This document shows positions 1 through 64,000 of a stretch of 64,000 bases of DNA, piece after piece. This stretch comes from Gerris lacustris. Its lineage: Eukaryota; Arthropoda; Insecta; Hemiptera; Gerridae. The position numbers were made by a program, and so were the translations under genes. The notes below the pieces were generated by a model. It was not told where the DNA came from. It ran no database searches and saw nothing but the letters and a program-made list of their open reading frames with translations. The DNA is taken from NCBI GenBank assembly GCA_951217055.1, contig OX578286.1, forward strand, positions 8,162,033 through 8,226,032, written 5' to 3'. Position 1 is the stretch's first letter. Every line of letters begins with the position of its first letter.

Positions 1-670
1 AAGTTGACCGATTAAGTTTAAATTTGGTATACATCTTTCTTTTACTAATACTCAGGCTAAGTTCGATGGACAGCGTGTCCGTCCAAGAGTTCGCGCGCAA
101 TGCTCGCGTAAACGTGAGCTTCAAATTTAAAATTGGAATTTCAGGACGGGAAAAAATTCTATCATCACTTATTCGATGAGACGAACATTTTTTTCAAATA
201 ATTTTTTTTAGTAAAACCAACAACGACACTGCTATGAATTAATAAAGATCGCTAAAACTATTAAAGCGGACCTAAACGTTTAAAATAGAGAAAACAACCT
301 TTTTACCGATATCTTAAGTTCTAACGTAACGATTCTAATAAAACTTCATATACATCGTCTAAAGTACGATTGAAACAGGCATGTAAAATTTCAACTTGAT
401 ACAAGCAGTAGTATTTGAGTAATGAAGTGATACATTTATAATAATAATTTAAAAGCTATTGCGGGTGTTTAAGATTCTTATAGTTGTGTTGTGTGAAGGT
501 TTGTTTAGGAAGTAAAGCTTTGTACCGAGTACCCCCACTCTATCCCACTCTATCCCATACTACCCTCTTCCACTAATCTTCAACATGACATTCATTATAA
601 TTAAAAAAAAATATATATTCAGTATTTTATTGCAATAAGCTCGCTTCAATGATAGAGCCACGCGATGCCA
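1..670 (+). repeat. Interspersed repeat family C, cut by window edge
   Basis: Matches 13,350-14,095 over nearly its whole length: the block with 'gttgaccgat', the 'gcgcgcaatgctcgcg' stretch, and the end 'gatagagccacgcgatgcc'. The 5' end lies outside the window. Non-coding; class uncertain, see the finding on shared cores of families A, B and C. Confidence 0.75.
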
Positions 671-775
671 AGTGATACTAAAGTTTCACGTTTCATGAAA
701 CTTGTTTCTTCAGTGTGCACAGCGCCTAATGGTTTGTAAAGCATAAAATCAATAAATTACGTGATAGGTACGAGG

Positions 776-1402
<627 letters not shown>

Positions 1403-1432
1403 TGTGTAATAATTATTATTGATACTAATGTT

Positions 1433-2010
1433 GTAGTCCAGGAGATAGCGTGCAAAAAAGTGTCTGACTAACATCAAGCTAGAATTTTGTATACAAGTCA
1501 ATCTTTTAGCGCCTCTTAAGAATATGTGGTCGGCTAAGTTCGTCTGCGGGACATTGCTTGGCAATAGGCATTTGAAAAAATCAAACCGGTGGAGAGCGGC
1601 CATGTCTCACCAATTATGGTGGACAATGTGATTTTCATAATCCTGAGTACAGAATTAGTTGGTAGGCGGACAATCAATTTGATGTTAGTTTGTCCCTTGA
1701 CAGGGGACCACGTTGATTTTTAGTAATATTTGAATAACTAACCTATCAAGTTTGAAAATAACATCGACTTGATTGTCCGTCTACTAACTAATTCTGTACT
1801 CAGGATCATGAAAATCACATTGTCCACCATATTTGGTGAGACATGGCCGCTCTCCACCGGTTTGTTTTTTTCAAACGCCTATTGCCAAGCTATGTCCCGC
1901 AGACGAACTTAGCCGACCATATATTCTTAAAAGGCGCTAAAAGATTGACTTGTATACAAAATTCTAGCTTGATGTTAGTCAGACACTTTTTTGCACGCTA
2001 TCTCCTGGAC
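1433..2010. mobile_element. Foldback DNA element, family D
   Basis: Two arms of about 260 bp are inverted copies: 'ccaggagatagcgtgcaaa' at 1439 reappears in reverse complement at the right end near 2009, and the match continues inward to a short spacer near 1700-1750. The same peptide is therefore open on opposite strands in both arms, but it is not a recognisable protein. Flanking AT arrays fit insertion at TA. Related copies lie at 19,204-19,412 and 63,240-63,860. Confidence 0.8.
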
Positions 2011-2022
2011 TATATATATATA

Positions 2023-2060
<38 letters not shown>
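2011..2060. repeat. (AT)n microsatellite
   Basis: About 50 bp of TA repeats immediately right of foldback element D. Confidence 0.95.
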
Positions 2061-2062
<2 letters not shown>

Positions 2063-2655
2063 TTCGGTATATGCTTGGAAGCAAAAAAATGAAACAGTGA
2101 TGAAGATATGTAAAAAGCATTTCTACACAGACGTTTCTTTTAACCCTTTTCCTAAAGAAATGTGAAGATAGGGAATGATGTGAATTTCCCGACAATTCCT
2201 TCTTCTTAGGAATGCCACAGTGAAATTCCCAGGTGAGAAAAACCTGGGAATTCAGAGACTTCCCTGGAAATCATTACGAGATCTAAATCCAGATCTCTTC
2301 AAAGACTAAAATCTCATCAACTTTTCCACCATGTTTTGACTTTTAAGGATTTTTTTTCAAGTAAGAAATCCTGTTTTTCTAATCTTCTTTTCATTTTTTT
2401 GTACCTTTTTGAAAATAAAAACTCCGTCACCTTTTGTTATTTAGAAAAAGCCTACCGTTCCTTGCTTTACCTAACGATATAATACTTTTCTTTTTTTTGA
2501 TCTTGATATTAACGTTATTTCATTCCACTCTTACTTAACATATTACATTTAGGTTTCCTATAAAAAAACAAATTTCTATATTTTTCATCACACGAGTGTG
2601 AATCAAAATATTTAGAGATACGTCATCCTTTAATGAACAAGTGATAATTTATAAA
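2061..2655. other. No gene; AT-rich with two small hairpins
   Basis: The only structure seen is a hairpin with arms 'gaattcccaggt' around 2222-2254 and a shorter 'gagatct' inverted pair at about 2278-2301. No coding region is supported. Confidence 0.5.
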
Positions 2656-2659
2656 CTAG

Positions 2660-3230
2660 ACTGCCAATTGGTGTGGCACATAGCTTCTTCACATCCTATC
2701 ACTTACTTTATTGATTTTTACTTTTAGAAGCCATTAATTATCTAATTTGTTTAATTGTTTCCCCCGTTTTTTTAATCTTTCAATTGTTTAGATTTTTTAC
2801 AGAACTTAAAAATACCAATTTAGGAAAAGTTAAAGAGTGCATACGGTTCAAATTAATCTGTGGCTATCTGCAGACTACTTTCGATAAACTATAGAAGTTT
2901 CATACAAATCATAGAAGTACTATTGAAGCTATAGGTGTAAATAAATGAATGTTTGTGCGAAACAAATGAGCGCAGAAGGTTTAAACTAATATGGGACTAA
3001 CAATGAGCTAATTTTGACCTACCATACAAATTTCATTAAAATCGGACGTGTAGTTGTTAAGATATGTTAGTTCGCAAAAATTGAACGATAGACCGACAAC
3101 CAGACACGGAACCAAAAATGTTCCCTGATGTCTAAAACGGATTTCAGTCTTGGAATTTTTGAAATCGGAGACCTAAATATTTTCGTTCTTAGGAACTATC
3201 ACGTAGCTTCCGTTTTATGTAAGATGACAA
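2660..3230 (-). repeat. Family B repeat, near full length
   Basis: Colinear with 18,550-19,112. Begins 'gactgccaattggtgtggca', carries 'ggaaccaaaaatgttccctg' in its second half and ends near 'tcacgtagcttccgtt'. Non-coding. Confidence 0.8.
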
Positions 3231-3239
3231 TAATTCATT

Positions 3240-3570
3240 AGTTGTATTTTGTGCCGCATTAATTATTTCGGGAGGCGTATTATTCTCCTCATATTCGTCA
3301 TAATCACTTAAATCTCTCATTGATTTTCACAAAAAACTCGATATAAACAGTTACTTTTATTAAACAAACATCAAATTAGTTTTGTTAAATGTAAACAAAC
3401 TCGCTAATCGTACGTAAAGTTGAAGAATTATTTCTTCTTGTAGAGGAATTCTTCAGAATTATGAGTCTCGCATGCGCAATGAATACAAGTACGTAAAAAA
3501 TCACTTTCTACGCATCTAAACAGAGATACAATGTTTATATTTCGTTACAATCGTTGATATAATTCGTTTT
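3240..3570 (-). repeat. Family E unit, possibly Crypton-derived
   Basis: Similar to the tandem units at 27,165-28,145. On the minus strand a short open stretch after ATG encodes an acidic N-terminus (MRDLSDYDEYEENNTPPEII) shared in degraded form by the other copies. The unit also has 'gcgcatgcgaga' type sequence and a hairpin near 3430-3450. Confidence 0.6.
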
Positions 3571-4909
3571 GTGATTTAGACAAATAATGAAGTACCTAAA
3601 CTTTAAAATAGTGTTTTATACTTTTAAAATTTAATATGTGTAACTATATTAAAATCTCGGTCGAAACTACGAATTTCCTAAATAATCAAAATAAAAATAA
3701 GTCCATAATTAGTCTGCCACTTAGTGATGATTTTATGCTTTATAAAAACCAAATATTGTCAAATTTATTTAATTATTATGTTAGTTCACAAAAAAATGAG
3801 TGACAGACTAAAAAGGAACTAACAAAAATGGCCTCTGATGTCTGAAACGGATTTCATTCTTGGAATTTTTACGATCGGAAAAAAAAAAATGTTCGTTCTT
3901 TAGAACAATCATATTATAGCTTCCGTTACCTTTAGTAAGCTTGGAAGAAAAATAATAATGTGACATATTTAACTAAACTGAATATATAATTTCAGGGAAA
4001 TAAAAAGTCAATTTATAAAAATAAATGTTTATGTTAATGTTAAGATAATTATTTTAAAATAAGTGAATAAATGTTTATCTTAATGTCAGGATAATTATTT
4101 AAAAATAAATTGAATTTCTTCTCTCTTGTAATTTTATTTTTTTATATTGTTTTCTTAGACTTCTAGTTAATTTGCCTTTCTTAAACTTTCATCTTATATA
4201 TGTTCTCAGAATTCTGTAGAAACGTAAGGGAAAAAAAGAGAAGAATGAACAAAAAACAACATTAGTTTGGTAAAATAAGACGAGAATAGTGTTTGAGTCT
4301 AGTTTTTTGTTATTAAATGTGAATTACTTTTTATAAAGTATGAGGACAGGTGATTCAGACTGGTCAGTAAGTTCTAGGAACGCTTCTTTTTATAATTAAA
4401 TACTTCAGTAATTTGTCTTGATATATTTCATCTAATCTCTTTTGTCTAAATTGTTTCAAATCTTTATTTCCTGTTAAAAATTATAATTTCTTCCTTTTCT
4501 GTCAATAGAGGGTGTTTTTTTTTTAAATGAAAAAATAAAAGAATTAACTGATTCAAGTTTTTATTATAAAATAGTATTTTTATATTTCGTCCCTCTTTTT
4601 TGGGACATTTTCAAACCTGTAAATAAATATACAAAATTATAAAATACACATAAACCTTATACTACAATAAACATTTTTTCCATTTTTAAAATTTTAGATA
4701 ACAATTTAATTAACAAAATATATTATAAATTATATTTAACTAGTGGGTAAATTTTTTTAAAGGATATATAAAAAATATAGGAGTACTGTACAAAAAAGCC
4801 ACATGAAAATTTTTTTAAAAACTATTATTTACTTCTGAAGTAATTAGTCACAACAATATAACTTTAAACCAAATAAACAGGTCAAGTGTATGCTAGTCAG
4901 CACATAGCG
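3571..4909. other. AT-rich intergenic with a family B fragment
   Basis: A diverged family B 3' fragment lies at about 3780-3930 ('tctgatgtctgaaacggatt'). The rest is low-complexity A/T sequence in which no gene or repeat was recognised. Confidence 0.5.
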
Positions 4910-5592
4910 AGGGTCCGTAGGCCACACTATATAGTGTTAAACTGTAAAGTGTATAAACAGTGTTTTTTTTTAAAAAATGCTAAAAAGCTTACTTTGAACT
5001 ATTCTAAGGGTCTGATATTCTCAAAACACACTCTGATAAAGTATTTTTTTGCCACTGAACCGTACTACAATCATATAAATACATCGAAAAGACCATAATT
5101 ATAAATAAAACGTATTTTGTCAATAAAAAATAAAATAATATTTTTTTCGAAATTTCCAGAAAGTGGTATCTTTACTTTTGGTCGAAGAATGTTCAGGAAA
5201 GATTTTTTTCTCTTCACATAAGCGAGATAGATGGGGGGGACACGTTTCACACCCACTTCAATCTTGCCTACGTGCGCCCTATCAAAGTTATATCCAAAGA
5301 ATTATATATTTTTGTAATCAGCTCGACGTACCCTTTCATATGATACCCCTCACGGTGTCGAAAAAAAAAAAATAAAAAAAATTTAACCCTTAAGTTTTTT
5401 TACCCTCATTTTTTTGAAAAATATTTTTTTTAAGTCGCTATATTTTTAAAATATGTGGGCAGGTACAAGACACATACATGCCATATTTCAAAGTGATCGG
5501 ACGAAAGGTGTAGCCGTGAGAGCACGCGAGAGGACGGACGGACAGACACACGCAGGAAAATATAAGGGTCCTTAGTTTTGCCTACGGACCCT
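4910..5592. mobile_element. Probable non-autonomous DNA element with short TIRs
   Basis: The left end AGGGTCCGTAGGC (4910) and the right end GCCTACGGACCCT (ending 5592) are exact inverted 13-mers 683 bp apart. No clear target duplication is visible. Internal open frames are short and unrecognised. The motif 'ggacggacagacac' near the right end recurs at about 58,050. Confidence 0.5.
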
Positions 5593-7020
5593 AATAAAAT
5601 TTTAAAAAAGTAATAAATTAAAAAACTACTAATCGCTTGGATCCGAATCTGCAAGAAAGTGAGACATTTTCATGTAAGGGTCATTCTCAAATAAACTGTC
5701 ACTTTGCAGTCCGGAGGTTACCTGAAGCTCTACAGAATAGGGGTTTTTTCCTATCTCAACTTACCAAGAATCATTGAGTTCGTTTCAAAGCATTGTACAT
5801 TTTGAGCTATCAAATGTTAAAAAATGATTAAAAATAAAAATTATATTTCTTGGGAAAAGTTAATAAAAGTAGCTGTCCGGAGTGCATTCAGAAAATTTGC
5901 AGTGACGATTTTAGTTAAAAAATATGAACTTAAAAAATTAGGGTATGGACCTAACTTCAATATTACTTATGTAGATGACGTAATAAGGTGCACATATTTT
6001 TTTAGATACATCGATTTTTCATTAATGGAGCTATAGTGTGTGTCCTGAACTTTCCAGAATAAGAGTCACGGGAGTGACGATTTAGACGGATGGTGACGTG
6101 AGAAAGGGTCTTTTGTTGTTAGTGGGGTGGGGAGAAAGGGAACAGCTCTCATAAACATGTGAGAAGCCATCAGCATCCTCCGAGCCCGGTGACGGAAGTA
6201 CTTCTTTTTTTATGATCGGCTATTCCTCGTCACTATAGTGCGTATTTTAATTGTAGGTCACGCGAGTAACGTTTTTTTTTATTTCAACAATCTCCACAAA
6301 TTTAAATATATTTAATTAAAAATTAAAGTGATAATCGAAACAAATCCATGTGCACATTCGACCAATAATAGTACGCGATAAAGCTATGTGCCACACCAAT
6401 TTGTAGACTATTTTAGCTAGTAAGTATAATAATCAAAATTTATTTTTATTTTATTTTCATGATATCATAATAATTCTAATTAAAAATCATTCAATTTTAA
6501 CATCACTTTATTTATACCGATATTAGTATATACCGATTATGTTATATAATTATATATAAATGTCAGAACCCTTCCCCTTCCATCTAGTAATTGCTTGTAA
6601 AAAGTTTGCATTAAGAAGGGGGATTTTTATTGTTATTTCTTATTTTTTTAACCCCAATTTTTTTCTTAATTAATTCCCCCATTATGAACCTAATGGGGTT
6701 GAGAGTAAAGTTAATTAAAAAAACAAACTTAAAAAACTATGCAAAGAATATTCATTCCTTCCTTAGGTCCAAAAAAAAACTTCCACAATTTTTTAAATAT
6801 TTTTTTCCCCCTATAATATTATCCCGTTTTTTTTTTTTGTTTTTTTGTTTCTTAAACTTTTTCCCTATTTTTTTTTTTCTTTTTCTTTTCTTATGAGAGT
6901 TCGAACAGGTTTACTTTTTTATCGAAATAAACTTTATTCCAATCGTTATTCAATATAAGAATAATTAGTGTTTTTTTTATAACTGGGTAAAAATAAATAA
7001 ATAAATATGCAAAAACAATC
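5593..7020. other. Intergenic; family B remnant only
   Basis: A family B terminal fragment lies at about 6375-6420. 6600-6900 is T-rich low complexity with a hydrophobic open frame that reflects poly(T), not a gene. Nothing else was recognised. Confidence 0.5.
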
Positions 7021-7024
7021 AAGA

Positions 7025-7250
7025 GGTCATAGGTAATTGGTATCGATCACACTTTGGAAGTAGGAGATCCGAGTTCGATTCCCAAATCCGCAATGGATCC
7101 CCACGCTCGGTATTCAATGTGCGGGTGCAGTTTCGCTTTATCGTTTGTGTAGGATCAGTTTCGCGATATAAATTAGTAACTGCTTAAAGCCTAGGTCACA
7201 CTAAGCCACTAAGCTTTTAGTAGCACTAGCAAATAGTGGCTGGCAACCCG
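7025..7250 (+). mobile_element. tRNA-derived SINE-like sequence
   Basis: A pol III B-box match 'gagttcgattccc' near 7072 follows an A-box-like 'taggtaattggta' near 7031, with tRNA-like spacing. No perfect cloverleaf acceptor stem is seen, so a functional tRNA gene is unlikely. Confidence 0.45.
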
Positions 7251-7309
7251 GTCACATTTTAAAAAATTGTATTGAAGGCTACTCGTATTGGGCTACTGTA
7301 GGCAAACTA

Positions 7310-8135
7310 GATAATTACTTTCAAAGAGAGGGCTGTAAATAAATGTATGTTTCTGTGCATGTGGAAGAGAAACAAATAGGCGCAGAAGGTTGCAATCAAC
7401 AATAGGCTACAATCTAAATATCCTATTGACATTTTTATGTTTAGGCTATGGAACATAAGTCAAAAACGTTATGTTCCTTTTAGCTTAAAAACTCAGAAAA
7501 GTATAACAGGGAGTTAAAAAGCTATAGGAGGTGTGTAATTCAGTCTCCAGCTGTTGGGCCTCCCTCCACCACACGTCGCATAGGGCCGAAGAAAGTCGAA
7601 AAGATTTATACGTGTGACAGGGAGTTAGGAACGTGCAGGAGGTTGCCATCAACTCTCAGCCCACTCGGCCCTACCTAGTATGAAGGCATATTAACAATTC
7701 GTAGAAGGCGGGCCGGCGCCTTTGAATTCACTATTTTGTAATCAAGCCGCGGCAGTGCCGGTGTGGAGATAAGAATAAAAATTATCTTCCATCTACTTTT
7801 ATCAATTACTTGAATAAATTACCGATTTTATTTCATTTTATGTCGGTAGTTTACGCAGAGTGAAAACATGAAAATGTCTCACTGTCTTGCGGACTCGTAT
7901 GCAAGAAGTATTTGTTTTTTTAAATAATTTCATGAAAATTAGACGAGTAGATTTAAGATATGTTGGACCACAAAACTTGAACGAGAAACTGTCGCCGGAC
8001 CAAAACTTTTCTCTTATTTCTGAAACCGATTTCTGTCTTAAAATTTTTGAAATCGGAGTGAAAAAGTTCGTTCTTTAGAACTATCACATAGCTTCCGTTC
8101 CCTTCGGCAAACTCGAAAGCAAAAAATACTGGCAT
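7310..8135 (-). repeat. Family B copy with internal module G
   Basis: Family B sequence at 7310-7400 and 7915-8135 is separated by about 500 bp (7420-7915) that recurs at 54,695-55,163, where it also follows family B. The ~60 bp of B normally found at the junction is absent. Confidence 0.65.
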
Positions 8136-8189
8136 CATAACTTTAACGTCTATTTCGAATATATAAACTTAATATATGTTAAATAATAC

Positions 8190-8600
8190 AAATGGGGAAT
8201 GAGTAACACAGAATAGAACATTACGCGTCTAGTGCGGAACGTAGCATTTTGCATGCGAGCGATAGCGAGGTTAGTAAAACCACACGAGCAAAGCAAAATG
8301 AAGTTTTCGCACGAGTTGTGTACCGTACTTTATCTACGATTGTTGGATTTTATTTTTATTAATATATGCAGAAAAAACAGTTACTTTAATTGAACAAACA
8401 GTAAATTAGTTTTGTTAAATAATGTAAACAAACAATCGTACAATAAGGTGAAGAATTATACACTATTTTCGCACTAGTGCGCACATAAAGAAGAATTATG
8501 AAACGCGCATGAGCAATGAATACCACTTCGAAAAGAATCACTTTCTACGCATCTAAACAGATATGAAATGTTTATATTTCGTATCAATCGTAGATAAAAA
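8190..8600 (-). repeat. Family E unit
   Basis: Shares the 'gcacgagttgtgtaccgtac' region and the 'ctttctacgcatctaaacag' region with family E units at 3240, 27,165 and 27,735, in inverse orientation to the latter two. No intact open frame. Confidence 0.65.
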
Positions 8601-8719
8601 AAAGTTTGTTTAAATAAAATTATCTTTACCTTTTACCTGCCATTGTTCCATTTTTGGAACACAACTTAAAATTTTAAGTTAAAATATTGTATGTGTAAAT
8701 ATTGTATGTACGCGAGAGT

Positions 8720-8850
8720 TATTCCCTCGGCTGCGCCTCGGGAATTAAAGATTCTAATTCCCTCGGCTTCGCCTCGGGATTTAGGGACCATGGTTCCTTC
8801 GGCTTCGCCTCAAGAACCAACTTTTTCGCTCAGGGAATAATGGCTTACTT
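8720..8850. repeat. Three consecutive GC-rich hairpins
   Basis: Three imperfect hairpins built on 'cggcttcgcctc' or 'cggctgcgcctc' (about 8727-8748, 8758-8782, 8790-8818). Each is flanked by arms that pair outside the GC core (attccc/gggaat, aattccc/gggatt, ggttc/gaacc). They stand out in a very AT-rich background. Confidence 0.6.
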
Positions 8851-9315
8851 TACTCCCTAGGTGCATAAATAACTATTGACAGAAAATTTTAACTCATCTG
8901 GATCTAAAAAAAAAAACGGTAATACCTAAATGGAAGAAATTAGTTTTGAACATTTTTTGAATAATATTGAATCAGTAACCATAGACAAAATTAGTTCCAC
9001 ATATCCGAATTTGATAAATTATGAGCCCGTCAATTTATTTTTTGAATATATATCTCTAAGGATTATTTATCTTTTTTCGCGTAAATTACCAAGTTATATG
9101 CGGCTCAACATGGTAATAATATAGATGTTGAATGTACAGATATATCATAGTTTTATGACTTTACTATTGAGTTATTTACAGCTACCAGTAATTAATTATA
9201 AATTAATTACAACTGAGATCAACCATCAACGTTGTAACACGTTTCAGAAGTTAGCAAAGCCAATTCACCTATATTAGTAATTTATTTATCTAAATCTAAC
9301 TATTTAGTTATTGAA

Positions 9316-11262
9316 TTAACCTTCGGGCGGGCGCGTGATATTGGTTAGCAGCAGCGGGCGCGCGGCGGCATTTACACCGCTTTTGTTTCTGTTTCGGCCC
9401 ATAGGAGACGTGCTCTGATATGGGTGACGAATAGGGAACCAAAGTTCTCCAGAGGAGAGAATCCCTGTAGAAAGCTATAGCCGGGAGAAAATAAGGCGTG
9501 TAAATAAACTGATAAATGAATAACAATAAATACAATGTAAAATATATATATAATTGAAGTAAGCAGGCAGGCAATTGTTAATGGCAAATATGTTAAGATT
9601 AAATAATTAATATATATATATGTATGATATATTTTAACAATGAATAAATATATATATGTGTAACAATAACAATCTGTATAATCAACAATAAGCTTTAACA
9701 ATATAATAATAAACTAATTAATAAATAAATAAAAGGCAGTTAGTAAAAGACAAGCACAAGCGGTTAGTAAGCGGATAAGAGGGGGTTAGCTAATAAGTTA
9801 GGGACGGGACTTACCTTGGCTGGCTGGACACGTACATAAACAAAAGGCAACAGGACTTCGCCAGTCAGGAACAAGGGACCTAGGTAAGATAATAATTAGT
9901 TAAAACAAATAATTAACGCAGACGCACAACACGGAGGTAACTAATGATAATTGGTAACAAACAATAGCTATAAAAGGTGAGCGACGGGCCAGGTCGCTAC
10001 ACCACTACTTAAACTTAAACTAAATGGTGAAGTAGTTTAGTGAAATGAGCCGAGTTGAAGAAGGCAGAGAGTCCACTGTCTCGAAAACGGGCCTGGGCAC
10101 GGTGCCGTAACTCCGTGACGCCGAAACTCCACTCAGATAAGGCTAAAACGGTAGAAATCCGTGCTGCACGTCTAGCTCCGTAAATTCTGCGAGGGCAGGT
10201 TGCTTGATATGGCCAAATTAATAATAAATTAATATATAAATGATATAATAGCTAACTGGAATTACTCACGCTGCCGGCATTTTTATGGTAACCCCCTGGG
10301 TAGGTTTTAGCTGGTCTGCCTTAGCTAAATCGGCTAAATCGGCGCTGAAACCGAGCGCTTGAGAGCCGCTAGGGTTGCTGAGCCCTGATTGAAGCGGTGT
10401 GGTGGGGATTATGCCTGGTGGACCGAGGATGGATTGCGTGCTGGAGTAAACCTATTTGCAACCTTCCCGTTTCTTGTTTTGTTATCATTTGAAAACACGG
10501 CGAACGGCGAATCGAGCTCCAGATAAACATATCTTTTCCCTCGGCCTGCAGATTGTGTGCGAAGTGTTGTGTACAGTGTTTAATAATGTGTGTAAAGCTA
10601 GTTTTAAGTAATATTTACAAGGTATGTTAAATAAGTTATAAGATAAATAGTAATAATTAAACATGCAAACAAAAGGTTATGAAAGTTGAACATGCAAAAA
10701 ATAGGCGAAGCCTAAACAGTTTCCTTCCATATTTAATGCTTGTAGGTCCTTGTTTTTGTGGAAATTAGTTTCCTCAATAGGTAATTATAATAAAACATTC
10801 ATTTCGAATTAATAAAAAATTATTGAACACTTCTTTTTAAAAAACAAATTACACTTATGCATGTAGGTAACATTTTTTCAGGATTGTCATAAAAAAATAC
10901 AAACGCAACTTCTAACACTTTCTCTCCTATCCTGGTATTGTAATAAATATGTATATGTAATTAGAAAATGTAACTCATTTAAAATGATCAAATTCTTTTG
11001 CATAAGAATACAGTACACAACAAAAATATCTCTAATATTTACACCGTACTAACGTGTGTACTATAGAGCTTGTCGATGTTCAAACTAAAGTGAGGGCGAC
11101 CCCATCATGTTCCGGGTATACCGATGGCTTTATTAAACCTAGGAAATAGTTATTGGATAATACCTAGAAGAGCTGATAAGCTGGAATACTGTAAAATCAA
11201 AGGGGGCGTGTTTTTTCGAAAAGGCGGTGTAAATGCCGCCCGCGCGCCCGTCCGAAGGTTAA
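9316..11262. mobile_element. piggyBac-type non-autonomous element
   Basis: Flanked by TTAA at 9316-9319 and 11259-11262. The ends start CCTTCGGGCGGGCGCG (left) and, in reverse complement, CCTTCGGACGGGCGCG (right). An inner inverted GCGGCATTTACACCGC block is also present. A shorter relative lies at 17,238-17,843. TTAA duplication plus CCT/AGG ends is the piggyBac signature. No transposase frame; most of the extra length is a nested element at 9390-10,718. Confidence 0.75.
9390..10718 (+). mobile_element. Probable solo LTR nested in the piggyBac-type element
   Basis: By comparison with 17,290-17,320 this segment is an insertion. It starts TGTTTCGGC and ends GCCTAAACA (TG...CA with imperfect inverted ends) and is flanked by 5-bp duplications GTTTC at 9385-9389 and 10719-10723. 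A TATA-like 'ctataaaagg' at about 9969 fits an LTR promoter. At 1,329 bp it is long for an LTR but plausible. Strand is inferred from the TATA box. Confidence 0.65.
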
Positions 11263-12104
11263 TTATTTAATTAAATTTGTAATTAATTAAATTATCCCTA
11301 ATAAATTACTCAATTATTGGTCCTTTAAAAAAATATTACTGTATAAAACAATTATTACAGAATAATACATATCTAAAATTAAGAATAAGTTTGTAATCCA
11401 AGTATAGTCAGAACCTGCCATTGTTCCAATTTTGGAACATGCTAAAAAATTGTGAACAAATTTAAAATTTTATTTTATTTTTGTTTTTCCTTCTAAACTA
11501 AAAAATTAGAAAGAAGAAAACACAAAAAAAGTATTATAAAATCGCTACTTCCGGTTGCGGCGGGTAAAAGGTTAAAACTTAATATAGCGTTAGAATATAA
11601 TATAAACTCAGAAACTAAAAAAAAAATAAATAAATAAATAAAAAAACCTTAAAAGAAGTTAAACTATAAGAAAACTAGTAAGTGAAAAAATACTATAGAA
11701 AAAACAAACTAAATACAAAGAAGATAAGAAATTCTAAAAATAATACCGTATTCTCATGAATGAGTGAAAAAAAGTCACAGAGTTTGACTCTTTGACTCTG
11801 AGAATTCATATAGAAAAGAGAATAAAAAACAAACTACTATATAAGAAATTCTTTTATTCTTTACTTAGAACCTGAAAAGAATAAGAAAGGAGAAGAAGGA
11901 AATTCCCTTTCATACCACGAGTACAGTGCAACATCTGGATTTCTTAAGATACCTATTGAAGGTGCAGTTTATAAGAAATACAGTAGAAAAACAAAAAAAC
12001 AAAAAAAAATCATCTAGAATCTTTGCAGATTAAAAGTTTTTTCAATTTTAAAATTGTTTTAAAGAATTAACTAGATTTTTAATACAGACAATAATATTAA
12101 ATTT
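11263..12104. other. AT-rich intergenic, nothing recognised
   Basis: Low-complexity A-rich sequence. 'cctgccattgttccaatttt' at about 11,413 resembles 8636, a short unclassified repeat. No coding support. Confidence 0.4.
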
Positions 12105-13262
12105 ATTGAAGCGAGTGCACTCGAGTTTTATACATTCAACAAAATATGCATCTTGTCTGTCTGTTAGTAACGTTTACGTGTCCGACGATTACTTGAGTAA
12201 AAGTTGACCGATTTAGTTGAAATTTGATATAAATGTTCCTTTTACCAATGCCAAGGACGAGTTTGTTGGACAACGTTATCCGCCCAAGCGTTCACGCGCA
12301 ACGCTCGCGTAAACGTAAGGTTTAAATGTAAAATTGGAATTTTAGAACGGGATAAAATTCTAACTTCATCTATTTAATAAGACAAACAACTAAACAAATT
12401 TTATAAATACTTTTTTAATTTTTTTTATATAATTTTTTTTATAATACATTTTTTTTTTTTTTAGTAAAACCAACAGTGACACCGCTATGATGTGATGAAG
12501 ATCGTTAAAACTATTAAAGTGGACTTAAAAGTTTAAACTAGGCATCGCGAGGCTCTATCATTGAAGCGAGCTTATTTCAATAAAATACTGAATATTGATA
12601 TTTATTAATCATGATGAATGTCTTAGGGAGCTAGCGTAGCCGTGTGGGTTAAACCACATCTGCTCGGCCATCACTGAATCTCGAGTGGAACGAGACGGGG
12701 TTCGATTCCTCGCCGTGACCCTCTGATTTATATGGCTCACTATTGATCACATCATACTCGCTTTGGCGGTACTATGTAAAGAGGTATGATGTGTGAAGTG
12801 GCTGGAACTCTCTACCGCAGGGCGTAAAAAGGGCCTAAGTGATGGCCTAATTGCAAGGTTCGAACAAGTGGTTCGTCCTACCCGTCCTAGTAGAAATTAC
12901 TAGACTACTACTACTACTACTAGTTGAAGCTAAGTGGAAGAGGGTAGTGTGGGGTAGAGTGGTGGTACTTGGTATAAAGCATTACTTCCTAAACAAACCT
13001 ATACGCTACAAGACTATAAGAATCCTGAACAGCCGCAATAGATTATAAACAATTATTATAAATGTATCACTTCACAACTCAAAAACTTCTTCTTGTATCA
13101 AGCTGAAATTTTACATGCCTGTTTCAATTGTACTTTAGACGATGTATATCAAGTTTTACTAAAAACGTTACGTTAGAACGTAAGATATCGGTAAAAAGGT
13201 TGTTTTCTCTATTTTAAACGTTTAGGTCCGCTTTAATAGTTTTAGCGATCTTTATTTATTCA
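12105..13262. repeat. Head-to-head family C copies with a SINE inside
   Basis: A forward family C fragment (12,105-12,541) abuts a reverse family C copy (12,542-13,262). The reverse copy is split at about 12,625-12,927 by a SINE listed separately. Homology is to 13,350-14,095. Confidence 0.7.
12625..12927 (+). mobile_element. tRNA-derived SINE with (CTA)n tail
   Basis: Its head has an A-box-like 'tagccgtgtgggtt' (~12,637) and B box 'ggttcgattcctc' (~12,699), then a unique body and a (CTA)n tail at 12,905-12,923. It interrupts a family C copy, so it is an insertion. A possible 3-bp TAG duplication is too short to be firm. Confidence 0.65.
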
Positions 13263-13349
13263 AAACGGTGTCGTTGTTGGTTTTATTAAATAATGTTATA
13301 AGTACAAGTAGAAAGAGTTGATGGATATTACAGGTGTAAGGAAAATAAT

Positions 13350-14095
13350 TGAAGCGAGTGTAAGCGAGCTTCTTACATTCAACGAAATATGCACCTTGTC
13401 TGTCTGTCTGTCTGTGTGTAACGTTTACGTGTCCAACGATAACTTGAGTAAAAGTTGACCGATTTGGTTGAAATTTGGTATACATCTTCCTTTAACTAAT
13501 ACTCAGGCTAAGTTCATTGGACAGCGTGATCCGTCCAAGAGTTCGCGCGCAATGCTCGCGTAAACGTGAGCTTCAAATTTAAAAATGGAATTTCAGGACG
13601 GGAAAAAATTCTATCATCATCTATTCGATGAGACTTTTAAAAAACATTTTTTAGTAAAACCAACAACGACACTGCTATGAATTAATAAAGATCACTAAAA
13701 CAATTAAAGCGGACCTAAACGTTTAAAATAGAGAAAAAACGTTTTTACCGATATCTTACGTTTTAACGTAACGATTTCAATAAAACTTCATGTACATCGC
13801 CTAAAGTACAATTGAAACAAGTATGTAAAATTTCAACTTGATACTAGCAGTAGTATTTGAGTAATGAAGTGATACATTTATAATAATTGTTTAAAAGCTA
13901 TTACGGGTGGTTAAGATTCTTTAGGTTTGTTTAGGAAGTAAAGCTTTGTACCGAGAACCCCCACTCTACTCCACACTGCCCTCTTCCACTTATCTTCAAC
14001 TATGACATTCATCATGATTAACAAATTTTAATATTCAGCATTTTATTGCAATACGCTTGCTTCAATGATAGAGCCACGCGATGCCTAGTTATCTT
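13350..14095 (+). repeat. Family C repeat, reference copy
   Basis: Complete copy: starts 'gaagcgagtgtaagcgagct', then a TGTC tetranucleotide run, then the core 'ccgatttggttgaaatttgg', and ends 'gatagagccacgcgatgcc'. Both ends carry short 'aagcgagct/gcttgcttc' type inverted sequence. Non-coding. Confidence 0.75.
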
Positions 14096-14982
14096 AAATA
14101 AGAGACATCATTATTTCTTGTTGAAACGTTTCGACTCAATTCAGAGTCATTCTCAGTCAATATGTATTTTATATAGTAGTCAAATTAAGTTGGTGTGTGT
14201 TAACATCTAGCCTCCTTTAAGAGGGCCTCAACGATTAGAAGTAGAAGTTAAAATATCATTAATTAAAATATTATATTAATTTTAATAAAACCAATTTAAA
14301 AAAAAAATTAAAAATAAATAAAAAATAAAAAATGTTAATAAAACACCACCCATCAACCAACAATTCTATTCTTCTAAAACATATTTATCTCAGCTATAAC
14401 AATAATTAAATAATTTCAAGATAAAAAGAACTTTTTATATACTACGTTTTTAAATTTTCTGTTGAATCGTATGTAATGTTGATAATATAATTGTTAATGT
14501 TATATAATATATAATGTTAGTGAAAAAAAAAATAGTTCCGAATTTATTTACTTCACATAAATGACAACCATCTAGAGAGCTGATCTTAAACCTATAAAAG
14601 GACAAATCTTTGTACAATGGATCTCCCCAACACCAAATCTAAGCGGGCCATCGATATATTTGAAATAATATAATCGATAAATAATATAATCGATATTTCC
14701 TGTTTTGCTGTCATTCAATGTTTATCTATCACAAATTTGAGACACGTCAAAATGAAGATTGCGTAAATATTGGATATGGCAAAACAAATATAATAACTTG
14801 CGGATTTTTTCCGAACTAACTTTCCACACAGCAAAATTTAATGAAAACTAATTAAATTCTGCTGAAAGATGGCTAAAAGTATTAAAATAATGCATTGTCA
14901 TCGTGTTCTGAGCTATGCTAAAAGTTTCAAATGTCTAGCTATTCGGGAAGTTAGTTAGAAATCGATTGCCAGATTTGTACCG
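14096..14982. other. Intergenic, nothing recognised
   Basis: AT-rich sequence without supported coding regions or repeats; a short (tataatcgat)-like duplication lies near 14,665-14,695. Confidence 0.4.
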
Positions 14983-14984
14983 GA

Positions 14985-15031
14985 CAAACAAACAAACAAA
15001 CAAACAAACAAACAAACAAACAAACAAACAA
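14985..15031. repeat. (CAAA)n microsatellite
   Basis: About eleven tetranucleotide units. Confidence 0.95.
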
Positions 15032-15164
15032 GAATGCAAGCTAATAAAACCGTAGTAAAAAATTAAATAATTTAAAACAGATTTTAACAAATAGTAACTA
15101 CTTGACAACATTGAACATTTTTCCACAATATTTAACATTTTTGAAAAAAATGTTATTTAAAAAA

Positions 15165-15465
15165 AAAAAATGTTCGTCTCATCGAATAGGTTGAATATGA
15201 TGATAGAATTTTTCCCCGTCGTAAAATTCCAATTTTAAATTTGAAGCTCACGTTTACGCGAGCATTGCGCGTGTACTCTTGGACGGATCACGCTGTCCAA
15301 CGAACTTAGCCTGAGTATCAGTAAAAGGAACATTTATACCAAATTTCAACTAAATCGGTCAACATTAACTCAAGTTATCGTCGGACACGTGAACAGACAC
15401 ACAGACAAGATGCATATTTCGTTGAATATAAGAAGCTCGCTTACGCTCGCTTCAACTAACCTATT
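15165..15465 (-). repeat. Family C fragment
   Basis: Reverse-orientation match to 13,350-13,640, ending at the 'agcgagcttctta' type terminus. Confidence 0.7.
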
Positions 15466-16060
15466 AGCTTTAGAGTTATTAAGTCTTGTTAATCAATTTA
15501 CTTCATTTACCTCACATTACCAATTAATTACCTCACATGTGCGTCTATAATTACTTATTCCTCATTAATTTTGTTTTGATTAATGATAAGGGGGATTTCC
15601 TCATTTCCCCTTTTGCTGGGTTTTCCCTAGATGAGGGAGAGCCCTTTTTCCCATTAATTTTCTTTTTCCTCTAACTTCCCTCGTACTTTTTTTCCCCATT
15701 TACCCCAATCCTGCAACTGACTGAGTTTCGGCGAATAATCGTAATAGTTATAATGAGTTCCGGCTGTATTTTACTTTTATTTAGCCTGGAACAAAGACAA
15801 CTTTTACAATTTTGTAAACAAAAGTTTTAAATGAAGTTAGTAAGAGAAAACATACTACAAACATATATAACTAAATAAAAGTTAATTGATTAGAGCTAAG
15901 TAGAATTTACAATTTTATTTAAATACATTATAATGTACAATTCATTACTCTATGCATTCTTAAACAGGGATTATCATCCCTAGAGTCTAAGAAGAAAAAT
16001 AATAATTAGTCTTACTAGTTATTTCGTCAGTCATTTATATTCAACTAGTAGTTCTGCGAC
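15466..16060. other. Intergenic, nothing recognised
   Basis: AT- and pyrimidine-rich. No gene or repeat boundary recognised. Confidence 0.4.
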
Positions 16061-16079
16061 AAGTAGACCTCGCGAAAAT

Positions 16080-16570
16080 TATTTAAAAAATTAAATGCGG
16101 ACAGAGGGTCCATTTAAATACGAATTTAAAGGTATAAGTCGATTTCCAGAGAAAAATCTAGTTACTGTGAAAATAATTTTAAACGCGGACAGTGAGAGGT
16201 GGGGTTCGATTCCCCACTGGGGCGAAGTTATTTTTATGGTATTTGTAAAAATTTAATTCGAAAATAAACCATAAAAAATCGATTTCAAACCCGAGGCGAA
16301 ATCGAGAAATTAATTTAAAATATAAATTTGGGGGCACACCCCCTCAAAAACTCTGAAAAAACATTATTTCTCGAAAACTATTCAGACGATTTTTAATTAT
16401 TTTTTTTTAAAAAATGTAGTCCATTTAAATACGAATCTAACGGTATAAGTAGTTTTCCCGGGAAAAATCTAGCTTCTGAGAAAATAATTTTAAACGCGGA
16501 CAGTGAGAGGCCGGGTTCAATTCCCTGTAGGGAAGGTTATTTGTATGGTAATTCTAAACATTTTTTAAAC
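16080..16570 (+). repeat. Two partial family A copies
   Basis: Two successive copies of the 3' half of family A (16,080-16,260 and 16,290-16,560). Each contains a tRNA B-box-like segment ('ggggttcgattcccc', 'gggttcaattccc') after 'aaacgcggacagtgagagg'. Confidence 0.65.
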
Positions 16571-17233
16571 AAATAAACCATATACATCGATATTAATGTC
16601 TTAAAGGAACATCTATTCCAAATTTCAAGAAAAAATAATAACATTTTTTTTTTAAAAAAGTCTAAATAACATTTTTTTTAAAATGAATAACAATTGTTTT
16701 TATAAAAAAACAACTATATATATTTATTTTCCCAACTTGAAGTAACATTCATGCCAAATTTAAAGATAAACAAAAAATAAATAAGATTTTTTTTGTTTCA
16801 TTTTTTTTTTTAAATTTAAAAATGAAAATCATTAAATATAAAACTCATGCTTTGTTTTTTATGACTTCAAAGAACATCTATGCCAAATTTGAAGAAAGTC
16901 GAATAAAGTAGTTTGGCCGTAAGCGTGTAACAAACATTTTCAAGCGAAATGCAAAACAGTCTAGTACCTGGGGAAGACTGGGGAACAAAAAAGTTAAAAC
17001 ATAGACCTCGCTTCGCTCGGTCAACAAAATAGAGGGGAGTAAGAATCAAAATAAGGTGTACGGAATGTTCTTCTTTAGACTGTTACTCCCCTTATAAAAA
17101 CACAAGTGTGATATTCCTTTGATCCCTACTACATTGGACTAAACGTCCCTTGGTCTTGATAGTTATTTAGTCAAAGTCATTATTACTCTAAGAACAAACA
17201 CTGAGAAGTAACAATATAAATAACTACCACATT
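16571..17233. other. AT-rich intergenic
   Basis: No gene. 'gttactccccttataaaaac' at about 17,084 recurs inverted at about 63,210, an unclassified repeat. Confidence 0.4.
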
Positions 17234-17847
17234 TTAACCTTCGGGCGGGTGCGTAATATTGGTTAGCAGCAACGAGCGCGCGGCGGTATTTACACCGCTT
17301 TTGTTTCCTTCCCTATTTGAAGCTTTTAGGTCCTTGTTTTTGTGGAATTTAGTTTTGTTAATAGGTAGTAATAATAAAACATTCATTTCGAATTAAAAAA
17401 GTTTCATTGAACACATTTTTTATAAAAAAAAAATTACACTTATTCACATAACCAAACATTTTTTCAGAATTGACGTAAAAAAATAAAAATGCAGCCTTAA
17501 CACTTTCTCTGCTATCCTGTACTGTATTTAATATGTATATGTAATTAGAAAACTTAACTCTTTTAAAATGATCAAATTATTTTGCATAAGAATAAAGTAA
17601 ACAAAAAAAAAAAAATCTCTAATTTTTACACCGTACTGACGTTTGTAGTAGAGCTTGTCGATGTTCAAACTAAAGTGAGGGCGACCCGCTCACGTTCCGG
17701 GTATACCGATGGTTTTATTAAACCTAGGAAATAGTAATTGGAGAATACCTAAAAGAGCTGATAAGCTGGAACACTGTAAAATCACAGGGGGCGTGTTTTT
17801 CCGAAATGGCGGTGTAAATGCCGCCCGCGCGCCCGCCCGAAGGTTAA
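17234..17847. mobile_element. piggyBac-type MITE
   Basis: 606 bp between TTAA at 17,234-17,237 and 17,844-17,847. Ends CCTTCGGGCGGG and, inverted, CCCGCCCGAAGG. It shares its whole interior with the larger copy at 9320-11,258 and lacks that copy's 1.33-kb insertion, so it works as the empty-site reference. No transposase frame. Confidence 0.82.
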
Positions 17848-18136
17848 TTAAATAGATCACATTGAGTAACATTGGTGGCACCACCAAGTCAGCAATAGAA
17901 ATTATATTTGAGCTCTTTCAGCTCTTACGTCACCAAGACTGGTGGCGCCCATCTGCTGTGGTGGCCCAGTGTGAAAAGAGGCTTAGATATTTGAAAGACA
18001 GGTAGATGATTAAGATTAAAAATGTATGAAATTCATTAGTTCAAAATAAAGATCAACAGTGGATTTCTTAGAAGAATCGAATCGAGAAAAGTCAATTACT
18101 CAGAACTTCTTTGGCGCAAAAGCATTTATTTTTGTA

Positions 18137-18300
18137 CAATACCCCCTCCCCTACCCCTCCTCACCCTCTCCCATCCACTCCTCTCTCATCTCCCTCCTCC
18201 CTACTTTCCCCCTACTATCCCCCTCCCCACCCCTCCTCTACCCCCTCCCCACCCCTCCTCTACCCCCTCCCCACCCCTCCTCACCCCCTCCCTCTGATCC
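18137..18300 (+). repeat. C-rich pyrimidine minisatellite
   Basis: Strand-asymmetric C/T/A tract. Its right part has about three 22-bp units of the type 'ccctccccacccctcctcta'. Two Pro/Ser-rich open frames across it are composition artefacts. Confidence 0.85.
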
Positions 18301-18549
18301 TTTCTAAGTCCTAAATGAAATAAACGATAAGGAAAACTTGGTTGTGAGTTATTGTCACTTGGAATATAAAAAGCTTTCTATTTTATTTATTTATTTTATT
18401 TTTATTTTATTTCATAGTAAAGAACGATGAAGACAAAGTCAACAATAATAAATCAAAGATTTTGTTTTAGAGGGTATAAGAGTTTAAAGGAATACCCAGA
18501 CAACAAAATCTTCTCTAATACAGGGTGTTTCAGGTTCAATAAAAAAAAT

Positions 18550-19112
18550 AGACTGCCAATTGGTGTGGCACATAGCTTCCTCGCATCCAATCCATGTACT
18601 GTATTGGTTTTATGCTTTTTTTACAAGCCATTATTGTCTAATTTGTTTAATTGTTTCCCCGTTTTTCAATCTGTCAAAATTGTTTTAATTTTTTACACAA
18701 ATTAAAGTATCAATTAAGCGAAAGTTAAAGAGCGCAGACGGTTCAAATTAATCTTGGGATATCTGCGGGTAACTTTCGATAAACTGTAAAAGTTTCATAC
18801 AAATCAGATAAGTACTTTTGAAGCTATAGGTGTAAATAAATGTATGTTTGTGTGCATGTGGAAGAGAAACAAATGAGCGTAGAAGGTTGAAACTTATATG
18901 GGACCAACAATGGGCTGATTATGACCTACCATCAAAATTTCATTAAAATTAGACGTGTAGTTTTTAAGATATGTTGGTTCGCAAAAATCGAATGCAGACC
19001 GACAGACACGAAACCAAAAATGTTCCCTGATGTCTGAAACGGATTCCTGTCTTGGAATTTTTGAAATCGGAGACCTAAAATATTTACGTTCTTCGAAACG
19101 ATCACGTAGCTA
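18550..19112 (-). repeat. Family B repeat, reference copy
   Basis: About 560 bp from 'gactgccaattggtgtggca' to 'gatcacgtagct', colinear with 2660-3230. Non-coding. Confidence 0.8.
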
Positions 19113-19203
19113 ATTTAAAAACATTTAAAAAACATTTAACAAAATTTAAATAGGTATTCGGGGCCACCAAATTGGGAAATGTATATGCTTGGGCAGATTT
19201 CAT

Positions 19204-19412
19204 ACTCCAGGAGATAAAGTGCAAAAAGTGTCTGACTAACAATAATCTAGAATTTTGTGTACAAGTTAATCTTTTAGTGTCTTTTAAGAATATGTGGTCA
19301 GCTAAGTTCGTCTGCGGGACATAGCTTGGCAATAGGCATATGAAAAAACAAAATGATGGAGAGCTAACATGTCCCGCACAACACCTATTTGCACGCTATC
19401 TCCTGGACTATC
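19204..19412. mobile_element. Deleted foldback element, family D
   Basis: Starts 'ctccaggagataaagtgcaa' and ends 'ttgcacgctatctcctgga'. These are inverted ends matching the arms of the 1433-2010 element; most of the right arm is missing. Confidence 0.7.
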
Positions 19413-20417
19413 AACTTTTGTACAGTAGTGCTAGAAAATGAGTCGTTTTAGCCTTTATTATTGGCTATTGTTTTAATGGTATTAACTTTGTTGAATTAAC
19501 CAGTTTTGATTTAAGTAGAGAGAAAATTATTGTTATTTCTTAAAGAGGTATGTTTATCTCTCTTTTAACAATATAATTTAAAATTCATTGATCCTTACTT
19601 AGTCTACACTTTACTGTATAAATAAAATTAATTTAAATAAAACAATTCAATGTTTGACTAAGTGCTCTTTTATTTAAATAAAATTACATCTGTTTTAATT
19701 TTAATTTTGTTTTCCTTAAGAGACATTTAAATTTATTTTTTGTTAAGTGAATTTTAAAGTATTTACAATTCTTGTCCACCTTCATTTTAATGTAAGTTTA
19801 ATCAAATCTCCTTTTTACCCTCCTTCTTACAACGGATAAAACGGAAGAAGACAAAAAAAAATACCCCATTTTATATTCTCAAAATCTTCAATTTACAATT
19901 CCTATTCCCTTTTCCCTGTCCCTTTTTTTCTTTTTGAAAGGTGAACAAAAGAACGAGATAATAAAAAATCTACTTTGAATTGTAAAGAATAGAGAAGTTA
20001 AAGATTAAGAAAAAATAGATTTTTTTTTTTTTTTTAAACAATTTGACAATTGTATTTGTCGAACTTGACAATTGATAAAACAGCGTGAACTTGTCACGCT
20101 GAAATACTCGAGCAAGAAAAGTTGCGACACTTACTGCGCAATCATCTTGTCTATACGTTTACCTTAAGACCATATCTGGCGCTGAGTTATTGCTGGCAAC
20201 CAGAGAAGTATTGCTTCTTCTCTCAGAATAAAATATCACGAGTGTTTACACGGTATCTTCAAGAGTGTTGTTGTTTTGGTGTCATGTAGAGTTAGTTTTT
20301 AAAAATTCACACTGAAATTCCCTAATACGGTTTTGTTATTATTTTGATTAATTGCCATGAAGAGCTGTCATTCATAATCTATCAAATATTATCACCAGAC
20401 TGTACTTTTGTGAACCT
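19413..20417. other. Intergenic, nothing recognised
   Basis: AT-rich with no supported gene. A hairpin 'gcgtgaacttgtcacgc' lies at about 20,083. Confidence 0.4.
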
Positions 20418-20420
20418 TTA

Positions 20421-20579
20421 AGCCGTGTCCAGACTACCAAACCGAACAGGGAAACGAGCCGAGCATTTGTCTCTGCGCATGCTCAAAGTGAGAAGCGCAG
20501 GCGCACTTTAGACTGGGCATGCGCAGAGATCTGAGCTTGGCTCGTTTCCTCTGTTCAGTTCGGCAGTCTGGACACGGCT
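20421..20579. mobile_element. PIF/Harbinger-type foldback MITE
   Basis: 159 bp bounded by AGCCGTGTCCAGACT and its inverse, with imperfect pairing continuing inward through the 'tgcgcatgc' motifs. Flanked by TTA at 20,418-20,420 and 20,580-20,582. A 3-bp TTA duplication with long TIRs is typical of Harbinger MITEs. Confidence 0.7.
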
Positions 20580-22140
20580 TTAGTGTCGGTAAATATTTGG
20601 ATACTAAACCCTTCTCTCGGAGAGGAACAAAATGACTGTTTACACTTCAGGAGGGCCCTGTTTTAGACATAAGTTGCAGAATATGTTTGAAGTTTCAGAG
20701 ATTGGTCTGATCTGTGTTTACACGAACCTTGGCAAACTCTCGAAATTTTATTATTTGTGTATTTCACCCTTTTAAAGTGTTAGAGAAATGGTAACGTATT
20801 CATACCATGAAAGCGAGGTTTTAAACTGGTAGAAAAACCTCTAAAATGGCTTTAAACAATGATAGTTTTCATTCAGTGATTCAATTTATAAAAGACCAGA
20901 CATGCACCATGACTTAATGAGCGAATATTCAAAGAAATCTGCGTATTATTGGCTTATGATAATAAAGGAAAATTTTGGTTTAGAATTAGGATGGGTGAAA
21001 AAAAAAATTGTATGGTACACATGGGTACGGGGTACAAAAGTCAAAATAGTATTTACCCTTCAAAATTTACATCGTCGGAAAGCTCCTTTAAGAGTACAGT
21101 AATTGTTGTTATGTACACTTTTATCATATTTTCATATAAAAGGGGGGTAAGATGGAAAAAAAACACATCTTTATGCTATTTTTAACCCCAAATTGTCAAA
21201 ATTTGACCACTAAATGAACTCAAAAAATTCTGACCAACGAACTCTTCCTTTCTTTTGATATTATTGACATTTTAAATTTTTTTTTAAATTTTTAAGTGCA
21301 TCCTAAGGGGAGATATCGTCTGGAGTGACACACATATATATACATACATTCATAAAAAAGTGTTAAATTTTAGGAATCAATTCAGAATGGTCTAAAACGG
21401 AATTCCATGGAACATTTTTTCAAAAATTCGCATTACAAAAATTTTGAAGCCATTGCAATAGCTTAATTTTCTTCGAAAATTCGCTAAAAGTAATTATACC
21501 TTTAACTTACTGCATGACAAAGCTAGGTGTTACTTAAAGAGTATTTTATTTCAAATCTTAGTTAACTCTGGTTAAAATAAGCTGAGAACAACCAATCAAT
21601 TTGGGTATTATGAGCCAAAAAAATGACTCTTAAAGTATTAAATATATAATAGCCGTTTAACAATATTGTAACAGGTAAGCAAAATATAAAATATTTTAGC
21701 AACACAGTGAAGATTTAAAGCTAGGAAAGCCTGGAACTTAAGTCAAGTGTTGCATTCACTACCAGGAATCTATCAGACTAAGCGCTAGCAATAAGACATA
21801 AGAGGAATCCAATTTTACCTCAGGAGGTGCACTCTACATAGAGCAATATCACACACACATAATTTTACAATAAATAATACCAAATTATATGCCCAGTTCT
21901 CTTTTATCATAATTACAAATCCCCGTTACAATATTACCAGATATTACCAGCACCTTTGCAACCATGAAATGTACGAGTCAGGTGTGTACCACAATCAAGT
22001 CACACCTGATCAAGGTGTAACATTTATTTTATTAATAACATATCTTTATTGATATCGTCATGAATACTTTTAGTCACAACAAATCAGGGTGATGTTCAAT
22101 AAAAGATCATTAGTGATATCGTCCAAAGTAATTTTAAAGT
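20580..22140. other. Intergenic, nothing recognised
   Basis: Two short overlapping open frames near 20,900-21,185 have no recognisable domain. No gene supported. Confidence 0.4.
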
Positions 22141-22149
22141 TCAAATGTT

Positions 22150-22860
22150 CAATATACAGGGTGTTTCACGATAAATTTTACAAACTTCGGGAGGTGATTC
22201 TACACCCCAAAAGCAACAAAAAATTTCCTCTTGACCCCTGTCCGATTCTCAAGTATAAGGGAGTTATTTCGGTTTTTCTGATTGTTCTGTAAAACACGAG
22301 TTTTCTTCATAAAAATGATCATATCTCCCAAACTGTTGGTCCTAAAGCAAATTTGAAACAACCATTAAAAAGCTCATTAAACTTCCAATAAGAATGCAAA
22401 CCTTAAAAGTTTCTAAATACATTTCTAATAATTTCAATACAATCGAAATTGGAAAAAAATTAAGTTTCTAAAATTCGGAAAATGTTATTTGTGTTTGAAG
22501 CAAAAACAATTCTTCAGCCATAGCCTGTCAAATTTCACCAAAACTTCCCCTTTTAATAAGCTTTCCAATGATATACTCCATTTTGGGATTCAATTGAAAA
22601 TTGATAGAGAAATTCAAGTTAGAACGCGAAAAAACGTGCGGTAGAGGCAGAACGGGGAAGCTATAGAGGAGGGTTACAAACCAGCAATCCACACGCAATT
22701 CCCGCGATAACTTTCCAACGGTTTGAACGTGAGATTCCAAATTTGACACTAAAACACGCCCAAAACACCACCGAATTTGTTGGCCAGGAAAATTGGTTTC
22801 GTGGAAGTGGTAGAAATTTAAACTTGAAACGTTGAAAAAATGAAAAAAAAAATATATATA
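22150..22860 (+). repeat. Repeat family H, left inverted arm
   Basis: Begins 'acagggtgtttcacgataaa'. 22,370-22,860 is repeated in reverse complement at 25,800-26,320, for example 'ccgttggaaagttatcgcgg' there. Non-coding. Confidence 0.65.
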
Positions 22861-22892
22861 GTGGTTTTCAAATAATAATGGTTTTATTTATT

Positions 22893-23370
22893 GCTTCCGA
22901 GCTTACCGAAGGTAACGGAAGCTATGTGATCGTTCTGAAGGACGAAAAAATTTTAGGTCTCCGATTTCAAAAATTCCAAGACAGAAATCCGTTTCAGATA
23001 TCAGGGAACATTTTTGGTTCCGTGTCTGTCTGTCGGTCTGTCGGTCTGTCGGTCTGTCGGTCTGTCGGTCTGTCGGTCTGTCGGTCTGTCGGTCTGTCGT
23101 TCAATTTTTGCGAACCACCATATCTTAAAAACTACACGTCCAATTTTAATGAAATTTGGATGGTAGGTCATAATTAGCCCATTGTTGGTCCCATATAAGT
23201 TTCAACCTTCTGCGCTTATTTGTTTGTCATCCACATGCTCACAAACATACATTTATTTACAGCCATATCTTTAAGAGTAATCATCTGATTTTTATGAAAT
23301 TTTTATGGTTTGTTAAAAGTAGCCTGCAGATAACACCTGCCTAATTTCAACCTTACGCACTTTAAATCGT
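22893..23370 (+). repeat. Family B repeat with (TGTCGGTC)n
   Basis: Starts with the nested palindrome GCTTCCGAGCTTACCGAAGG and continues through the B core. A TGTC/GGTC octamer array lies at about 23,024-23,098. A 99-codon frame here is repeat-derived, not a gene. Confidence 0.78.
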
Positions 23371-24544
23371 GCTAAATTAATATGTCTTCTATTATAAAGC
23401 CGCATGGCTAACTGACTCACTGACTGACATTAATGTTTACCCACTTCCAGAAGAGCTAGAGACTTTAGGTTTGCGCCATTCGACGCGCAATGTCCATATT
23501 GTGAACCAAAATAAGTATAAAAAGTTTACTTTTCCCACTCCTTCCCCCCCTAAAAAAATAAAAATGGCCGACTTGATTTTTTAGCTGTTTTGGGGCTTAT
23601 TGCAGCTAAACGGTAAGTCGTATTAGAAAATAGATAGCACAAGTGGTGACTGATTTTAAAAGATCTACAACTTTAGTCCTATGAGTTTTTGTCGTATCAT
23701 CATCGGTTGTACCCTAGATGGTGATAATTTTGTTATTTTTTTCCATTTTTGTCTTTGAATGGCCATAGTTTCTATAATAGTTGGCCGATTTTATTTCTGA
23801 TTGCGGCGATTGAACCTCACACTAATGCTCTTTAAATTGAGTATATTTTATTTCATTAGTTCATCTTACTTGCTGAGAACATGAGAGTAAACTTTTTCCC
23901 GTGCGCCGTGTCACGTGACCACTTCTTTTTGTTTTTAATATTGTGTCCTATATCATTTTAAAGGCCTTGATATGTACATTAAAGCTATTTTATTTGTTGA
24001 TTTTTTAAAAATTTTGTACATATACTTTTGTACCGATTTATAATTTTGTTGTAGGTTAAAGGGTTTAAATACTTTTTTGATATTAGGTTTTTTATTTATA
24101 TGTATTTATTAGTTAAATGAATGCCCTTTTGTATTGTTTGTTTTTTAAAAATATAACTTTGGTACCTCAGAGTACAGGGGTACAAATGTTAAAGTTAATC
24201 TTTTATAATATGATGTATATCGTTGAAAAGCTCTTGCATAGTAGATTAATTTTTGTTATATTCTATTTTGTGTTTTTTTAGTTTTGAGGGGGGTAAAATA
24301 AAAAAAAAAAACGTTTATACAGGGGTTTCTACGATTTGGTTGCTGTTTTATATTTGTTTATTAAATTAATTATATGTGCGCTAACTTTTGGTGCTTGTTG
24401 GAGGCTTTGTTACTCCAACAAATGTTTAAATATCTTCAACTTTATTAAATATTTACTGGAACAGTGCCGCGCCGATTATGCGACTATGATTATTCCAACT
24501 TTTTGATTATGTTTATCGAGGTATTTTTCTAAATTTGGTCTTTT

Positions 24545-25190
24545 CTTTGCGAGGAAGCTATGTGCCACATTAATTGGCAGAGTATTTTTTTATTTTGTCA
24601 CGTTGTTTGGGTTTATTCATTCTGGATCGGTGTTATTAATGGTGTTATAATGGTGGTGTTTAAATTTGAACCACTTCCACTAATCCAATTTCTCTGGCCA
24701 ACGAAGTCGGTGGTGTTTCGGTATCGAATTTGGAATCTTAATTAGACCATTTTTGGGACTTATCCGCGGACTCTAGGAGGGAATAACTGTTTACGTTTAC
24801 TTCAGAGTGAACTGCATGAGGACTTACCATTACAAGAAAGACAGCAATTGTTTATTTTTATCATGATAGGGCACGGGCACCACTTACTTTAGTACACACT
24901 GCTAGTAGAGTGTAGCCACACTACTTTTAGTAGAGCGAATTGGAGAAAAATCATTCGCCGTCTTTTTTGTAATGGTAGGTAAGTCCTCAAGGAGTCCAAT
25001 TTGACACAAAAACACGCCCGAAACACCACCGACTTCGTTGGCCAGAGAAATGGATTAGTGGAAGTTGTTCAAATTTAAACACCACCATTATAACACCATT
25101 AATAACACCGATCCAGAATGAATAAACCCTAACAACGTGACAAAATAAAAAAAAATAAATAAAAAAAGCCATTGTTATTTGAAAACCACT
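24545..25190. repeat. Imperfect foldback inside family H region
   Basis: 24,590-24,745 and 25,000-25,145 are inverted copies ('tcattctggatcggtgttat' and its complement). The ~250-bp spacer is also weakly symmetrical ('acttacc...ggtaagt'). Confidence 0.65.
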
Positions 25191-25214
25191 ATTTTTATTT
25201 TTTTTTATTTATTT

Positions 25215-25690
25215 TGCTTCCGAGCTTACCGAAGGTAACGGAAGCATTGTGTTCACTTTTGAGAACGAAAAACTTTTATGCCTCCGATTTCAAAAATTCC
25301 AAGACAGAAATCCGTTTCAGACATCAGGGAACATTTTTGGTCTCGTGTCTGTCTGTCTGTCTGTCTGTCTGTCGGTCTGTGTGTCCGCGAATTATGAAAC
25401 GTGCGACGATAACTTGAGTAAATGTCGACCGATTTTAATGAAATTTGGTAGACATGTTCATTTTACCAATGCTCAGGACGAGTTCGTTGGACAACGTTAT
25501 CCGTCCAAGCGTTCACGAGTAACGCTCACGTAAACTTGAACTTTATATTTAAAATTGGAATTTTTGGTCGGGGAAAAAATCTAACTTTATCTATTCAATG
25601 AGACTAACATTTTTTTCAAATACAATTTTTTAGTAAAACCAACAGCGACACCGCTATGAAGTGTTAAAGATCGCTAAAACTATTAATAGT
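25215..25690 (+). repeat. Chimeric family B/C repeat
   Basis: Starts with the family B hairpin end (GCTTCCGAGCTTACCGAAGG), passes a TGTC run, and continues into family C sequence from 'acgataacttgagtaaatgt' to 'accaacagcgacaccgctat'. The same B/C junction recurs at 61,940-62,930, so it is a family, not a chance fusion. Confidence 0.7.
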
Positions 25691-25739
25691 TTTTACAAAA
25701 TAAACAATATAACAATAAAGTAATACAACAATAATTGTT

Positions 25740-26320
25740 ATAGTACATGATAGGATGCGAGGAAGCTATGTGCCACACTAATTGGCAGTCTATTTTTATT
25801 TTTTTTATTTTTTCAACATTTCAAGTTTAAATTTCTACCACTTCCACTAAACCAATTTTCCTGGTCAACAAATTCGGTGGTGTTTTGGGCGTGTTTTAGA
25901 AAAGTTTTGTCAAATTTGGAATCTCACGTTCAAACCGTTGGAAAGTTATCGCGGGAAATGCGTGTGGATTGCTGGTTTGTAACCCTCCTCTAGCTTCCCC
26001 GTTCTGCCTCTACCCCACGTTTTTTCGCGTTCTAACTTGAATTTCTCTACCAATCACACAGAATCTCAAAATGGAGTATATCGTTGGAAAGCTTATTAAA
26101 AGGGGAAGTTTTGGTGAAATTTGCCAGGCTAAGGCTAAAGAATTGTTTTTGCTTCAAACACAAATAACATTTTCCGATTTTTAGAAACTTATTATTTTTT
26201 TTTCCAATTTCGATTGTATTGAAATGATTAGAAATGTATTTAGAAACTTTTAAGGTTTGCATTCTTATTGGAAGTTTAATGAGCTTTTTAATGGTTGTTT
26301 CAAATTTGCAACAATCAAGT
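25740..26320 (-). repeat. Family B terminus plus family H right arm
   Basis: 25,755-25,800 is a family B terminal segment. 25,800-26,320 is the inverse of 22,370-22,860. Confidence 0.65.
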
Positions 26321-26329
26321 CTTGACAAG

Positions 26330-27164
26330 GCTCAAGACGCAGAGGTAGGCCAAGACATACCTGAAGGAGGGAATGTAGAAACAGAAGATACAGAGAGAAG
26401 AGGAAAAACCTGATTCAAGAGCATTAGTTGGAAATATGACCCGATGGCAGATGTTCGTCCAAGCCCTATGGTCCAGTTGGTGTTGAAGGATAAAAGTAAG
26501 TTAAGATTAAGATGCTTCATAGACGCTCCTATATTTAAGTAATCAAAATTTTTGTCCGGATTTTTTAACATTTTCCCGTTTGTGGACCTGGGCATAGTGA
26601 GAAGGTGTCTTAAATTACATTAGCCAGGTACTTATATAGCTTTAGCAAAAACTAGGGCTATAGTATGAACTTAGCGTGAGTGGTCTTGCACAAACACTTA
26701 TAGTTAATGAATATTAATGACAAATTAACTCGAGACTTGTCTTAATCATATGTGTTAATGTGCTTCAAGATAAAGTTTTAAGGTTCTGTAATTAATGATC
26801 ATTAAGTTAGCTCGTGCCTAAGTTGTCTAAGTTTGTAAAACAGCTGATAGATGAAGTCCGTTTTAAACTAAAAACAAGTCCCATTATTACTTCCAAAACC
26901 ACATGGCTAAATCTCTTTTACGCTTTACGCTTTCAGTATGTGGTATCAATTTGTTTAACAAAACCTAAGTCAGTCTAAACTGGACTAAACACAGTTAAGT
27001 AAAAGTAAAGTCTATTATACATATGTATACATATATAGAGACTGACAGGGTGTCCCATTTCAGGTAGATCAAACGGCTCTAACTTTTAAACTTAGAAAAA
27101 TTCAGAAAAATCATACAGGTAAAAGTTATAGTAGAGTTCACTAAAAAACATGAAAATATGTTTA
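26330..27164. other. Intergenic, nothing recognised
   Basis: A TE-like 'cagggtgtcccatttcaggt' terminus lies at about 27,047. No supported gene. Confidence 0.4.
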
Positions 27165-28144
27165 TCTACGATTGATACGAAATATAAACATTATATCTTT
27201 GTTTAGATGCGTAGAAAGTGATTATTTACGTACTTGTATTCATTGCGCATGCGCGTCTCATAGTTCTGAAGAATTCCTCTTCTTTACCACACTAGTGCGG
27301 TAAAGAAGAGGAATTCTATAGCTTTACGCACGATTAGCAAGTTTGTTTACATTTAACAAAACAAATTTGCAGTTCTTTTATTAAAATAACTGTTTATATC
27401 GAGTTTTTAGTGAAAAACAATAAGTGAATCAAGTGACTTTGATGAAAATGTGGAGAATAATACTCCTCCAGAAATAATTAATTCGGCAAAAAATACAACT
27501 CAAGAATTAATCCCATCTTTATCATGAGAGAGATACGAACTTACATTCAGCAAGTTTATTTTTTTCTGTATTTATAATTTAAATCTAACAATCGTAGATT
27601 AAGTACGGTACGCAACTCGTGCGAAAACGGCATTTTGCATTGCTCGTGTGGTTTTACAACCTTTGCTGTCGCTCGGGTGCAAACTCCACACTCGCATGCA
27701 AAATGCTTCTTTCCGCACTCGACGCGTAATGTATTATTATTTACGATTGATAGAAAATATAAACATAGTATCTCTGTTTAGGTGCGTAGAAAGTGATTCT
27801 TTACGTACTTGTATTCATTACGAATCCGCGTTTTTATAATTCCTCTTTCTTTTCCGCCCTAGGGTGGTAAAAAAGAAGAATTCTTCACCTTAACGCACGA
27901 TTAGCGAGTTTGTTTACACTTAACAAAACTAATTTGCTGTTTGTTTAATTAAAGTAACTGTTTATATCGAGTTTTTAGTGAAAAACAATGAGATGTAAGT
28001 AATTATGACGAAAATGAGGAGGATAATACGACTCCCGAAATAATTAATTTGGCACATAGTATACAACTAATGAATTAATGTCATCTATATCAAAAGAGAA
28101 ATACGAACTTACAGACAGGAAGTTTATTAAAAAAAATGTTTCTG
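27165..28144 (+). repeat. Tandem family E units (about 570 bp period)
   Basis: 'acgattgat' followed by 'aatataaaca' at 27,171 recurs at about 27,740. Each unit contains a broken frame (27,428-27,560 and 27,985-28,110) resembling an acidic leader followed by ERYELT-type sequence, then the 'gtacggtacgcaactcgtgc' block. The second unit is interrupted by the LTR retrotransposon at 28,150. Confidence 0.7.
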
Positions 28145-28149
28145 TATTC

Positions 28150-28271
28150 TGTCATAAATATATATTTGGCACGACACTGACACGCAGAGTGACAGACAAT
28201 GATTGACACACTATATTTATTTATTATAATTCATTCTTGTTCTTGAGTATTAAAATCACTACTTTATTACA
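28150..28271 (+). repeat. 5' LTR
   Basis: TGTCATAAAT...TTATTACA. Identical base for base to 32,293-32,414. Confidence 0.95.
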
Positions 28272-28274
28272 TTT

Positions 28275-28290
28275 TGGCGACGAGGATGGG
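28275..28290 (+). promoter_or_regulatory. Candidate tRNA primer-binding site
   Basis: TGGCGACGAGGATGGG begins three bases after the 5' LTR. TGG at the start complements a tRNA CCA tail. The first ten bases resemble the complement of a serine tRNA 3' end, which is inference. Confidence 0.6.
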
Positions 28291-28351
28291 ATGCTTATAT
28301 ATTATATGAAATACTGGAACATACATTATAATATAAATAGTAAAGGCCAGG

Positions 28352-31300
28352 ATGTCAAGGAGAAACAGACAAAACTTCCAAGATCAAGATGAAAATAATC
28401 TACAAAATCATCAAGTAAATGATGACTCAAGAAGATCTCTTAGATCTTTTAAATTCGATCCATTCGACAACGAAACTGAAATTTGGAGGTATTATATTCA
28501 ACGATTTGAAAACGAATTAAAATTGTACAATATTAACGACGATGACAGTAAACGAACTTTACTACTCGCTAAAGTGGGACCACAACATTTCAAAATTTTA
28601 ATTGATCATTTTTTTCCGGAGGAAATTGCAGTCATCCCATATAATAGAATTAAAGAGACTTTAAACACGTATTATAACAGAAAAACCTGCATTTTAGCAG
28701 AAAGGGTTATGTTTTTAAGGAGAACTAGAAAAGAAGAAGAAACAGTGACACAATATGTGACAGCTTTACGAAGTCATGCTACTCAATGTGAATTCAACCG
28801 ATCACTCGACGAAAGACTAAGGGATCAACTCGTGTTGGGAATAGAAAACGAAAAGTGGCAACAAGAACTAATTAGACAACACCCGTCTAATGAAACGACA
28901 CTTTCCCAAGTACTTACTACAGCTATTACTTTAGAACAATCAACAAATCACCAAAAACTTTTAAAAATAAATTCAGACACAATAGACTTACCAATTAGAA
29001 ATTTACGAAACCAACATACATCTAAGACTTCACAGACAACAATTGTTCCTAAAGAGGCACGGAATTCAAGAAATACGTCAAATATTAAACTTAAACTGAT
29101 TAAGGGAGTTCATTGTCTCAAATGCACTTACAAACAACATACTGGTGGAGAACACTGTCCAGCTCGAGAAATAATTTGTTTTGCTTGCAACAAAACTGGG
29201 CATTTTGCAAAGGCGTGTATTGCCACAGGGAGAGCAGAAATAGTTTCAAAACATTTGCAAGCAAGACGTGTAACAGAACGGGAAAGTCAAAGGTCATCAG
29301 AGGAATCAGAAACAGAAATAGCTGAAGTGAGTCGAAATAAGAAAGGTACAAAAGCCTTATTAAAAGTAAAAATTAATGATAAGGATATAGAGATGTTGTA
29401 TGACCCGGGAGCATCAAAGTCAGTTATAAGTAAGGAAACCTGGAAATCAATAGGAAAACCTAAAATATCTCCAATTAATGACTCATTACAAGCGTACACT
29501 GGCATACATATTGAGACTCTTGGAAAATGCATAGTAGATGTTACATTAGATAAAAACACTAAGACGTTACCATTATTTGTCATAAAAGAAAAGGACTACT
29601 CACTATTTGGTCTAGACTGGACACTAGCGTTTAACTTACCGTTACCGAAGGGAATCAAAATATGTACCTTATCGTCTAACAAAGACAACATTCAAAACAA
29701 ATTAATGGAATGTCGTAACAAACACAAAAACTTATTTGAGGAGGGGACGGGTACTGTTCGACGATTTAAGGCTGAAATTCACTTGACAGATAAAGCAGTC
29801 CCAAAAATATTTCGACCAAGACCGGTCCCATTTGCGATGAAACCTGCAATAGAAGAAGAATTGTCTAGGTTAGTGAAAGAAGGAGTAATTGAAAAACTAG
29901 ATCCCTCTAAGACACCTATTGAATGGGCTTCTCCGATTGTAGTGGCAATGAAACCAACTGGGAAAGTTAGAATCTGCGCTGATTTCAAAGTGTCCATCAA
30001 CAAGTATATCACGACCGACAGACACCCACTGCCACGTTTTGAAGAAATCATGACCAAACTTAGTGGAGGTAAACAGTTCACAACCATCGATCTTAAAGAT
30101 GCTTACTTACAAGTTGTTGTAAGAGAAGACTGTAAAAAGTATTTTGTTATTTCTACACACAAGGGTTTCTTCGTCTATAACAAGCTCCCTTTTGGGGTTT
30201 CTTCAGCCCCAGCTATATTTCAGCGTATTATGGACCATATTCTTGGAGATATAGATATGGTAGCTTGTTATTTAGATGATATAATCATAACAGGGAAAAA
30301 TAAACAGGAACACGTGACTAACATTGAGGAAGTTCTATCAAGGTTACAAGAAGCGGGCTTTAAGGTACACGAGAACAAATGCAAATGGATGGAAGACACA
30401 GTTACATATCTCGGACACAAAGTAGATAAAAATGGCATATACCCAACAGATGATAAGTTACACGCAATACAGAATATGCCAACACCAAAGAATACAAGTG
30501 AATTACGAGCTTTTCTGGGATCTATAAATTACTACAGCAGATTTATTAAACACTTACAATCTCAATGTGCTAGTCTACATCGACTTATCAAGAAAGGGGC
30601 AAAATGGGATTGGAATGAGGCGGACGATGCAACAATAGAAGATATAAAAAAAACATTAAGTTCAAACACAGCATTAATACATTTTAATCAAGATCTACCT
30701 ATAGTGGTCACAGCAGATGCCAGTGATGTGGGGTTGGGGGCAGTACTATTCCACGAATTCCCAGACAAGACCTTACGCCCTATAGCGTATGCTTCAAGGT
30801 CACTCAAAAACTCGGAAAAAAAATATTCAACCATTGACAAAGAAGCACTGGCAATCATCTTTGCTACAAATAAATTTCATCAATACATTTTTGGAAGACA
30901 CTTTACCTTGAAAACAGACCACAAGCCACTAGAGCGGATAATGGGAGAAAATTGCGAGTTACCTAGGATGGCAGCAAATAGGTTAAGCCGTTGGGCAATA
31001 CATCTCACAAATTATGATTACACACTTAGGTACCAACCAGGAACGAACAATGCTCCCGCTGATGCATTGTCTAGATTACCAGTTTCTACGAATTTCGGCG
31101 AAGAAGTTGAAGAGTTAGGTTCGATAAATCAATGCCAGTTACAACGCTTACGGTTAGGAGAGATAAACGTTTCACGAAGGGAGTTAAAACAGGCCACTTT
31201 AGGGGATAAAATATTAAATAAAGTTGTTTCTTTTATTGAACAGGGCTGGCCCGATAAAGGTAGTTTGGAAAATGAATTAAGAGGGTATCACGATAAACGA

Positions 31301-32284
31301 GAAGAAATATCTTTTGAGGGAGGCATCGTAATGTGGCATGGAAGGTTAGTGATCCCACAAAAGCTAAGGAAAAACATTATGGATATACTCCATGAAGGTC
31401 ACCCAGGTATTACGGGAATGAAGTCGCAGGCCAGAATTTTAGTTTGGTGGCCAGGAATAGATTCAAGCCTGGAAGAGTATGGGAAACGGTGTGAGGCCTG
31501 TCAGAGCAATAGAGGAAAAACACCTGAAGCTCCGTTATTTTCTTGGACACCACCCTTGGAACCGTGGACACGCATTCATATAGATTTTGCGGGTCCATTT
31601 CAAAAACAATACTGGCTGGTTGTAGTAGACGCATTTTCAAAGTGGACTGAGATTCTGCCAACATCAACACTATCAGCAAACCAGACAGTAAGACTATTAA
31701 GGACAATATTTTCAAGGTTTGGGATCCCAAGGGCAATAGTCAGTGACAACGGCCCGACATTCACGTCTGAAACGTTTAAAATTTTTTGCCACAACAATAA
31801 TATCAAACATATGAAGACTACACCATATCATCCAAGATCTAATGGGTTAGCTGAAAGGATGGTACAGACATTCAAACGTAGGATGAATTCCGGGAAGGTT
31901 GAGGAAAACGATGGAGAGAAGAGGTTACAAAACTTTCTTATCAGCTATAGAAATACACCAAATAATACGACAGGAAGATCACCCGCCGAGATGTTACTGG
32001 GGAGGAGACTCCGAACACGATTAGACCATCTAAAACCAAACGTACATGAGGACATTAGGGACAATCTAGTAAGGCAGAAGGTATTGCATGACCGTTCGGC
32101 CGAGGAGAAGAGTTTCGAAGAGGGCGATGCGGTTTGGGTACAGACTGCAGAAGGAAAAGAATACGTGAAAGGGGTAATTAATCAGAAGACAGGAGATCTT
32201 TCCTACGTAGTGGAGGTGGAAGGAAAAATGAAGAGAAAGCATGCAGATCACCTACGTAAGCGGCTTGAAAACATTGTTGAGTGA
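28352..32284 (+). CDS. Gag-Pol polyprotein of LTR retrotransposon
   Basis: A single uninterrupted 1310-residue polyprotein that would drive cytoplasmic reverse transcription and nuclear integration of the element. Order: Gag (1 to about 250), zinc knuckles ending with CFACNKTGHFAKAC at ~276-289, retropepsin with active-site loop YDPGAS (D351), reverse transcriptase with YLDD at 640-643, RNase H with VVTADAS (D789), and integrase with an HHCC finger from ~H1014 and D1078, D1132, E1168 (a D-D35-E spacing). A C-terminal module with GDAVWVQ and KHADHLRKR resembles the GPY/F module. Pol order RT-RH-IN places it in Ty3/Gypsy. No env frame follows. The ATG lies 80 bp after the 5' LTR. The protease has DPGA where DSGA or DTGA is usual. 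Gag and Pol share one frame, so no frameshift site is needed. Confidence 0.95.
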   Translation: MSRRNRQNFQDQDENNLQNHQVNDDSRRSLRSFKFDPFDNETEIWRYYIQRFENELKLYNINDDDSKRTLLLAKVGPQHFKILIDHFFPEEIAVIPYNRIKETLNTYYNRKTCILAERVMFLRRTRKEEETVTQYVTALRSHATQCEFNRSLDERLRDQLVLGIENEKWQQELIRQHPSNETTLSQVLTTAITLEQSTNHQKLLKINSDTIDLPIRNLRNQHTSKTSQTTIVPKEARNSRNTSNIKLKLIKGVHCLKCTYKQHTGGEHCPAREIICFACNKTGHFAKACIATGRAEIVSKHLQARRVTERESQRSSEESETEIAEVSRNKKGTKALLKVKINDKDIEMLYDPGASKSVISKETWKSIGKPKISPINDSLQAYTGIHIETLGKCIVDVTLDKNTKTLPLFVIKEKDYSLFGLDWTLAFNLPLPKGIKICTLSSNKDNIQNKLMECRNKHKNLFEEGTGTVRRFKAEIHLTDKAVPKIFRPRPVPFAMKPAIEEELSRLVKEGVIEKLDPSKTPIEWASPIVVAMKPTGKVRICADFKVSINKYITTDRHPLPRFEEIMTKLSGGKQFTTIDLKDAYLQVVVREDCKKYFVISTHKGFFVYNKLPFGVSSAPAIFQRIMDHILGDIDMVACYLDDIIITGKNKQEHVTNIEEVLSRLQEAGFKVHENKCKWMEDTVTYLGHKVDKNGIYPTDDKLHAIQNMPTPKNTSELRAFLGSINYYSRFIKHLQSQCASLHRLIKKGAKWDWNEADDATIEDIKKTLSSNTALIHFNQDLPIVVTADASDVGLGAVLFHEFPDKTLRPIAYASRSLKNSEKKYSTIDKEALAIIFATNKFHQYIFGRHFTLKTDHKPLERIMGENCELPRMAANRLSRWAIHLTNYDYTLRYQPGTNNAPADALSRLPVSTNFGEEVEELGSINQCQLQRLRLGEINVSRRELKQATLGDKILNKVVSFIEQGWPDKGSLENELRGYHDKREEISFEGGIVMWHGRLVIPQKLRKNIMDILHEGHPGITGMKSQARILVWWPGIDSSLEEYGKRCEACQSNRGKTPEAPLFSWTPPLEPWTRIHIDFAGPFQKQYWLVVVDAFSKWTEILPTSTLSANQTVRLLRTIFSRFGIPRAIVSDNGPTFTSETFKIFCHNNNIKHMKTTPYHPRSNGLAERMVQTFKRRMNSGKVEENDGEKRLQNFLISYRNTPNNTTGRSPAEMLLGRRLRTRLDHLKPNVHEDIRDNLVRQKVLHDRSAEEKSFEEGDAVWVQTAEGKEYVKGVINQKTGDLSYVVEVEGKMKRKHADHLRKRLENIVE

Positions 32285-32292
32285 GGGAGAAG
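32283..32292 (+). promoter_or_regulatory. Polypurine tract
   Basis: GAGGGAGAAG immediately 5' of the 3' LTR, the expected plus-strand primer position. Confidence 0.75.
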
Positions 32293-32414
32293 TGTCATAA
32301 ATATATATTTGGCACGACACTGACACGCAGAGTGACAGACAATGATTGACACACTATATTTATTTATTATAATTCATTCTTGTTCTTGAGTATTAAAATC
32401 ACTACTTTATTACA
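32293..32414 (+). repeat. 3' LTR
   Basis: Identical to the 5' LTR. Followed by the TSD TATTC at 32,415-32,419. Confidence 0.95.
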
Positions 32415-32419
32415 TATTC

Positions 32420-32600
32420 ATTATTAAAATCCAGCAATCATAGAGATAAAGTACGGTACGCAACTCGTGCGAAAACGGCATTTTGCTTTGCTCGTGTGGT
32501 TTTACTACCCTCGCTGTCGCTCGGGTGCAAACACCACACTCGCATGCAAAATTCTACTTTCCGCACTAGACGCGTAATGTACTATTATTACACTATTGTA
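32420..32600 (+). repeat. Family E remainder
   Basis: Right part of the family E unit split by the retrotransposon: 'gtacggtacgcaactcgtgc' block to 'ctagacgcgtaatgtac'. Confidence 0.7.
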
Positions 32601-32754
32601 TATCCTCTATAGTTATAGCAGAAATAGTCATCAAAGTTTACTGCTTTAGTATACAGTTTATACAAACAAAAAGTAATGTAACGATCAGTTATTTTATTTT
32701 AAATGTTTTAAACTTAATAACTTGCTAATGAAGGAATTTTTGAATCTCCAAATT

Positions 32755-33287
32755 TTACTTTCTCGTATAAAGAGAAAGTATTGTGATGGCGCGTAAATTT
32801 GACTGTGAGATTTTGATGGATTTACACGATTTGAGTCCAAAAAAGTGGTTTTTTAAAAACATCTGTATGTCGTCTGCGTAGACGCGTGGAGCCTAAAATA
32901 CTGGGCCGGTTTTGACGAAATTTGGCATACATGTTCAAAAAATCGGTCCGAGACAACTCAGACAAACTATCTCATATACGAGTTCATAATTATTTAGCCC
33001 AGTGTCTTCCATTTATTAGTTTTCGTATGTAAATTTAATTATTATTGAGCATTTCATTAAAATTTATCATAAAAATAACTTCTCCCGGGCGGGGAATCGA
33101 ACCTGGGCTCTCTCGGTCCACGTTTTAAGCTTTTTTCTCAGGAACTAGATTTTTCCCGGGAAAACGGCTTATATCGTTGGATTCGTATTTAAATGGACTA
33201 TATTTTAGAATTTTTTAATCAAAATCGTCGGAACCGTTTTCGAGAAATAATTTTTTTTCACGTTTTTTCAGAGTTTTTGGGGAGCAG
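32755..33287. repeat. Rearranged family A copy
   Basis: A forward family A start (32,755-32,930) is joined to reverse family A sequence (about 32,930-33,287). The reverse part contains the inverted 'gcggggaatcgaacctgggc' B-box-like segment at about 33,090. Confidence 0.65.
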
Positions 33288-33984
33288 TGATACCGTGAGT
33301 TCGCCCTGCTCTCTCAATTGGCGCAAAGTCAACCAGGTTATTCGAATCCCAAGTATGTGATTGGTTGTCCAAAGAGAGAGATCCGAACCAATCAGGTTCA
33401 AGCTTTTTCCCACGTTCCTATATAAGGAGCGCGAAATCGAAGCTAAGGGACACCGCATGCTCCGAAAGCTAAACAGCTCCACCAAGCAAGAAGCCATGAG
33501 AGCCAGAGAGCGGCTCCGGCCCCTCTGGCAAACAGTCAGACAACAGTGAAGCCAATCTACCACAGTCATTTACTCTTCTCCATCTCTCTCTTCAGGCTCC
33601 CACTCCATCCTGGGACCTCGGCCTCTCGAGAACCTTCACTCTCTCAACTCTGCTTGTTTGTTGTCTTCACCTTCCCATCTCTCTACTCTTCGGGTGCAGT
33701 CCTTTCCGCTGTGAATAGCTCCCTTGCGCTGTCTCTAAGGAATTTCTAGCGCTTGGAAGGGAAACCGACCTTGCGCTGTCCTCAGAGAATTTAGCGCTTG
33801 GGATCTGTTGGCAGAGGAAGGAGAGTTTGTCTGGCGGCTTACTGCGCTGGCCTAGCGGCATTAGCGAGGTAAGTCACAGGGAACTCCCCCTGCATCCCGA
33901 GGAATCCCAAAACGGTCCTTTTCAGGACCATCGCAAGGTTTGTTTCGCCGCAGATACATCGCGACCTACTTTCGCGCCGTATCA
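33288..33984 (+). mobile_element. Solo LTR inserted in family A
   Basis: 697 bp from TGATAC to GTATCA, flanked by GCAG at 33,284-33,287 and 33,985-33,988. It interrupts the reverse family A sequence, which resumes exactly at 'cgcccctaaa'. Inside is a CCAAT-type 'aaccaatcagg' (~33,388) and a TATA box 'cctatataagg' (~33,418), as expected of an LTR promoter. GC content is well above the surroundings. No internal coding region. Confidence 0.75.
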
Positions 33985-34115
33985 GCAGCGCCCCTAAATT
34001 TGGAGCTAAAATTCATTTCTCGATTTCGCCTTGGGGTATGATTTTTCTGAACATGTATGCCAAATTTCGTCAAAATCTGCCCAGTAGTTTAGGCTCCAGG
34101 CGTCTGCACAGACGA
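33985..34115 (-). repeat. Family A remainder
   Basis: Continuation of the family A copy split by the solo LTR, ending in 'ggcgtctgcacagacgacag'. Confidence 0.7.
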
Positions 34116-34155
34116 CAGACAGTATATGTACATAATTATTTTCCAATGTACTGGA

Positions 34156-34601
<446 letters not shown>

Positions 34602-35090
34602 ATATATATATATATATATATACTTATTTTATATTATTCACAAATATTTTTATTATAATTACTGCAAATATTATATAATTACCCGGGCTACGCCGGATAC
34701 TTCAGCTGGTAATTATAATAAACAGAATACAAAAGCATACTTTCAAATTATGAAAATAATTATAATGCTTTTATTTTAGAAGTATTGTTCAGCCACCACT
34801 TCATCTGACTTTAATACTAAATATAAATGGTATGTTAATTCAGGTGCCGGTAACATTATTCGAATAAACCACGTGGTTAGAATCTCTTACATTATTCTCA
34901 AAAGTTCATTGTTATTCTCAAACCTATTCCAGTTAAACTTTGGAATAGAGTAACATGAAGCTCTTAAAACAAGATCTTTACATATCCAAGATAATAATGG
35001 CTAAAATTGGAAAGGAAGATGTTATTATGTTCCTCAAATTAGACTAAACTTTGAATTATTTATTATAAATTCATTTACAGTTATTTCAAT

Positions 35091-35093
<3 letters not shown>

Positions 35094-35171
<78 letters not shown>
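35094..35171. repeat. (AT)n microsatellite
   Basis: About 78 bp of AT dinucleotides, left border of foldback copy 2. Confidence 0.97.
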
Positions 35172-35174
<3 letters not shown>

Positions 35175-35466
35175 CAATGTAATACCGTGTTTTTGCACAC
35201 TGCAATAAGGAACACAATTTGTGTTAGTGAGAGACACCAAGGGATGTGCCACGCAAGCGTGACAAATAGGAACTGTTCCAACATTAGACTATACGACCAT
35301 GGGCATCGTCGGGCCCCTGATGAGTCGGACGCGACGAAACGATGCAGGACATGGCGTAATGCCGAGCCAACAGCTTTGTGACGTATAGTCTAATGTTGGA
35401 ACAGTTCCTATGTGTCACTCTTGCGTAGCACATCCCTTGGTGTATCTCAATAACACAAATTGTGTG
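35172..35466. mobile_element. Foldback repeat with hammerhead-like loop, copy 2
   Basis: Same left flank ('gtgtttttgcacactgcaat') and arms as copy 1, with better-preserved pairing of about 100 bp. (AT)n lies on both sides. The loop is inverted relative to copy 1. Confidence 0.78.
35303..35345 (+). ncRNA. Hammerhead-ribozyme-like motif, copy 2
   Basis: GCATCGT (35,303-35,309), C (35,310), GGGCCC (35,311-35,316), CTGATGA (35,317-35,323), stem II GTCG/CGAC with loop GACG (35,324-35,335), GAAA (35,336-35,339), CGATGC (35,340-35,345). Core is identical to copy 1. An outer CCATG/CATGG pairing extends stem III. Stem I is only the palindrome GGGCCC, which could pair between two molecules. Confidence 0.58.
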
Positions 35467-35573
<107 letters not shown>

Positions 35574-35874
35574 TTTATCTAAGCTCAAGTTTTTATATAA
35601 TATCCAATTCTGATTAATTGACCGTATAATTTTTATAATTAAAATTAGTATTAAAAAAAAAGCCATATACATGCTAGAAAGAGCAAATAAAAGGGTGTCT
35701 TCTGTCATACAAATACATATATCCTACATTTTTTAAAAAAATATTTAATCTTATTTATTATTTACAAAAATATGTACAAAAAGTTGCACTTTTGAGATCA
35801 AAGTAGGCATATATTTATAATATCTTATAGAATCTTAGGTATACACTTATTTGGCTCTATAGGGGTAATGGCCG

Positions 35875-36168
35875 CCATTTTAGAAATACGAAATATATTT
35901 GTGATCCAAATTTCAATACCTTTAAAATGATATGATACCCCCACTTAAAAATTACAAAAAAATAAAGATTATGGGTCATCATAGTTACGGCCATCTAAAA
36001 TTTGACTTTCTTATATTAACTCATTTTAGAAACGCGAAATATATTTGTGATCCAAATTTCAATACCTTTAAAATGATATGATACCCCCACTTAAAAGTTA
36101 CAAAAAAATAAAGATTATGGGTCATCATAGTTACGGCCATCTAAAATTTAACTTTTTTATATTAACTC
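35875..36168. repeat. Two-copy tandem duplication, 146-bp period
   Basis: 'gatatgatacccccacttaa' and surrounding sequence occur twice (about 35,928 and 36,074) with only a few mismatches. Non-coding. Confidence 0.85.
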
Positions 36169-36393
36169 CCGGAAATATTATTGGACCAATGAGATGTGAA
36201 TTAATTAACATAGAAATAGATGTGTATTTTTTTTTTTTTTCCTTGGTTATACCGCTTCGACAGCACGTGGGTCATTAGCGGTTGCTATATTATACTATAT
36301 AATTAATTATTATTATATTATTTTTCCTGGCATTTATTATTCTTATACTAGTCATAAATCATAGAAAAACAAAACGAGATAAAATCAAAAACA

Positions 36394-37000
36394 TCACAGA
36401 TTATAATAATAATCACTTTCTTTCAGGAAACTCTTTAGTCTCTCAATCCCCTCTGCGGATGAGAAGAGGTGCGATAGAGGCTCCTGGATTTTGTAACGGG
36501 CCCTCGCTACCCGAAGGAAAGGACACTCGTTCACTATGTGCACTATGATGGTGAGTGGGACTTTTCTACATTTGGGACATCTCGGCCTCGGACCACCCGC
36601 GAGCAAGTGGTTGTGCGTCAGAAAAGTATGTCCCGTCGCGATTCTCTGCATTCTCGAAACCTCCTGACGCTTAAAATTGGTTGGCCAGGGGACAGGATCC
36701 AAGTGGGGTAGAACACGGCAAAGCTGAGTCTCCCCACCCGCCCATGTCTCCTGCCAGACGCGGCAGATGGCTGCAGCGTCGTCTCGCAATTGATCTTCTA
36801 TGCGGACCGGTTGGAGGTCGAGGGCAAGAGAGACCGCCTCGCGGGCAGCCTCGTCGGCCTTCTCATTCCCAGAGATACCGACGTGGCTCGGGACCCACAT
36901 TATTACTACTTTTTTCCCTTGCTGGCGGATCCTGGCCAGGCTTTCGAGGAAAGACCTAACCAACGGATCCGAGGCAAAGATGTCCTGAATGGCACACTCA
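36394..37000 (-). pseudogene. LINE ORF2 C-terminus: partial RNase H and zinc knuckle
   Basis: End of the LINE ORF2 that begins at 48,994. It contains an RNase H C-terminal half (WVPSHVGISGNEKADEAARE) and a terminal CCHC-like CPKCRK-x-H-x-C motif. It is in a different frame from the upstream RT segment, and the N-terminal RNase H portion is missing, so an internal deletion or frameshift has occurred here. With RNase H broken and the RT split by a 9-kb insertion, this copy cannot make an intact ORF2 protein. Confidence 0.8.
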
Positions 37001-38024
37001 AAGGTCTCGTCCGGGTTGGGAGCCTTCCGTAGTCCTCCAATCTCGTCGGGTTAATCACCAGCCCTTGAGCTGGATGAGATGGGAAGGCTCTCAATCTTTC
37101 TCCGTATCTGACCATCACTTGGGTTCTCCTGAGAGATAGTGGTGGAACACCCGCGAGTCTGCATAGCGCAAGACTCGGCGTGGTGAAATGTGCTCCAGTC
37201 ACTATCCTCAGGCCCTTATTGAAGACAATATCTAATTTTTTAAGGTGCGACTTACGGGCAGAGGAAAAAACCTGGGAGGCGTATTCCAGCCTCGTGCGGA
37301 CCAGGGCGCAAAGCAATCTTACCAGGAGGTCCTGGTCTGCTCCCCAACGATGCTGGGCAACCACCCTCAGGGCGTTCAGGCTCCTTGTCGCCGTTTCGAC
37401 CAGATAACCAATGTGTTGAACCCATCTTAGTTCTTGGTCAAGGATCACCCCCAAAAAACGAGCGCTTTCCCTGAGTGGGATGGCCACATTATTCAGAGTT
37501 AGTTCTGGCAGGTTCAGGCTCCGCCGCGCCCGCGAAAAGAGCACGCACGCGGTTTTGGTGGCGGAGAAGCGGAAACCCCTCATCTCTGCTTCATCTGCGA
37601 TTACATTGATCGCGGTTTGGATCAACTCGCCTGTCGAGACAGGATCGCTCCCCCTGAGGAGGATGCTGAGATCATCCACAAAGAGTGATGGAAGAATCTC
37701 AGGGGTTAAGCGATCGGCGATGCCGTTGATCGCAACCGCAAAAAGGGTCACGCTAAGTACAGATCCCTGAGGGATCCCGTTCTCCTGAACACGTCTACCG
37801 GACAGCGCATCACCCACGCGGACGCGGAAGCACCTGTCCTGAAGGAAGCAGTTTATTAATTTGAGCAGTCGACCCCTTAAACCCCAGGACCTTAATTTTA
37901 GGAGAATGCCATGACGCCAAGTGGTGTCATAAGCGCTCTCAAGGTCAAAAAACACCCCGAGCGCGTGCTCTCCGTCAAGGAAAGCGTCCTGGATGAGGTT
38001 TTCAAGCCTCACGAGGTGGTCGAC
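36906..38024 (-). pseudogene. LINE ORF2, reverse transcriptase C-terminal part
   Basis: Reverse transcriptase palm and thumb of an I/Jockey-group LINE, cut from its N-terminal half by the 9.3-kb element whose TSD starts at 38,019. Visible motifs: FFDLESAYDTTW (catalytic Asp motif A), GIPQGSVLS (motif B) and FVDDLSILL (motif C with FVDD). The frame is colinear with 47,309-48,994 once the insertion and one TSD copy are discounted, so the LINE was probably still open here when the element landed. It ends out of frame with the RNase H segment. Confidence 0.88.
38019..38024. repeat. 6-bp target site duplication, left
   Basis: GTCGAC, matching 47,309-47,314. Directly precedes the AGTAGT terminus. 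Confidence 0.9.
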
Positions 38025-38535
38025 AGTAGTATGAATTGGAGAGTTCTGGACATAGGATATCGATTCGATAATATATTGATTTTGTATTGCATGTTTAGTC
38101 TAACCACCTGTCGTCTACTTGTACGACCGTGTGGAACCACCTCCGATCACCCCCACCCTTCCGATATGTTTTCGATAGCCTCACCTGTACACCTGTACAC
38201 GTGTAACGATGTATGTTGAAGAAGTCGAAGCTTGTTCTTGTGAAACGTTGTACGCGGGGCGTGGTCCGATGGTTGTCTGCGAAACGTCGATGTCTGTAAC
38301 CTATAAAAAATCTCGTGTTCCGACTGGTATTCGAACCCCCAATGTCTCGAGCGTGAATACTTTGACTAAACGATCTCGGACACAGAGCCAATATGGAGGG
38401 GGATGTCGAGAGTCGGTACATAAGGCTCGGTCATGAATAATAATTTTTGTAATTAATTCTAAAAATTTGTTTCTCCCCCCTCCCCTCGGGGGGCTCTTTT
38501 TGTTGTAATAAAGTGAGCCCCCTTTATAAAATAAT
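38025..38535 (+). repeat. Left terminal inverted repeat of the 9.3-kb element
   Basis: Matches the inverse of about 46,800-47,308 with a few short indels, from AGTAGT to the GC-rich 'cccctcggggggctct' hairpin and 'cccctttataaaataat'. Open frames on either strand of the TIRs are therefore duplicated and are not taken as genes. Confidence 0.92.
38320..38410 (-). other. tRNA-like segment in left TIR
   Basis: On the minus strand GTGTCCGA can pair with TCGGAACAC (one bulge), enclosing a B-box-like 'gggttcgaatacc'. It resembles a degenerate tRNA or pol III promoter and is repeated in the right TIR. T-arm pairing is poor. Confidence 0.3.
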
Positions 38536-38539
38536 CTTG

Positions 38540-38660
38540 GATTGTTTCGGCCCCCTTTGTCGGGGCTCTAAAAAATAATTTCGGGCCCCCCCCTTTATAA
38601 AATATTTTTCTCTATTCAAAAATTTAAATCGGGGCGCATTGAATTAAATATTGTTTTAGA
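38540..38660. repeat. Subterminal G/C-run repeats
   Basis: Short modules of the type 'ccccctttgtcggggc' and 'cccctttataaaat'. Relatives lie at 46,380-46,830 inside the other terminus. Confidence 0.6.
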
Positions 38661-38766
38661 AAAGAGGTTAAATCCTGTTGTACTATCTTACCACACCCGG
38701 TTAACTGGCAGACAAGTCTAGACAGGCTCTACGTGCAAACGGTCGGGGGAATGTTAAGACCACCTG

Positions 38767-38858
38767 GGACCGTTAAACGGGTCCGTTGGACTGTTAACGG
38801 GTCCGTTGGACCGTTAAACGGGTCCGTTGGACCGTTAAACGGGTCCGTTGGACCGTTA
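38767..38858. repeat. Palindromic ~21-bp tandem array
   Basis: Four to five units of about 21 bp, GGACCGTTAAACGGGTCC plus a short link. Each unit is a near-perfect palindrome. The array is framed by 'ttaagacc' (38,754) and 'ggtcttaa' (38,873). Confidence 0.85.
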
Positions 38859-39154
38859 TTGGGCCAACAAACGGTCTTAATCTGGTTAGAAAAAGAAATA
38901 TAAGACTTAAATATGGATTTAAACTATAAATTTAATGTAAAATTAGATAAGATAAAAACTACTGTAAATAAACACAAAGAAAGAGTTATTTTCTGTGCAT
39001 ATAACTAATAAAATAAATGTTTTAAAATAATGTCTTGTGTGTTATCTCTTCCTACCCTTGCAAAGATACTATTTTCGTAGAGATGACGTAATACCCTATG
39101 ACCTTGGAAAGGTAGCCGAAACGTGGTAGCCGAAAGTACAGTAACCCTCCTTTC

Positions 39155-39556
39155 TTACCTATATGAAATAAGATGACCGCAAGGGAGGAAAGCTACTTCT
39201 AGAGGTTGTTCTAAACATATTTTACAGATCGAAGCTTCTGTTACAGCGGTAGATTGTAGTTCAGACGAGTTGTAATTTTTACACGTTCCATATCTGACTT
39301 TTTCGATGAAATAACATCCTTTCTTCATAAGAAAATAGTTACACGTTGAGAACCACTTTGCATGCTCCACCCAGGGATTGTCGTCTTTCTCCCAATCTTT
39401 GTGTCCACCGCCGCAGTAAAAACATATAGTTTTATCTTCTTTTCCGGTGTAATAAAATCCTGCTTCACTGAGAAGTTTCGGTTCGACTGAGCCAGTCCAT
39501 GAGAAAAAAGAATTGATCCTATCGTCCACTGAAGCAAACTCGGGGAAACTAACCAT
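39155..39556 (-). CDS. BIR-RING protein, IAP-like, RING cut short
   Basis: Inhibitor-of-apoptosis-like protein, 133 residues as read. IAPs bind caspases or other death factors through BIR domains and ubiquitinate partners through a C-terminal RING. The BIR (about 8-76) has exact zinc spacing C45-x2-C48-x16-H65-x6-C72 and the usual GFYYTG and DW motifs. The RING starts C111-x2-C114-x11-C126-x-H128 and then stops after GHLISYR. At that stop the DNA reads AG|GTAAGA, a consensus splice donor, so the RING may continue after an intron; no second half was found down to 38,540. Either the gene is spliced to an exon I could not recognise, or the RING is truncated and the protein could lack E3 activity. 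TATATAA lies about 35 bp upstream of the ATG. Tandem with the gene at 39,607. Confidence 0.85.
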   Translation of the reverse strand: MVSFPEFASVDDRINSFFSWTGSVEPKLLSEAGFYYTGKEDKTICFYCGGGHKDWEKDDNPWVEHAKWFSTCNYFLMKKGCYFIEKVRYGTCKNYNSSELQSTAVTEASICKICLEQPLEVAFLPCGHLISYR

Positions 39557-39584
39557 TCTAGATTTGCGTCTATATCATGACTTA

Positions 39585-39591
39585 TTATATA
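39585..39591 (-). promoter_or_regulatory. TATA box of BIR-RING gene
   Basis: TATATAA on the minus strand, 35 bp from the ATG at 39,556, implying a very short leader. Confidence 0.5.
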
Positions 39592-39606
39592 AATTGAGCG
39601 GTATCA

Positions 39607-40305
39607 TTATTTTTTAATGTCTTGCATATAATATGAACACTTGTGATCGGGACAATGGTAAGGTTTTACTAATGTAAAACAGTATACACACATAAGGTTA
39701 TGACGGCTATCGGTGGGTTTGAAGAAACCATTCAAGGCTAGTCCGGCTTTCTTTTGAGAGAATATATTCTTAAACGTGTGCAACCTAGGTATAGTGTCCA
39801 TCAGGTTTATCCGACTTATGTTCAAAGTAGACCACTGGAGGAGAGCGTAAAGTTTAACGTTTGAACATCTGTCTTTAAATCCATATTTATGATTGATACA
39901 ACTGATTTCCTTGTGTAACGGGTAGAATTCCTCCACCAATTTGTTTAATGTCGTATCGCATCCAAAATCTTCCAAGTTGAATATGGGTTTACCGATTAGG
40001 TCACTTATAAAAGAACATTTCGTCTTACCTTTGGCGAAGACCAATCTGCTGTCGCGAGTTTCTCTCTCGACGATGTCACCAAGTCGACTGTAGTCCACTT
40101 CGCCGCTGTTATACTTGAGACCATGTAATCGATCGGTTAACCACCTGTTGGTGACAATGTCCAATTTGACATTTGACGACGGTGGTTTGAAGTAATAATA
40201 ATGTATCGATGCCGTCGGCGAGGAATTACACAAGGATAACTCTTTCACAATAAAGTCGGTTGTACTCCTAAACGCCTCAAACTCAATCAGTGTAAATAGC
40301 ACCAT
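39607..40305 (-). CDS. Exonuclease-like domain fused to a degenerate BIR
   Basis: 232 residues. The N-terminal ~155 residues share four ordered motifs with the product of 44,264-44,977: LIEFEAF near the start, VFAKGKTKCSF, a conserved LEDFGC segment and CSNVKLYALLQW. The pattern resembles a DnaQ-like (DEDD) 3'-5' exonuclease fold, but the first acidic motif is E-F-E, so catalysis is doubtful. This assignment is inference. Residues ~165-225 resemble a BIR (RLHTFKN, GFFKP, CVYC at 206-209), but the loop to the following His/Cys is shorter than the x16 rule, so zinc binding may be altered. A TATA box (40,358-40,352) and a TCAGTT initiator (40,322-40,317) lie upstream. Divergent from the gene at 40,467. 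Function unknown. Confidence 0.75.
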   Translation of the reverse strand: MVLFTLIEFEAFRSTTDFIVKELSLCNSSPTASIHYYYFKPPSSNVKLDIVTNRWLTDRLHGLKYNSGEVDYSRLGDIVERETRDSRLVFAKGKTKCSFISDLIGKPIFNLEDFGCDTTLNKLVEEFYPLHKEISCINHKYGFKDRCSNVKLYALLQWSTLNISRINLMDTIPRLHTFKNIFSQKKAGLALNGFFKPTDSRHNLMCVYCFTLVKPYHCPDHKCSYYMQDIKK

Positions 40306-40316
40306 GGTCCAAACAC

Positions 40317-40358
40317 AACTGACCGTACACTCAAGGCGAACCGCATTGTACTTTTATA
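40317..40358 (-). promoter_or_regulatory. TATA and initiator of exonuclease-BIR gene
   Basis: TATAAAA starting at 40,358 and TCAGTT at 40,322-40,317 on the minus strand. Spacing (38) is a little longer than the usual ~31. Confidence 0.45.
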
Positions 40359-40429
40359 TCTATTACCGACCAATAGAAACGTTTCTAACATCCGCATTGA
40401 TTATATTGACACCGAGTTTAACGGAAATA

Positions 40430-40463
40430 TCAGTCGCTTTCAGACCTTAGTGAGGTACGGATC
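40430..40463 (+). promoter_or_regulatory. Inr + DPE core promoter
   Basis: TCAGT with A+1 at 40,432, and GGATC at +28 to +32 (40,459-40,463), an exact match to the arthropod DPE consensus RGWYV at its required spacing. No TATA box. The ATG follows at 40,467. Confidence 0.6.
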
Positions 40464-40466
40464 GTT

Positions 40467-40889
40467 ATGGATTTGTTATATCAATCAGTCATTACACGTT
40501 TCAGTTCGAAGAAATGTATTATCATCGGATTGAATGCTATCGACGGCGAACCTACATTGAGAATCCAACAAGGCAGAGTTAGTGTAGACGTCGGTGAATA
40601 CATCTTGAAAGTAATAAAGATTAATCAACAGACGATAAACAATTTTTTTATGGAAAAGAACAGTGAAGAGACGTTATACTTGGACAGGAAAACAACTAAT
40701 GATGTGTACTTGGAGAAACAAAAAAAGAAGAAAACCGCTTTAATTTTCTCAGAATTGAATGCATGGCAGTTAGTAACAGATAACGTTTTACAAAGCATAA
40801 AACTACACAAGAAAGAGGTTATTCAACTTCTTTCAAACCTTCACAAGATCGAAGAATACATCGAAACTTTAAAGAAAATATGGAGTAAG

Positions 40890-40920
<31 letters not shown>

Positions 40921-41075
40921 AATTTTATTTTATTATTTATCGTTCTTCTTATTAGTTAATTTCAATTATTTATTTTATAGACACCAACGAAGGAGCTGAA
41001 ATTCCTGAAGTTTACTTTGACGTAGATGAGCGCCTCAAGGAAATACGAATGAACCAAACATTTTCCGAGGAATAA
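40467..41075 (+). CDS. Small protein in two exons, unknown function
   Basis: Exon 1 is 40,467-40,884 and exon 2 is 40,981-41,075. The intron 40,885-40,980 starts GTAAGT, contains a T run and ends TTTATAG. Splicing gives a 170-residue protein and avoids a poly-Phe read-through. AATAAA overlaps the stop codon. The N-terminal part has alternating hydrophobic beta-like segments (RVSVDVGEYILKVIKI). The middle is Lys-rich, then ALIFSELNAWQLVTDNVLQ and a helical region follow, with an acidic tail. The order of strands then a helix faintly recalls the PC4/SUB1 DNA-binding fold, but this is weak. The start is supported by an Inr+DPE promoter 35 bp upstream. An intron inside a virus-like cargo suggests host origin. 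Confidence 0.65.
40885..40980 (+). other. 96-bp intron
   Basis: GTAAGT donor, T-rich interior, TTTATAG acceptor. The flanking codons join in frame (phase 1) and open 30 further codons. Confidence 0.7.
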
Positions 41076-41505
41076 AAATAAAAACACAGATTTGTAATTT
41101 TTTGTACAATTTTTATTTTACAAAATAAATGTCTTTTTGTTATTTATCCACTTGCTCTTTTCATTCAGCCCGAAATAATTTACATAGAATTTATTATTTT
41201 TTTCTCTGTAGAATGTTTATTAACAAATAATACAAAGTTTTTTAGTTACGTTTATTTTGTACAAAAATGTCCACATTTTGACGCTTTAAGAACTAATAAA
41301 GTTAAAAGTACAAACATCTGCTTTACAAAAGAAATCTTTAAGATAATAAAAATAGAATACAAAAATCTCAGTTGTTTTCACTACTCACAATTCTATGACC
41401 ACAACTATAACCTAGTATATGGTTTATTAATTTACAATTACCATTGCAGCAAACATATATAAAGGATTTTAATAATATATGACAGTCTCAAAGAAGTAAT
41501 CATAT
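41076..41505. other. Intergenic between convergent genes
   Basis: AT-rich. Holds the 3' ends of the spliced gene and, from the other side, the MADF gene. No further gene seen. Confidence 0.5.
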
Positions 41506-42810
41506 TTACATCTTATGAATTAATTTATTGTATCTGCTTTGTCTTTTAGTTTCCCAACTCCGTCTAAGCTTATTTAGCATGGCTATATAATTGATTGAGC
41601 ATGGTTCGTTTTCTCTTAAACCTGGAAGTCTATATTTGGTAACCTCAGAGGAGTCGTAACTCCCAATTGAATTAGGTGATTCATCAACGCTACATGTTTT
41701 ATAGTTGTTTAAGTCATATTTCTTTTTGTGTAAATCTCGTGACTGTACTTTATCCATATCGGAATCATCAGAAATATATCTATTTAAAAATGTTAACTGA
41801 GCGTGACTATATTTCGGAGCCTTAGAGGATTCGTAGCTCATAGGAGATTTATCAACGCTACATGTTTTATAGTTGTTAAAATCATATTTAGAATTAACAA
41901 TTTTTTGACATTTATTTTGGTATATGTCTCCTGACTCTACCTCATCCATGTCGGGGAGTGATGAATTATCAGAAATAACACTATTTAGAAATGTTAACTG
42001 TGGGTGATTATATTTCGGAGCCTTAGAGGAATCATAGCTCCTATTTGAATTAATTTTTGTATCAAAACTGCATGTTTTATTTAAGTCATAATTAGAATTA
42101 TCAATTTTTAGATAATTCTTTGAGTGTGAATCTCCTAAATTTATCCCCTCAATTTCGGAGATTGATGAATCTTCAGAATCAACATCAATAGTTAGGTTTG
42201 TCTTTCCTGGACTGGTTTCTGTGTCTTTACAAGAACCCAGATCTGGCTCCTTATCCAACTCTTCTTGCTTGCTTTCTTCAACATGTTTATTAAATTTACC
42301 ACCTGGTTGCTTAATTACTTCCAGTGGTTGCTGGAGATTAAAACATTTTGATACAGTTTCAGTTGTAAAAGAATCCATTGGTTCTTTTATCGGTGGATTC
42401 TGGTTATCTATAGCTTCTTTTTGCTTAGTTAAAGTTTTAAATTCAACACCGTCTATTGCGGAAGCTTGCTGTGTTAGAACCTCTGGACCTCGCAGAAAAT
42501 CTATATCGGTGAAATACCACAAACTAGGAGTATGAAGATCTACAGTGTCTTTATACGTTTTTTCTTTGGTATTAATTTTCTTCAGTTGCCTACGGTACGC
42601 TGTACGCAGAATATTAATTTTTCTACGTACCAGACCCCTATCAGCTTTGGGTTCAATTTCTTTCATCTTTTCCACCAGTTTTTCGTACGCCATGTCCTTC
42701 TTATTCCTATTTTTATATGCTTTACTTTTTATGTCCCACAGTGCTGGTAAGTTGTGGTATAAAATTATAAACTCACGCCAGAATTTCTTATTACTCTTTG
42801 GTAATGTCAT
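41506..42810 (-). CDS. MADF-domain protein with internal repeats
   Basis: Putative DNA-binding regulator of the MADF (Adf-1/Myb-SANT-like) type. The N-terminal ~100 residues show FWREFIILYHNLPALWD, YKNRNKK, AYEKL, KINILRTAYRRQLKKI and SLWYFTDIDFL, the ordered MADF hallmarks. The rest is Ser/Asp/Lys-rich, with a repeated block containing SSKAPKYNHPQLTFLN-type sequence (DNA ~41,990-42,040, ~41,795-41,845, remnant ~41,630-41,665) alternating with NNYKTCSVD. No BESS motif was recognised. The frame is open to an ATG at 42,879, but TATAAAA at 42,917 and CAGT near 42,885 put the transcript start almost on that codon, so the ATG at 42,810 (434 residues) is preferred. It sits beside the palindromic array, which it might bind; that is speculation. 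Confidence 0.8.
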   Translation of the reverse strand: MTLPKSNKKFWREFIILYHNLPALWDIKSKAYKNRNKKDMAYEKLVEKMKEIEPKADRGLVRRKINILRTAYRRQLKKINTKEKTYKDTVDLHTPSLWYFTDIDFLRGPEVLTQQASAIDGVEFKTLTKQKEAIDNQNPPIKEPMDSFTTETVSKCFNLQQPLEVIKQPGGKFNKHVEESKQEELDKEPDLGSCKDTETSPGKTNLTIDVDSEDSSISEIEGINLGDSHSKNYLKIDNSNYDLNKTCSFDTKINSNRSYDSSKAPKYNHPQLTFLNSVISDNSSLPDMDEVESGDIYQNKCQKIVNSKYDFNNYKTCSVDKSPMSYESSKAPKYSHAQLTFLNRYISDDSDMDKVQSRDLHKKKYDLNNYKTCSVDESPNSIGSYDSSEVTKYRLPGLRENEPCSINYIAMLNKLRRSWETKRQSRYNKLIHKM

Positions 42811-42883
42811 AATAATAAAAATTAAAACACAGTGAGAGAATGAACAGGATAAGGTCTTTCCTCGATCAACTATCGTCAAACAC

Positions 42884-42917
42884 TGTCATAAACAGATTGG
42901 GAAAAATCCCTTTTATA
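42884..42917 (-). promoter_or_regulatory. TATA promoter of MADF gene
   Basis: TATAAAA on the minus strand from 42,917 and a CAGT initiator about 33 bp downstream. Confidence 0.5.
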
Positions 42918-43004
42918 CAATTAGTTTGCACAAAACATGACACATAAAATACTATTTGCTCGGAAATGTTAACTTAATTGACTATATGTGTAATGTAAGG
43001 CTTT

Positions 43005-44165
43005 GATGTTTCCGCAAACATCAAACAGTCCCATTCATAGTTAGGATGATTTGATTGCGCTAATGTTTGCGCAAACATCAAACAGCCCCATTTAAAATTA
43101 ATATGATTGCGCTAATGTTTGCGCAAACATCAAACAGCCCTATTTAAAATTAATATGATTGTGCTAGTGTTTGCGCAAACATCAAACAGCCCCATTTAAA
43201 ATTAATATGATTGCGCTAATGTTTGCGCAAACATCAAACAGCCCCATTTAAAATTAATATGATTGTGCTAGTGTTTGCGCAAACATCAAACAGCCCCATT
43301 CATAGTTAGGATGATTGCCCATTTGTTTGCGCAAACATCAAACAGCCCCATTTAAAATTAATATGATTGCCCATTTGTTTGCGCAAACATCAAACAGCCC
43401 CATTCATAGTTAGGATGATTGCCCATTTGTTTGCGCAAACATCAAACAGCCATATTCATAGTTAGGATGATTGCCTATTTGTTTGCGCAAACATCAAACA
43501 GCTCCATTTAAAGTTAATATGTTTGCGCAAACAATCTTTGTTTACGTGTTTGCGCAAACATCAAACAGCCCTATTCATAGTTAGAATGATTGCCCATTTG
43601 TTTGCGCAAACATCAAACAGCCATATTCATAGTTAGGATGATTGCCCATTTGTTTGCGCAAACATCAAACAGCTCCATTTAAAGTTAATATGTTTGCGCA
43701 AACAATCTTTGTTTAGGTGTTTGCGCAAACTTCAAACAGCCCTATTCATAGTTAGGATGATTGCCCATTTGTTTGCGCAAACTTCAAACAGCCCTATTCA
43801 TAGTTAGGATGATTGCCCATTTGTTTGCGCAAACATCAAACAGCCATATTCATAGTTAGGATGATTGCCCATTTGTTTGCGCAAACATCAAACAGCCCCA
43901 TTTATAGTTAATATGTTTGCGCTAATGTTTGCGTTGCGCAAACATCAAACAGCCCCAATCATAGTTAGGATGATTGCCCATTTGTTTGCGCAAACATCAA
44001 ACAGCTCCATTTAAAGTTAATATGTTTGCGCAAACAATCTTTGTTTAGGTGTTTGCGCAAACATCAAACAGCCATATTCATAGTTAGGATGATTGCCCAT
44101 TTGTTTGCGCAAACATCAAACAGCCCCATTTAAAGTTAATATGTTTGCGCAAACAATCTTTGTTT
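43005..44165. repeat. Palindromic 52-bp tandem array, hr-like
   Basis: 23 exact TTTGCGCAAA palindromes between 43,066 and about 44,155, plus degenerate ones (43,008, 43,925). Most repeat every 52 bp, as ...TTTGCGCAAACATCAAACAGC... with linkers of 'cccatttaaaattaatatga' or 'ccatattcatagttaggatg'. Some units carry a second palindrome. It fills the space between divergent TATA promoters of the MADF gene and the exonuclease-BIR gene. Baculovirus and other insect DNA virus hr regions have the same design and act as enhancers or origins. Confidence 0.9.
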
Positions 44166-44224
44166 AGTTCTACACGACCGAATCATACTGTACACGTCCT
44201 CTGACGGAATGATCTATCAAGTGG

Positions 44225-44231
44225 TATAAAA
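44225..44231 (+). promoter_or_regulatory. TATA box of exonuclease-BIR gene 2
   Basis: TATAAAA overlapping the first ATG of the frame. A CCAGTT initiator-like site lies at 44,257-44,262, which argues the first ATG is not transcribed. Confidence 0.55.
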
Positions 44232-44263
44232 TGGTCAGAGACGGAGGGGCGGGCAACCAGTTT

Positions 44264-44977
44264 ATGTCAAGAGTTTATTCAAGCAACATGTCGTCTTCAT
44301 ACACCGAAAATAATAACTGCACGAGAGAAAGTTGTGCCGCCGTATTAGATATTCAGTTTTATCATGACACCAAAAATGTACGTGAGATTGCCATAGTAGA
44401 CGTAAATGAATTGAAAATCGTGTACCAAAATTCCTTTTCGAGTGCACAACAGATCCGGTTACCCGAAGTTCGTTCACGGTGGTCTCCTTGCACATATAAT
44501 CAAGAATATATGAAGAATCTCCTCTATCAACTAGTGGATATTTTCCTTTCGCGATACGATTTCATTTTCATGAAAGGTTTCGGCAAAGGATCATATATGA
44601 AACAACTGTATACATCGCATCAAATTTACCTGTTGGATGAGTTAAGATGTCCTCCTATCACCAGTTTGATCAAGAAATATAATATCGGTCAAAATAAATC
44701 TGCCGCGTCCAGAGCTATGGTACTCAGTTACTGGTGTAAAGACATTAGTTTAAGTCTATACGATTATAGCACTAGACTCTTGACTTTTAGGAATTGGACC
44801 ATACAAAACATATCCCCAGAGAAAATGGCGGAATTCGGACTAACTCATTGGCATAGAGGATATACGAGGTGTATTTATTGTAAAACCCTCATCAATGACT
44901 GGGAAAATTGTGATAACATTTCATCTCATCACTCGTGGTCTTCTTCGAGCTGCCCCTTAAATAAGTTTGAAAATTAG
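44264..44977 (+). CDS. Exonuclease-like domain fused to a BIR, paralogue 2
   Basis: Related in architecture to the gene at 39,607. The N-terminal domain carries LDIQFYHDTKN, a hydrophobic IAIVDV strand, FIFMKGFGKGSYMKQLY, LLDELRC and SRAMVLSYWCKD, in the same order as the paralogue. DnaQ-like fold is inferred; the first motif is D-I-Q, so the usual D-x-E is not intact. The C-terminal BIR is canonical in spacing: CIYC, x16, H, x6, C (codons for C203, C206, H223, C230 from this start), preceded by LTFRNW and followed by a 7-residue tail. No RING. The frame opens at 44,231, but that ATG lies inside the TATA box, so the next ATG (44,264), or 44,288, is favoured. Upstream is the palindromic array; downstream on the same strand is the RING-WWE gene. 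Confidence 0.78.
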   Translation: MSRVYSSNMSSSYTENNNCTRESCAAVLDIQFYHDTKNVREIAIVDVNELKIVYQNSFSSAQQIRLPEVRSRWSPCTYNQEYMKNLLYQLVDIFLSRYDFIFMKGFGKGSYMKQLYTSHQIYLLDELRCPPITSLIKKYNIGQNKSAASRAMVLSYWCKDISLSLYDYSTRLLTFRNWTIQNISPEKMAEFGLTHWHRGYTRCIYCKTLINDWENCDNISSHHSWSSSSCPLNKFEN

Positions 44978-45028
44978 TATATAAATAGATAAATATCTTG
45001 TATTTCGAATATTTCATAGTTTTAAAAA

Positions 45029-45218
45029 ATAAATGTTTGCATAAATTCCTTTTTCATTTATCAAAGGAAGTCTGCGACCGCAGAACATCCTGTTGTTGAA
45101 GCCATTCGTCCTCTTTCACCTCAGTCTACAGTCCTTGATCAACCTTCGACTAAGTTAGAGGTTCTGTTAGGTGACTTTACCCTCAGCATATTTGAGTCTA
45201 TCGCTACTGTTGTATAAG
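45029..45218 (+). other. Open stretch of ~60 codons, no ATG
   Basis: An open frame without a start, ending TAA at 45,216-45,218, with ordinary composition (for example PLSPQSTVLDQPSTKLEVLL). An acceptor-like 'tttatcaaag' sits near its beginning. Could be a spliced 3' exon or a relic. No family recognised. Confidence 0.25.
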
Positions 45219-45259
45219 TTCAAAGTAGAAGATCATTTATTAAATTAAAAAATTGTAAC

Positions 45260-45796
45260 ATGATATCAAAGACTGTTACTTCAGAGGATCAATGCAAAAG
45301 AAATATTGAAAACGATTGTCCTGTTTGTCTTCATCCATGTGATCATCCAGCTAAGTTACCATGCTGTCATGTATTTTGCTACTTGTGCATCAAGGGAATA
45401 ACACGCATTGGTCAACCTTGTCCTATGTGTAGGTCTCCAATACCTCATAACTATGCTGAGCGTCCGCAACTTGTGACTTCTAATACACCTTGTACCGATG
45501 TTAGTGAAGAAAATGAAGATAAAAATACGCACTGTTGGTTCTACCAGGGAAAGAATGGCGGTTGGTGGCAGTTTCAGCAGAGGATATCTGATGAAATCGA
45601 AGCGAATCGCATCTTAGGTATTTCTTGCTTTGACATGATGATTTGTGGATCGCTTTATGTCATAGATATAATAGGAAGCGTACAATATCCTAAAAACTGT
45701 CCTACGAGACGTAGGCGCTTATTGCGTGATTTACCTTCTCATATTACCAGGATAGGTATTGCAGGTATACCTAGTGTACCAGTTAATTTAAACTAA
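45260..45796 (+). CDS. RNF146 (Iduna)-like RING-WWE ubiquitin ligase
   Basis: 178 residues. RNF146 is an E3 ligase that reads iso-ADP-ribose of poly(ADP-ribose) through its WWE domain and ubiquitinates PARylated proteins such as tankyrase substrates; it protects against PARP-dependent death. The RING C20-x2-C23-x11-C35-x-H37-x2-C40-x2-C43-x10-C54-x2-C57 is complete. The WWE domain (~93-160) has WFYQGKNGGWWQF, a basic PTRRRRLLRDL turn and the RNF146-specific GIAGIPS-type tail. The protein is shorter than animal RNF146 (~350) because the disordered C-terminus is absent. It appears intact, single-exon, and lies within the mobile element, so it is probably a captured host gene. Active-site integrity and expression are not known. 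Confidence 0.88.
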   Translation: MISKTVTSEDQCKRNIENDCPVCLHPCDHPAKLPCCHVFCYLCIKGITRIGQPCPMCRSPIPHNYAERPQLVTSNTPCTDVSEENEDKNTHCWFYQGKNGGWWQFQQRISDEIEANRILGISCFDMMICGSLYVIDIIGSVQYPKNCPTRRRRLLRDLPSHITRIGIAGIPSVPVNLN

Positions 45797-46795
45797 TTTG
45801 TTAATTGAAAGAAATTTCTATAATAATATAATTATATGTATTTAGTATTTCTTATTCGATTAAAATAAGTATATATGATTGTATACTTTTAATCGTGATG
45901 ATAATCATTTCAAATTGCCAACTATACATGTTTATAAAATTAAATATTAAATTTTGTTTATATTTGATTCATTTTTAATAATGATTAAAATCATAGTACT
46001 ATATTATTGTAATAATATGTTAAAAATGCATTTAAAAATAAAAATATATATATATATTATATATAAACTATTCGTATTATATTTTGTTCTTTTTATCGCT
46101 TATCAATTTCCTTTTTCCTGTAACACTAACAGAATATTACAGAGTTGTAAGCTTTTACAAATGAAAAGAATGTTTTACTATAATGAACTACAACTCGTAG
46201 GAATTTTATGTGGGCACCGCCAGAGGAGATTACGAGTTCGAATACCAGAAGGGTAAGGGATTATTTTTATAAACATAAGCTCATATACGACATTAGTTAT
46301 AATATAATTTACATGTGGAATTCAAAAGAGCGTGGATGGGTCTATAATATAAGCGGGGAACTTTGAAAATAACAGATACTGCTCCCGACAAAGGGGGGCT
46401 ATTTTAATTCGGGGTTACGCTTTTCGAAGAAGGGGGGCCGAATCACCGGGCGTCACCGCTAACGTTTCGCAGACAGCCTATGACTTCGCCCAGCGTCAGG
46501 CGGCCCCAGGTACCGGTGGTAGGGGGCGGACATATGTTATCCTACCCGATGACGCAACCGACAGCGTTATCGGAGTTTAATTTTTCGAGAAAGGGGGCAG
46601 CCCCCGAAATAAATTTTTTAGAGGTAATTATTTCCCAACATAGAGACACACAAAAATATTATCCAGATGACGTAGTCAAGAGGGCCCCTGAGCCCCGATT
46701 TAATTTTCTCGACAAAGGGGGGCTGCGAAATATTTTTTCGTAATAATGTGGGCGGCGGGAGGCGAATACCGGAGAAGTAAGTATTTAGAGAATAT
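45797..46795. other. AT-rich spacer and subterminal G/C-run repeats
   Basis: 45,797-46,300 is AT-rich, with one tRNA B-box-like 'gagttcgaatacc' at about 46,232. 46,380-46,795 holds repeats such as 'cgacaaaggggggct' and 'gagaaagggggcagccccc', related to 38,540-38,660. An 87-codon frame here is repeat-driven and not called a gene. Confidence 0.5.
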
Positions 46796-46799
46796 TATT

Positions 46800-47308
46800 T
46801 TATAAAGGGGGCCCGAAATATTTTTTTACAACAAACAGAGCCCCCCGAGGGGAGGGGGGGGAGAAACAAATTTTTAGAATTATTTAAAAAATTATTATTC
46901 ATGACCGAGGCTTATGTACCGACTCTCGACATCCCCCTCCATATTGGCTCTGTGTCCGAGATCGTTTAGTCAAAGTATTCACGCTCGAGACATTGGGGGT
47001 TCGAATACCAGTCGGAACACGAGATTTTTTATAGGTTACAGACATCGACGTTTCGCAGACAACCATCGGACCACGCCCCGCGTACAACGTTTCACAAGAA
47101 CAAGCTTCGACTTCTTCAACATACATCGTTACACGTGTACAGGTGACCGGACAGGTGAGGCTATCGAAAACATATCGGAAGGGTGGGGGGAGGTGGTTCC
47201 ACACGGTCGTACAAGTAGACGACAGGTGGTTAGACTAAACATGCAATACAAAATCAATATATTATCGAATCGATATCCTATGTCCAGAACTCTCCAATTA
47301 TAACTACT
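46800..47308 (-). repeat. Right terminal inverted repeat of the 9.3-kb element
   Basis: Inverse of 38,025-38,535, including the GC hairpin 'agccccccgaggggagg' (~46,844), the tRNA-like segment (~46,953-47,030) and the ACTACT terminus. The 129-codon and 101-codon frames here are TIR duplicates. Confidence 0.92.
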
Positions 47309-47314
47309 GTCGAC
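47309..47314. repeat. 6-bp target site duplication, right
   Basis: GTCGAC, identical to 38,019-38,024. Confidence 0.9.
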
Positions 47315-48994
47315 TGTCGAAAACTTTTTTCTGAACCCTGCTTGATAAGAGCTAATATGGCCACCGCTCTCAAGGAACCACACCAGCCTGGCATTAATAA
47401 CAGATTCTAGCACCTTTCCCAAACAGCTGAGTAAGCTGATCGGGCGGTAACTAGAAGAGTGATGGGGGTCCTTGCCTTCCTTTTTAATGGGGATCACGGT
47501 AGCTTCTTTCCATGACTGGGGGTAGTTGCCCTGCTCAAGGGAGCAGTTATAAAGCTCAAGGAGTTGCTTTTTCACTCTCATGGGGAGGTTCCTGATGAGG
47601 GCATAGGGAATGTCATCTCCCCCAGGTGCGGAGTCCTTGGCACTCCTCAGGGCCTCATCCACCTCTCCCAGAGATATCGGCCGGTTATATGGTTCTCTAT
47701 GGTCACCCGAGAAATCTACATCACGCTCACACTCGATTTTGTATTCAAGGAAGCGGGGGGAGTAATTTCCGCTTCCCGATACGGCCTCGTAGTGTGAGGC
47801 GAGAATGTTTGCAACCTCTAGGGGTTCCGTCACAGGAACACCTCGCTCTCCTTCCAACAGTGGAATAGATCGACTTGGATCCCTCCCTGACATTCTCTTT
47901 ATTCTTCGCCAGAGCTCGGAAGAGGTAACCTCCCCCTCCAGTGACGACACATAGTTAGAGAAGTATTCCTTCTCCAACCTCCTTTTAAGGCGCCGCTCTT
48001 GGGCCCTTGCCTGTTTAAAAATGACATGGTTCTCCTCTGTCGGGTATCTATGCCATTTATTGAAAGCTCGCCGGGTTTTCCTGTGAGCAGTGTCTACCTG
48101 TGCCGTCCACCAAGGGACAGAGCTGGCAGGTAGGGCTCCGCTAGAACGAGGAATCGATTCCACGGCGGCATTCAATATGGAGGTAGTAATGTTAGATACA
48201 TCGGCATCTAGGTTTCCCGACAGATGGATGTCCTGAAAGCCCGCAGCGTATGCTGCCCAATCGGCTTTTGGCAAGAGCCACCTGCGGACTCCCTTTTCTA
48301 TTGGTAGTTTAACTTGCGTTGTTACTAGGATGGGGAAGTGATCACTTCCAAGGAGATCCTTAGTGACCTGAAATGTCAAGGAGGGAGCCAGACGAGAGGA
48401 GGACACAGACAGATCGACCGTTGTCAGAGTCCCTCTTGTTGATGTATGAGTGTGGCTGCCGTCATTGAGGACCAGCAGCCCAAGATCATCAAAAATTCTT
48501 TCTAGTAATGTGCCCTTCCTGTCTGTTGCAGTACCACCCCATGCAGTGTTATGGGAATTAAAATCTCCCATCAGGAGCACTGGTGATGGGAGTTGATGTA
48601 ATAGGTCAAGGACCTGCTCCTGTTCCCATGTTTGGTTTGGGAGGTACATACAGCAGACAGTGAGGGCCATTGGAACGTGAATTCTTACACCCACGGCTTG
48701 AAGTGGGGTTTCTAAAACTAGTCGATCTGCTCTGATTCCATCCCTCGTCATGAGAATTACGCCTCCATGAGCTCTACCGCCCACTTGGGGCAGAATGTCA
48801 AGACGGAAGGACTTGTACGAATTAAAATAAAACGGTTGCTCAGGTCGCAGGTGGGTCTCCTGAAGACACACCACCGCAGGCCTGAGCGTTCCACATAGAT
48901 GTTTAAGTCCGTCCGTCTTGCTTTCGATCCCATTAGGATTCCACTGCAAGAAGGAGAACAATTTGTTTAGTGATGGTTGATCAGATGGTACCAT
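47309..48994 (-). pseudogene. LINE ORF2 N-terminal part: endonuclease and RT start
   Basis: AP-type endonuclease and the N-terminal RT half of an I/Jockey-group LINE. Endonuclease hallmarks in order: LQWNPNGIESK, CLQETHL, GGVILMTRD, LLMGDFNSHNTAWGG, and GSDHFPI. The RT begins at SSSYRPISLLSCLGKVLE and is cut at FSTVD by the 9.3-kb element. The apparent frame reads ~60 codons into the element's TIR, which is not LINE sequence. The start ATG overlaps the ORF1 stop as TGATG. Confidence 0.9.
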
Positions 48995-50298
48995 CAGCTT
49001 TTAAGGGGAGACTCCTCAGCCACCTCGAGGTCTGGCTCTGAGCCGCCATTTTTTGCTCTCCGTAGGCCCCTTGGTTTCCCTTTGGGCCAACCTTTCTTTT
49101 TTTTCTTAACCTCCTTGGGCGAGTCACCCTCGGAGGCAGACCTCTGTCGTGCCCGTTTAAGGGATCCTGACAGAGACCCCCCCGGAGAATTCTCGCCTTC
49201 GGTGTCAGAGGAAGGCTCAAGGACATCCTTAAGGGGGCTTTCAAGGGGTTCTGAGGGGAGAGAGCAAGAGGATCCTCTCTTCGTCAGCGTGGTCCCTTTG
49301 TTGGCTCGCTGCTGCTTGGGCCGAAGAGCCGGTATTATTTTTTTTTCAGCCCCGGGAGACGATCTCGGAGGGCTGATATTTGATCTCCCTATGGAGGAGG
49401 TTGGTTTGGGTTGGCTGGGAGACGGAACCCTTCCGGCCGTTGGAAAATCGCTCGACCCAGGTTTAGGGTGAGTGGAGCGTTTAGCTTCTCTTTTTGGTTT
49501 AGGCTTATCGACCTTTTCCTCTTGCCTGGTAGACAGAAGAGAGGTTTGGGAGGATTGGCCTAATCCAGATGGTCCAGCCCTCGTTGGAGGTCCGAGAGGG
49601 TGGGTGTTTTCTTTCCTTAGGGAGGAGAGAGGTTTTAGTTGGCGGGAGGGTAGGGGTCCCTCCGCCGTAGGAATTTCCCTCGAGGGGATTGGTGTAGTGA
49701 TAGCCTTGCCAACCTGGCCGGTAGCTCGAACTCGGTCTGAGTAAGAGATACCCGGTATCACTCTCGATTTACTCTGGACCAGCTGTCTAGCCTCTCTGTA
49801 AGTAAGACGATCAAAAGCCATTACTTTTTGGACCTCACGCTCAGCCTTGAGCGCCAGACATTGTTGGGACGTAACTGTGTGAGGTCCTCCACAGTTGACA
49901 CATTTGGGGGGCTCTTGACAAGGCGTGCCTTTAAGATGTTGGTCCCCGCAGACACATGTCTCTGGCTTTGTACAGCGTTGGACTATATGTCCAAAACGTT
50001 GGCATTTGAAGCAACGCATTGGTGCCTGCACGTATGGTCTTACCCGGAGACGATAAAGCACTGTGGCAAAGATATGGTCAGGGAGTTGGGGCTTGTTAAA
50101 CCTAAGCCGATATAAGTGGTTCGGCTTAAAGGTGTCAGACACCTTTCTCCCCATCCTCACTACCTCAGTTACTCCCTGTCCGCTGAGACCTTCAAGGATT
50201 TCGGCTTCAGTGCACATGTGGAGGTCTGCACAGTACACGACTCCAAGGCTGGTATTTAGGCGTGCGTTCGGCACGACCTCCACTTCAGCTTCCAACAC
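48994..50298 (-). CDS. LINE ORF1, Gag-like RNA-binding protein (5' partial)
   Basis: Nucleic-acid-binding ORF1 of the LINE. It shows Gag-like segments, then CCHC-type knuckles: CFKCQRFGHIVQRC, a second CVCGDQH-containing finger and CVNCGGPHTVTSQQC. A Ser/Pro/Lys-rich C-terminal half ends in a basic KKKKKGWPKGKPRG tract. The first codon given is GTG, not a true start; the frame is open to a stop near 50,390 without ATG, so the N-terminus is missing or mutated. GC content is higher than the surroundings, as in the rest of this LINE. Confidence 0.85.
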   Translation of the reverse strand: MLEAEVEVVPNARLNTSLGVVYCADLHMCTEAEILEGLSGQGVTEVVRMGRKVSDTFKPNHLYRLRFNKPQLPDHIFATVLYRLRVRPYVQAPMRCFKCQRFGHIVQRCTKPETCVCGDQHLKGTPCQEPPKCVNCGGPHTVTSQQCLALKAEREVQKVMAFDRLTYREARQLVQSKSRVIPGISYSDRVRATGQVGKAITTPIPSREIPTAEGPLPSRQLKPLSSLRKENTHPLGPPTRAGPSGLGQSSQTSLLSTRQEEKVDKPKPKREAKRSTHPKPGSSDFPTAGRVPSPSQPKPTSSIGRSNISPPRSSPGAEKKIIPALRPKQQRANKGTTLTKRGSSCSLPSEPLESPLKDVLEPSSDTEGENSPGGSLSGSLKRARQRSASEGDSPKEVKKKKKGWPKGKPRGLRRAKNGGSEPDLEVAEESPLKS

Positions 50299-50719
50299 TG
50301 ATTTAAGTTCCTTAAGCTTTATAATCTGGTCCGCACTATCTAACTCCAGGTGGAGCCCGTCTTTTCCTAAGCGTTTCAGACTTTTAGGTCATAGATGTGT
50401 ATTAAATATAAAATATTATGATCAGTTCTTGTAATTTAATTGTAATTTGCAGTCTAATTGAGGGTCAAAGCCGTCCCACTCTGCAAGGGAGGGATGATGA
50501 GAAGGTAAAATTAGTCGACCTTACTTGAGATTTGAGAGAGAGATGGAGAGGGTATGGGTGATCACAATCGGATTCGAGACTTAGACCTGGCTACTTGAAG
50601 GTGGCGCAGGTCTTACTTCAAACAGAGTCGTCAGTAAAGGTGTTTTGGCCCCAGAAACAGTCAATAGCGCCTCGAACAGGGGAAACAAAAAGAATCCACG
50701 ATTATCGTGTTCTGTTTCC

Positions 50720-51414
50720 TTAACCCTTAATAACCTAGCGTTGCCATATGGCAACAGATAAACCCCCTCCCTGTATTATTGTCTGGAGAGGTCCAAGTTA
50801 ATATTGAACATTTTTAATGTGAATATTATGTCAAAAGAAGGACTAAATTGATTTTTTAGTCTCTAAATCTTGTAATTATTTTTGTTGAATAAGTATAATT
50901 AGTAACAAATAGTATTGGGATAGTCTTTTAAAAATAATATGAATATAATAATATATATTTTTTTTATTACAATTGAATAATACATATATATTTTTAAAGG
51001 TAATAAAAAAACACATGGATAAAACAAAAAATAAAGAAATAATTACATAATTTTACAGATAAACAACATGATACATAATAGAAATCAATAAAATTTTGAA
51101 AAAAAAATTAAATTTACTTTTTCGTTCTTTTAAATAAATTTAGTATTTTGTTAATAGTATTTGTGCTTTTTTAACCTAGAATTTATTTTACATACATTTT
51201 GTAAAAAAAAATTATTAAATCATTTACTGAGAAAAAAAACTGTAGGGCTAATGTCCTAGCGTTGCCATATGGCAACAGCCCAAATTTGGGGTAAGAAATT
51301 TTTTTCAATTTTTTTAATCATTTTTTACATATTAAGGGACCTCATAACAGGCGAAATCCCCAGAAAAAAATCAAACAATTCCCCAAAAAAATAATTCGGG
51401 CAGTTAAGGGTTAA
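50720..51414. mobile_element. TTAA-flanked MITE, piggyBac-type
   Basis: TTAA at 50,720-50,723 and 51,411-51,414 flank ends CCCTTAA...TTAAGGG. 'cctagcgttgccatatggca' occurs near the left end and again at about 51,256; each copy holds the 16-bp palindrome GTTGCCATATGGCAAC. No coding capacity. Confidence 0.6.
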
Positions 51415-52403
51415 TCCCGGTATGAAGTTGCCAAAAACCTATAACTCAACCTATGAACTTCACATAATCAGCCAACAATGTGCCCTCGCACCACCAGAGA
51501 ACATCTTTACCTCACCACAAAAAAGAACAATCAAAAAGATGAACAAAAAAAAAAATGAAGAACTAATTGAAGACTGTCCTGGAAGTCATATCTCGAAGGT
51601 CTTACCAGAAATAAAATTATATAAGGGCAACGGGTAACTATTGTCCAAAGAATTATAAAGGAACTGAACCATGTTATTTTAATTATTGTTGTTATTAAGT
51701 TAAGATTATTATTATATTATTTATGTATTAAATTATGATTTATTAAAATAAAAATGATTAAATTAACTTAAAGAACTAAATCCACCCCTAATTTTCTAAA
51801 AACAAATGATACCTTTTATTATTTTTTTTTTTTTATTCCCTTTATTTTTTACATTTTAGTTAGTTACATTTTTTTAAATACATTTAATTTATAATATTTA
51901 TTTTTTATTACAGGGATATTTCCTACTATAAGACGAAGTGTCTTGTGGCGTAGGAAAAAGTAGGCTGATAAGCATAATTGCAATTTATATTTTCCAGTAT
52001 TAATTATTATTTAATTGAAAAAAAAAAAAAATAAAAAAATAAATAAAATAATAGAATAAGATAAATAAATATATATACATACATATACACACATATATAT
52101 GACATACATACTCATACATACACACATTCTTCCCTTCATACATATATATGTACATATACATACATATATACACATATATACATACACATAATTAAATAAA
52201 TATTAATTAATTTAATAAATAAATAAATTAAATAAATAAATATATTAGATTAAAATTTCTTGATTATTATTAGAATTTTCAAGTAGGTATATTAGTAAAT
52301 TGGAGCATTTATTTTCTATTTTTCTTCAAGTAGGTGTTTTTTTTACTTTGTTTTTAAATTTGGTCGACCTCGGTGGATACCCCATTAATAAAATATATAT
52401 GTT

Positions 52404-52406
<3 letters not shown>
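51415..52406. other. Low-complexity intergenic with one hairpin
   Basis: A 71-codon frame at 51,422-51,637 has no recognisable domain. A 37-nt imperfect hairpin at 51,922-51,958 ('tttcctac' and 'gtaggaaa' with inner 'aagac'/'gtctt') is the only structure. 52,060-52,200 is an ACAT/AT-type simple repeat. Confidence 0.45.

Positions 52407-52476
<70 letters not shown>
52407..52476. repeat. (AT)n microsatellite
   Basis: About 70 bp of AT dinucleotides. Confidence 0.97.
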
Positions 52477-52479
<3 letters not shown>

Positions 52480-52807
52480 AAGAGGGTATATGGATAATTA
52501 AAAGCGTTCAAGCGTTATAATATATAATTAAAATAATCACCAAAACGAGCTTTTATTTTAAATTAAATTAAATCAGAAAAGAGTTGAAACTTTAAAACTA
52601 CCTTTGGAGCCATTTATTTAAAAATCCGGGAGTTCAAAAATGTTAATAGGAATTCTTCTTTGAATTATTTGTCGTATAGAAGCCAATTAATAATTTCCGA
52701 TCTATAGAAGCACTATTTGGCATTCCTCTTCAAGTGCTCTCGATATATCATCTAATTGTTCTGAATTTTATTTTTTTACAAAAAGGAAATTTACCAAAAA
52801 CTAGATT

Positions 52808-53025
52808 TAATTTACGTTTTTATGTGGGTCGATCAAGGGTAGAAATAAACAATAAGGTGAATGTTTATTAAATTTGGCTATATTTCGCCCCACTCCGGGG
52901 CATATTCATGCCTAAAAACATCTAAAAATCTAAGATTACCATAAATGTTCTATTTACATGTCTTTCATTTCACCTTATTGTTTATTACTACCCTTGATCA
53001 ACCCACATAAAAACGAAGATTAAAA
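52808..53025. mobile_element. Foldback MITE
   Basis: Arms of about 55 bp: 'cgtttttatgtgggtcgatc' at 52,817 with inverse 'gatcaacccacataaaaacg' at 52,997, and 'aataaacaataaggtgaa' with its inverse. A central hairpin 'gccccactccggggc' is at about 52,888. No TSD recognised. Confidence 0.75.
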
Positions 53026-53202
53026 GAAGGGACAAACCTGACTACTATATAGATTTAATTAATTTTTAAAAAGAATTAAAGAAAAAATAGACTGAAAATT
53101 AGAGTTGCAAATAGCTCCCTCGCATTATATCACGTACTTTATTGATTTTATTCTTTTACAAGCCATTATTGTCTAATTTGTTTATTTGTTTACCCTTTTT
53201 AC

Positions 53203-54435
53203 TTTCTCATATAAAGAGAAAGTATTGTGATGGCGCGAAAATTCGATTTTGAGATTTTGATGGATTTACACGTTTTGAGGTCCCCTGAGTCCAAAAAAGT
53301 GGTTTTTAAAAAATGTCTGTCTGTCGTCTGTCGTCTGTCGTCTGTGCAGACGCCTGGAGCCTAAACTACTGGGCCGATTTTGACGAAATTTGGCATACAT
53401 GTTCAGAAAAATCATACCCCGAGGCGAAATCGAGAAATGAATTTATGCTCTAATTTTGGGGGCGCTACCCCCCAGAAACTCTGAAAAAACCGGAAAAAAA
53501 ATTATTTCTCGAAAACGGTTCCGACGATTTTGATTAAAAATGTCTAAAATGTAGTCCATTGGAATACGAATCCAACGATATAAGCCGTTTTCCCGGGAAA
53601 AATCTAGTTCCTGAGAAAATAGCTTAAAACGCGGACGGAGAGAGCCCGGGATCGATTCCCCGCCCAGGAGAAGTTATTTTTATGATAAATTTTGATGAAA
53701 TGTTCAATAATAATTAAATGTACATACGAAAACTATAATAAATGGAAAACACTGGGCTATGTAATTATGAACTCGTATATGAGAAAGTTTGTCTGAGTTG
53801 TCTCGGACCGATTTTTTACTTTCTCATTATAAAGAGAAAATATTGTGATGGCGCGAAAATTCGATTTTTAGATTTTGATGGATTTACACGTTTTGAGGTC
53901 CCCTGAGTCCAAAAAAGTGGTTTTTAAAAAATGTCTGTCCGTCGTCTGTCGTCTGTCGTCTGTCGTCTGTGCAGACGCCTGGAGCCTAAACTACTTGGCC
54001 GATTTTGACGAAATTTGGCATACATGTTCAGAAAAATCATACCCCGAGGCGAAATCGAGAAATGAATTTTAGCTCCAAATGTGGGGGTGCTAACCCCCAA
54101 AAACTCTGAAAAAACATGAAAAAAAAATATTTCTCGAAAACGGTTCCGACGATTTTGATTAAAAAATTCTAAAATGTAGTCCATTTAAATACGGATCCAA
54201 CTATATAAGCAGTTTTCCCGGGAAAAATCTAGTTCCTGAGAAAATAGCTTAAAACGTGGACGGAGAGATCCCGGGTTCGATTCCCCGCCCTGGAAAAGTT
54301 ATTTTTATGGTAAATTTTGATATAATTTTCAATAATAATTAAACGTACTTACATAAACTAATAAATGGAAAACATTGGCTAAGTAATTATGAACTTATAT
54401 ATGAGAAAGTTTGTCTGAGTTGTCTCGGACCGATT
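53203..54435 (+). repeat. Two tandem full-length family A copies
   Basis: Copies at 53,203-53,815 and 53,816-54,435. Each starts with a terminal hairpin 'actttctc...gagaaagt', has a (TGTCG)n run, the core 'ccgattttgacgaaatttgg', a tRNA B-box-like 'ggttcgattccccgccc' and ends 'tgtctcggaccgatt'. The head-to-tail join is exact. Confidence 0.8.
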
Positions 54436-54439
54436 ATTT

Positions 54440-55165
54440 GTTAAAATTGTTTTGATTTTTACATGAATTAAAAAATTAAAGAGTGCAGATGGTTGAAAAG
54501 AAATGTGTTGGTATCTGCGGGATAATTTCGACAAACCATCAAAATTTTATAAAAAAAACACATTTGAGTACTATTGATGATATAAACGTAAATAAATGTA
54601 TGTTTGTGCGCATGTTTAAGAGAAACAAATGGCAATAATTGTTTTAATATTTTAGGACCATCCGTTATAGGGTGGTTGGTGGGAGGAGGGAATATTTTGA
54701 CATTTTTATGTTTAGGCTATGGAACATAAGTCAAAAACGTTACGTTAATTTTAGCTTAAAAACTCAGAAAAGTATAACAGGGAGTAAAAAGCTATAGGAG
54801 GTGTGTAATCCAGTCTCCAGCTGTTGTAGGGCCGAAGAGAGTTGAAAAGTTTTATACGTGTGACAGGGAGTTAGGAAAGTACAGGAGGTTACCATCAACT
54901 CTCAGCCCTCTCGGCCTACCTACCTAGTATGAAGGCATATTAACAATTTGTAGAAGGCGGGCCGGCGCCTTTGAATTCAGTATTTTGTAGTCAAGCCGCG
55001 GCAGTGCCGGTGTGGAGATAAGAATAAAAATTATTTTCCATCTACTTTTATCAGTTACTTGAATAAATTACCGATTTTATTCCATTTTATGTCGGTAGTT
55101 TACGCAGAGCGAAAACATGAAAATGTCCCACTGTCTTGCAGAGTCGTATGCAAGAAGTATTTTTA
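54440..55165 (-). repeat. Family B fragment joined to module G
   Basis: Family B (54,440-54,630), then module G (54,695-55,163, e.g. 'aaggcgggccggcgcctttg'), matching the arrangement at 7310-7915. Confidence 0.7.
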
Positions 55166-55689
55166 AGGCGGGGCGGGAAGCGATGTCGAACTCATACTCG
55201 GTGGGCTACGTGATATAGTTCGTCGTAATCCGCAGTCCCTTCTCCTACAATTAGTATACCGATTTACCGCACCGGTCGCTGATTTCTTCAGAAAATCTTG
55301 CCTCCTTCAGCCGCTAGATGGGTCTGATAATCGCGGCATAATTTGACCTTCACCCCTCTTCTATCTTCCTAAAGACATAATAAATATAACATCTCCCTTC
55401 CATGAGTAGTTCCCTTTCTAATCAAACCTTACATTGTCGCACTCTCTCTTTTCTACATTTCACTATCAACAACAATTATAAACACGATCTTATTTAGCGG
55501 CCGGGCAAAACAAAAATACCTAGGTATTCGCATTAATTTTTTTTTTTTGTTTTTTGTCTTTGGAGGCTTTCAAGTTTTAGTGGCTGACCGTTACCGTTTG
55601 TACCTTAGACCGCTTACCCTGAATTTTGAATGTCGTTTTATTGTCACTATTTTCCATGGTTTCATTTACATATAACTAAAATTTATCAT
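55166..55689. other. Intergenic, unclassified
   Basis: Somewhat GC-richer start ('taaggcggggcgggaagcga'), possibly the continuation of module G. No gene. Confidence 0.35.
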
Positions 55690-56205
55690 TTGTTTCCATC
55701 CTTACCGAAAGTAACGGAAACTATGTACTCAATCGCTCCGCAGAACGAACATTTTTTTTTTCCAAGATAGATATCCGATGTAGACATCATGGGAACACAT
55801 GGTTCCGTGTCTGTCTGTTGCTCAATTTTTGCGAATAACACGTGATAAAAACCGCTCGCCCGATTTTAATGAAATTTCGAGGGTAGGTTAAAAATAGTCC
55901 ATTGTTGGCCCCATATAAGTTTCCACCTTCGGCATTCATTTGCATCTCTTCCACATTCGCACAAACAGATTTATTTACTCCTATATCTTCATACGTTTTG
56001 GGTAGTTTATCGGAAGTAGCTTCTAGCAAAATTTAGACCGTCTAGGATTTTTAAATTTTGTCAAATTTATACATTCATTCAATTAAAATCAAAACAATTT
56101 TGACAAATTTAAAAAACGGGGTAAAATTTAATAACTTTGACAATAATATAGACTGTGAAAGCATTCCCCGAGGAAGCTATGTGGCACACTAATTGACAGA
56201 CCCAG
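55690..56205 (+). repeat. Diverged family B copy
   Basis: B hairpin-end relic at 55,700, core to about 56,030, then AT-rich sequence and the B terminus 'gaggaagctatgtggcacac' at 56,172. Confidence 0.65.
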
Positions 56206-57484
56206 ACCATTATAATATAATTATTATATACTTTTTTCTTTGAAATCTTATGGTTATAGAATTGGTAGTAGAAGCCTTCTTTTCTGTGTAAATTGAATTT
56301 AATTTTCTTATAAATAAATAAATATGAATTTGTGCTGTGAAATTTTTAGGACTCAAGAAAATATTCAAATTTTGGGGAAGTGTACTTCTATGAATATCCT
56401 TATGGGATTTGGAATCTAGCATTAATTTATGTAAGATGTATATTTTTTCGATAGGATCATGGCTATGGAGTAAAATAGTGGAAACGAATAAAAATTAACA
56501 TTTTTATCAAGTTCAAACTGGAATTTTAATGAAACTACGTAATTTTTTAAAAAAATACAACAGAAAAATTAACAACAATTAAGTTATTTGAACTGTAAAA
56601 TATTGTTTATTTAATTTATATTAACCATTCAAATCAAATGAATTTTTAAACCTACTAATTACAGCTCAGTAAACTTTTTTTTGTGCGTCAGTCGAAACGC
56701 GCAAAAAAAATTAAGTCTTCGAATGTACGTACACTCAAATCTTCATATAAATTAAAACATATATTCCTCGTTAACTTTTAATTTGTTTTTACTAGATATT
56801 AACAAATCATAATAAGAAATATAACCAGAGTTAAAATTTGAAGACCATAAAAAATGACATGCGATGTAATTTGTGTTTCGTTCATAAATTCATAAAGGTT
56901 ATATATACTCACCGAGATGTTAAACAAAAAAGATTTTGTAGAGAAAAAAAAAAATATTTTCAGTCCTGACAATTTTTGTAAGTTACAGTTTTTTGAGTTA
57001 CAGCTCTTTAACAATATAGTCGAAAGAGCCGAAAATCTATTTTTATTTATATAACATATAATATAAACAATAATCGTTACACAATTATTATAATGTTTTG
57101 AAGATTTGAGCTATTTTGACCATTTTCAAAGACCTTAATCAGTCAAATTTTAAGAACAATAAACTTGCGTAAACTGTTGAAATAATAAGATGCAATTTGA
57201 AAATCTGAAATTAATTAAGTTGAGAGAACTCTAGCTTTGCTAATTTCTTTATTATAACTAATTTTCTTGTGCTATATTTCGACCAATTAGTAACTTTTTC
57301 TTTCTAGAAAAAATTAAATGTATGTGTATTTTCAAGATCTTAAACTTTGATCTGTAATATTTCAATTCAAATATACTTATCGAGATAATTAGCAATAACC
57401 TCAAGAATCACCCTTTGAGCCCAAGAAAAAAGGGAAAATTGTCTATTTTTATAACCTCAGTTTTCGTTTGCATGACCCATATTT
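56206..57484. other. AT-rich intergenic, nothing recognised
   Basis: Short open frames only, none with domain-like composition. Confidence 0.4.
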
Positions 57485-57870
57485 TTGCTTCCGTACTTAT
57501 CGAAGGTAACGGAACTTATGTGATCGTTGTGAAGGACAAACTTTTTTGTCTCCGATTTCAAAACTTCTAAGACAGAAATCCTTTTCAGACATCAGGGAAC
57601 ATTTTTAGTTCTGTATGTTGTTCTATCTATCACTCAATTTTGCGAAACATAATCATAAAACCTATCTGCCCGATTTTAATGAAATGGATCGTATAGGTAA
57701 TAATTAGGCCTTTGTTGCGGTCCCGCGTTAGTTTCGAACTTCTGCGCCTACTTGTTTCTCTTCCATATGCGCACAAACATACATTTATTTACATCTATAT
57801 CTAGAAAAGTACTCATCTGATTTTTTATAAAATGTTGTTGCTTTATCAAAAGTAGTAATCTATACTCTTC
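57485..57870 (+). repeat. Diverged family B copy
   Basis: Starts 'gcttccgtacttatcgaagg' and follows the B core to about 57,850. Confidence 0.7.
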
Positions 57871-58394
57871 AATACCTTTCATTTGATACCCCACTCGCGT
57901 GACGTCAATTATCCACCATTTTGAATTTGTACAGCTAATAATTTTCAGTTCGCTGTATTTTTTTTTGTGTGCGCGTCAAAACGATCTTTAAAACTGGAAA
58001 GTTTCATGCTTTTATCTCTTTTGATTCACAAGCTATTGGAACCGTACAGAGCGACAGGCGGACAGACAGACACAGGAACGAAACCATAAGGGTTTCTTTT
58101 TTTGTTTTACCAATGAAACCCTAAAAAGACTTTTTATTGGTCTATTATGATTTTGTTACAGTAGTGATGGTGAAAAAATTTCAAATATTGTAATTATGCC
58201 CAAACAATTTCATACAAAATTTTTTTTTACAATTTTAAGTTGTTTTTGTATATTATTTGTAATAAAAATTAAAAGCATTAACGTGAACTATAATTTTAAA
58301 TTATTTGTAGATTTTGGTGTTGGCAAAAGCAAAAATATAATTATATGAAGAAATTGTCATAACCTTGCTTTTTTAACTTGCAAAATTTAAAGAG

Positions 58395-58810
58395 CAGAGT
58401 CGTTTTAAATTAATCTGGGGCTTTCTGAGGGCCACTTTCGACAAAATATTTATAATTCATTTTAATCAGATGTATTTTTGAAGATATAGGTGTAAATAAA
58501 TGTATGTTTACGTGCATGTGGAAGAGAAACTAATGAGAGCAGAAGTTTGAAACTTATATGGGACCAACAATGACCAACAATGTCAATGACTAATTCTATC
58601 TGAATTCTAAATACTAGATACCATCTAAATTCATTAAATCGGATAAGCAGTTTTTGAAATATGTTGGCTCGCAAAAAATGGGCGAAAGACAAGCACTAAA
58701 CCAAAAATGTTCCCTGATGTCTGAAACGGATTTCTGTTTTAGAAGTTTTAAAATCGGAAACATTAAACATCACATAACTTACATTGTCTTAGATAAGCTG
58801 TAAGCTCGAA
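58395..58810 (-). repeat. Family B copy
   Basis: Reverse orientation; has 'ggacaaacatg'-type core variants and 'tgttccctgatgtctgaaac'. An open frame of 76 codons is incidental. Confidence 0.7.
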
Positions 58811-58974
58811 AGAAAAATTTGTTATCTTGTCAGGTTTATAGTAAAATGAATACATAATTGATTGGCCAAACTAGTGTAAAGAAAAATTGTCTGCCAATCA
58901 GTAATTTGCCAATCTCTAATGATTTTATACTTTTACAATTCATTATTGTCTAATTTATTTAATTTTTTTTTTTT

Positions 58975-59480
58975 TACTTTCTCGTATAAAGAAAAAATAT
59001 TTTCATGGCGCGATGTGTGATTTACACGTTTTGAGGTCCCCTGAGGTTAAACTACTGGGCCAATTTTGACGAAATTTGGCATACATGTTCAAAAAACTCT
59101 TACCCCCAGGCGAAATTGTGAAATTAATTTTAGTTCCAAAAACTGTTTGGGGCACTACCCCCAAAAACTCAAATAAAAGTAAAAAGAAATCATTTCTCGA
59201 AAACAGTTCCGAGGATTTTGATTATAAAATGTAGTCTATTTAAATACGAATCTAAATATATAAGCCGTTCTCCCGGGAAAATCTAGTTCCTGAGAAAATA
59301 GCTTTACACTGGGACGGAAAGAGGCCGGGTTCGATTTCCCGCCGAGGAGATGTTATTTGTATGGTAAATAGTCTAAAATAATTAAATGTACCTACGAAAA
59401 CTAATAAATAGTGAACACTAGACTATGTAATTATTAACTCTTAAAGTTTGTTTGAGTTGGCGCGGAACGGTTTTTTTATT
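58975..59480 (+). repeat. Family A copy
   Basis: Starts 'tactttctcgtataaagaaa', has a shortened microsatellite region, a B-box-like 'gggttcgatttccc' at about 59,327 and ends near 'gaacggttttttt'. Confidence 0.75.
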
Positions 59481-59639
59481 ATAAAAAAACCGTTTTATTA
59501 TAAAACTTTTTTATTATCTGCCAAAATTGTAGTGAGAGTACCAATATAGCCCACTATAGAAAGCAGTTATTGTTATATATTAGCGGTTAATTTAATAAAT
59601 AATTTGGTTTTATTATAGGTATAATTTAGCAATATTTAA

Positions 59640-60010
59640 TGAGCACAGGTACAGGTGGTTGAAATTAATCTTGAGCTATCTTAGGACTACTGTAAACTGT
59701 AAACCATCCAAATTTCTTGAAAATCAGAACATTATTTTGAAGATATAAGTGTAAATAAACGTATTTTTGAACACTGTGGAAGAGAAAGAAATAGGGGCAG
59801 AAGTAGAAGTTTAAATGGGACCAGCAATGGCTAATTATGAACTACCATTATAATATATTTTATTATAATTAGATAAGCAGTTTTTGAATTATGTTAGTTA
59901 AAAAAAAAAATGGATGCAGACAGAGGGACCGAAAAAGTTAACTGATATCTGAAACGGATTTTTGTCTTGTAATTTTTGAAATCGAAGACATTATACTAGT
60001 TCATTAAAGT
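59640..60010 (-). repeat. Diverged family B copy
   Basis: Matches 18,720-19,080 with many substitutions. Confidence 0.6.
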
Positions 60011-61935
60011 GTATATGTAAGTTGTGTTGGTATAAGTAAGAGATAAGGAAGAGGGTTAGAACTAGAGGCAGTCAGGGTGGGAGTACCCGGGACTCGGTAC
60101 ACATGACACTCCACCTTTCATTCCCTTCCTCAATCTGAATAGAAACTAATTCACTAGTACATTAAAATTCCACCAGGTTCAGTAGCGGACGGCCTTGTCC
60201 CGTCAAATCGTAGTTAACAAATGCAGCCTCCAAATTTAATTATTTTAAAATAATTTTTACATATTTGGCATCTACTAATGCTTCTTAAGGGCGGCTAGTT
60301 TTTAGAATTTTGAATTTCGTTCATGAAAATAAAATTTTTGACTTTTAGAGCTTTTTTAGGGCTAAAATAAACCAAATATAAAAAATCTAAAAACTAGCCG
60401 CCCTTTGGGATTTAGTTGTGAATATTTAAAAAAAAAAAATCAGCTCTCTATCTCTTAAAATAGAGGCCCTATTTGTTAACTACGAAAACACTACAGGTTC
60501 CCGCCCCGCCTTAATATATTTTTACTCATTAAACCAATAAAAAAAAGCACAAATGTATTTCAAACCGTAAGGAACGTAGTTAAATTCACTTCAATTTGAC
60601 TACGTTTATAATAGGTTACTATCTTGTTTGTGTATCCAGTACAAATCTTGCAATTGATTTTTAACTAACTTCCCGAGTAGCTAGACATTTAAAATTTTTT
60701 AGAATAGCTCAGATCACGATGTCAATGCATAATTTTAATACTTTTAGCCATATTTCAGCAGAATTTAATTCGTTTTCAGCAAATATTTCCGTGTGGAAAT
60801 TAGTTCGGAAAAGCTTCTTAGATTGTTACTCCCCTTTGTTTTTGTTTTTTTTATTAAGGGAGTAACACTCTAAAGAAGTGTCAAAAAAGAAAAGTGTGAC
60901 AGGGATTCAGAAACCTATAGGAGGTTTGCAATCCAGTCTACAGCTGTAGGACCTTCCCCTACCGCGGACTCGAATGTAACCGAGGACGGGACGTGTAGGT
61001 TCGGCTTCCTTCGGTTCTCCCCCACTCTATAGCCTGTAGCCCAGCGCTCTTCTATTCTACTACACTTAGTAAAGTCTAGTCTAGAGCAGCAGTTCTCAAC
61101 CCACGTACCCCTTTTTGTGTAATTTACTGTGGGTATCCTCTAAAAACAACCCCTTATTTTTACAAATACTATTTACATTAGATGAAGTGTTGTTACACTA
61201 CTGCTAATATTGCAACATCGTAGAAACAGCTGTAAATAGGTCATTTACTTTACTTATACGCACATAAACTCGAAAAACGACACCATATTTAATCCATTAG
61301 GGGCATAGATATTCTGGTTTAGCAAAAGAATTCTAATAATTCCAAACGGTTGTTTATAAATCTATCAAAATTAAAAATAACATGTTTCTTAGCAAAGCAC
61401 AAGAATCCAACTAGTTATTATAATATACAATATACAAAGTATTCGAAAAATATAAAACTCTCATAAAATATTTTAAGGAGTTTTCCTGCTTCATGGAATA
61501 TTACCAAAATAAAACTTGTAAGGGTTAAAAAAAACTAACTATTACGTGGTCTCGGCCCTGAAAAGCCCTGTGAAGGGCTAATTTAAAATCTTAAATAGGA
61601 TCCCCATAACTTTTTATGGCAGAATCGTATAATAGCAGAGGTAAAATTCTTATCAAATAAACAAAAAAAAGATAACATTTTGGTGCTTAAGCTGAGTTAC
61701 GAGTTTTTTTTTATAGTTTTATTTGAGTTGGAATATTACAGAGATAACGCTACACAAGGAGAGATAGAGATGGACCATGGAGGGAGTTTCACAAGAATAA
61801 CCAATCTGATCTTTACAATCGATACGTTAACCTAAACTATTGTGATTTAAACATTGCATGTTTATCGAGTTTTCCAAACAATGTTTAGTAAAAGGAGGAA
61901 GAGAAAGTGAACTTCTTTAAATTTTTTCTCGACAA
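60011..61935. other. Intergenic, mostly unrecognised
   Basis: 60,280-60,410 contains an inverted pair ('aagggcggctagtttttaga' and inverse). 60,885-61,010 has a stretch related to module G ('gtgtgacagggattcag'). No gene. Confidence 0.4.
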
Positions 61936-62142
61936 TTTTTCTTCCGAGCTTATCGAAGGTGACGGAAGCATTGTGTTCACTTTTTAGAACGAAAACATTT
62001 TATGTCTCCGATTTTAAAAATTCCAAGACAGAAATCCGTTTCAGACATCAGGGAACATTTTTGGCCTCGTGTATGTCTGTCTGTCTGTTGGTCTGTGTGT
62101 CCGCGAATTATGAAACGTGCGACGATAACTTGAGTAAATGTC

Positions 62143-62621
62143 CTGCACACTGTGGGCTTGACGGAAATGAAAGAGCCGACCAACTGGCCAAAGAAGGTAC
62201 AACTAACGAGCAGCCAGACAGACCTACTTCATTTAAAACATCGACAAAATTGATTAATAATGCAGTTATAAGTAACTTAAAAGAGAAGTGGTGGTTGGAA
62301 ACAGAAGGCAAGCAATGGGCTCATTGCTCATTGCTAGATAAGGAAGGAAGAGTGCCGCCAGACCTGCCTAGAAGAGAAGCAGTAGCTCATTTCCGAATGA
62401 AAACTGGACACGACTATCTACAGAGCCACCTACACCGCATCGGAGTCGCAGAATCTGCAACCTGTCCATTATGTCGACAAGGGGACATGACATCCCTGCA
62501 CCTTAAAACATGCCAAGCACTTGAAGATGTACGGCACACCAAAAATAATTTAAGTGATATCTATTGGGCTGCTAGACGTCGCATGGCCGAAGTCGCCTTA
62601 GACGAGCAAGGTATAGGATAA
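62143..62621 (+). pseudogene. LINE ORF2 C-terminal fragment (RNase H end, CCHC)
   Basis: About 158 codons open to the natural stop. It starts within RNase H (HCGLDGNERADQLAKEG) and ends with a CPLCRQGDMTSLHLKTC knuckle, as in I-type LINEs. The sequence differs from the LINE at 36-50 kb, so this is a second LINE family. Fusion to upstream repeat sequence in one open frame is accidental; no start codon of its own. Confidence 0.85.
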
Positions 62622-62644
62622 AAAAAAAAAAAAAAAAAAAAAAA
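62143..62644 (+). mobile_element. 5'-truncated LINE insertion with poly(A) and 16-bp TSD
   Basis: The 16-bp sequence AACTTGAGTAAATGTC at 62,127-62,142 is repeated at 62,645-62,660, directly after a poly(A) run of about 25. The inserted 502 bp encode only the LINE C-terminus. These are standard target-primed reverse transcription marks. Confidence 0.92.
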
Positions 62645-63229
62645 AACTTGAGTAAATGTCAACTGACTTTTATGAAATTTGGTATATATGTTCATTTTAC
62701 CAATTTCCAGGACAATTTCGTTGGACAACAATATCCGTCCAAGCGTTCACGAGCAACGCTCGCGTAAACGTTAACTTTAAATTTAAAATTGGAATTAAAG
62801 TCGGAAAAAATCTAACTTCATTTATGCAATGAGACAAACATTTTCTACAAATAAATTGTTTTAGTAAAACCAACAGAGAAACCGCTATGAGGTGTTAAAT
62901 ATCGCTAAAACTATTAATAGTTTTTACACAATAAACAATATAACAATAAAGTAATATAACAATAAACTAATATAAAAATAAATTAATATAACAATAATGT
63001 TAATGTTAATATAACAATGAAGTACATGATAGGATGCGAGGAAGCTATTTGCAACACTAATTGGCAGTCTATTATTTTTTTTTTTTTTTATAAAAATGGA
63101 GGTATTTATATAATTATTTCTGCATTAATTTTTTTAAATAACTATTAAGGCAAAGGGTTGGTTAGTCCAATGTACTTTGGGACAAAGGAATATCACACTT
63201 CTGTTTTTATAAGGGGAGTAACATTCTCA

Positions 63230-63454
63230 AGAAAAAAAGTTTGTACACCTAGAATTTTTTGTATAACTTAATCTTTTGGTACCTTTAAAGTATATGTGGT
63301 AGACTAAGTTCGTATGTGTGACATAGTTAGGCAATATGAAAAAGACAAAGTGGTAGAGAGCGGCTCATTTTGGTGGACAATGTGATTGACCAGAATACAA
63401 AATTAGTCACCAAACCAAAAATCAATGCTACTTCTTTACATTGTTACTCCCCTA

Positions 63455-63486
<32 letters not shown>

Positions 63487-63860
63487 ATAAATGACTTTGA
63501 CTAAATAATGTCGTCAGCGGGACATAGCATTTGGCAATAGACATTTGAAAAAAAAAAAAAAAAAAAAAAACGGTGGAGAGCGGCCATATCCCACGCATTT
63601 CGGTGGACAATGTGATTTTCATAATCCTCACTACAAAATTAGTTAGTAGACCAATTATCAGGTTGATGTTAGTTTTCCACTTAAAGCTCAATTATTCAAA
63701 TATTACTCTAAATCAAAGAGTGGTATCCTATTAAGTGACAAACTAATATCAACTTAATGTTTGGTCTACTAACTAATTCTATAATCGGGATCATGAAAAT
63801 CACATTGTCCACCATGAAGTGCGGGACATAGCTGTTCTCCACCGGTTTTTTTTTTAAATT
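63230..63860. mobile_element. Degraded foldback element(s), family D
   Basis: 63,240-63,410 and 63,505-63,850 match parts of the 1433-2010 arms. 'gtggacaatgtgatt' occurs at 63,372 and 63,603, and its inverse at about 63,800. Poly(T) and poly(A) runs (63,457-63,481; 63,549-63,570) interrupt them. Confidence 0.65.
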
Positions 63861-63869
63861 TTTTTTTTT

Positions 63870-64000
63870 ATTACTATACTTTACTTTTTTTATTACTATA
63901 CTTATTTACTTATTTACTTATTACTTATTTACTTATTTTTATATTATACTTATTTTTTTTATTACTATACTTTATATTACTTATTATAATTAATATTTGT
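63870..64000. repeat. TTACT/ATTTACTT-type simple repeat
   Basis: Degenerate T/A/C pentamer and octamer repeats running to the window end. Confidence 0.7.

What the first reader, a model, noticed from the sequence alone, without database searches (positions are those of the whole stretch)
38025..47308. Polinton-like element whose visible cargo is death-control and ubiquitin genes
Boundaries are exact: a LINE RT frame is interrupted and a 6-bp duplication GTCGAC flanks ~500-bp TIRs starting AGTAGT. This termini/TSD combination is that of Maverick/Polinton elements. None of their core genes is visible. In their place are a BIR-RING gene, two exonuclease-like/BIR genes, an RNF146-like ligase, a MADF gene and a small spliced gene, most with their own compact promoter. 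I infer a non-autonomous virus-like element that has accumulated host-derived regulators of cell death and ubiquitination. I do not know of a described element with this set.
Basis: partly seen in the sequence, partly recalled or inferred. Interest (0 to 1): 0.92.

Follow-up and report, generated by a model that had tools for sequence, protein, structure and literature searches.

The report
Maverick-type transposon carrying anti-death genes
A 9.3-kb stretch of an animal genome has the ends and insertion scar of a virus-like jumping element (a Maverick, or Polinton), but in place of the usual virus genes it carries genes resembling the cell's own controls of cell death and protein tagging.

Summary
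A 9,284-bp element (38025-47308) sits inside a LINE reverse-transcriptase frame, with ~490-bp TIRs (476 of 483 ungapped columns identical, 16 gap columns) and a 6-bp duplication, GTCGAC. Leaving it out gives one open LINE frame of 934 codons. Its termini, AGTAGT...ACTACT, are the commonest end motif of vertebrate Mavericks, which also make 6-bp TSDs (PMC8097293). Published termini argue against IS3EU, GingerRoot and Ginger. Pfam recognised no Maverick core gene in the predicted genes or in the 57 other open stretches of 45 codons or more lying wholly inside. Cargo: a BIR protein with a cut RING, two exonuclease-fold/BIR proteins (one BIR degenerate), an RNF146-like RING-WWE ligase, a MADF protein and an orphan with an inferred intron. 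Twenty-four palindromes lie between two divergent genes. Best reading: a non-autonomous Maverick-type element carrying anti-apoptosis/ubiquitin cargo. The decisive test, other TIR copies in the source genome, could not be run: the genome search did not complete (16 requests).

The parts
38019..38024 (.). left target-site duplication GTCGAC
38025..38515 (+). left terminal inverted repeat, begins AGTAGT
   Evidence: 476 of 483 ungapped columns identical to right TIR, 16 gap columns
38767..38858 (.). 21-bp tandem repeat, 4.4 copies
39155..39556 (-). 133-aa protein: one canonical BIR plus the N-terminal half of a RING ending at CGH
39607..40305 (-). 232-aa protein: exonuclease-like fold (low-confidence model) plus degenerate BIR; diverged paralogue of the gene at 44264
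   Evidence: (24% over 140 aa, E 2e-4)
40467..41075 (+). orphan gene, inferred exons 40467-40884 and 40981-41075, 170 aa, no recognised domain
   Evidence: splice sites inferred from GT..AG and frame, no transcript seen
41506..42810 (-). 434-aa MADF-domain protein with internal repeats
   Evidence: 1.7e-15; direct repeats D4, D5
42911..42917 (-). TATA-like motif (TATAAAA) upstream of the MADF gene
43007..44155 (.). 24 copies (21 exact, 3 with one mismatch) of the palindrome TGTTTGCGCAAACA, mostly 52 bp apart
   Evidence: 0.01 expected in the window
44225..44231 (+). TATA-like motif (TATAAAA) upstream of the right exonuclease/BIR gene
44264..44977 (+). 237-aa protein (248 aa if begun at 44231): DEDD-exonuclease-like fold plus canonical BIR
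   Evidence: start codon inferred
45260..45796 (+). 178-aa RNF146-like E3 ligase: RING then WWE
46818..47308 (-). right terminal inverted repeat, ends ACTACT
47309..47314 (.). right target-site duplication GTCGAC

Best explanation
This is a non-autonomous Maverick/Polinton-type element. Shown: its ends, its TSD, its clean insertion into an open LINE frame and its gene content. Inferred: a retrovirus-type integrase supplied by an autonomous Maverick or adintovirus recognised the (AGT)2 termini and joined them to cuts staggered by 6 bp; copies were made through the TIRs by the helper's polymerase. Inferred: the cargo acts in the host cell. The BIR protein binds pro-death proteins (its BIR aligns closely with the third BIR type of cIAP/XIAP; the groove residues are recalled, not tested), the RING-WWE protein ubiquitinates poly-ADP-ribosylated targets as RNF146 does, the exonuclease-fold/BIR proteins act as nucleic-acid-binding or decoy IAPs, and the MADF protein binds the palindrome bank and sets expression of the two divergent genes. 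Together they would keep a cell alive, or quiet, while the element or its helper replicates.
For: Ends and TSD match the commonest vertebrate Maverick type (against PMC8097293). PMC12220804 says rve integrase typically gives 6-bp TSDs (passage) and PMC10045372 gives 6 bp for Polinton (passage). TIR of about 490 bp within the reported 46-1,447. Open 934-codon LINE frame at the empty site. Cargo domains. The two exonuclease/BIR genes are diverged paralogues; two unnamed database proteins 46-48% identical to one of them keep the BIR signature, which suggests constraint. Foldseek matches among viral models include a nudivirus protein (E 0.003) and ichnovirus proteins (E 0.005-0.11), in a list that also holds phage and giant-virus proteins. 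[quoted passage not shown]
Against: No other copy of the TIR, no autonomous partner and no host identity: 16 requests to search the source genome did not complete. 9.3 kb is below the 12.7-24.6 kb of intact vertebrate Mavericks. TSD length is not unique to Mavericks, and endogenous mavirus-like elements mostly show 3-5 bp (PMC8547959 passage). The RING of the BIR gene is cut and one BIR is degenerate, so part of the cargo may be decaying. Foldseek itself found no solved structure at E 0.001 or better for the exonuclease-like model (best 0.0028, an SPT6 chain; exonuclease X 0.01). Function of every gene is inferred.
Confidence: 0.74

Rival explanations
1. A remnant of an autonomous Maverick: an accessory region survived while the core modules were deleted, so the cargo set is an accident of deletion and not a stable element type.
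For: PMC8097293 reports accessory regions with diverse ORFs flanking the core modules in most intact elements. The cut RING and one degenerate BIR show departure from standard form.
Against: Both ends are intact and 7 of 483 ungapped TIR columns differ. No remnant of a core gene was recognised in 57 of 57 other open stretches of 45 codons or more; shorter pieces were not scanned. A deletion before insertion would still leave a non-autonomous element.
Confidence: 0.16
2. A non-autonomous element of another cut-and-paste superfamily with 6-bp TSDs (IS3EU, GingerRoot, a 6-bp hAT, Dada).
For: IS3EU usually and GingerRoot make 6-bp TSDs. MADF/Myb proteins are known from PIF/Harbinger elements (recalled).
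Against: IS3EU ends TA..TA, GingerRoot mostly TA..TA and occasionally TG..CA; Ginger ends TGTNR with 4-bp TSDs; here AGTAGT..ACTACT. No transposase domain found. hAT and Dada termini were not checked in any call.
Confidence: 0.07
3. A composite of host DNA: the genes are ordinary host genes or fragments and the TIR pair is a chance inverted duplication.
For: RNF146-like, MADF and BIR proteins resemble cellular families.
Against: An exact 6-bp TSD outside the TIR tips and an open 934-codon LINE frame at the empty site indicate that the whole interval entered as one piece; later insertions into it are not excluded.
Confidence: 0.03

Closest known systems
Maverick/Polinton elements (vertebrate set of PMC8097293)
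   Same: (AGT)2//(ACT)2 termini, 6-bp TSD, TIR of several hundred bp; accessory genes present as a category
   Different: 9.3 kb instead of 12.7-24.6 kb; no polymerase, integrase, ATPase, protease or capsid gene recognised
Adintoviruses (Maverick relatives)
   Same: [quoted passage not shown] terminal repeats (recalled)
   Different: Defined by PolB, hexon and integrase genes, none seen here
Burro giant retroelements of planarians
   Same: Mobile element with BIR and ubiquitin-related domains, proposed to meddle with apoptosis and ubiquitination (PMC6431247 passages)
   Different: An LTR retrotransposon polyprotein; here separate genes in a DNA element
RNF146
   Same: RING then WWE, aligned from residue 19 to 170 with chain 4qpl_A
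   Different: 178 aa, inside a mobile element
cIAP/XIAP-type BIR proteins
   Same: Canonical C-x2-C-x6-W-x9-H-x6-C and the stretch PWVEHAKWF shared with BIRC2
   Different: Single BIR; RING cut after CGH

Membership tests
Maverick/Polinton | 6-bp target-site duplication | tested here: met
   GTCGAC on both sides
Maverick/Polinton | (AGT)2//(ACT)2 or (AG)3//(CT)3 end motif | tested here: met
   AGTAGT / ACTACT against PMC8097293 section 7
Maverick/Polinton | TIRs of tens to hundreds of bp or more | tested here: met
   about 490 bp; 46-1,447 reported
Maverick/Polinton | size of intact elements, 12.7-24.6 kb | tested here: not met
   9,284 bp; range from vertebrates
Maverick/Polinton | protein-primed PolB and rve integrase encoded | tested here: not met
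   Pfam: none in the 6 predicted genes or in 57 of 57 other open stretches of 45 codons or more wholly inside the element. It is therefore not filed as an autonomous Maverick, only as an element with Maverick-type ends
Maverick/Polinton | capsid, ATPase and protease genes | tested here: inconclusive
   No Pfam match in the same scans; diverged capsid proteins can escape profiles
Maverick/Polinton | autonomous copies with the same TIR in the host | not tested
   The genome search unanswered in 16 requests
IS3EU / GingerRoot | TA..TA (or TG..CA) termini | tested here: not met
   AG..CT termini; published termini
Ginger1/Ginger2 | TGTNR termini, 4-5 bp TSD | tested here: not met
DEDD exonuclease (right copy, 44264-44977) | fold | tested here: met
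   [not shown]
DEDD exonuclease (right copy) | catalytic D-x-E and further acids | tested here: inconclusive
   first motif reads D-x-Q in this protein and in both database relatives; motif recalled, no residue-level structural alignment made
IAP (BIR) proteins | BIR zinc signature | tested here: met
   2 of 3 BIR-type proteins of the element
IAP with RING E3 activity | complete RING | tested here: not met
   profile positions 3-24 of 49; no CxxC downstream
RNF146-like E3 | RING followed by WWE | tested here: met

The most novel reading that the evidence does not exclude
A stable class of Maverick satellites: elements that keep only Maverick ends and have replaced the whole core with a host-manipulation cassette (IAP-like, exonuclease/BIR fusion, RNF146-like) under a shared palindrome-bank promoter controlled by their own MADF protein. 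Such an element would be copied by a helper Maverick or adintovirus while keeping infected cells alive, possibly as an accessory genome segment of that helper.
Probability: 0.25. Interest if true: 0.87.

Novelty: new variant of a known kind. Interest (0 to 1): 0.64.

Why it matters
Mavericks are studied as endogenous viruses with capsid and polymerase genes. A copy with authentic ends and a clean insertion but only death-control and ubiquitin cargo would suggest that Maverick integration machinery also moves gene cassettes in trans, a route for IAP-like and E3 genes to spread between animal genomes. It also gives a directly searchable marker: the ~490-bp TIR with AGTAGT ends.

Tried and rejected
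Relatives: none in IMG/VR viral contigs by a 30-base TIR pattern or by the right and left exonuclease/BIR proteins, their alignment, the RNF146-like or the BIR-RING protein; the MADF and spliced proteins were not tried there. None in phage records (right exonuclease/BIR protein) or prokaryotic genome contigs (the alignment). These collections are viral or prokaryotic and the tool says that records of the window's own genome may be left out, so the absence says little. Protein database: 2 relatives of the right exonuclease/BIR protein, none for the left one or the spliced gene; the other proteins were not searched there (cap reached).

Rfam and tRNA: no match in the window. NCBIfam: 7 proteins, only matches far below cut-off. 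Weak Pfam matches below curated cut-off (E 0.02-0.8) turned up in some of the scans; none is a Maverick core family. The element (blastn, E 1e-3) and 5 of its 6 proteins (tblastn, E 1e-2; the spliced one was not given) have no second place in the window.

Papers: PMC8097293 (section 7 whole, other passages); PMC10045372, PMC2836005, PMC12220804, PMC6431247, PMC11071296, PMC8363768, PMC5803895, PMC8547959, PMC8504770, PMC4028283, PMC4642659, PMC6035795 (passages only). I saw no paper that links a Maverick/Polinton to a BIR or IAP cargo in listings 8, 9, 19, 20, 39, 40, 61, 75, 87, 94. Searches listed only the top 20 of 6,413, 15 of 105, 15 of 29 and 15 of 88; PMC8905726, PMC9679248 and PMC2836289 hold the words Maverick or Polinton and inhibitor of apoptosis and were not opened. 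The library lacks most subscription journals; the founding Polinton papers and the first adintovirus paper were not held or not sought.

Full report
What is there. The hexamer GTCGAC lies on both sides (38019-38024, 47309-47314), the element starts AGTAGT and ends ACTACT, and its arms form inverted repeats of about 490 bp with 476 identical, 7 mismatched and 16 gap columns. Leaving out the element and one hexamer in a script gives a LINE reading frame of 934 codons without a stop; the flanks carry RVT_1 profile positions 1-50 and 56-204. So the interval entered an open LINE frame between these exact points. The insertion may be fairly recent, judged by the similarity of the TIRs if they were identical on arrival (inference).

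What class of element. PMC8097293 (section 7 read whole) gives for intact vertebrate Mavericks the commonest end motif 5'-(AGT)2//(ACT)2-3', TIRs of 46-1,447 bp (mean 402) and sizes of 12,723-24,620 bp; 6-bp TSDs are in another passage. PMC12220804 ties 6-bp TSDs to the rve integrase and PMC10045372 gives 6 bp for Polinton (passages); PMC8547959 gives 5-6 bp for mavirus and Mavericks but mostly 3-5 bp for endogenous mavirus-like elements (passage). The window element meets ends, TSD and TIR length, and fails on size and on the polymerase and integrase. Superfamilies whose termini I could read do not fit: IS3EU TA..TA and GingerRoot TA..TA or TG..CA, both with 6-bp TSDs; Ginger1 and Ginger2 TGTNR with 4-bp TSDs. 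In the window, AGTAGT and ACTACT with equal outer hexamers 3-30 kb apart occur once; 14 of 300 single-base shuffles also give at least one, so the motif alone is not proof. Its weight comes from lying at the very tips of a 490-bp TIR, with an open LINE frame at the empty site.

What it lacks. I scanned the predicted genes and the 57 other stop-free stretches of 45 codons or more lying wholly inside the element (listed; 9, 10, and 10, 10, 10 and 8). No other stretch reached a family's curated cut-off, and no polymerase, integrase, ATPase, protease or capsid profile appeared even among the weak matches. Shorter pieces were not scanned, and capsid proteins too diverged for Pfam are not excluded.

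A regulatory region. Between the MADF gene and the right exonuclease/BIR gene lie 24 copies of the palindrome TGTTTGCGCAAACA (21 exact, 3 with one mismatch; 0.01 expected), mostly 52 bp apart. The bank ends about 90 bp from the TATA-like motif of the MADF gene and about 70 bp from that of the exonuclease/BIR gene (positions). A shared upstream control region, perhaps bound by the MADF protein, is the simplest reading; no binding was tested, and a replication or silencing role is not excluded.

How it most likely works. Shown: ends, TSD, insertion, gene content. Inferred: integration by a Maverick-type integrase in trans, replication by a helper polymerase, and a cargo that suppresses death and redirects ubiquitination in the cell. 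[quoted passage not shown] Against over-reading: the cut RING and one degenerate BIR show that two of the six genes are not of standard form.

Limits. The source genome could not be searched, so copy number, an autonomous partner, host identity and selection on the cargo are unknown; that the host is an animal is itself an inference from the gene and LINE types. The collections that did answer are viral, bacterial and archaeal, and their silence carries little weight.

Verdict. I rate it a new variant of a known kind. If other copies carry the same cassette it becomes considerably more interesting.

Noticed in passing
window 28337-32281 (+): A 1,315-codon open frame with aspartyl protease, reverse transcriptase, RNase H and integrase domains: an apparently uninterrupted Gypsy-type pol (type recalled).
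   Followed up: no
window 48997-50388 (-): A 464-codon frame upstream of the LINE ORF2, no Pfam match, with CCHC-like knuckles by eye; probably the LINE ORF1.
   Followed up: no
window 38480-38620 and 46340-46830: Both sub-terminal regions hold the G-rich motif AAAGGGGG (3 copies left, 4 right; 2 elsewhere in the window); possibly binding sites. No chance control was run.
   Followed up: partly
window 38324-38346, 46226-46248 and 46989-47011: GTTCGAATACC, resembling the B box of a tRNA gene (recalled), occurs in both TIRs and once more near the right end (I11 and D7); ARAGORN finds no tRNA in the window.
   Followed up: partly
window 22836-23174, 25183-25530, 61911-62618: Frames with the words ASELTEGNGS and FQKFQDRNPFQ (first two) or a similar stretch by eye (third): an unidentified repeat of this genome.
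   Followed up: no
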